Below are positions 1 through 32,608 of a DNA stretch of 32,608 nucleotides, piece by piece. Under the pieces are notes generated by a model. It was given only the letters and a program-made list of their open reading frames with translations, had not been told where the DNA came from and made no database searches. Source of the stretch: Candidatus Edwardsbacteria bacterium (GTDB taxonomy: Bacteria; Edwardsbacteria; AC1; EtOH8); NCBI GenBank assembly GCA_018821925.1, contig JAHJLF010000046.1:1-32608 (forward strand). Reading direction: 5' to 3'. The number at the start of each line of letters is the position of its first letter. Position 1 is the stretch's first letter. A program made the position numbers and the translations under genes.

Positions 1-500
1 GTGTTACCTGCAGCCAATATATAACCATTCTCAGTAGGGATTATACCAGATAAGCTTGTATAATCCCTGCCATTAACTACACTTTCCATTCGCATCCAAA
101 TCCTATTGGTTGTTTTATCGTATGTCAGTTTGTCGACTTTTAATTTAGTAAGTGACGGGCCAAAGTTCTCTTTATCCATACTTTCTTGAAGTGAAAAATC
201 GCTATATCCTATTATTTCTTTTTTAGGCATTCTTCCGCCATAGTTTATTTGCAATAAAATATATGGTGTGGCAATTCTTTTATTTGAATCAGGCTGAAAA
301 CCATAATCATAATGCTGTTTTTTAGCATTTGGTGTATTGATCGCAACTAGATTTTCATGTTCCTCTATCATATATACGGGAATTTGCACCCAGTCATCAG
401 GCACTGTTATAGAAAATTCATCTTTCATCATTTCTTTCCCACTTGCTGTGGTTATTACACAATGCAGCAATATCAATGCTACAAAAACGAACCGCTTCAT
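1..500 (-). CDS. Exported hypothetical protein, 3' end cut by window edge
   Basis: An open frame of 166 codons runs from an ATG at 500 to the window edge without a stop. Its first four bases overlap the end of the transketolase C-terminal gene (ATGA), and AGAAGG lies about 8 nt upstream, so translation is probably coupled. Residues 1-21 form a signal peptide (MKRFVFVALILLHCVITTAS). The mature start, around DEFSITVPDDWVQIP, resembles the opening of small exported PsbP/DUF1795-like domains, but this likeness is weak. The DNA is visibly more AT-rich than its neighbours. No function is assigned. Confidence 0.75.
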   Translation of the reverse strand, partial: MKRFVFVALILLHCVITTASGKEMMKDEFSITVPDDWVQIPVYMIEEHENLVAINTPNAKKQHYDYGFQPDSNKRIATPYILLQINYGGRMPKKEIIGYSDFSLQESMDKENFGPSLTKLKVDKLTYDKTTNRIWMRMESVVNGRDYTSLSGIIPTENGYILAAGN

Positions 501-1495
501 TTTATATCCCTTCTTTTACGTTTTACAACTTTAAGTACACTATTGTAAATATCCGCATCCATCAAATGATACTTCTTCATCAGCTCCCAGGGCTGGCCGG
601 ATTCGCCGAAAGTATCCTTCACCCCCACCATTTCCACAGGTACCGGGAACTCCAGCGCCAGCGCCTCGGCCACCGCGCTTCCCATTCCCCCGGCCAGCTG
701 GTGCTCCTCGGCCGTGACCACCGCCTCGGTCTTTTTAGCAGACGCTATCAGCGCCTTTCTGTCTATCGGCTTGATGGTATGCAGGTTGATCACTTCGCAG
801 GAGATGCCTTCTTTAGCCAACTTCTGCGCCGCCAGCAATGACAGATATACCATCAATCCGCAGGCGACGATAGTGACATCCCTGCCCTGCCGCATGATCT
901 GGGCTTTGCCGAATTTGAACGGGGTTTTCAGGGTGGTGATCACCGGTATCGGCTCCCGTCCCAAGCGAATATAGACCGGCCCGGAGATCTTCGCAGCTTC
1001 CAAGGTGGCCAGCCAGGCCTGATGGGTATCGCAGGGGATGATCACCTTCATGTTGGGAAGGACCCGCATGATGGATATCTCCTCCAGCGCCTGGTGGGTG
1101 GCCCCGTCCGGGCCTACCGAAAGCCCGCCATGGGCCCCGGCCAGCTTGACATTCAGATCAGCATAGCAAATGGAGGTCCGTATCTGGTCCCATGCCCGGC
1201 CGGCCAGAAATACCCCGTAGGTGGTGACGAAGGGGATCTTGCCGGTCAGAGAAAGGCCCCCGGCGATCCCCAACATGTTCTGCTCGGCGATGCCGATATC
1301 GAAGAACCTTTTGGGGTATTTCTCGGCAAACCGGCTGGTCAGGGTGGACTTGGCCAGGTCGGCATCCAGCACCACCACCCTTTTATCCCTGGCTCCCAGT
1401 TCCAGCAGGGCGTCGGCATAGCCGAAACGGGTAGGCTGCTGTTCCATTGAATCAAGTTCCGTTATCTTTGCCAAATGAAAATTCTTCATATTCAT
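497..1495 (-). CDS. Transketolase, C-terminal subunit
   Basis: This 332-residue protein carries the pyrimidine-binding and C-terminal domains of a split transketolase. With the N-terminal half at 3926-4747 it should form a thiamine-diphosphate enzyme that moves two-carbon units between sugar phosphates in the non-oxidative pentose phosphate pathway. The segment FDIGIAEQNM holds the conserved catalytic glutamate (E71), and GAHGGLSVGPDGATHQALEEI is the expected active-site region. Length fits the split family. The start at 1495 overlaps the upstream lipoprotein stop by four bases (ATGA); a second ATG two codons in is possible. A split 1-deoxyxylulose-5-phosphate synthase-like enzyme is less likely given the transaldolase neighbour. 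Confidence 0.93.
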   Translation of the reverse strand: MNMKNFHLAKITELDSMEQQPTRFGYADALLELGARDKRVVVLDADLAKSTLTSRFAEKYPKRFFDIGIAEQNMLGIAGGLSLTGKIPFVTTYGVFLAGRAWDQIRTSICYADLNVKLAGAHGGLSVGPDGATHQALEEISIMRVLPNMKVIIPCDTHQAWLATLEAAKISGPVYIRLGREPIPVITTLKTPFKFGKAQIMRQGRDVTIVACGLMVYLSLLAAQKLAKEGISCEVINLHTIKPIDRKALIASAKKTEAVVTAEEHQLAGGMGSAVAEALALEFPVPVEMVGVKDTFGESGQPWELMKKYHLMDADIYNSVLKVVKRKRRDIK

Positions 1496-2094
1496 CTTTG
1501 CGGATGTTTATCCAGTATGACCGCGAACGGCCAGTTAAAAAACTCAATCACCGTGGGCTTTTGAGCCGATTTGATATCGCCGGAATTGATGTCATAATAA
1601 TATCCCGGCAGTTTAGCATAGACCAACCTGCCTTTTACCAGCCCGCGGTAACGGGCATCCATTTCATCTATCACGATCTTGGCATAGCCGCCCGGCTCCC
1701 TGGATTCATAAGCCAGGACCAGTCCCTCCTTTGTGGTAGGGCGATAGGGAGGCCTAAAAGAAACACTGGAATGTCCGGAATTCAGGCTGTCACCAAACTC
1801 TATTTCTGCCCCGACAACGATACTTTCAATGTTTAACTCCAGCCCGAGCCCGGGTAGAGGAAAAGTCGAACTTTTCCTCAGGGGAAATACAATATTTATA
1901 GCCTTAGGCCGCGGCCCCAGGTCACCATATCCCTCGATGATGAAACCGGCCTCCGGCCCTGGCTCCCAGACATATTTTGAGCCGTCAAGAAGCATGGAGT
2001 ACGGTTCGGTTGGAGTTTTACTTGAGCTGCAACCCAAAACAAGCAAAACATTAACAATAGCCACTAAATATTTATATTTCAATTTATTAATCAC
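1492..2094 (-). CDS. Hypothetical lipoprotein
   Basis: A 200-residue protein of unknown function begins with GTG at 2094. Residues 1-22 are a lipoprotein signal with lipobox LVLGC (Cys22), followed by a Ser/Thr/Pro-rich linker. The rest looks like a soluble beta-rich domain without catalytic motifs that I recognise. It starts 6 nt after the aldo/keto reductase stop and overlaps the transketolase C-terminal start by 4 nt, so it is co-transcribed and probably translationally coupled. Its place between metabolic genes gives no functional clue. Confidence 0.8.
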   Translation of the reverse strand: MINKLKYKYLVAIVNVLLVLGCSSSKTPTEPYSMLLDGSKYVWEPGPEAGFIIEGYGDLGPRPKAINIVFPLRKSSTFPLPGLGLELNIESIVVGAEIEFGDSLNSGHSSVSFRPPYRPTTKEGLVLAYESREPGGYAKIVIDEMDARYRGLVKGRLVYAKLPGYYYDINSGDIKSAQKPTVIEFFNWPFAVILDKHPQR

Positions 2095-2100
2095 TGTGCT

Positions 2101-3237
2101 TTATTGCGATTTTAAGGCCTGGTGAACCTTTTCTAACAGATCCGGGATCTCCAATTTTTGGGGGCATTTGGGCTGACATCTCCGGCACCCGGTGCAGGCT
2201 GCCGCCCTCTCCCCCTCCTTCAGCCGGTTGGCATACTGCCATTTCGGGCCGTTGTAATTGTTATAACGTTCGGCCTCGTTGTACATGGCAAAATTCGCCG
2301 GGATATTGACCCCATAGAAACACGGCATGCAGTATCCGCACTGGGTGCAGTCTATGGCCTTGGAATTGAGATAGGCCTTTTTCACCTCTGCGATGACCTT
2401 CAACTCGATCTCGGACAGCTTTTGAGAACCGGAGTTCTCGGCGATCCGCAGATTATCCCGGACCTGCTCCAGAGTGCTCATCCCGCTTAGCACCAGGGAA
2501 ACCCCCGGCTGGCTCCAGGTCCATAAAAGACCCCATTCGGCCGGACTGCGGGTTATGCCAGATCGCTGGAAGATCTGACGTATATTCTCCGGCGGATCGG
2601 CCAAAGAACCTCCCCGAAGCGGCTCCATCACTATCACCGGGATGTTCTTTGCGGCAGCATACTGCAGGCCAGCCGTGCCGGCCTGGTTTTCGGTATCCAT
2701 ATAATTATACTGGATCTGGCAGAAATCCCACTTATGTTCGTCTATTATCTGTTTAAAGACCTCCGGCCCGTCGTGAAAGGAAAAGCCCAGGGAGCCGATC
2801 TGCCCGGCCTCCAACTTTCTTTGGGCCCATTCCAGCACGTTGAAACCCTTTAGCTTCTCCCAGGGGGTTTTGCTGAGGGCGTGAAGCAGATAATAGTCTA
2901 TCCTCCCTGTTTCCAATCGGGCCAGCTGCTCGGCAAATATCCGGTCCATATCTTCGACTGAATTGACCGCCCAATAGGGCAGTTTGGTGGCCAGCCGTAC
3001 CTTCTCCCGGTATCCGTCCCTGAGGGCCTGTCCCACCGTCGTTTCGCTTTTCCCGTTATGATAGCCGTAGGCGGTGTCAATATAGTTGACGCCGTTGTCC
3101 ACCGCCAGGCGGATCATTTCTATGGCCTGGGGCAGATCGATATCTCCTGGATCGGCGCTCTTAAGCGGCAGGCGCATGGCGCCAAAGCCTAATATGGATA
3201 CATGAAAGTCATCTTTTCCGAATTTGCGGTAGTGCAT
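2101..3237 (-). CDS. Aldo/keto reductase with C-terminal 4Fe-4S dicluster domain
   Basis: The N-terminal part (about residues 1-275) is an aldo/keto reductase TIM barrel with the catalytic set: Asp and Tyr in NYIDTAYGY (D54, Y59), Lys in RLATK (K85), and His in YYLLHAL. The C-terminal part has two cysteine clusters, CTQCGYCMPC and CTGCRRCQPKCP, which fit 4Fe-4S binding as in the Fe-S branch of this family. The protein probably reduces or oxidises carbonyl compounds with electron transfer through the clusters; the substrate is unknown. The ATG at 3237 is chosen; a TTG five codons upstream (3252) is also open. Neither has a clear Shine-Dalgarno site. A 93-bp repeat lies immediately upstream. 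Confidence 0.9.
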   Translation of the reverse strand: MHYRKFGKDDFHVSILGFGAMRLPLKSADPGDIDLPQAIEMIRLAVDNGVNYIDTAYGYHNGKSETTVGQALRDGYREKVRLATKLPYWAVNSVEDMDRIFAEQLARLETGRIDYYLLHALSKTPWEKLKGFNVLEWAQRKLEAGQIGSLGFSFHDGPEVFKQIIDEHKWDFCQIQYNYMDTENQAGTAGLQYAAAKNIPVIVMEPLRGGSLADPPENIRQIFQRSGITRSPAEWGLLWTWSQPGVSLVLSGMSTLEQVRDNLRIAENSGSQKLSEIELKVIAEVKKAYLNSKAIDCTQCGYCMPCFYGVNIPANFAMYNEAERYNNYNGPKWQYANRLKEGERAAACTGCRRCQPKCPQKLEIPDLLEKVHQALKSQ

Positions 3238-3270
3238 TGTATTATTGATCAAACGTTTATTATTCTTTAT

Positions 3271-3363
3271 GTCATCCTGAGAATACTCACAAACGTGGCT
3301 GGGCGTAGGATGACATTACTCACCCGTTCGGCTTGGCTGGCAATGATGTGTCCTCAGGGTGAC
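3271..3363. repeat. 93-bp palindromic-ended intergenic repeat, copy 1
   Basis: The element starts with GTCATCCTGAG and ends with CTCAGGGTGAC, imperfect terminal inverted repeats. An internal CACCCGTTCGGCTTG module is shared with the copies at 25423-25515 (inverted) and, in weaker form, 27655-27746. It fills the gap between the nitroreductase and aldo/keto reductase genes, inside what otherwise looks like one operon. Confidence 0.8.
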
Positions 3364-3372
3364 AAGAAAAAG

Positions 3373-3882
3373 TCACCATTTGTCATGATGTACTTTTTTG
3401 GCGGAATAGCGTTTTATCGGCTTAACTTTTGTTTTGGGATAACCAATCGAAATCAGCGCCATTGGAATAACGCTTTTAGGTATGCCTAGATATTTCTGAA
3501 ATCCCTTTACCCTTTCCAGCCGGGGATACACACCACACCAGACCGCGCCCAAGCCCAGGGCATGGGCCGTCAGCAGAATGTTTTGGGTGGCCGCCGAGCA
3601 GTCCTGCACCCAGTAATCCTTGCTGATTTCAGCCCTAAGATCCCCGCAGACCACGATGGCGCAGGAGGCTTCCTTCAGCATCTGGGCATAAGGATGGATC
3701 TTGGTGATGGCAGTCAGTATTTCGCGATCCGACACCACAATGAACTGCCAGGCCTGCTGGTTGCAGGCCGAGGGCGCATTCATAGCCGCTTCCAACAGTT
3801 TTTTGACCTGTGCCGAAGAAACTTGCTTGGTGGTATAACTACGGATGCTGCGCCGAGTCATTATGGCTTTTAATGTTTCCAT
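3373..3882 (-). CDS. Nitroreductase family protein
   Basis: A 169-residue FMN-dependent nitroreductase-fold protein. TRRSIRSY near the N-terminus and NAPSACNQQAWQFIVV are the usual flavin-binding segments, and the C-terminal GYPKTKVKPIKRY is typical of the family ending. It probably uses NAD(P)H to reduce nitro, quinone or similar groups; the true substrate cannot be read from sequence. I prefer the ATG at 3882, which has AGGA just upstream (CAGGAAAAC), over the in-frame ATG at 3900, which has none. It lies 43 nt downstream of the transketolase N-terminal gene. Confidence 0.9.
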   Translation of the reverse strand: METLKAIMTRRSIRSYTTKQVSSAQVKKLLEAAMNAPSACNQQAWQFIVVSDREILTAITKIHPYAQMLKEASCAIVVCGDLRAEISKDYWVQDCSAATQNILLTAHALGLGAVWCGVYPRLERVKGFQKYLGIPKSVIPMALISIGYPKTKVKPIKRYSAKKVHHDKW

Positions 3883-3925
3883 GTTTTCCTGATTTGGCAT
3901 TATAGGTTTAACAGGTTCAATAAGT

Positions 3926-4747
3926 TTAAAATGTTAAACTATTTAATTCTTTCATTGCCTTCGCGTATTCTTCCCTATTCGGGGCCCTGCCGTGCCAGCC
4001 GGCCTGGTTTTCCATAAAAGAAACTCCCTTACCCTTGACCGTCCGGGCTATGATGACGGTGGGCTTTATCTTTGACTGCCCGGCTTTGATAAAAGCCTTT
4101 TTGATCCGTGCAATATCATGCCCATTAACCTCGATGACGTTCCAGCGGAAGGCCCGCCACTTATCGGCCAGTGGCGCCAGGCCCATCACCTTCTCCACCG
4201 GACCGTCTATCTGCAGATTGTTGTAGTCCACTATGCCGATAAGATTGTTCAGTTTGAAATGCCCGGCGGCCATGGCGGCCTCCCATATCTGGCCCTCCTG
4301 CAGTTCGCCGTCACCCATCAAGCAGAAGACTCTGGCTTTATTGCCGTCCATCTTCAACCCCAGCGCCGTTCCGGCGGCAATGGACAGTCCCTGCCCCAGC
4401 GAGCCGCTGGACATCTCTATTCCCGGAGTCTTCAAACTGTGGGGATGCCCCTGCAAGAGAGAACCAAGATGCCGGAAGGTGGCCAGATGTTTCTTAGGAA
4501 AGTATCCCGATTCTGCCAGGGCGGCATACAGCACCGGACAGGCATGGCCCTTGGATAAAAAGAACCTATCCCTCTGTTCCCATTTGGGGTTCTTGGGATC
4601 GTGCTTCATGATGTCGAAATACAGGACCGCCATGATATCGGCCGATGAAAGCGAACCGCCGGGATGTCCGGAGCCCGCTTTATAGGTCATCTCGATTATA
4701 TCCCGGCGTATCTGTCGGGCGATCTTTTTTAACTGCGCGAGGGTCAT
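3926..4747 (-). CDS. Transketolase, N-terminal subunit
   Basis: This 273-residue protein is the thiamine-diphosphate pyrophosphate-binding half of a split transketolase. GHPGGSLSSADI near residue 26 and the metal/cofactor motif GDGELQEGQIWEA followed by DYNNLQIDG are diagnostic. It should pair with the product at 497-1495. It starts 3 nt after the transaldolase stop, so the two are certainly co-transcribed and together cover the sugar-rearranging steps of the pentose phosphate pathway. Unusually, three other genes separate it from its partner half. Confidence 0.95.
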   Translation of the reverse strand: MTLAQLKKIARQIRRDIIEMTYKAGSGHPGGSLSSADIMAVLYFDIMKHDPKNPKWEQRDRFFLSKGHACPVLYAALAESGYFPKKHLATFRHLGSLLQGHPHSLKTPGIEMSSGSLGQGLSIAAGTALGLKMDGNKARVFCLMGDGELQEGQIWEAAMAAGHFKLNNLIGIVDYNNLQIDGPVEKVMGLAPLADKWRAFRWNVIEVNGHDIARIKKAFIKAGQSKIKPTVIIARTVKGKGVSFMENQAGWHGRAPNREEYAKAMKELNSLTF

Positions 4748-4750
4748 CTT

Positions 4751-5395
4751 TTATTTCTTCACCTTGGCCCAGTCGTCGTTGAATTTCTTGATCCCGATGT
4801 CGGTCAGGGGATGCTGGGCCAGCATCTTCAGCACGTTGAAGGGCACCGTAGCGATATGGGCCCCTATCTTGGCGCAGTCCAGCACATGGAGAGGCGTCCG
4901 GATGCTGGCCGCCAGCACCTGGGCAGGCAAATCATAATTGTCATAGATATGGACGATCTCCTCGATCAGCCCCATGCCATACTCCGAGACATCATCCAGC
5001 CGGCCCACGAACGGGCTGATGAAGGTGGCCCCGGCCTTGGCCGCCAGCAGGGCCTGGTTGGCCGAGAACACCAGGGTGATATGGGTCTTGATGCCTTTTT
5101 TCGACAGCTCTTTGACCGCCTTGAGCCCCTCCAGGGTCATCGGTATCTTGACGGCCACATTGGGGTGGATCTTGATCAGCGGCTCGGCCTCCTTCAGCAT
5201 GCCGGGTGCATCGGGGCTTAAGACCTCGGCCGAAACAGGCCCGTCCACTATGGCGCAGATCTCCTTTACCACCTGGGCGAAATCGCGCCCCTCCTTGGCG
5301 ATCAGGCTGGGGTTGGTGGTCACCCCGTCGATGATCCCCCAGCTGGCGGCCTCTTTGATCTCGGATACATTGGCGGTATCTATGAACAGCTTCAT
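4751..5395 (-). CDS. Transaldolase / fructose-6-phosphate aldolase-like protein
   Basis: A 214-residue short-form transaldolase. [22 protein letters not shown] and the Schiff-base lysine in NVAVKIPMT (K83) are diagnostic, as is THITLVFS. Short forms include true transaldolases and fructose-6-phosphate aldolases; the adjacent transketolase favours transaldolase activity. It is the first gene of the operon, with AGGAG about 7 nt before the ATG. A consensus sigma70 promoter and then a terminator-type hairpin lie in its leader, which suggests control by premature termination. Confidence 0.94.
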
Positions 5396-5416
5396 TTTAG
5401 CGCTCCTGTATTAATT

Positions 5417-5448
5417 AAAAAACCTTCGTTCCTGATAATGAACGAAAG
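5417..5448 (-). terminator. Hairpin plus U-run in the transaldolase leader
   Basis: On the minus strand a 9-bp stem (CTTTCGTTC / GAACGAAGG, one G-U pair) with an 8-nt loop is followed directly by six T residues. It ends about 21 nt before the transaldolase ATG and lies downstream of the promoter at 5475-5503. It could terminate transcripts from the Omp85 end, attenuate the transaldolase transcript, or both. Confidence 0.75.
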
Positions 5449-5474
5449 CAACTGTTGATCTGACATCGGGTTTT

Positions 5475-5503
5475 ATTATACTTAAAATGCCCGGATTTGT
5501 CAA
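5475..5503 (-). promoter_or_regulatory. Consensus sigma70 promoter for the transaldolase operon
   Basis: TTGACA (5503-5498) and TATAAT (5480-5475) are separated by exactly 17 nt, matching the sigma70 consensus perfectly. The -35 box starts 4 nt after the Omp85 stop codon. Transcription should start near 5468, giving a leader of about 73 nt. Confidence 0.85.
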
Positions 5504-5507
5504 CCGC

Positions 5508-7196
5508 CTAGAAATCGCTGTCCAGACTGATATGGACTTTCCCCTGTCCCCAACCGTCCCCCCGGCCCAGGCCGTAGACCAGGCTGATCCAGCCCAGGGC
5601 GGTGTCCATCCGGAAGCCGGCCCCGTATCCGGAGCGGTAGCCACGCTGAGACCTTTCGGGATCATAGTAATAGCCCAGATCGTAGAACGGAAAAAGCTCC
5701 AAGCGGCGGTCCGGCGAATAGCGGTATTCCAGGTTGCCCCAGGCCAGCTGATTGGCGATGAACTGCTCCTCCCAGTAGCCCCGCAGGGAAGCGGCCCCGC
5801 CCATGGAGAACTGGTCGGAACGCGGCACCGGCTGCTCGCTGGAGATGACCGCCCTAAAATGCCCTGCCAGCGATATCGACTGCCCGCTGAATATTCCCTG
5901 AACCTGACCGGCATCCAGCTTGACCCGTGAGACGGTCAATTGAACCGAGGGGTCGTAATATCTTTTGCGGCCGTATTCGATCTCTAATTTTGATAAGAAG
6001 CCTCTGGGGCTGAGTGATCCGTCCCGGTAATCGGCCTCCAGGGACCACAGCGAATTGTATTTGATGTTCCGCTTGATAAGCTGGGCCGACCCCGGCACCA
6101 CCCGCACCGCCTCGGCCCCCACCCCGGCGGTGAAATGCTCCCCGGCCGGAAGGTCCGCCATCATTCTGCCCGAGCTTTGGGTATAGGTGGAATCCTCAAT
6201 GCGGTGGCTCACCGCGGCGGTAAGGCCCATGTTCAGGGAAAATATCCAGGGGGTGGAGAACTCGGCCGACAGCCGGCTGTTCTCCTGGCGCAGACGCTGC
6301 CAGCTGATCCTGGCCCGGCGCCCGGCCCCGCCCAGATTGGAAAAGGCCATATCGATGCTGCCGGTCAGCCAGCCGTTCTGCCGGGTCTCATCGCGGTTAT
6401 ATCCCACGGCTCCGAAGATATTATTGTACCGTCCCTCCTCCACAGCGATCAGCAGATTCTCGGATCCCGCCCGATCTCCGGCGGTCAGCATCGGTTCGGA
6501 AACCGACCGGAAAAGCCCGCTCTTGATGAGCCTGGCCCGTCCTTTTTCAATATTCCTTCGGTTGAATGCCACTCCCGGAGCCAGGCCCGATAATCTCAGC
6601 AGAGCCTGATCTTTGGTCTGAACATTGCCGGCAAACCTGATTTGGTCTATGTTTACCCTGGGGCCTTCTTCGATCTGGTAGCTGTAATCCAGCCGGCTGC
6701 CGGACAGGGAGAAGTCACCGACCGCTATTCTGGCATGGGGGAATCCGTTGTCGGCGTAAACCAGCGACAGCGCCGCTATGTCACGCAGTATCTTGCCTTC
6801 CGAAAGCGTTCCCTTTGGCCGGGCAGAAAGCAGGCCCGCCAGATAACTTTGGCCCAGATAGTTGTTGCCGGTGATTATTATATTTCCAGCGCTGGGAATG
6901 ATGCCGTTGGTTATTTTCACTTTGGCCTCGGTGCTGTCGGGCGAATACTCCAGTTCCAGTTCAGCCAGAAAACATCCGGCCCTGTTCAATTCTCCCAGCA
7001 GCCTATTCAGCCCCGCCGGCAGGCCTTCCGAAGACAGGCCTGTTTCCGGCCGGAAACCGATGATGGCATTCATCTGCTTTGTGCTGAACGGAGACTGCCC
7101 GTCATAATCCATTCGACCGACCTTAGCCGGCTGAGCCGCCGAAACTAAAGCCAGCAGGATGGCCGCCGTCAGGATGTGTGTTCTCTTTTTAAAAAT
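5508..7196 (-). CDS. Omp85/BamA-like outer-membrane protein, probable ATT start
   Basis: A 562-residue Omp85-family protein: about three POTRA-like repeats (roughly residues 35-255, for example GNIIITGNNYLGQSYLAGLL and IDQIRFAGNVQTKDQAL) and a C-terminal barrel of about 310 residues ending in phenylalanine. It probably inserts or moves proteins at the outer membrane. The first ATG (7112) would delete the signal peptide. The frame remains open 28 codons upstream, encoding KKRTHILTAAILLALVSAAQ, a clear signal sequence, back to an ATT at 7196 preceded by GGAGG at 9 nt spacing. No ATG, GTG or TTG exists in that extension, so ATT is the inferred start. It overlaps the SprA-like gene by 8 nt. The barrel is shorter than in classical BamA. 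Confidence 0.88.
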   Translation of the reverse strand: MFKKRTHILTAAILLALVSAAQPAKVGRMDYDGQSPFSTKQMNAIIGFRPETGLSSEGLPAGLNRLLGELNRAGCFLAELELEYSPDSTEAKVKITNGIIPSAGNIIITGNNYLGQSYLAGLLSARPKGTLSEGKILRDIAALSLVYADNGFPHARIAVGDFSLSGSRLDYSYQIEEGPRVNIDQIRFAGNVQTKDQALLRLSGLAPGVAFNRRNIEKGRARLIKSGLFRSVSEPMLTAGDRAGSENLLIAVEEGRYNNIFGAVGYNRDETRQNGWLTGSIDMAFSNLGGAGRRARISWQRLRQENSRLSAEFSTPWIFSLNMGLTAAVSHRIEDSTYTQSSGRMMADLPAGEHFTAGVGAEAVRVVPGSAQLIKRNIKYNSLWSLEADYRDGSLSPRGFLSKLEIEYGRKRYYDPSVQLTVSRVKLDAGQVQGIFSGQSISLAGHFRAVISSEQPVPRSDQFSMGGAASLRGYWEEQFIANQLAWGNLEYRYSPDRRLELFPFYDLGYYYDPERSQRGYRSGYGAGFRMDTALGWISLVYGLGRGDGWGQGKVHISLDSDF

Positions 7197-10100
7197 ATGC
7201 CCTTACCTCCATCCTTCCGTTGTGAGCGGTCTTTTTACCGTCCTCTTTCCGTCCGTCATAAGAAGACGATATGGTGAAATAGTTGTTTATGCGGTAATCG
7301 TATGTTGCCCGCCAGGTCTTGGTCCAATCCAGGGGGCGGGTGTAGCGGAACTCCAGGGGAATGTTCTCCAAAGGCTGATCGGCTTTCCGGTGGATCACCC
7401 CAGCCTCAGCCTTAAGCTGTCCGGAGAGAGACAGCTTCCGGGACAGGCCGGGGGACAAGGACCAGTGCTGAAAATTCGTGACCGGCACCGGCAGGTTATA
7501 TCGCTGGATCCTCTCCCTTCCGGCCTCCAGCTTGGCGTTCAGATCAAGCTGCCGGCTTAGGCTATATAATATATCAGTTCCCAGAACATCAGGCCGGGCG
7601 CTGCTTTCCAGGCCGATCAGGTCGTTGTAGGTTTCCGATATGTTCGATGACAAATATAACGACAGCCTGGTCCTGGCATCCAGAGGATACCCTAGCTCGG
7701 CTTTTCGCTCGTTGCTACGGCGCACCGTGGCGGTGGACAGGGTCTGGTTGTCGCGATCCCGGCGCCAGCGGTACAGCAGCCTGGCGTTCCAGCCGCCCCC
7801 GGCATAATAGCCGACATCCCCCGAAAGATCCATCGATCCGGAAATATCCTGGGGATGGCTTTCCAGCGAGGGCAGGGTGGCCAGCAGGGCGGGGTTTAAT
7901 TTTCTCAGGGATTTTATTGCCGAAAGAGCCGCCAGATCCAGCCGGAAGCCGGTCCACCAGGCCGGAGAAAAATACTGTCCCGGGTTGAACTGCAGATAGC
8001 TTCTGGCCGAGATCTCGCTGGCCCGGCTGGACGGCCCCTCCTCCAGTATCTGCTTAAGGTAGTTGCCGGCGGTGTCGGGATAGTAGGCCCCGGAAAGCGA
8101 GTCGTAGCTGTAATCCCCGGCCCTGTCCGGCACCTTGACATACACTTCCTTTAAGAGACGAGCCTCGGTGGCATTGAGGCTGTAATCCAATCCGGTTCGG
8201 AGGGATTGCTGCCAGGCGGAGTAGTCCACCCTCAGCAGCCCCAGATTGCTTTTCTGATCCTGCCCTGAGGAATTGGGCCGGATGGCCTTGCTGCGATAGG
8301 TGTGGTCCAGGCTCAAGGCCAGCGATCCCCCGGCATCGTACTTCATAAAACTACTGACCTGGTCGGTATGGCTGGCTCCCTGCCATATCTGCTCCAGGCT
8401 GTCGCGCAACAGGTCCTCGCGCCGGGAATAGCGGCTGCCCCAGTTAAGTTTGTTGGGGCGGCAGGCAAATCCCAGAAAACCCTCCATTATCCGGCCTCCC
8501 GAAGAGGCCCCGCTGTGATAATAATTATCATCCAGAGTATTGCTGGCCCCGGCCTGATAGGTAACTTTACCTTGGGATATTTCCGCCTCTGTCCGGTGTT
8601 CCTGCCGTCCGGCCGAAGACAGCAGGCTGTCGATCCAGGCCCGGCCCAGCAGGGTCTTACGGTAATTGTAGGAGACGGTCAGGGCCGGCCAAGGCTTGAA
8701 GCTGGAGGACCCCTGGTACTTGCGCAGCCACAACCCATCCCTGAGATTGAGCCGCCCCCAGCCTCCGCCGACCTTAAGATATCCGGCCGGCCAGTAGCCG
8801 GCCTTATATTCCTGGGAACGCTGCCCCTCCATGGGATCATGCCTTTTGAGGCCGGTCCAGCCCCCCAGCCCCCAGCGGCTCTCGAAATCGCCCTCGGCAA
8901 GGCCCAGCTCCGAACGGAAATCGCTGCCATACGATATGCCCCGGCCGGACACTTCGAAGCCGCCCCAGTCCAGGGTGTCCCGGCGCCAGAGCAGATCATA
9001 CTTGCCGCCGTCGCCGGCATTATCGCCGTCATCCAGCGATGACAGGGTGTTCAGATCCTTCCAGGTCCTGGCCCCGTTGACAGCCAGCCGGCCGCCTCCC
9101 CAAAGGGTTTTTAACTGCAGGCCCAGCGACCGGAATTCTTCCGGACGGGGATATCTTTTCAGGGCCGCGTATTCTCCTTTCCCCGCACCGGCATATACAA
9201 AAGCCCCCAAGACACTGTCATAAACGTAATCACCTTTCCCCGAGCCCATCCAGGTAAAGGATACGGCATATCGGCCCAAACCCCTTCCGGCATATAAGTA
9301 GACGGAGTCCGGTTTATCGTAGTCGCCGTTGCCGCTGTCGGCCAGAGACCCTCCGTCGCCCCAAAGTTTTGTGGTGTCGTCCCCGGCCTCTTCCAGCACC
9401 GATCTCCATACATCGTTCATCTCCCCGGCTGACGGCTGTTTGGGATCATCGGATTCCTGGTAATAGGCGCTGCTTATCAGCAGGTTCTTTCCGGCATACA
9501 GGTCGTTGCTGACAAAATACAGGTTCCGGGAAAAGCTCTCCAGTGAATATTCGAACTCGGCGGTGATCCTGGAATCGTCGGTGATCATCCGGCGCGGGGT
9601 GAACAATATCTGGCCCTTATCATAGTCTATGGTATAGTCGCGGTCACTCCCCCGTTGCAGCAGCGTCCCGTCCAGCCAAATCCGGTCGCTGTTGGCCAGC
9701 ACCCGGAAAGCATTGGCCCCTTCCGGAACGGTAAGCTGGTAGGGCCCCTGAACCCCGTCCCGGCCAGAGAAGCGGACATATCCCGGCTTCCCTTTGGCGC
9801 TGGACACCGAAAATCCCAGGGAGTTTGACCGGTAGGAGAAGGCCGCATCCAGCCCCTGCAACTGGCGCTGGACATTAAGCAGTTCCTGGCGGTGATATGA
9901 CAGGTCGTAATCCCCCACCACTGCCGACCAGTTGGAGGAGTTGGCCCGGATGAATATCTTATCTATCTGGCTCAGTTCCTGGGTGCTGCCGCTGACCGGC
10001 ATTCCCTGGTCGGACAGCATGGCGTTGACCTCCAGGTTCTCCCCCAGGCGTCCGTTGACCCTGACGTTCAGGGACTGGTCCAGTGACAGGTCCCTCCCGC

Positions 10101-10569
10101 TGCCCAGGCTTATTCCCACGGATTTGCTGCCGCCGAACCTCAGTTGTCCGTCCCTGGCCTGCAGCCATTGGCTCAGGCTGTCGGATCCGGCCTGCTGGCT
10201 CGAGGCCGGCAAAGAAACCAGTTTAAAAGTATCGGGAAATAATTGCAGATACTGTCTCTGAGGCGGTATCTGCAGAGGCAGGGCCGAAAAATAGATAGTA
10301 AGAGTATCCCCCCAGGCCAGGGGCAATGCCAGATAGATAGTTCCCTGGTTGTAATCAATGGCGTAATCCAGATTGCGCAACAGGCGCCTCTCACCCAGCA
10401 GGACGCTGTCGCTGCCGAGAAAAACGAAGGGCGCCCCCAGCCGGTATTCATTCACAGCGGGGTCGCCTGCGATCATAATGCTTTTCCGGATCGGGGAGAT
10501 GCTCTCCGCTCCAGAATAACCGAACCATAGGCCCAGGGCAATAATTGTTATGGCCACGCTGGTCCGCAT
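7189..10569 (-). CDS. Large SprA-like outer-membrane beta-barrel protein
   Basis: The 1126-residue protein begins at the ATG at 10569, giving a signal peptide (MRTSVAITIIALGLWFGYSG); the open frame extends 39 codons upstream but that part is not protein-like. FGGSKSVGISLG (about 145-156), the SDQGMP...IDKIFIR stretch (about 186-208) and DYTIDYDKGQILFTP (about 311-325) resemble the repeated N-terminal pattern of SprA/Sov, the type IX translocon. The rest is alternating aromatic beta strands with Gly/Asp/Ser turns, ending in phenylalanine, as in an outer-membrane barrel. At about half the length of SprA it may be a shortened translocon or a related large porin. The start follows the lipoprotein stop by 5 nt. 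Confidence 0.75.
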   Translation of the reverse strand: MRTSVAITIIALGLWFGYSGAESISPIRKSIMIAGDPAVNEYRLGAPFVFLGSDSVLLGERRLLRNLDYAIDYNQGTIYLALPLAWGDTLTIYFSALPLQIPPQRQYLQLFPDTFKLVSLPASSQQAGSDSLSQWLQARDGQLRFGGSKSVGISLGSGRDLSLDQSLNVRVNGRLGENLEVNAMLSDQGMPVSGSTQELSQIDKIFIRANSSNWSAVVGDYDLSYHRQELLNVQRQLQGLDAAFSYRSNSLGFSVSSAKGKPGYVRFSGRDGVQGPYQLTVPEGANAFRVLANSDRIWLDGTLLQRGSDRDYTIDYDKGQILFTPRRMITDDSRITAEFEYSLESFSRNLYFVSNDLYAGKNLLISSAYYQESDDPKQPSAGEMNDVWRSVLEEAGDDTTKLWGDGGSLADSGNGDYDKPDSVYLYAGRGLGRYAVSFTWMGSGKGDYVYDSVLGAFVYAGAGKGEYAALKRYPRPEEFRSLGLQLKTLWGGGRLAVNGARTWKDLNTLSSLDDGDNAGDGGKYDLLWRRDTLDWGGFEVSGRGISYGSDFRSELGLAEGDFESRWGLGGWTGLKRHDPMEGQRSQEYKAGYWPAGYLKVGGGWGRLNLRDGLWLRKYQGSSSFKPWPALTVSYNYRKTLLGRAWIDSLLSSAGRQEHRTEAEISQGKVTYQAGASNTLDDNYYHSGASSGGRIMEGFLGFACRPNKLNWGSRYSRREDLLRDSLEQIWQGASHTDQVSSFMKYDAGGSLALSLDHTYRSKAIRPNSSGQDQKSNLGLLRVDYSAWQQSLRTGLDYSLNATEARLLKEVYVKVPDRAGDYSYDSLSGAYYPDTAGNYLKQILEEGPSSRASEISARSYLQFNPGQYFSPAWWTGFRLDLAALSAIKSLRKLNPALLATLPSLESHPQDISGSMDLSGDVGYYAGGGWNARLLYRWRRDRDNQTLSTATVRRSNERKAELGYPLDARTRLSLYLSSNISETYNDLIGLESSARPDVLGTDILYSLSRQLDLNAKLEAGRERIQRYNLPVPVTNFQHWSLSPGLSRKLSLSGQLKAEAGVIHRKADQPLENIPLEFRYTRPLDWTKTWRATYDYRINNYFTISSSYDGRKEDGKKTAHNGRMEVRAYF

Positions 10570-10574
10570 AGCCC

Positions 10575-11432
10575 CTAGAACTTGACAAAGGCCAGATTTC
10601 CATCCTCGGCGACAACTCCGCTGCCGAACGGGCTCAGGGCTACGGCATATGGCTTCTGGAAGGGAACCCCCATCTGTTTGACCCACTGATCCCTTTCATA
10701 AACATACACCCCGACCATCCCCTGTTCCGGCTGGCATATCCACAGCCGTCCCAGGTAATCGAAGCCCACCGCCTGAGGGTGGTTCCCAACCGGTATATGT
10801 ATTGAGCTGTGCCTGGCGCCGTAAAGATTATAGAACATGATTATCCCGCTGCGCGAATCAGCCAGGGCCATAATGTTCCTTGAGACATCAATCGTGATCG
10901 AGCCCGGACGGAACACGCCCCCGCCGGACATCTCGATGCGAAAGCTCCGCAGTTCATATCCTGAGCGGTCAACCACCTTGACCTGGGCATTGATGCCGTC
11001 CAGCAGATAAATGTCACCGGTGATGGTGGCGGCGCCGGTCGAGGCCGAAATGCCGGAAAAGCCCGCTTCGGATAACTGCTGTCCTTTCCGGTCGAAGCAT
11101 TTTATTTTCCGATCCAGGTTATTCAGCAGCCAATAACAATCCGCTCCGCCGGTTATAAGAACATCCCTGGGCCGGGACAGATCTGTACGAAAAAGCTCCG
11201 TTCCGTCCCAGCCGGCCGAGGCCAGAACCCAGCCGGCAGCCTGGGTATAACAGGCATTGCCCGAACGGTCGGCGGCCAGAGAGGAAACTTCCGACAAGAT
11301 CTGGAGGGGATAACGCAATGCGATATCAACCGATCTTTCATTCATCCTGATCGAGGGCCTTGGCGGGTCAATGTAGGCGGTGCAGGAAAGGATCGCCAGG
11401 CTGGAAATCAGCAGATACCTTTTAAACTTCAT
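10575..11432 (-). CDS. Beta-propeller (NHL-like) lipoprotein
   Basis: A 285-residue predicted lipoprotein: MKFKRYLLISSLAILSC has a lipobox (LAILSC, Cys17). The mature part has repeated blade-like units (SSLAADRSGNACY, DVLITGGADCYWL, SITIDVSRNIMALADS, VGFDYLGRLWICQP, VALSPFGSGVVAED), suggesting a six-bladed NHL/SMP-30-like propeller used for binding rather than catalysis. The ATG at 11432 is chosen because it gives the lipoprotein signal; the open frame continues 39 codons upstream through the terminator hairpin and is probably untranslated. It lies 5 nt before the SprA-like gene and could be a lipoprotein partner of it. Confidence 0.8.
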   Translation of the reverse strand: MKFKRYLLISSLAILSCTAYIDPPRPSIRMNERSVDIALRYPLQILSEVSSLAADRSGNACYTQAAGWVLASAGWDGTELFRTDLSRPRDVLITGGADCYWLLNNLDRKIKCFDRKGQQLSEAGFSGISASTGAATITGDIYLLDGINAQVKVVDRSGYELRSFRIEMSGGGVFRPGSITIDVSRNIMALADSRSGIIMFYNLYGARHSSIHIPVGNHPQAVGFDYLGRLWICQPEQGMVGVYVYERDQWVKQMGVPFQKPYAVALSPFGSGVVAEDGNLAFVKF

Positions 11433-11453
11433 TATATTCGATCCCCAATAATT

Positions 11454-11497
11454 GAAAAATCCTCCGAGGCTGCATCCACAGGGCAGGAGGATTTTTC
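11454..11497 (-). terminator. Rho-independent-type terminator inside the envelope gene run
   Basis: A perfect 12-bp inverted repeat (GAAAAATCCTCC at 11454-11465 against GGAGGATTTTTC at 11486-11497) encloses a 20-nt loop and ends in a T run on either strand. It sits between the DUF5683-like stop and the beta-propeller lipoprotein start, so it could reduce transcription of the last three envelope genes. Confidence 0.65.
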
Positions 11498-11512
11498 GGC
11501 TTATCACTGTAT

Positions 11513-12325
11513 TTAAAAACTTTTTCCCAGAGCCACCCCGATATCGCAATTGCGGGTGGTTAGGAACTTAAGCTGCCAGCTCTCCTCAAGCTCCGCCCTC
11601 TTCAGCCGGTTCTTGTTGTATCGCTTGGTCAATCGGGCGGCATTGACCGCTGAAAGAAGGTGGTTTAAAATGGCCGCCCCGTAAGAATAGCTTATCCGGT
11701 GCAAAGATTCCTGGCTCTTGACCCTCAAGCCCCGGTATTGATACCAATCAGTTTGCGTCTGCCAGGCCCAGTCATCGGGGGACCCGTATAGCAGTCCGGT
11801 CACATAGGTCTCCTGAGCCTGGGGGTCATCGGGGTAGATCATCCGGGCCTCGGCCCAGATGTCCTCGTTGTACCAGTAACTGCTGGGGTATTCGTAGATA
11901 TTCTGGTAGTAGATATCCTCGGTCTGTTCCGGGTTGGCCCCGGCCTGCTGGGCGGCAAAATTGCGGTAATCCCGCTTCCACATCTCCCCCTGAAATTTGG
12001 AAAAGGCGGCGAATGACCAGATCATGGCCTCGGCCCCCAGAAAAGCCTTGGCCTGGGTCTTGGCCCCGGCGTAATACTCGCCGGCTCCCGGAAGGATCAG
12101 AGACATGAAGAAAGCCTTTTTAAGGGATTTTTTCGGGACTCTTATTTTTTCAGTTTTGGTGTTAGAATCCACCGGAAGGGATACGGCTGAAGGCGTGATC
12201 TCATCCACATTGATGTGAGTGCTATCAGCGCTGGGTCCCTTTTCTTCCACCGCGCTTTCCACCGCCAACAGGCTGCCGGATAGAAATGCCGCCATCATAA
12301 ATGTATAGATAAAATACTTAATCAT
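11513..12325 (-). CDS. DUF5683-like envelope protein
   Basis: A 270-residue protein with signal peptide MIKYFIYTFMMAAFLSGSLLA, a low-complexity linker, and a conserved-looking segment AFFMSLILPGAGEYYAGAKTQAKAF (about residues 70-95) typical of DUF5683-type proteins common in the FCB group. Hydrophobic stretches around 73-108 suggest membrane association, and the C-terminus ends in phenylalanine. Function is unknown. It overlaps the M6 protease stop by 4 nt (ATGA), so the two are translationally coupled, and it is followed by a terminator hairpin. Confidence 0.78.
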   Translation of the reverse strand: MIKYFIYTFMMAAFLSGSLLAVESAVEEKGPSADSTHINVDEITPSAVSLPVDSNTKTEKIRVPKKSLKKAFFMSLILPGAGEYYAGAKTQAKAFLGAEAMIWSFAAFSKFQGEMWKRDYRNFAAQQAGANPEQTEDIYYQNIYEYPSSYWYNEDIWAEARMIYPDDPQAQETYVTGLLYGSPDDWAWQTQTDWYQYRGLRVKSQESLHRISYSYGAAILNHLLSAVNAARLTKRYNKNRLKRAELEESWQLKFLTTRNCDIGVALGKSF

Positions 12326-15300
12326 CTTATCACCGCCGCTTTCAATATCTGGTATTGGGTATCGTTAGTGGATACAGCCTCCAGCCGGATCAAGTAGACC
12401 CCGAAGGCCAGGTTGCCAAGCTGCCATAATATTTCGTTCTCTGTTCCGGCAAATCCCGGCTGGCTGAAATCCTGGACCAGGTCGCCGGCCAGGTTGAAAA
12501 CTTTTATATTCACGTTGGCTTGAGTGTTCAAGGAGAATCGTATTTTGGCGGAATTCCCCCGGGCCGGATTGGGATACACATAAGCATTGGCCAGCAGTTT
12601 ATCCGAACTCTTCAGCGGATGCTGGGAAAGATCCCAATTCAAATATCCGGAGTTGGCCTGGTCGTTATGGAACCCGGTCCAGTGGCTGGTCCTGCTGGAA
12701 AAAGCTGACGGAAGGCTCCAGACATACAGCCTTCCGTCATCGCAGCCGATGGCCAGTTCGGTGCCGGTGGTATCTCCGTCCAGATCAAACGCCAACGGTG
12801 TGGAATAGGTACGGCCACCGATGGTCAAAGGGAAGCCGGCCGCATCGGTGCCGTCATTGTTGAAGGCCATCAACGAGTTGTCCGGGGAGCCGATCACGAT
12901 CTCCGGCAGGCGGTCCCCGTCCACATCGGCCATTATCGGAGAGGACTGCACTAATTGCGATGCCGAAACAACCACCGGGAATCCCTCCACCAGGGTGCCG
13001 TTGTAGTTGTAGACGTGAAGTTTATTGTCCACCGCCAAGGCGATCTCCAGATATCCGTCCCCGTCAATATCGCCCAGGGCCGGAGAAGACAGGGCGATCC
13101 CACTATAGCTTACCGGCCAGCCCTTCAAAAGCTTACCGGCCTTATCTATCACATAGATGCCCTTGTTGGTACAGCATACGATCTCCGGATTTCCGTCCCG
13201 GTCAATATCGCCTACCGCCGGCGAGGAGCTGACCACATCGGCCCAGGGTTGCAATGCCGGGAATCCCGCCACCAACTCTCCATTCCCTTTAAAAACGAAC
13301 ACCCGGCTGTCGCCGGAAAGAACGATGATCTCCTTCCCCGGCGACGAGGCATCCAATTCGGCCAAAGCCGGAGTGGAGCGGGTTTCCATTTTCAGATCAT
13401 AGGGAAAGCCCGATAGAATATTCCCTTGATGGTCCCAAACATGCAATTTCATATCCTCGCCGGCCGCAATCACCTCCATGGTGTCATCGCCGGTGACATC
13501 GCCCAGAGTCACTGAGGAATATATGGGCCCGGTAACATTGACCGGAAATCCTGACATTAGCGTGGCGTGGTAGATAACGTAAGGGTTTCCATTGTCCGAA
13601 AGCACCGTGTCCGGCTGGGGGATCAGGCTGAACCCGGATATCTGCCCCTCGGTCATGGAATAAGACGAGGTAATGAATACCTCCTGCACCCCGTCCAGAT
13701 TTATATCGGCCACCGCCGGCGAGGAATATATATAACTGCCGTCCTTGACCCGGGCGATCTCGGCCCGGACCTGGACCGTGTCGTTGCCCGCCAGCACCAA
13801 AACCGTATCCCGGTTGAACAACCCGGAGCCGTCAGCCTTCCAGGCATACAATCTGCCCAACACACCGGCAACCAACACCGCTTTATAGGATGAATCGGTG
13901 CCGGGATACATTGTTATATAATTAACGCTGTTCCAGTCCACCGTATCCCCCAGCACTGCCGGGAAGCCCGGCACCGCCCAGCCCACCTTCACCCGGGCTT
14001 TCATGGTATCCCCCGGAAGTGAGATGTTATAGATGGAGATATGGGTGGACGAGCCGTCGTTGGCCAGAGTGGCTGGGTTGCTGGCGTCATCCAGCCGGTC
14101 GTTATTGCCCCTGAAATAGGCATCGTAGGGGCTGGCGATGGTGGAATACGGCGAGCTGACCCAGTGCCGCAGATCCTGGATATGGTCGGCCTCCAGCATA
14201 TAGATGGCCTTGACATTGCCGGTCATCAGGCTGTTATCATCCCAGCGCTGTCGGATCAAGTCTTCATCCACATGATAAACCAGAAGACCCCCTTTGTTCA
14301 GGTCGAAGGGCAACGACATGTCGTAATCGTCAACCTTCACCAGCACCCCGTTGCGCCAGGTCCGCACCGCACTGTGATCCGAACCGTAGCCGTAGATCAG
14401 GGAATCGGAAAAATCTACAGCATCGTCGGGGTTGGCCCAGGCCCGGCGGTTCTCTATCAGATAATATTCGTGGGAATTGATCGGGATCTTGACGATGGCT
14501 TTGGGATCCTTGGCCACCCAGGCGAAAACCTGTTCGAAGTCGTCCCCCGGCTTAAGCTCTATGGGTTCGGCCCAGCCCAGAAATACCTTGCACCAGGCCG
14601 AAAGATGCGGCGGGACATAGGCGTTCATGTTGAATGAGCCCCAGGACATCAACTCCCACTCCCCCAGCCCGGCCGACTCGTAGGTGTAATCATAAAGGTC
14701 GGGCAGTCCCAGCTGGTGGCCGAATTCGTGGGCAAACTCCCCCTGGGAGCCCAGCACCATGCCGTCCTGGCTCTGGGTGGCGGCGTCCAGGATCCCATCG
14801 TAGATGGTATCGGCCCCGGCATTGGCGATCAGCGGCTGGTCGCCCAAAGAGATGAACACCGAGGGGATATCGGCCCCCCAAGGATCGGTCTGCCAGCAGG
14901 AGCCGGCATGAACGATCATAAATGATTGATAATCACGGAAGGATATATTCAGCGGGTCGTTATCTGCCGCGGCTATGGCATCCCTGAATAGGAAATACAG
15001 TCCGGCTCCCCAGTTGTCCCAGTTATTATAGAAGTCGCTGTAGAAAGACATCTGGTGCGGCAGGGTATAGTCGGCGGTATCTCCCTTGGGAAACTGCTCG
15101 AACTCAATATAGAGTTTTCCATAGGAGACCGCCCAGTAGTAGTTGTGCATGGCCAGCATCTGGTTATGGATATAGGTGCTGTCGTGAGGCGGCTCGTAAT
15201 ACAGGTTGTGCCCCTGGGCCGGATCGTTGTTGGTGTAGATCGGCTCCCCGTTGCCGGCATAGTCAAAATGCCCGTTGCCGGTGGTGTTGATGTCGCTATC

Positions 15301-15576
15301 CAGCTGGAACTGGGCTTTGATCACCAGCACCCGGATGGTGTCGGGAGTGGCTGCCTTGATGCCTTTTTTTACCTTGGCGGCCCGGATCCCTCCCAGGATA
15401 TTGCGGGTGGAAACGGCGTCCCGGTAGCCCTTGGGCTGCTGTTTTATCTGTTCGGCAATGGACATGGAACTTTTCCAGGTCGCCTTCAAATTCTTCAGAT
15501 CATCGCCGTGCAATCTGCTAGCAAGCAATACTGTAATGGCCACCAATCCGATCATATTATTAAATGATAACCTCAA
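12322..15576 (-). CDS. Secreted M6 family metalloprotease with FG-GAP repeats and T9SS-like C-terminal domain
   Basis: A 1084-residue secreted zinc protease. After a signal peptide, the M6 domain carries HEFGHQLGLPD (H283, E284, H287, D293) and a met-turn in ELMSWGSFN (M310), with the M6-typical EYYLIENRRAW near 370. Seven FG-GAP/VCBS-like units (such as SSPALGDIDGDGYLEI) fill about residues 616-948 and probably form a calcium-binding propeller. The last 85 residues (YVYPNPARG...VFNLAGDLVQ...KAAVIR) are a FlgD-Ig/type IX sorting-like domain. The start is TTG at 15576, supported by GGGGGAGG 5-6 nt upstream. It is the likely cargo of the PorU/PorV-like pair encoded just upstream. Confidence 0.93.
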   Translation of the reverse strand: MRLSFNNMIGLVAITVLLASRLHGDDLKNLKATWKSSMSIAEQIKQQPKGYRDAVSTRNILGGIRAAKVKKGIKAATPDTIRVLVIKAQFQLDSDINTTGNGHFDYAGNGEPIYTNNDPAQGHNLYYEPPHDSTYIHNQMLAMHNYYWAVSYGKLYIEFEQFPKGDTADYTLPHQMSFYSDFYNNWDNWGAGLYFLFRDAIAAADNDPLNISFRDYQSFMIVHAGSCWQTDPWGADIPSVFISLGDQPLIANAGADTIYDGILDAATQSQDGMVLGSQGEFAHEFGHQLGLPDLYDYTYESAGLGEWELMSWGSFNMNAYVPPHLSAWCKVFLGWAEPIELKPGDDFEQVFAWVAKDPKAIVKIPINSHEYYLIENRRAWANPDDAVDFSDSLIYGYGSDHSAVRTWRNGVLVKVDDYDMSLPFDLNKGGLLVYHVDEDLIRQRWDDNSLMTGNVKAIYMLEADHIQDLRHWVSSPYSTIASPYDAYFRGNNDRLDDASNPATLANDGSSTHISIYNISLPGDTMKARVKVGWAVPGFPAVLGDTVDWNSVNYITMYPGTDSSYKAVLVAGVLGRLYAWKADGSGLFNRDTVLVLAGNDTVQVRAEIARVKDGSYIYSSPAVADINLDGVQEVFITSSYSMTEGQISGFSLIPQPDTVLSDNGNPYVIYHATLMSGFPVNVTGPIYSSVTLGDVTGDDTMEVIAAGEDMKLHVWDHQGNILSGFPYDLKMETRSTPALAELDASSPGKEIIVLSGDSRVFVFKGNGELVAGFPALQPWADVVSSSPAVGDIDRDGNPEIVCCTNKGIYVIDKAGKLLKGWPVSYSGIALSSPALGDIDGDGYLEIALAVDNKLHVYNYNGTLVEGFPVVVSASQLVQSSPIMADVDGDRLPEIVIGSPDNSLMAFNNDGTDAAGFPLTIGGRTYSTPLAFDLDGDTTGTELAIGCDDGRLYVWSLPSAFSSRTSHWTGFHNDQANSGYLNWDLSQHPLKSSDKLLANAYVYPNPARGNSAKIRFSLNTQANVNIKVFNLAGDLVQDFSQPGFAGTENEILWQLGNLAFGVYLIRLEAVSTNDTQYQILKAAVIR

Positions 15577-15610
15577 AACGCCTCCCCCGATTCATAGGTT
15601 TGAATGTCTG

Positions 15611-18085
15611 TTAAAATACTGCCGACAGCGAGAATTTTTTGTTGAAATTCTGCAGATCGCCGCCCGGCTCCATGGCAAAGTCAAATTGTATCTTGCGGAA
15701 TCCCACCCCGGCACCGTAGGTGGGGCCTTTGATGTGCCCAACTTCGTCCAACACATATCCGGCCCGCAGGGCCAGGCTGGCCGGGCCCAGATACCAGTAT
15801 TCCATTCCCAGGTGGTGGACCACATCCTGGAGCTCCTCCTTCCATGGGCGGTCTGGTGAAAGGTCAACGATGGTCTTGGTGAAATCCCAGGCAGCGGTCA
15901 TCTTGGAATACTTGCCGTCCAGGATATCGTAAGCGGTGCCAACCCTGACGTTGCGGGACAGTGGATCGGCCTCCTGGGCATCGATATAGGTAAGTTTGGG
16001 GCCGATGTTCTGGACATTCAGGCCCAGGGCCAGGCCCTCAAACGGCCCGCGATAAAGCAGGCCCAGGTCCACCGCCCAGGTGGTGGCGATCCCTTTTCCC
16101 TGCTCGCCCGGAGCCCCAAAGGGTGCCAGATGCGAGTAGATCAGCTTCAGGTTGATGCCTCCGGCCAGGTTGCTGTATATTTTGTTGGCATAGGTAAGAG
16201 TGGGCGAGAATTCATAGCTGGAGAAGGTCCCCAGCACCTGTTCATTCTCATCTATCCGCTGGTTGGTCCCTTCCGAAAGAAAGACCACGTTCCCGCCGAA
16301 AACCCCCCAATCCTTTACCGGCTGGGCATAGGCGATGAACTCATAATACATATCCCCCACATCGCTCCAGATCTCGGAAAGCCAAGGGGAATGCATCATG
16401 GTGGCGTAATGCGGAGTGGGCTCAATTATTCTTTTCAGTGAACCGGGCATGGCCGATTCCAGCAGCTTCCGGTTCAATGCGGTAAGATCTTCAATGCTCA
16501 GGTACTCGATCCCCTCCTGGATGTAGCCGATGGCCGCCGGATCCAGGTTTTCATTTTTAAAATATTCGGCTTTATATAAAGCCCGGTTGGCCAGCAGCTG
16601 GTTCAGCCCTCCCAACAACGATTCCTTGTCCTCCCGGCTGACAGCCTTGTTGGTCCGATATTTGTCGCAAATGACCCTGAATTCCGGAGCCAGCAGACTT
16701 CTGATATGCATTTGGGACGAGGCCTGTATTTTTTTCTGGTATGAGGCCAGATCAGACGGGAACAGGCTTTCCATGGCCGTCCGTTTTGCTTTGAGCGCCG
16801 GCAGATTATCCTTCTGACCGGCTTCACCGGTTTCATAGCCGTTGATGACCGCGTTCAGGAATTCAAGAACGCCGGTCTCCTCCTCCGGGGTCATTGCCTC
16901 CTGGCCGTGATATTTCTTCAAGGATTCCCAGCCCGGCTCGTTCATCTTATCGAGGAAATACAAAGAGAGCGAGTCGTTTTTGACCCTGTCATCGTAGGGC
17001 TTGATCGAGGAAGGCAGATAAGCCTCCCATAAAAGCCGGTTCAATTTCAGCCCGTTCTGCTCCCCTATCTTCTGATAATCGACCGTCAGGGATATCTGTC
17101 GGGGACAGGCGGCCTCCAATAGTTGCATATTGAACAAAGCCAGTGCTTCACCTTTGAGGCTGGCCGCTGATTTTTCTTTCAGGGCATCAGATAACACTAC
17201 GTTAGCTAATCTGGCAGATTGGTAAATTCTCCCCTTGATTATTTTGCTAAATTCCACAGCCAGAACAGTGGCCGCCGAATCAGCTGGTAAACCGCTTTTC
17301 AGAACGGTCCTGCTGCGTGAAGCAAATCTGCCCCACAGATATCTGGACAGGGGATCATCGGCTGCCGCCAGTTTCTGTACCAGGGCTTCAGGGTTTAAAA
17401 AATCTCCGGCGGTAAATTCTTTGCTGTCCCGGTCGTATTTGCCGGATTGCACAAGGGTCTTGGCCGATGGCGGTATTTCAATGCCGTCCAATGCCGACTG
17501 GCGGCAGATGGCGGAGCCCGCCGACAGGTTCCGGTTGATGCTGTGCAATATCGCCCATTTATCCTGCAGGGTCATCATGCTGTCGGACTTGAGAATGGCG
17601 GCCCGGGCGGTGCTGTCCAGCCACCCGGATATCAGCCGGTATGCCCGGCTGTCTCTGGTGGAATCAACCAGCAATTCGCGAAACTTGTTCCAATTCGTAA
17701 TATCCGCCACAGTCAGCATGGGCGATTGCCTGGCATTCAGGATGATGGAGGCGGGATCAAGCAGGTCCTGTTGCTGGAATAGATAGAAAGCATCCTTATC
17801 CTGCAGGTTGGACACCAAAACCGCCCAATCCTTGATATCGTCCTCCTGGAAATACTGGACCACATCCGGCATCAAAAATGCCAGCCCGGCCGGGTTGAAA
17901 TAGGTAGCGGTGGCATCATCGGAGATGGCGGCGAAGGCGCTGCCCATGCCGCTGGGCCTGGCCCCGGGACGGATCAAAAGGAAGATGGCCCCGCCCTCGG
18001 ATATGGCGTAAGCCGTGCCGGATGCCAAAGCGATGAGCATCACGGCCAGCAGCATAATGATCCTGGATGGTCTTTTAAACAACAT
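15611..18085 (-). CDS. PorV-like outer-membrane protein with a large internal insertion
   Basis: An 824-residue protein with signal peptide (cleavage near ASGTAYA). Residues 34-72 (FLLIRPGARPSGMGSAFAAI...ATYFNPAGLAF) match the opening of PorV/PorQ-type barrels, and the typical continuation resumes at MMHSPWLSEIWSD (about 563) through YEFSPTLTYANKIY, GINLKLIYSHLAP and WAVDLGLLYRG to a terminal phenylalanine. Between them, about residues 75-558 are a helix-rich segment with no recognised domain. PorV is the outer-membrane protein that hands T9SS cargo to PorU. Usual relatives are about 350-400 residues, so this one is roughly twice normal size. AGGGGAG precedes the ATG. It begins 34 nt after the C25 peptidase stop. 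Confidence 0.85.
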   Translation of the reverse strand: MLFKRPSRIIMLLAVMLIALASGTAYAISEGGAIFLLIRPGARPSGMGSAFAAISDDATATYFNPAGLAFLMPDVVQYFQEDDIKDWAVLVSNLQDKDAFYLFQQQDLLDPASIILNARQSPMLTVADITNWNKFRELLVDSTRDSRAYRLISGWLDSTARAAILKSDSMMTLQDKWAILHSINRNLSAGSAICRQSALDGIEIPPSAKTLVQSGKYDRDSKEFTAGDFLNPEALVQKLAAADDPLSRYLWGRFASRSRTVLKSGLPADSAATVLAVEFSKIIKGRIYQSARLANVVLSDALKEKSAASLKGEALALFNMQLLEAACPRQISLTVDYQKIGEQNGLKLNRLLWEAYLPSSIKPYDDRVKNDSLSLYFLDKMNEPGWESLKKYHGQEAMTPEEETGVLEFLNAVINGYETGEAGQKDNLPALKAKRTAMESLFPSDLASYQKKIQASSQMHIRSLLAPEFRVICDKYRTNKAVSREDKESLLGGLNQLLANRALYKAEYFKNENLDPAAIGYIQEGIEYLSIEDLTALNRKLLESAMPGSLKRIIEPTPHYATMMHSPWLSEIWSDVGDMYYEFIAYAQPVKDWGVFGGNVVFLSEGTNQRIDENEQVLGTFSSYEFSPTLTYANKIYSNLAGGINLKLIYSHLAPFGAPGEQGKGIATTWAVDLGLLYRGPFEGLALGLNVQNIGPKLTYIDAQEADPLSRNVRVGTAYDILDGKYSKMTAAWDFTKTIVDLSPDRPWKEELQDVVHHLGMEYWYLGPASLALRAGYVLDEVGHIKGPTYGAGVGFRKIQFDFAMEPGGDLQNFNKKFSLSAVF

Positions 18086-18119
18086 TGAATGAACTCCCCT
18101 AAAATTAATCTTATTCTAT

Positions 18120-21100
18120 TTAACGCATTATCACTAATTTTCCGAACCCGGAATTTTCCAGGCCGTCATCCCGGGCGGTTACTTTATAGAGATACACCCC
18201 GTTGGCCGGGATGCTTCCCTTGTCATCCCTTCCGTTCCAATACACCTGGTTATAACCGGCATTCAGGCTGTTGGCTAGGATCTCCCGGATCAGGTTCCCG
18301 GCCACGGTGAATATTCTGATGGCCACATCGCCCGGCTGGGAAAGCATGAAGGTGAAATAGGTGTCATCCTTTAATGGATTGGGGAAATTGTAGATCGAGG
18401 ACACCTTCAGATCGGTCTCCACATTGACCGCATTTTCCCACAGCCCTTTCCTCAGTCTGGTATCATAGGCTTCCACCCTGACGGTATACTTGCCGCTGGA
18501 TGAAAAATTATAGGCATAATCCGCCGCGCCGGATGTCAGGGTGTCGTTGGAAAGGCTGTAGATAAAATCCTTGGCGATATCGGTGGAGACCAGTTGTTTT
18601 CCATCTTTTATAATGGTGAATTTTATCTCGCCGTATTTGGAGACGCCGGGGGCAATGTTAATGCCGCTTCGGTCTGATATCTCCACCCGGAATTTGGACT
18701 GGCTGGGCAGGTAATCGTCCTGCTTTAAGGCCAGCCCCCCGGCGTATACTGCTATCTTCGGAGCGGATGTATCCTGATAAGTGGTATCGGGATCCGGATC
18801 TATCCCGCCGATCCAGATGGTGTCGGCGGTAACTCCGGCGGCATCCACCGATGAATTCCAGGCATAGGCCCGGACCTTGGCCCCCGAAACCGGACCGATA
18901 TGGAGCTGGTCGGGTATATTGACGATCATTTGAAAGCTGTCATTGGCTACCGGGAATTCCCCCCGAAAAATAATATTCCCGGGAAGCAGATAGTTAAAAT
19001 CAGTATTTAAGTGGGGGATATCCCTCAGTTCCAGCATTACCCTGCCCGAGAAATTACTGGAAGCTTCCACCACTCCGCTTATATTGTAACGCCCCTGATT
19101 GTAAAGGGTGTCGGAACTTATGATGATATCAATTGGGTTCTGGGGCTGGCTGAATTTTATTCCGGGGTCGCCCAGCAGGGTGTAACACTGGTTATTGGAT
19201 GGATTGTTGCTGGCTATCTTGGCGACCCACACCGACCGCCCCATATCCAGGAGAGAATCAAACAAAGAGCTATACAGATTATAGTTCAGATTATTATTGG
19301 CTGTCCCATAACCCTCTCTGGTGCTGCCAAAGGAGGCTATGGCCCCGCCGGAGGCTTTGGTGACCACCAGGGAATTGATGCACTTATAATAAGGATTGTC
19401 AAAACGGGAGACGCCGCAGGAAGCAGTTATTACCAGGGGTAATTTACTGCCGTTGGCCAGGTACGACACATCGGTATCACGGAAATACCATTCATGGCCC
19501 CAGGTCCACCAGGCCCCATGCCCCACGAAATTCACGATCCCTGCTCCCCCGTTCCAATATTTTATCAGGTCTGACCTGGCACCCGGCTTGTGATGGTTGC
19601 TATCCAGGTCGTACTGAACACCGTAAACCTTTTCGGCAATATAACATCCAGGTGTTTTATAATACAAATTCTCTGCAGCATTCATATGGGTGGAGCCGTC
19701 GGGTGTAAGATCATCAGCCACCAATATCGTCTGGGACCTCCAGGATGCTAGGGTTTTGGGCGAATCGTAGTTTATGGTTTTGTTAACCACCGACCAAGCC
19801 TCCTCGCTATTGGCCGCCGGCAGGCGGGCGATGGAGAATTGGGGATACAGGCCGGTGGTAAAATAGGCATACCAGTCATCATAAGAATGGAATTGATATT
19901 CTTCCAGGACAAAATTCAACCTATCCTCCTGGTGGGTCGGCACAAGGTTGGTATTAGCTATAGAACGATCAATGTGCCGGTAGTCATAATTGCCATTTCC
20001 GAAAAGGACACACCAGACCGGGCTGGTGCCGCCGGAATTCGTATAAATATATTTAAGAAAATTACGGATGGCCGCCGGGTCGTTTACCCCGAACCCGAAT
20101 TCGTTGTTTATCCAGGATAGTTTTACCGCCCGGGCCGGCTGCTTCTCAGGGTTTCCCACATGATGAGCCAATAGGACCTGAGCTTGGGCCCAAAGCTGGT
20201 CGGCCACGATCATCAGATATTTGACGTCGGCGCACAATTCCCTTAAGCGGTTTGGATTATACGCCTCCATCCTGGCCGGTTTAAACCAAGCCGAAGGAGC
20301 GGCGGCAAAATACCTGTTGCCCCTTTTCCAACCGTCATCGAACCGGACATAGGCCGGATATGTATTTGATGACAAAAGATGGTTAGGGGCTTCAGGGTTT
20401 GAGATATCCAATAAAAGACAGGTGTCGGAATTGAGCCCGGTCAGGTAGAATCGATTAACAATTTGGCCCGTTGAATCAGCTCTAAATTTCAACGCCCCCT
20501 TGTATGCTTGGTATTTATGGTAATATATGATTTCCACCCAATTCAAATAGATCGCATCAATGCTGTCGGCGTTTTCCTTGATAAGTTCCACATTCAAGAT
20601 GTTGCTTGCGGTTGATAGATTCGCAACTAATAAGCTATCAGTTATCTCATATTGTGACAGCAACTCCGGACCACCAGTCCAAAACAGTTCTTTTGCAGCA
20701 ATGCCGTTCAAACCCCATTTAATCCTATGTTTGGAATTGATCCCGGCATGAACGGTTAAATAAACATTTGCCTGGCTGTTGGCCGGATAAGGAACATTGA
20801 TCTCGTAATTATATCTTTTAGAGCTTTCCGAGGAAGCCCTCCTCATATTCGCCCAATAGTAGAATTCTCCCGAGTTGAAGGGATTGAACTTGTCCTGTTC
20901 AAAATGCAGGGTATCGGTGAACGACTGTAACGGCTGCAGGTTTTCCGGGCTTGGTTCACAATTCCTGGCCGGCATCCGCCGGCCGTTGTCGCCGCCCCAG
21001 GTCAGCCAGTAACAATTGGTGTCGGCGTATGGATTAAAGAATTGCGGGGTTGTTAATTTTGAGTTCTTATCCCAGCCGGAAAGATCCTGCCCGTAGAATA

Positions 21101-22031
21101 TTATATGATCGCCCTGGTCGAACCGGCCGTCCTCCTGCCCCTTGATCCATATTGCTATCTGCTTCATGGTATCCGGCACCACGATATTTCGGTCCTTGGG
21201 AAGGGCCGCCGAGCCGCCGGAGAAGATCTTGATGGTCCGGGGATCGATGACCGCCGGATCAATTCCGTTGCGCAGCAGATAATCATAATCCAGGCGGTAG
21301 ATGCCCTCCTGCAACACCGACAATTTATACCATACGGAATGCCCGTCAAACGGGTCGACCGCTTTTGCTTTGGAGGTTTTTTCAGAAACCTTCCAATTGC
21401 GGCACTGGGGGTAATTGACCAGCAGTTTTGAGAACACCGGGGCAAAAGCCGGATCCGGCCGGGAATCGTTCTCTCGCCCGGCGATATCCCAGCTGACCTG
21501 GACCGTTATTCTTTTGTTCAGCCTTAATACGCCCGCTAAAGGGTCGTATTGGACCGGAATCATCTTCACTCCGGCGATATTATACTGCCGCAGCCTTTCT
21601 ACCGATGCCAGGCTGGCAATTGTCCCGGGCAGCATACCCGCCTTGCCATAGTGTGAAGGATTCTTAGCATACCTGTATGAGCCCAAGCCGGGCTGCTCCG
21701 ATGATACCAGTGCGGGGATCGGTGCCAGGAGAAAATTGCGGATATCCTCCGATTCAACCGTCAATATCTGCACCTTGACCCGGACTCCCTCCGGAACACC
21801 CAGGCTAAACGAGGACTCCAAGGTTGCAGGCGCGCCGGGCTGCCCTGCCGCCTGGCAACCGGGCAGAAACACGGTCTGCTCACCATCGGCATTGGTCTTG
21901 AACTCCGGCTGTTCCATGGTGTATTCGATGACGGCGGAGAATGCATCGGCCGAAACCAACCGGGTCTCCGCATTGAGCAAACCGCAGGCCGCTATCATTA
22001 GGATCAGGCTATATGTGATCTTTTTTGTCAT
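18120..22031 (-). CDS. C25 (gingipain-like) cysteine peptidase, PorU-like
   Basis: A 1303-residue exported peptidase. The catalytic region has GIVNFVGHGAWWTW (His838) and LPLVITASCGVSRFDNP (Cys872), then GGAIASFGSTREGY and NNNLNYNL, the pattern of PorU-type C25 enzymes. An N-terminal propeptide-like region precedes it. The C-terminus (IYNFPNPLKDD...IFTVAGNLIRE...GVYLYKVTA...KLVIMR) is a FlgD-like/T9SS sorting-like domain. PorU removes sorting domains from secreted cargo and attaches it to the surface, and porU-porV adjacency is known from Bacteroidota. I chose the ATG at 22031, which gives signal peptide MTKKITYSLILMIAACGLLN; a GTG at 22178 opens 49 unlikely codons. IAAC within the signal could be a lipobox. 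Confidence 0.9.
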   Translation of the reverse strand: MTKKITYSLILMIAACGLLNAETRLVSADAFSAVIEYTMEQPEFKTNADGEQTVFLPGCQAAGQPGAPATLESSFSLGVPEGVRVKVQILTVESEDIRNFLLAPIPALVSSEQPGLGSYRYAKNPSHYGKAGMLPGTIASLASVERLRQYNIAGVKMIPVQYDPLAGVLRLNKRITVQVSWDIAGRENDSRPDPAFAPVFSKLLVNYPQCRNWKVSEKTSKAKAVDPFDGHSVWYKLSVLQEGIYRLDYDYLLRNGIDPAVIDPRTIKIFSGGSAALPKDRNIVVPDTMKQIAIWIKGQEDGRFDQGDHIIFYGQDLSGWDKNSKLTTPQFFNPYADTNCYWLTWGGDNGRRMPARNCEPSPENLQPLQSFTDTLHFEQDKFNPFNSGEFYYWANMRRASSESSKRYNYEINVPYPANSQANVYLTVHAGINSKHRIKWGLNGIAAKELFWTGGPELLSQYEITDSLLVANLSTASNILNVELIKENADSIDAIYLNWVEIIYYHKYQAYKGALKFRADSTGQIVNRFYLTGLNSDTCLLLDISNPEAPNHLLSSNTYPAYVRFDDGWKRGNRYFAAAPSAWFKPARMEAYNPNRLRELCADVKYLMIVADQLWAQAQVLLAHHVGNPEKQPARAVKLSWINNEFGFGVNDPAAIRNFLKYIYTNSGGTSPVWCVLFGNGNYDYRHIDRSIANTNLVPTHQEDRLNFVLEEYQFHSYDDWYAYFTTGLYPQFSIARLPAANSEEAWSVVNKTINYDSPKTLASWRSQTILVADDLTPDGSTHMNAAENLYYKTPGCYIAEKVYGVQYDLDSNHHKPGARSDLIKYWNGGAGIVNFVGHGAWWTWGHEWYFRDTDVSYLANGSKLPLVITASCGVSRFDNPYYKCINSLVVTKASGGAIASFGSTREGYGTANNNLNYNLYSSLFDSLLDMGRSVWVAKIASNNPSNNQCYTLLGDPGIKFSQPQNPIDIIISSDTLYNQGRYNISGVVEASSNFSGRVMLELRDIPHLNTDFNYLLPGNIIFRGEFPVANDSFQMIVNIPDQLHIGPVSGAKVRAYAWNSSVDAAGVTADTIWIGGIDPDPDTTYQDTSAPKIAVYAGGLALKQDDYLPSQSKFRVEISDRSGINIAPGVSKYGEIKFTIIKDGKQLVSTDIAKDFIYSLSNDTLTSGAADYAYNFSSSGKYTVRVEAYDTRLRKGLWENAVNVETDLKVSSIYNFPNPLKDDTYFTFMLSQPGDVAIRIFTVAGNLIREILANSLNAGYNQVYWNGRDDKGSIPANGVYLYKVTARDDGLENSGFGKLVIMR

Positions 22032-22040
22032 ACTTTTAAT

Positions 22041-22075
22041 AATAATAAAAACCGGTATCCCGTTAAGAGACCCGG
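22041..22075 (-). terminator. Terminator-like hairpin in the C25 peptidase leader
   Basis: On the minus strand CCGGGTCTC, a 5-nt loop (TTAAC) and GGGATACCGG form a stem with one bulged A, followed by TTTTTATTATTATT. It ends about 10 nt before the chosen ATG. It may act as an attenuator; if translation began at the GTG at 22178, it would be coding. Confidence 0.45.
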
Positions 22076-22242
22076 CTTTTGTGGAGTTAAGATAACAGTA
22101 AAAGCCAGTGTCGTTTAAATATTTATATGCCGAGACGTGATATTTATCAACTTTACGTTGGCAAATACCCCCAAGCACTAAAAATTTAAACCAGGGTCAC
22201 TGACTTTAAGATCCTTATAAAAGCTCCGTTTAATTTACATTA

Positions 22243-22271
22243 ACTATAATCTAAATTCGGTTATTTGTCAA
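22243..22271 (-). promoter_or_regulatory. Sigma70 promoter for the C25/PorV/M6 gene run
   Basis: TTGACA (22271-22266) and TATAGT (22248-22243) are separated by 17 nt. The predicted transcript begins near 22236 and has a leader of about 205 nt before the C25 start. The -35 context (TTGACAAAT) is the same as in the transaldolase promoter. Confidence 0.75.
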
Positions 22272-22287
22272 GGGGTTAGATTGATTT

Positions 22288-23133
22288 TTACAGCCCGAAA
22301 AGCCTTAAATAAAACCCCAGCAATTCTCTGCCCCAGAAAAGGGCCAGTACGCCACCCAATGCTAAAAAAGGCCCGAACGGAACCATGGCCTTTGGCTTTA
22401 TCCCTTCCGGGGCCTCATTCTTTTTAGCCCTGCCCAATAGGATCAGCAGGATGCCAATAACCGACCCAGTCAGAAAAGCCAGAAAGAAGCTGACCAACAC
22501 GGCCTTCCAGCCTAAAAAGGCCCCTATCATGGCGGCCAGTTTGATATCCCCACCGCCCATGGCCTCCTGTTTGAACACCTTTTCCCCCAGCCAAGCTGCC
22601 AGCCAAAGGAATCCACCACCCAGCACCACGCCGATGGCGCTGTCCGCCAAGGGCCATTGCGACAAAATATCCGCCCGGCTGAACACGGTAAGATCCACCG
22701 GGACCCCAAAGGTGGCCAGTGCCGCCAATAAAATACCCATAGCCAGGCCGGATAGGGAAAAGACATCGGGGATGATGTAATGTTCAATGTCTATGGCCGA
22801 GATCACCAGCATGGCCCAAACAAATGGGATGTACCCCGCCAATCTCCAATCGGCCCCGAATTTGAGATAAACTCCCAGGAATAATAGCGCGCTCAATAGC
22901 TCCACCAGTGGATAGCGCCATGATATCTCGGCTTTGCAACTGCGGCATTTCCGGCCCAACAACAGATAGCTTAATACCGGGATATTATCGTACCATTTGA
23001 TGCTTTTCAGGCATTTGGGGCAGTGCGAAGGAGTGAATACTATCTCCTCCTTGCGGGGGATGCGCCAAATGCAGACGTTGGCGAAAGAGCCGAACAACAG
23101 GCCTAAAATAAAGATTATAATTCCCTGAAACAT
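22288..23133 (-). CDS. pilD: Prepilin peptidase (type IV leader peptidase, A24)
   Basis: A 281-residue inner-membrane aspartic protease that cleaves and N-methylates type IV prepilins or type II pseudopilins. The N-terminal cytoplasmic loop has the two CxxC pairs (C38/C41, C63/C66). The catalytic aspartates are in SAIDIEHYIIPD (D115) and MGGGDIKLA (D196). Several hydrophobic segments fill the rest. It starts 16 nt after rimO and ends the upstream cluster. Its natural partner, the PilB/GspE ATPase, is in this window at 28058-29848; no pilin gene is seen. Confidence 0.95.
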   Translation of the reverse strand: MFQGIIIFILGLLFGSFANVCIWRIPRKEEIVFTPSHCPKCLKSIKWYDNIPVLSYLLLGRKCRSCKAEISWRYPLVELLSALLFLGVYLKFGADWRLAGYIPFVWAMLVISAIDIEHYIIPDVFSLSGLAMGILLAALATFGVPVDLTVFSRADILSQWPLADSAIGVVLGGGFLWLAAWLGEKVFKQEAMGGGDIKLAAMIGAFLGWKAVLVSFFLAFLTGSVIGILLILLGRAKKNEAPEGIKPKAMVPFGPFLALGGVLALFWGRELLGFYLRLFGL

Positions 23134-23149
23134 CTTTTTATCTTTTAAA

Positions 23150-24517
23150 TTATTTTATGATGACGCCGCCCAGATCGTATGCCCAAGCCTTCTCTATAGA
23201 GGCTTGGTATATCCTGCCCGGAACCAAGGGGCGGGAACTGCGGAGGTATATCTTGCCGTCTATCTCCGGGGCCTCAGCATAACTGCGGCCATAGTATTGA
23301 TAATCGGACTTGAATGGAACATCATTATTCCCTTTTATTGCCGCACCCTCAATAAGAACCGAAATATTTTGACCTAACCTCAAACGATTCTTGGCGGTGG
23401 AAACTTTTCTTTGCAGTCGCATCAAAGAGTCCAGCCGCTCGGATTTGATTTTTTCATCGACCTGCCCCTTCATTTTAGCGGATCTGGTCCCGGGCTCGTT
23501 GGAATATGCGAATACCCCCACCCTGTCTAATTTCATCTCTCCGGCAAAATCATACAATTCACCGAAATCAGCCCTCATCTCTCCGGGGAAACCGACGATG
23601 AAAGTGGTCCGTATAATTATCCCCGGTATTTTCGTCCGTAGTTTGTGGAGCAGTTCGACTATTCTCTGCTTCGCTACCTTCCGCCCCATTTTTTTGAGAA
23701 TGCGGTCGGAAATATGCTGCAGCGGGATATCCAGATATTTTACGATCTTCTTCTCTCGGGCCACGATGTCGACCAGTTCATCGTCGATATGGGCCGGGTG
23801 AGTGTAGAGGATACGAATCCATTTCAGGTCCTCAATCCGGCACAACGCTTTCAGCAATCGCGGCAGACTGCGTCGGCCATAGATATCCGAACCGTAGGCG
23901 GTGGTGTCCTGGGCGATCAGGTTTATCTCTCTTACCCCTCGCCCAGCCAATATTTTCGCCTCCCGGATGATCTCCGAGATCGGGCGGCTGCGGAATTTTC
24001 CCCTTATTGACGGGATCAGGCAATAGCTGCAGCGGTTATCACACCCATCGGCTATCCGCAGATAGGTCCAGCCCGGCCCGGTGCTGATCAGACGGTTTTG
24101 ATAGAATTTCGCGGGATAATTGCAGGCATTGGCCGGAATGGAATTATTCTTACCGCCTTCCACCGCCGCCAGGATATTTTCATAACCGTGAACCCCGACC
24201 AAAGCGTCTATTTGGGGGATCCGACGCAAAAGATCACGACCCATCCTCTGGACCAGACAGCCGGTGACCACCAGCCGAAAACCCAGTTTCTCCTTCTGCA
24301 GGGCCAAGGCCGATATCTCGACCAGCCCCTCTTCCACCGCCTCCTGCAGGAACCCGCAGGTGTTGACGATCACCGTCCCGGCGCTATTGATGTCATTAGT
24401 AAAGCAGTATCCCTTTGGAGCTAGTTGCCCCATCATGGCCTCAGTGTCGACGCGGTTCTTGGGACAGCCCAAGGAGATGATATGGACTTTTTTATTTGAT
24501 ACACTTGCTTTGGTCAA
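23150..24517 (-). CDS. rimO: Ribosomal protein S12 methylthiotransferase RimO
   Basis: A 455-residue radical-SAM methylthiotransferase that modifies the conserved aspartate of ribosomal protein S12. The N-terminal domain has HIISLGCPKNRVDTE with the cluster-binding cysteines C18, C54 and C87. The radical-SAM motif is CDNRCSYC (C159, C163, C166), followed by IPSIRGKFRSR, the RimO form of the family. A TRAM-like RNA-binding domain occupies the C-terminus. MiaB is less likely because of the GCPKNRVD and IRGKFRSR variants. The gene begins 3 nt after the phospholipase D-like gene. Confidence 0.96.
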   Translation of the reverse strand: MTKASVSNKKVHIISLGCPKNRVDTEAMMGQLAPKGYCFTNDINSAGTVIVNTCGFLQEAVEEGLVEISALALQKEKLGFRLVVTGCLVQRMGRDLLRRIPQIDALVGVHGYENILAAVEGGKNNSIPANACNYPAKFYQNRLISTGPGWTYLRIADGCDNRCSYCLIPSIRGKFRSRPISEIIREAKILAGRGVREINLIAQDTTAYGSDIYGRRSLPRLLKALCRIEDLKWIRILYTHPAHIDDELVDIVAREKKIVKYLDIPLQHISDRILKKMGRKVAKQRIVELLHKLRTKIPGIIIRTTFIVGFPGEMRADFGELYDFAGEMKLDRVGVFAYSNEPGTRSAKMKGQVDEKIKSERLDSLMRLQRKVSTAKNRLRLGQNISVLIEGAAIKGNNDVPFKSDYQYYGRSYAEAPEIDGKIYLRSSRPLVPGRIYQASIEKAWAYDLGGVIIK

Positions 24518-24520
24518 AAT

Positions 24521-25051
24521 TCACTCCATTTCCCGGTATTCAAAACAATATTTCTTTCGTTTGCAGCCGGAGCAATGCTGTCCCATCCACAGTTCGTCGA
24601 ACTGTTTCATGACCTGCCCCACCAAGGCCGGATCCTTAGTGATTATGCCCGACTCAAAATTGCGTTTGCCGTCGGACTTGGCGCCCATCCCCGCCCCGGT
24701 CAGGTTGGCGCTGCCACTGTAAGCAAATTTACCGTCCACTATGACCGACTTGAAATGTATCCGGGGGCACAGCAGTTTTTCCATGCCGTCGATCAGGTTG
24801 GGATACCGGTCAAAGTCCTTTCGGAAGTTGGGGCCCGGCTCCTTGGCGTGGATCAGGCGAATGGATACATTGTCATCTATCAGTTGGGAAAGAAGTTTTA
24901 AAAAGGGGACTTTCTTTTTCCCCTGGTCAATATAAAGGTCCTTCAGGTCCGAAGTGCCTATCCATAGGAATTTTTGGGCCGCGGGGATCTCCTGCAGGAT
25001 CACCTGCCGGTAGATCTCGGCATCGGAGATGAATTCCAGGTCGTATTTCAT
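24521..25051 (-). CDS. Phospholipase D-like protein with C-terminal cysteine cluster
   Basis: A 176-residue protein with one HKD motif, IHFKSVIVDG (H99, K101, D106), followed by SGSANLTGAG, as in the Nuc-type phospholipase D superfamily. With a single motif it would need to dimerise to form an active site. Members act on phosphodiesters in nucleic acids or lipids; the substrate here is unknown. The C-terminus has HCSGCKRKKYC, a small cluster that could bind zinc or iron-sulfur. No signal peptide is seen, so it is probably cytoplasmic. The ATG overlaps the DUF3795 gene stop by 4 nt (ATGA). Confidence 0.88.
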   Translation of the reverse strand: MKYDLEFISDAEIYRQVILQEIPAAQKFLWIGTSDLKDLYIDQGKKKVPFLKLLSQLIDDNVSIRLIHAKEPGPNFRKDFDRYPNLIDGMEKLLCPRIHFKSVIVDGKFAYSGSANLTGAGMGAKSDGKRNFESGIITKDPALVGQVMKQFDELWMGQHCSGCKRKKYCFEYREME

Positions 25052-25395
25052 CCCAGGGTTTTTCGTATATTATCCAGCACCTGCCTGGCCTCCGGCACCA
25101 TAGCGAAGAATTCCTCCAGCCTGGAGCAGGGATACTCCGGGCAGTGGGCGCAGCTCTCCAGTTTTTTGGCCCGACCGCATTCTCTGATCTTACAGTTGCT
25201 GCAATGGGCAAACAGCACCGGCCCTTCGGAGGTGCAGCCATCGCAAAAGACATCCTCCGGCTTGATGTCGGCGTTGTAGATCTTGGACCAGCTGTCGGCA
25301 GTCTTCTGGCGTAATTCGGGATCGTCGTTCTGCCTGGCAATAAAGGCCGGACAAACCAAGCAATCCAGTCCGCAGAAGGAAATTCTCTTGTTCAT
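25048..25395 (-). CDS. DUF3795 cysteine-rich protein
   Basis: A 115-residue protein with 11 cysteines. The N-terminal FCGLDCLVCPAF (C8, C12, C15) is the hallmark of DUF3795 proteins, and later groups (CDGC at 51-54, CSNC at 65-68, CAHCPEYPC at 82-90) suggest bound zinc or iron-sulfur clusters. Function is unknown. It is coupled to the downstream phospholipase D-like gene by an ATGA overlap, and a 93-bp repeat lies just upstream. Confidence 0.9.
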   Translation of the reverse strand: MNKRISFCGLDCLVCPAFIARQNDDPELRQKTADSWSKIYNADIKPEDVFCDGCTSEGPVLFAHCSNCKIRECGRAKKLESCAHCPEYPCSRLEEFFAMVPEARQVLDNIRKTLG

Positions 25396-25422
25396 ATCAA
25401 TCAGATTTAATTATTACTTTTT

Positions 25423-25515
25423 GTCACCCTGAGTATAACAACCTGCACGACAAGCCGAACGGGTGACGATACCCATCCCTCAACCTGTGTTACCTCGAAG
25501 TCTCCTCGGGATGAC
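25423..25515. repeat. 93-bp palindromic-ended intergenic repeat, copy 2 (inverted)
   Basis: GTCACCCTGAG and CTCGGGATGAC form imperfect terminal repeats. The internal AAGCCGAACGGGTGAC is the reverse complement of the module in copy 1, so this copy is in the opposite orientation. It occupies the gap between the thioesterase and DUF3795 genes. Confidence 0.8.
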
Positions 25516-25551
25516 AATGCTTTGTGTTTCCTTCGGCATGCTCAGGGCAAG

Positions 25552-25572
25552 CTTTGTGTCCTTTGTGGTTAA
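25552..25572. repeat. Short repeat of the CTTTGTG...TTTGTGGTTAA type
   Basis: A 21-bp sequence (CTTTGTGTC, then CTTTGTGGTTAA) recurs closely at 27626-27645 and loosely at 27931-27951. It sits immediately downstream of the thioesterase stop. Confidence 0.6.
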
Positions 25573-25577
25573 TCGGC

Positions 25578-25994
25578 TCACTTCTTGGCCGGCCGGACCA
25601 GTTTCCCGGTGGCGCTGGCCAGGATATTCCCCTGTTGGTCTGTTATCTCCGACTCGGCCTCGACCATACGGCCCTTGTCGCTGACCACCCGGCCGGCAAG
25701 GATTACCGGCTCACCTATCTTGACCGGCTTCTTGAACCTGACGCTCAGTTCGGCCGTGACCGCCCCGCTGCCGCCTCCGCCCCTCTCGGCCCCGCCTACG
25801 GCGTGGGCCAGAGCCTCGTCCAAAAGCGTGGAGACGATGCCTCCGTGCAGTATCCCCTGCCAGCCCTGGAATTTTACCGGGGGCACGAACTCCGCCCGGC
25901 ATTGCCCGGCTTCGGGGTAGGTGAATTTTATTTGCAGGCCGTCAGGATTTTTCTTCCCGCAGGCAAAACAGAAATGATCGTCGTTAAGTTTCAT
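25578..25994 (-). CDS. PaaI family hotdog-fold thioesterase
   Basis: A 138-residue acyl-CoA thioesterase-like protein. CFACGKKNPDGLQIKF at the N-terminus and WQGILHGGIVSTLLDEALAHAV (the HGG signature) are typical of the PaaI/YbgC-like hotdog family, which hydrolyses thioesters such as acyl-CoA. The ATG at 25994 matches the family start; the frame stays open 12 codons further (26030) but would overlap the upstream lipoprotein gene. It lies 22 nt after that lipoprotein gene. Confidence 0.92.
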   Translation of the reverse strand: MKLNDDHFCFACGKKNPDGLQIKFTYPEAGQCRAEFVPPVKFQGWQGILHGGIVSTLLDEALAHAVGGAERGGGGSGAVTAELSVRFKKPVKIGEPVILAGRVVSDKGRMVEAESEITDQQGNILASATGKLVRPAKK

Positions 25995-26016
25995 TTTAAA
26001 TCGATTATAAATAGAA

Positions 26017-26334
26017 CTATTTTTTAACAACCCAAATCAATTTAATTGAATCATTTTCAAGTATCAAAGAATCCCTAAATATTGAAAATCCATAGCTGTA
26101 ATCACCAAACTTTATGCTGTCATTACTGATCGGTATATTCGATACGGACCCGTCTAAAGTATTGTAATATATAAAATGATCCGATTCCTTCACCAATATC
26201 AACTCTGCCGCAGGGATAAATTCATTGGTGGCAATTTTTATTTTATGGCTTAAGTGATATTCCTTCTTCGCACACCCCAGGTTTGCGAATATTAATAACA
26301 ATACAAATATTTTAAATATAATTTTAAGCTTCAT
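26017..26334 (-). CDS. Small AT-rich lipoprotein
   Basis: A 105-residue predicted lipoprotein with signal MKLKIIFKIFVLLLIFANLG and a cysteine directly after it (Cys21). The mature part is short and beta-rich; no family is recognised. Base composition is clearly more AT-rich than in the genes on either side. Its start lies inside the last codons of the dGTPase-like gene (11-nt overlap), so translation is probably coupled. Confidence 0.7.
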   Translation of the reverse strand: MKLKIIFKIFVLLLIFANLGCAKKEYHLSHKIKIATNEFIPAAELILVKESDHFIYYNTLDGSVSNIPISNDSIKFGDYSYGFSIFRDSLILENDSIKLIWVVKK

Positions 26335-27454
26335 GCATCCCCCGGGGAATGTCGAATTTCAGGGGCTCGGGGATGAACACCTCGTGAATGCACTTCAAGG
26401 CGTAATCGTCGGTCATCCCGGCGATGTAGTCGCCCACTATCACCGGGGCCGGAGTCTTCTCCTTCCGGTATATCTCGCTGTATTTGTCCAGGTGCCTCCC
26501 GAATCGCCGGAACAGCGGCACCGGGTCGTGGTCGTAACGCTCCTGATCCTCCCCGTATCTTTGGTAGACGCTGATCAATTCCTCAAACAGGGTCCGCAGT
26601 ATCTTCTCGCTGAACAGCCCGTATTCCTCCAGGGGCGGCGAGGTGTAGATGTTCTTCATGTTGAAATCGTACAGGGCCTTCATCAGTTGGTGGTTTTCAT
26701 CGGACAGCGAGATGCCCCCGGTGCGCTGGGTCTGGGTGATGATGTCCTTAACCAAGGTGTCGATGATCTCGCCGTTCTTGCGCCCCAGTTTCTGCTTGAT
26801 CCCTGTCGGCACCTGGTCCTCGTCCACCAGCCCGGCCCGGATGGCGTCCTCCAGATCGCGGCCCAGATAGGAGACCTTGTCGGCCATCCGGACTATGGCC
26901 CCCTCGTATGACGCCGGATATATTCCCAGCTTTTTGATGCCTTCCAGGGCCACCTTATCCGAGCGGGGCGAGATCTCCTTTTCGTATTTCTCGCCGCAGT
27001 GACAGATGATGCCGTCCCGCACCCCGTAGGTAAGGTTGAGCCCGGCCCCGTCGTTGGCCAGCTTGTCCACCACCCGCAGGGCGTACAGCTCATGATGGAA
27101 CCCGCCCTGTTCTTTGAGCAGATCCTGCAGCACCTCCTCGCCCCGGTGGCCGAATGGAGCGTGCCCCAGATCGTGCCCAAAGGCGATGGCCTGAGCCAGG
27201 TCCACGTCCAGGCCGAAGGCCCGACAGATGGCCGAGGCGATGGTGGCTACGTGCAGGGTGTGCTCCATCCGGGTGCAGACATGGTCGTTGTCCGGGGAGA
27301 AGAACACCTGGGTCTTGTGTTTCAGCCGCCGGAAGGGCATGGAATGGATAATGGCGGTCTGGTCCCGGAAATACGGACCGCGGATGTCCTCCTCGCGGGG
27401 GCGAATACGCTCGATGTAAACTTCGGGTTTCAGCGGGTTCTTCAATGTTTCCAT
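26324..27454 (-). CDS. dGTP triphosphohydrolase-like HD protein
   Basis: A 376-residue HD-domain nucleotidohydrolase. FRRLKHKTQVF, RMEHTLHVATIA (H65) and AFGHDLGHAPFGHRGE (H94, D95, H98) build the metal site, and IVRMADKVSYLGRDLEDAI supplies the second histidine-aspartate region. The family removes triphosphate from dNTPs (dGTP in the E. coli enzyme); this shorter branch is usually annotated as deoxyguanosinetriphosphate triphosphohydrolase-like. A GGAG site sits about 6 nt before the ATG at 27454. The upstream DNA is a 600-bp island of short repeats. Confidence 0.94.
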   Translation of the reverse strand: METLKNPLKPEVYIERIRPREEDIRGPYFRDQTAIIHSMPFRRLKHKTQVFFSPDNDHVCTRMEHTLHVATIASAICRAFGLDVDLAQAIAFGHDLGHAPFGHRGEEVLQDLLKEQGGFHHELYALRVVDKLANDGAGLNLTYGVRDGIICHCGEKYEKEISPRSDKVALEGIKKLGIYPASYEGAIVRMADKVSYLGRDLEDAIRAGLVDEDQVPTGIKQKLGRKNGEIIDTLVKDIITQTQRTGGISLSDENHQLMKALYDFNMKNIYTSPPLEEYGLFSEKILRTLFEELISVYQRYGEDQERYDHDPVPLFRRFGRHLDKYSEIYRKEKTPAPVIVGDYIAGMTDDYALKCIHEVFIPEPLKFDIPRGMHEA

Positions 27455-27507
27455 AATGCTCCTGTATCCATATATAAAATTCTTCCGACAAGGCCGTTCC
27501 TGTCACT

Positions 27508-27532
27508 GTCATGCCTGCGCAGGCAGGCATCC
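27508..27532. repeat. 25-bp palindrome, inverted copy
   Basis: ATGCCTGCGCAGGCAGGCAT is self-complementary across its centre except for a few bases. It is the reverse-oriented relative of the copies at 27566-27590 and 31246-31270. Confidence 0.75.
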
Positions 27533-27565
27533 AGGGGTAAACACCGGCAGAGATCAATATTTTAT

Positions 27566-27590
27566 GGATTCCTGCTTACGCAGGAATGAC
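27566..27590. repeat. 25-bp palindrome
   Basis: ATTCCTGC and GCAGGAAT flank a short centre (TTAC), followed by GAC. The copy at 31246-31270 differs only in the centre. Confidence 0.8.
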
Positions 27591-27625
27591 ACGGGGATCA
27601 GATAAAAGTAAAAACCCTTGGTGTT

Positions 27626-27645
27626 CTTTGTGTCTTTGTGGTTAA
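27626..27645. repeat. Short repeat of the CTTTGTG...TTTGTGGTTAA type
   Basis: CTTTGTGTCTTTGTGGTTAA is nearly identical to the sequence at 25552-25572; a looser relative lies at 27931-27951. Confidence 0.6.
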
Positions 27646-27654
27646 AACGATTTT

Positions 27655-27746
27655 GTCATCCTGAGTACACTTCGAGGCATAACAGTTTGTTGGATGACAA
27701 TGATCACCCATTCAACCCATCGGGCACGCAGCAATCTCAGGGTGAC
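27655..27746. repeat. 92-bp palindromic-ended intergenic repeat, copy 3
   Basis: It begins GTCATCCTGAG and ends CTCAGGGTGAC, exactly the ends of copy 1. The ACTTCGAGG segment near the left end matches the reverse complement of copy 2. Confidence 0.8.
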
Positions 27747-27756
27747 AAATAAACCG

Positions 27757-27798
27757 GATTGCTTCGTTTGAAAATCTTCGAGGCCACCTCGCAATGAC
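27757..27798. repeat. 42-bp GATTGCTTCG...CTCGCAATGAC repeat, copy 1
   Basis: It has the same ends (GATTGCTTC and CTCGCAATGAC) and exactly the same 42-bp length as the copies at 27854, 27960 and 31097. ATTGC/GCAAT form short inverted ends. Confidence 0.8.
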
Positions 27799-27802
27799 TG
27801 CT

Positions 27803-27828
27803 CCCTCGCCAAATTTATTTGGAGAGGG
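27803..27828. repeat. CCCTC...GAGGG palindrome
   Basis: CCCTCGCCAAA and TTTGGAGAGGG form an 11-bp stem with one mismatch around a 4-nt loop, followed by CTGGGGTGAGGT. Related palindromes occur at 30942-30967 and 31332-31360. Confidence 0.7.
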
Positions 27829-27853
27829 CTGGGGTGAGGTCAAATGGCCCGGG

Positions 27854-27895
27854 GATTGCTTCGTCGTTATCCTTCGATGCCTTTCTCGCAATGAC
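27854..27895. repeat. 42-bp GATTGCTTCG...CTCGCAATGAC repeat, copy 2
   Basis: Same ends and length as the other copies. The centre (TTCGATGCC) is closest to copy 4. Confidence 0.8.
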
Positions 27896-27930
27896 ACGCA
27901 TGGCCGGTAAAAGAATACAAGCCTTAGCAT

Positions 27931-27951
27931 TCTTGGCGTCTTCGCGGTTAA
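27931..27951. repeat. Diverged CTTTGTG-type repeat
   Basis: TCTTGGCGTCTTCGCGGTTAA follows the same layout as the copies at 25552 and 27626 with several changes. Confidence 0.45.
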
Positions 27952-27959
27952 GGAAAGTA

Positions 27960-28001
27960 GATTGCTTCATTTGTCAGGCCTGGGGGTTCTCTCGCAATGA
28001 C
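27960..28001. repeat. 42-bp GATTGCTTC...CTCGCAATGAC repeat, copy 3
   Basis: The ends and length match the family, but the central part differs most from the other copies. Confidence 0.75.
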
Positions 28002-28057
28002 TGTGTTAGTCCAAAGTGTAAAGAATAAAAGCCTCTGTGGTTAAAAATCTCCTTGTT

Positions 28058-29848
28058 TCATCCCGAGACGGAATAGACCTCTTCGTAGGTGGTCACCCCC
28101 TCTATCATCTTGCGCAGGGCCACCTGCTTGAGATCCATCATGCCGTCGGCGGCGATGGCCTTGTGCAGTTTGTTGATGGTGACGGTGCGGGTTAGGGCGT
28201 TCTTTATATTCTCGGTCATCTCCATCACCTCGAAGATGCCGGTGCGCCCCTTGTAGCCGGTGTTGCGGCACTCGCTGCAACCCTCGCCGTAATAAAGCTT
28301 GGATACTTTTTCATCCAGCAATTTGTTCTCGGGATCGTCCGGGGCCACCTCCCGGATAGCGCGGCAATGGGGACAGATCTTGCGCACCAGCCGCTGGGCC
28401 ACAATTCCCACCACGGTGGAGGCTATCAGGTAGTAGGGGATCCCTATGTCCATCAGCCGGATGATGGCCGAAGGCGAGTCGTTGGTGTGCAGGGTGGTCA
28501 GCACCAGGTGCCCGGTCAGGGCCGACTGGATGGCGTGATCGGCGGTCTCCTTGTCCCGGATCTCGCCCACCATGATGATGTCTGGGTCCTGGCGCAGGAT
28601 ATAGGGTAGGATGTTGGCGAACGATACCCCGGCGGTGTGCTGAACTCCTATCTGGTTGAATTCCTCGATCACCATTTCTATCGGGTCTTCGACGGTGATG
28701 ATGTTGACGTCCGGGGAGGACAGCGATTTCAGCGAGGAATACAGGGTGGTGGTCTTGCCCGATCCGGTAGGCCCGGTCACCAGAATGATGCCGTTGGGCC
28801 GGTGAATGAATGCGTTGTACAGCTGGTATTCCCGGGGATAGAAGCCCAACTGATCCAGGTCCTGCATCAGCACCTCGGGATCGAAGATGCGGATAACCAC
28901 CTTCTCGCCAAAGGCCACCGGAATGGTTGACACCCTCAGTTCCATCTCCTTGCCGCCGTAGTTGGTCTTGATCCGGCCGTCCTGGGGCCGCCGCTTCTCG
29001 GCGATGTTCATCCGGGACATGATCTTTATCCGGGATAATATCGGGGCGTGCAGGGCCCGGGGGATGGTGTAGATGTAGTGCATCACCCCGTCGATCCGCA
29101 GGCGGACGTAGGATTTATCACGCTTGGGCTCGATGTGAATATCGCTGGCCCGCTGGTCGAAGGCGTAGTGCATCAGGTATTCCACCGCGCTGGTGATGTG
29201 CTGGTCGTTGGCCTCGATCTCGTCCTGGCCCCGCAGCTTGATGTACTGCTCCAGGTTGCCCAGCTCGGTGGAAGTGATCCGCTCGGACTCGGCCGCCTGG
29301 ACCGAAGCCCTAAAGCCGTAGAACTCCCGGATGATCTTCAGCACATCGGTCTTGGAGGCCAGCACCAGGCTGACCTTGATGTTCTTGGCTATCTGCAGGC
29401 TCTCGATGTGATCCAGGTTATAGGGATCCACCACCGCCAGGGTCACCAGGGTATTGTTCTCCTCTATGGGCACCACCAGGTGCCGCATGGCATAGGGCTT
29501 GGAGATGTGCGAGGTGACCACGTCCAGCTGGAGCTTCAGGGGGTCTATCTTTTTGTACTCCATGCCGGACTCCTCGGCGACGGCCCGGGTGATGTCGTCC
29601 TCGGACAGCAGGCGCCCGCTGCCGTCGGGTATCAGCAGGTTGAACGAGGAGATGATCTCGGCCGGAGTGATGATGTTGGCGGCCTGGTACTGCCTACGGC
29701 TGGCGTTGGTCTCCTGATATTTCTGGAGTTTGGCCCGCTGGGCGTTTCCCTTAATCTGGACGTCCTTGTACTGGTCCTGGGTGATCTTCCCTTTTTTAAG
29801 GAGCACCTCCAGCACGTATTCCACGGTGAGATGGGTGGGCTTTTTCAT
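28058..29848 (-). CDS. pilB: PilB/GspE-type secretion and pilus assembly ATPase
   Basis: A 596-residue hexameric ATPase that powers type IV pilus extension or type II secretion at the inner membrane. The N-terminal region resembles the GspE/PilB N-terminal domain (about 60-180). The motor has Walker A GPTGSGKTT (359-367), the Asp box VEDPIEM (386-392), Walker B DPDIIMVGEIRD (421-432) and the His box TGHLVLTTLHTND. A zinc tetracysteine (CPHC ... CSEC) follows, as in PilB and GspE but not PilT. The gene stands alone behind its own candidate promoter, and no other pilus gene is adjacent; the prepilin peptidase is at 22288-23133. A GspE role is equally possible. Confidence 0.93.
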   Translation of the reverse strand: MKKPTHLTVEYVLEVLLKKGKITQDQYKDVQIKGNAQRAKLQKYQETNASRRQYQAANIITPAEIISSFNLLIPDGSGRLLSEDDITRAVAEESGMEYKKIDPLKLQLDVVTSHISKPYAMRHLVVPIEENNTLVTLAVVDPYNLDHIESLQIAKNIKVSLVLASKTDVLKIIREFYGFRASVQAAESERITSTELGNLEQYIKLRGQDEIEANDQHITSAVEYLMHYAFDQRASDIHIEPKRDKSYVRLRIDGVMHYIYTIPRALHAPILSRIKIMSRMNIAEKRRPQDGRIKTNYGGKEMELRVSTIPVAFGEKVVIRIFDPEVLMQDLDQLGFYPREYQLYNAFIHRPNGIILVTGPTGSGKTTTLYSSLKSLSSPDVNIITVEDPIEMVIEEFNQIGVQHTAGVSFANILPYILRQDPDIIMVGEIRDKETADHAIQSALTGHLVLTTLHTNDSPSAIIRLMDIGIPYYLIASTVVGIVAQRLVRKICPHCRAIREVAPDDPENKLLDEKVSKLYYGEGCSECRNTGYKGRTGIFEVMEMTENIKNALTRTVTINKLHKAIAADGMMDLKQVALRKMIEGVTTYEEVYSVSG

Positions 29849-29887
29849 AGACTTAAATTATTTGAGTTGCAGTTAGATGAATGAAAT

Positions 29888-29916
29888 ATTATCGCAGATA
29901 GAGGGGGAAAATGCAA
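29888..29916 (-). promoter_or_regulatory. Candidate sigma70 promoter for the pilB-type gene
   Basis: TTGCAT (29916-29911) and GATAAT (29893-29888) are 17 nt apart, close to consensus, and about 40 nt upstream of the ATG. Confidence 0.55.
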
Positions 29917-29931
29917 GGGGGGAAATGAAGG

Positions 29932-29981
29932 AGCCCGGCCATTTTTGGACGGGCTTTAGGTAAACACCTTTTTAGGGGTTT
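29932..29981 (-). terminator. Two adjacent hairpins between the unknown gene and pilB
   Basis: AGCCCGGCC/GGACGGGCT (29932-29955) and AAACACC/GGGGTTT (29962-29981) form two imperfect stems. They lie downstream of the gene at 30065 and could end its transcript, though neither has a strong T run on the minus strand. Confidence 0.4.
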
Positions 29982-30064
29982 ATCTATACCTAACGGCGAT
30001 GATAAACACTTGCCAGAAGGATATCCGCAACCTTCGTGAGTATTTACCAACGTTTTTTACAGCA

Positions 30065-30574
30065 CTACATGTTGAGCCTGTATGCGAGACTTGCAAACTC
30101 AAGTACGTCGATTCTTGCCTCCCATTCAACTTTCCTATGTTCACCCCAGAGGATTACCCCTGGAGTTATGTACGTCTTGCCCTTGACCGAGCGGGTCACA
30201 AACTCAAGGTCTGTTGCATGGATAATCTTGTGACATGCTTCTTGGAAACGAAGCTCCGTCCCCTTCCGACCATCCTGCTTGAGTGTGCCAACGGTTTTTT
30301 GGAGTAGTTGCTCGCGGTACTCAGCAGGACCGGGGCGACCAGCATCGATTCCGTTCCTAACGCACACGGCAACAGAGATCAGTTGCTTGGTAGCCTCTGA
30401 TGCCTCAAATTGGTCACGGAGAGTACGGATGGTTTCGGAATCATCAGTTTCCTCCAAGGCGAGCAGTCTGCTCGCGGAGTAAAGCACGAGGAGGTAATAG
30501 ATGTCCCTATCGATATGCTGAATATCAATGGGTAGGCCAGTCGTGCCCCAGGATTTTCTCATTTGTCTGTCCAT
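30065..30574 (-). CDS. Hypothetical protein with possible HEPN-like RX5H motif
   Basis: A 169-residue protein that I do not recognise. It is soluble and mostly helical, without a signal peptide or membrane segment. RFQEACHKIIHATDLEF contains an R-x5-H pattern of the kind found in HEPN ribonucleases, but this alone is weak evidence. The ATG at 30574 has no Shine-Dalgarno site; an ATG four codons later is possible. A consensus sigma70 promoter lies about 60 nt upstream. The gene stands alone between repeat-rich DNA and pilB, as accessory genes often do. A plus-strand frame (29999-30307) overlaps it and looks like a shadow. Confidence 0.68.
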   Translation of the reverse strand: MDRQMRKSWGTTGLPIDIQHIDRDIYYLLVLYSASRLLALEETDDSETIRTLRDQFEASEATKQLISVAVCVRNGIDAGRPGPAEYREQLLQKTVGTLKQDGRKGTELRFQEACHKIIHATDLEFVTRSVKGKTYITPGVILWGEHRKVEWEARIDVLEFASLAYRLNM

Positions 30575-30636
30575 ATTGCTAAGTCAAATAGTTATTTTTA
30601 TGCCTATACAAGTTAATTATATTCGGTAGCTGATAT

Positions 30637-30664
30637 ATTATACCATGGCGTTACTTGATGTCAA
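30637..30664 (-). promoter_or_regulatory. Consensus sigma70 promoter for the gene at 30065-30574
   Basis: TTGACA (30664-30659) and TATAAT (30642-30637) match the consensus exactly with a 16-nt spacer. The leader would be about 55-60 nt. Confidence 0.8.
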
Positions 30665-30701
30665 CGCAAAAAATTAGCTGAATGTGTGATCATTGAATAT
30701 T

Positions 30702-30745
30702 GTCACCCGTTCAACTTGCCTGGCGGGCAGTGCCCTCAGGGTGAC
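30702..30745. repeat. Truncated copy of the 93-bp repeat
   Basis: It carries only the right half: CACCCGTTCAACTTG through to CTCAGGGTGAC, matching the right part of copy 1. Confidence 0.7.
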
Positions 30746-30941
30746 AAAGCAACAATGCTGTCGAACGGCCAACCCAAGCCGGTCGTTTTGGGCGAACCAA
30801 AATGATCGGCCGGGGTATGGGGGCGATCGGCGGCATCGGACATCGGATAAAAGACATACCACAGTTAACAGATCCTGGCATTTTGTTTTCGGGTCAATGA
30901 ACTTCAGCTCGACCGCCCCCAGGACTTCCAACCTCACCCTA

Positions 30942-30967
30942 CCCTCTCCTAAGGCATTAGGAGAGGG
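30942..30967. repeat. CCCTCTCCTAA...TTAGGAGAGGG palindrome
   Basis: A perfect 11-bp inverted repeat with a 4-nt loop (GGCA), flanked by CCTCACCCTA and GTTTGGGGAGAGG. Confidence 0.8.
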
Positions 30968-31009
30968 GTTTGGGGAGAGGTGTCACAAGAGAAAGTAAGG
31001 AATGAAACT

Positions 31010-31055
31010 GGATTCCTGCTCCCCGCCTTCGCGAGGACAGGCTTCGCAGGAATGA
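31010..31055. repeat. Expanded copy of the 25-bp palindrome
   Basis: It has the same ends (GGATTCCTG and GCAGGAATGAC) as the 25-bp copies, but the centre is 21 bp longer. Like the copy at 31246-31270 it is followed by AATTGTG. Confidence 0.7.
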
Positions 31056-31096
31056 CAATTGTGCCTTTTGTGCCTTATGTGGCCAAAAAGCCCTGA

Positions 31097-31138
31097 GATT
31101 GCTTCGCCGCGATACTTCAATGCCCTTCTCGCAATGAC
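31097..31138. repeat. 42-bp GATTGCTTCG...CTCGCAATGAC repeat, copy 4
   Basis: Same length and ends as the three copies at 27757-28001, in the same orientation, 3 kb away on the other side of pilB. Confidence 0.8.
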
Positions 31139-31245
31139 ACGGCAGACAAATAAAAGAAAAAGCTTTGCGCTCTTAAGAACCACTGTTAAAAATAAGATGC
31201 GTGAACCCCGAAAAAACTGGGGCGTCTTGGCGGTTCAATAGACCT

Positions 31246-31270
31246 GGATTCCTGCCTTCGCAGGAATGAC
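31246..31270. repeat. 25-bp palindrome
   Basis: GGATTCCTGC and GCAGGAATGAC around a CTTC centre; near-identical to 27566-27590. Confidence 0.8.
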
Positions 31271-31292
31271 AATTGTGCGGCTATAAAGGTCA

Positions 31293-31312
31293 GGGCGATT
31301 GACCAATCGCCC
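31293..31312. repeat. GGGCGATT...AATCGCCC palindrome
   Basis: A perfect 8-bp inverted repeat around GACC, followed by CCTAC. This is a single copy of a separate palindrome type in the island. Confidence 0.65.
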
Positions 31313-31331
31313 CTACGGTATACGGGCATAC

Positions 31332-31360
31332 AAAAATCCCTCTCCGTTTCGGGGAGGGAT
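31332..31360 (-). terminator. Rho-independent terminator downstream of yajQ
   Basis: On the minus strand ATCCCTCCCCG and CGGAGAGGGAT form an 11-bp stem with one mismatch and a 3-nt loop, ending in TTTTTG. It resembles the CCCTC...GAGGG intergenic palindromes. A GC-only hairpin (31373-31390) lies between it and the stop codon. Confidence 0.75.
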
Positions 31361-31391
31361 CAAGGGTGAGGTCGCCCCCGCCGGGGGCGGT

Positions 31392-31886
31392 CTATGTCGT
31401 CCGGTAATTGGTGTACTGCAATGCCAGCCCCAGATCGTCCTCCCGGAACAGGGCGATCACCTTCTGCAGGTCGTCCTTGTCCTTACCGGTGACCCGCACC
31501 TGCTGGTCCTGTATCTGGGCCTGGACCTTGATGCTGCTGGCCTTGATGCGCTTGACCATCTCCTTGGCCTTGTCCATGGGAATGCCCTGCACCAGATTCA
31601 ACTCCTGGCGGATCATCCCCTTGGCGGCGGTATCCACCGGGCCCAGCTCCAGGCATTTGACCGACAGCCCACGCTTGACCATCTTGCCGTAGAGGATATC
31701 CAGCATGCTCTTGCGCTTGAACTCGTCGCTGGCCAGCAGGGTGATCTTCTCGGGGCCCAGATCCATCTGGCAGTTGGCGCCCTTGAAATCGAACCGCCCG
31801 GTCATCTCCTTCTGGGCCATTACCACGGCGTTCTTCATCTCCTGGGCGTCTATCTTGGATACGATATCGAATGAACTTTGGCTCAT
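31392..31886 (-). CDS. yajQ: YajQ family nucleotide-binding protein
   Basis: A 164-residue cytoplasmic protein matching the YajQ family over its whole length: SSFDIVSKIDAQEMKNAV at the start, TGRFDFKGANC, KAKEMVKRIKASSIKVQAQIQDQQVRVTGK and DDLQKVI. Relatives bind cyclic di-GMP or other nucleotides and some act as regulators. It lies 86 nt downstream of lolA and is followed by a strong terminator. Confidence 0.95.
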   Translation of the reverse strand: MSQSSFDIVSKIDAQEMKNAVVMAQKEMTGRFDFKGANCQMDLGPEKITLLASDEFKRKSMLDILYGKMVKRGLSVKCLELGPVDTAAKGMIRQELNLVQGIPMDKAKEMVKRIKASSIKVQAQIQDQQVRVTGKDKDDLQKVIALFREDDLGLALQYTNYRTT

Positions 31887-31934
31887 ATTAGTTATTTGAT
31901 TTTGGTTATTAGATTTTAGTTGACCTAATTATAT

Positions 31935-31958
31935 CTGTCCGCTATACCCTGTCCGCTA
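31935..31958. repeat. Short tandem direct repeat upstream of yajQ
   Basis: CTGTCCGCTA occurs twice with a 14-bp period, next to a TATAAT-like box on the minus strand (about 31928-31933). It could be an operator or chance. Confidence 0.35.
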
Positions 31959-31972
31959 AACGCTGGAGTTTA

Positions 31973-32602
31973 TCAATTGGCGTCTATCAGCTTGGCATTC
32001 TTGGGCACCACGAAATTGAAGCGGTCGTCCTTGATTCCGGAATTGGTCTTGATCTTGGTGAAGCGATACTCGCTGGAGTTGTCGTTGACATCCACCACGT
32101 CGATGCCGGTGATCTCGTAGGTCTTCTTGTCTACGATCACTTTGATCTCCTTGAACAGCTCCTTGAACTCCGGGATATCCAGCCAGCACTGGTAATTGCC
32201 GTTGGTCTTGCAGCCGTTCTTGACCTTCCCGGTCAGCAACTTGCCCAGCGGATTCAGCAGCACCAGGAAATCCTTGGATTCGGCCAGGTCGGTCCGGAAC
32301 ACCTGTTTGTCCTTTTCCAGGTAAAGCCAGAGATTCTTGCCGTCGCAGATGATCTGCTGGGTCTCCGGCTTCTTGATGTCCATCCGCAGTTTGTTGGGGC
32401 GCTTCATCTCCACCTTGCCCTCGAAGCGGTGGCAGGTGCCGGTGGCCGAAGCGCAGGAGATCAGCTCCAGGTCGGCCTTGAAATCGGTGACATCCTTGTA
32501 TCTGGCCCTGACCTGCGCCATGATCGCCTCCGCCTCCTGGGCAAAGGACATCCCGGAGATCAGCAGCAGTAAGGCGGCCCCTAGGACAGCCATCTTTTTC
32601 AT
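31973..32602 (-). CDS. lolA: Outer-membrane lipoprotein carrier protein LolA
   Basis: A 209-residue periplasmic chaperone that carries lipoproteins from the LolCDE transporter to the outer membrane. Signal peptide MKKMAVLGAALLLLISGMSF is followed by QEAEAIMAQVRARYKDVTDFKADL, and RPNKLRMDIKKPETQQIICDGKNLWLYLE, the characteristic core of the family. It has five cysteines (C50, C57, C86, C131, C139), more than usual, which could form disulfides. The start at 32602 gives a full signal peptide; the upstream region lies outside the window. Its cargo may include the lipoproteins encoded at 1492, 10575 and 26017. Confidence 0.92.
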   Translation of the reverse strand: MKKMAVLGAALLLLISGMSFAQEAEAIMAQVRARYKDVTDFKADLELISCASATGTCHRFEGKVEMKRPNKLRMDIKKPETQQIICDGKNLWLYLEKDKQVFRTDLAESKDFLVLLNPLGKLLTGKVKNGCKTNGNYQCWLDIPEFKELFKEIKVIVDKKTYEITGIDVVDVNDNSSEYRFTKIKTNSGIKDDRFNFVVPKNAKLIDAN

Positions 32603-32608
32603 CAGTCA

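Follow-up and report, generated by a model that had tools for sequence, protein, structure and literature searches.

The window analysed here, the whole 32,608-nucleotide stretch of a contig of Candidatus Edwardsbacteria bacterium (the source genome assembly has 2.44 Mb in 95 contigs and is 99.4% complete), contains an open frame at 7189-10569 on the minus strand that runs from ATG 10569 to TAA 7189 and encodes a protein of 1126 aa; coding on the plus strand of this interval is ruled out by many stops. A sequence-only reading of this DNA had described a 1126-residue frame at this position, and this is correct, with the minus strand as the coding strand. The motifs FGGSKSV, SDQGMP and DYDKGQILFTP, which it had likened to SprA, are all found in the translation. 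The gene is predicted to encode a short SprA-like outer-membrane barrel, based on the open frame and the results from TIGR04189, AlphaFold2, Foldseek and hhalign described below. The protein starts with a putative signal peptide (approximately residues 1-22, 10504..10569; seen by eye and as a predicted helix 2-20 in DSSP), followed by a small N-terminal beta domain (approximately residues 27-96, 10282..10491) that matches positions 595-635 of the SprA profile and columns 616-676 of a SprA alignment. The predicted barrel region comprises residues 143-1126 (7192..10143; AlphaFold2/DSSP), has about 40 strands and ends C-terminally in RAYF. It includes the QGPY / DYTIDYDKGQILFTPRR segment (residues 268-345, 9535..9768), which lies within the block of strongest SprA similarity, and an insert (residues 380-477, 9139..9432) between the predicted strands 11 and 12 (AlphaFold2/DSSP); all these features are on the minus strand.

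The neighbouring genes are on the minus strand too. Directly upstream of the barrel gene lies a gene for a propeller/NHL-like lipoprotein (10575..11432; a lipobox-like SLAILSC was recognised by eye), followed by a gene for a DUF5683-like protein (11513..12325; below the Pfam cut-off), and both are conserved neighbours. Further upstream are genes for an M6-like metalloprotease family protein with a T9SS sorting tail (12322..15576; family matches), a PorV/PorQ family protein (15611..18085; NF033709, 193.7 bits, cut-off 90) and the T9SS sortase PorU (18120..22178; NF033707, 608 bits, cut-off 420). The M6-like protein (12322-15576) resembles an NCBIfam family that is described as inactivated, T9SS-dependent metalloproteases. 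The order in Edwardsbacteria is PorU-PorV-M6-DUF5683-propeller-short barrel-Omp85, and it is largely kept in the Eisenbacteria loci L075, L078 and L079 and in L041, and partly in the Zixibacteria locus L077: in the first four loci, profiles made from the Edwardsbacteria genes detect PorU, PorV, M6 or DUF5683 genes on the upstream side of the barrel gene, and in L077 they detect DUF5683 and propeller genes. The type A T9SS sorting tail is matched 63 times in the source genome, which suggests that its T9SS is probably active.

The kinship with SprA is detectable at profile level. The window protein matches the NCBIfam SprA profile TIGR04189 with E=1.2e-10 and 39.3 bits, below the equivalog cut-off of 200 bits, and the profile is matched by ten of 17 members of the short SprA-like family. 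Pfam searches, including SprA_N (PF14349), returned no SprA match for any of these 17 proteins even with E values as high as 1 allowed, and PDB sequence searches with the single protein or with a 17-row profile found neither SprA nor anything relevant. When an 82-sequence alignment of the short family was compared with 24 SprA proteins by hhalign, three blocks were found that are collinear between short family and SprA: a main block (family columns 268-514 to SprA 600-865, 96%, E 2.8e-9), a weaker block (family columns 141-406 to SprA 147-529, 63%) and a C-terminal block joining the C-terminal regions of both (24%). Family columns 49-107 also match SprA 616-676 with 84%, by the same small module as the main block. 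Controls (reversed SprA; the Omp85 partner, PorV-like and M6 families) reached at most 1.1%, and the SprA resemblance proposed in the sequence-only reading is thus above chance. Masking the two beta modules lowers the highest hhalign value to 26%, and for this reason homology can be argued from sequence alone mainly for the N-terminal half. By these profile comparisons the short barrel qualifies as a member of the wider SprA superfamily, with the likeness strongest in the N-terminal half. Matches to Pfam DUF2460 and to an NCBIfam phage-tail family (8/17 members each) stay below the cut-offs and are read as a shared beta module, because SprA itself also weakly matches TIGR02217; a PHROGs search gave no match. 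The protein is also not a truncated, broken or split SprA: the source genome has a full, canonical SprA as a separate gene (contig C1, 1889 aa, 351 bits to TIGR04189, above the cut-off), which is also the sole PF14349 match in this genome, and the length of the short family is similar across phyla.

AlphaFold2 predicts a very large barrel. The model of the window protein (82-row alignment) has a mean pLDDT of 83.1 and a pTM of 0.71, and a model of the Pedobacter arcticus orthologue (53 Bacteroidota rows, zero Edwardsbacteria rows) has a pLDDT of 83.9 and a pTM of 0.71; the two are partly dependent, as nearly all rows of the second alignment are also in the first. Foldseek against the PDB ranks the SprA entries 8gl8, 8gl6, 6h3i and 6h3j at positions 1, 2, 3 and 5 for the window model (E 1.7e-12 to 5.8e-9), and positions 1-4 are all SprA entries for the P. 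arcticus model, with low TM-scores (0.21-0.27 by query) and, for the window model, a large rmsd. VIA-align superposes the window model on 8gl6_A over 718 residues (Z 15.5, rmsd 9.3; model 142-1126 on SprA 136-2401) and the P. arcticus model over 689 residues (Z 16.2, rmsd 8.4); the alignment covers the whole barrel in both models, and sequence identity in the structure alignments with SprA is 7-13%. Porins, AlgE and FimD have VIA Z values equal to or above that of SprA over about 230-370 aligned residues, and for the window model several porins and FimD reach Z up to 17.7 over about 240-350 residues. These matches to porins, FimD, AlgE and SlpA were set aside as generic barrel likeness, with far fewer residues aligned.

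Strands picked by hand from DSSP number 40 in each model, some of them short; 11 of them precede and 29 follow an insert of roughly 100 residues. Counting mechanically every run of at least 7 gives 43 for the window model, strands of the small domain included. SprA has 36 strands, and its folded inserts lie between strands 7 and 8 and between strands 11 and 12, according to passages of PMC9127263. At the place of the SprA cap insert, after strand 11, both models of the short barrel also have a predicted insert. As possible cap material the short barrel has only the roughly 100 residues of this insert and some 65 residues ahead of it, less than a cap as large as that of SprA would need; the membrane side of these residues was assigned from strand parity. 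From the two models and the Foldseek ranking, the protein is predicted to be a giant single-chain SprA-type barrel, presumably closed. The very large barrel with SprA-type fold had been proposed from sequence, with structure prediction and a strand count as the suggested check, and the predictions bear it out: about 40 strands in each of two models, with SprA as the best PDB match.

Downstream of the barrel gene lies a BamA-like Omp85 gene with POTRA and Omp85 barrel domains (5508..7196, minus strand), whose start is uncertain (ATG 7112 or ATT 7194-7196) and which is one of six Omp85-family loci of the source genome. The protein passes the Pfam cut-offs for both domains, with 67.2 bits where 21.3 are required and 54.7 bits where 24 are required, and shares both with BamA/Omp85 (TIGR03303, PF01103), but it reaches only 98.1 bits with TIGR03303, under the equivalog cut-off of 297, and covers profile positions 224-719, without the part that matches the first 223; in sequence it looks like a BamA minus the first POTRA domains. 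The sequence-only reading had claimed an overlap of the two genes, and this depends on the locus. In the window, the first in-frame ATG (7112) is 77 nt past the barrel stop, the signal-peptide codons ahead of it reach the barrel stop without any ATG, GTG or TTG, and the nearest possible start upstream is ATT 7194-7196, which overlaps the barrel stop. The sister locus L027 has an ATG at the upstream start position; the sisters L026 and L028, like the window, have no ATG, GTG or TTG there, and the rare start codon ATT may be used in these three loci. In five other loci (L030, L032, L035, L041, L077) barrel stop and Omp85 start overlap as TGATG, and these overlaps point to coupled translation of barrel and Omp85. 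A frameshift joining both frames at a T/A run at the stop was ruled out by the signal-peptide-like codons that open the Omp85 frame.

The Omp85 gene follows the barrel gene directly in 10/10 Edwardsbacteria genomes (the window and eight of nine relatives by gene calls, L032 by tblastn), in all three Eisenbacteria with downstream sequence (a fourth ends at the contig end), in the one Zixibacteria genome and in three of six other testable genomes (two more end at the contig end). In contrast, it is adjacent in 0/54 Bacteroidota, 0/3 Ignavibacteriota and 0/4 Balneolota/Rhodothermota loci, with a further five, two and one loci, respectively, cut by contig ends; in L086 no frame of the family was called. 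Conservation of the gene pair, a further expectation from the sequence, is therefore restricted to some phyla, and the barrel is present in several phyla without an adjacent Omp85, which is thus not generally needed. The proposal of a dedicated assembly factor does not stand as a general rule; for some phyla only, we hypothesise that the Omp85 has this role.

A scan of genome contigs identified 284 relatives, and 80 of these were retained. The kept relatives, of about 1150 aa, are from Edwardsbacteria, Ignavibacteriota, Eisenbacteria, Zixibacteria, Balneolota/Rhodothermota and Bacteroidota; open frames are mostly 1050-1240 aa long, and those checked span nearly the full profile. In a family tree of 46 rows, each named phylum group with at least two rows forms one group, with several deep or long branches uncertain, a pattern as expected of old vertical inheritance. 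Ten out of ten hand-picked carriers of the short family also have SprA. In a set of 61 genomes of relatives, all 18 carriers are within the 23 SprA-bearing genomes; a nineteenth initial carrier (G047) was removed, as what was matched there is part of a fragmentary SprA gene on the same contig. Of 296 Bacteroidota genomes, 191 match the family profile at E up to 1e-3, 174 of them strongly (E <1e-60), and SprA is over the cut-off in 227: 173 genomes have both, one has only the short family, 54 have only SprA and 68 have neither (Fisher p 9e-32 with kinship ignored; the counts are inflated by shared ancestry). The 17 genomes whose sole family match fell between E 1e-4 and 1e-3 were treated as non-carriers; 16 of these carry SprA, and the matches were taken as cross-hits to SprA. 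As 54/227 SprA-bearing Bacteroidota genomes are without the short barrel, the T9SS can work without it. The one genome with only the short family (G338; locus L161, 10719-14207) has the barrel at 1131 bits, no SprA over the cut-off and a single marginal T9SS sorting tail.

In most Bacteroidota loci, T9SS genes were looked for next to the short barrel and none were found. A PorP/SprF-like gene is beside the barrel in nine Bacteroidota loci (9 of the 47 cases listed; three were checked), and these neighbours form one cluster, located downstream of the barrel and mostly in close relatives. In these loci (L087, L129, L113 and six similar ones) the PorP/SprF gene adjoins the barrel, in several followed by a gene for a very long protein. 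Among SprA-bearing Bacteroidota, 104 genomes have both the M6-like family (counted as present at E <1e-100) and the barrel, nine only M6, 69 only the barrel and 45 neither (p 2e-8); the M6-like protein was rejected as the barrel's partner in Bacteroidota, the association being non-exclusive and confounded by kinship. In Pedobacter and relatives (L088, L101, L103), the barrel frame overlaps the end of a sensor-histidine-kinase-like gene of about 1235 aa.

Computation establishes homology to SprA, a predicted giant barrel, a link both to T9SS genes and to genomes that have a T9SS, and a pairing with Omp85 that is confined to certain lineages. The reading that we favour, with moderate confidence, is that of an uncharacterised SprA paralogue that has kept the giant barrel but lacks most of the extracellular cap, and that belongs to the T9SS as one of its outer-membrane parts, working with PorV/PorU beside SprA. 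The short barrel would act with SprA and not replace it, because it is almost never found without SprA, and most likely at the PorV/PorU stage of sorting and attachment, because of the PorU/PorV gene cluster. SprA passes its cargo to PorV, which exits via a lateral opening (as described in passages of PMC10994853), and the attachment complex consists of PorU with PorV, PorQ and PorZ (passages of PMC7463736). The short barrel could for example be a docking barrel that receives PorV-cargo complexes or hands them to PorU, and a SprA-type barrel with little cap would suit either task. The BamA-like Omp85 encoded next to the short barrel in Edwardsbacteria, Eisenbacteria and Zixibacteria probably helps to insert it or stays bound to it; in Bacteroidota the barrel would be built by the general BAM machinery. 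Counted against a T9SS component are the carrier G338 without SprA, the 54 SprA-bearing Bacteroidota without the barrel and the few T9SS neighbours in Bacteroidota. A wider version of this reading, that the T9SS has had a second giant barrel since the FCB ancestor, a SprA paralogue of about 40 strands (more than the 36 of SprA) that is the station between PorV-cargo and PorU and in several phyla has a BamA-like inserter of its own, is tentative at best.

The short barrel may instead conduct proteins independently of SprA, as a second translocon with little cap that has a cargo set of its own and uses PorV/PorQ-type carriers. This is consistent with a predicted barrel that spans the whole SprA barrel in the alignment and with a gene cluster that also encodes PorU, a member of the PorV/PorQ family and the M6 protein with its sorting tail. 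However, such a translocon should also occur without SprA and 173/174 Bacteroidota carriers have SprA, and no equivalent of the large cap, which assists CTD binding in SprA (passages of PMC10994853), was identified in the short barrel; we consider an independent translocon unlikely. A function outside the T9SS, in outer-membrane biogenesis or in the delivery of glycans or LPS anchors, would explain why G338 retains the barrel without SprA, and the co-occurrence with SprA would then reflect the complex outer membranes of FCB bacteria. The adjacent BamA-like Omp85 and the propeller lipoprotein, which we liken to BamB, recall parts of the BAM. Yet the barrel gene sits in a PorU/PorV cluster, its carriers are strongly nested within the SprA-bearing genomes and the Omp85 is not adjacent in Bacteroidota, making this explanation improbable.

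Least probable, and in our view very unlikely, is an unrelated very large porin whose resemblance to SprA comes merely from small beta modules that both contain and from the geometry common to barrels. The low identity to SprA (7-13%), the confinement of similarity to few segments, the 26% left by hhalign once both beta modules are masked, and the porins, AlgE and FimD that match or exceed the VIA Z of SprA (over about 230-370 residues), with TM-scores to SprA of 0.21-0.27, would all fit an unrelated porin, but the similar segments are collinear with SprA while hhalign controls stay at or below 1.1%, SprA is the best Foldseek match of two models with by far the longest alignments, and both models have the insert between strands 11 and 12, as SprA has.

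The closest known system to the short barrel, here read as a SprA paralogue of the T9SS, is SprA/Sov itself (TIGR04189, PF14349; PDB 6h3i, 6h3j, 8gl6, 8gl8): both share the giant outer-membrane barrel (predicted for the short barrel), a C-terminal barrel end, collinear sequence blocks, a small DYxxDYxxGxI beta module and the occurrence alongside T9SS genes. The short barrel differs from SprA in its length of 1126 aa, whereas the SprA of this genome has 1889 aa and that of Bacteroidota about 2400 aa. It also has about 40 predicted instead of 36 reported strands and no recognisable large cap, is under the equivalog cut-off and is encoded by a gene apart from SprA, with a pattern of occurrence of its own in several FCB phyla. 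The FCB-type BAM of Flavobacterium johnsoniae, a BamA-containing outer-membrane insertion machine for which large barrels, SprA among them, are the presumed clients, has the subunits BamA, D, G, H, M and P, and in the passages of PMC12611786 no subunit is described as a SprA-like barrel. Neither these passages nor the T9SS component list in the corresponding part of PMC7463736 name such a protein, and the papers found by searching the open-access PMC literature (subscription papers and preprints are outside this scope) do not describe the short SprA-like family in their titles or abstracts.

Many FCB bacteria rely on the T9SS to deliver proteases, adhesins, other surface proteins and the machinery for gliding, yet the components of the system are known largely from two model species; a conserved SprA paralogue present in 173/227 SprA-bearing Bacteroidota of our sample and in candidate phyla, where its gene accompanies those for PorU and PorV, would be a missing T9SS component. 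It would possibly be among the largest single-chain barrels known, and it would be a test case for the insertion of giant barrels, because only some phyla pair it with an Omp85.

The canonical SprA gene of the source genome stands apart from the PorU/PorV cluster, and on its contig (locus L046, contig C1; 7104-12773, 3-6627) it adjoins several genes that are like the GspE/PilB-type ATPase gene of the window (28058-29848). In the window, a transketolase is seemingly split into two separate halves (497-1495 and 3926-4747, minus strand), with a transaldolase-like gene at 4751-5395, both recognised by eye.
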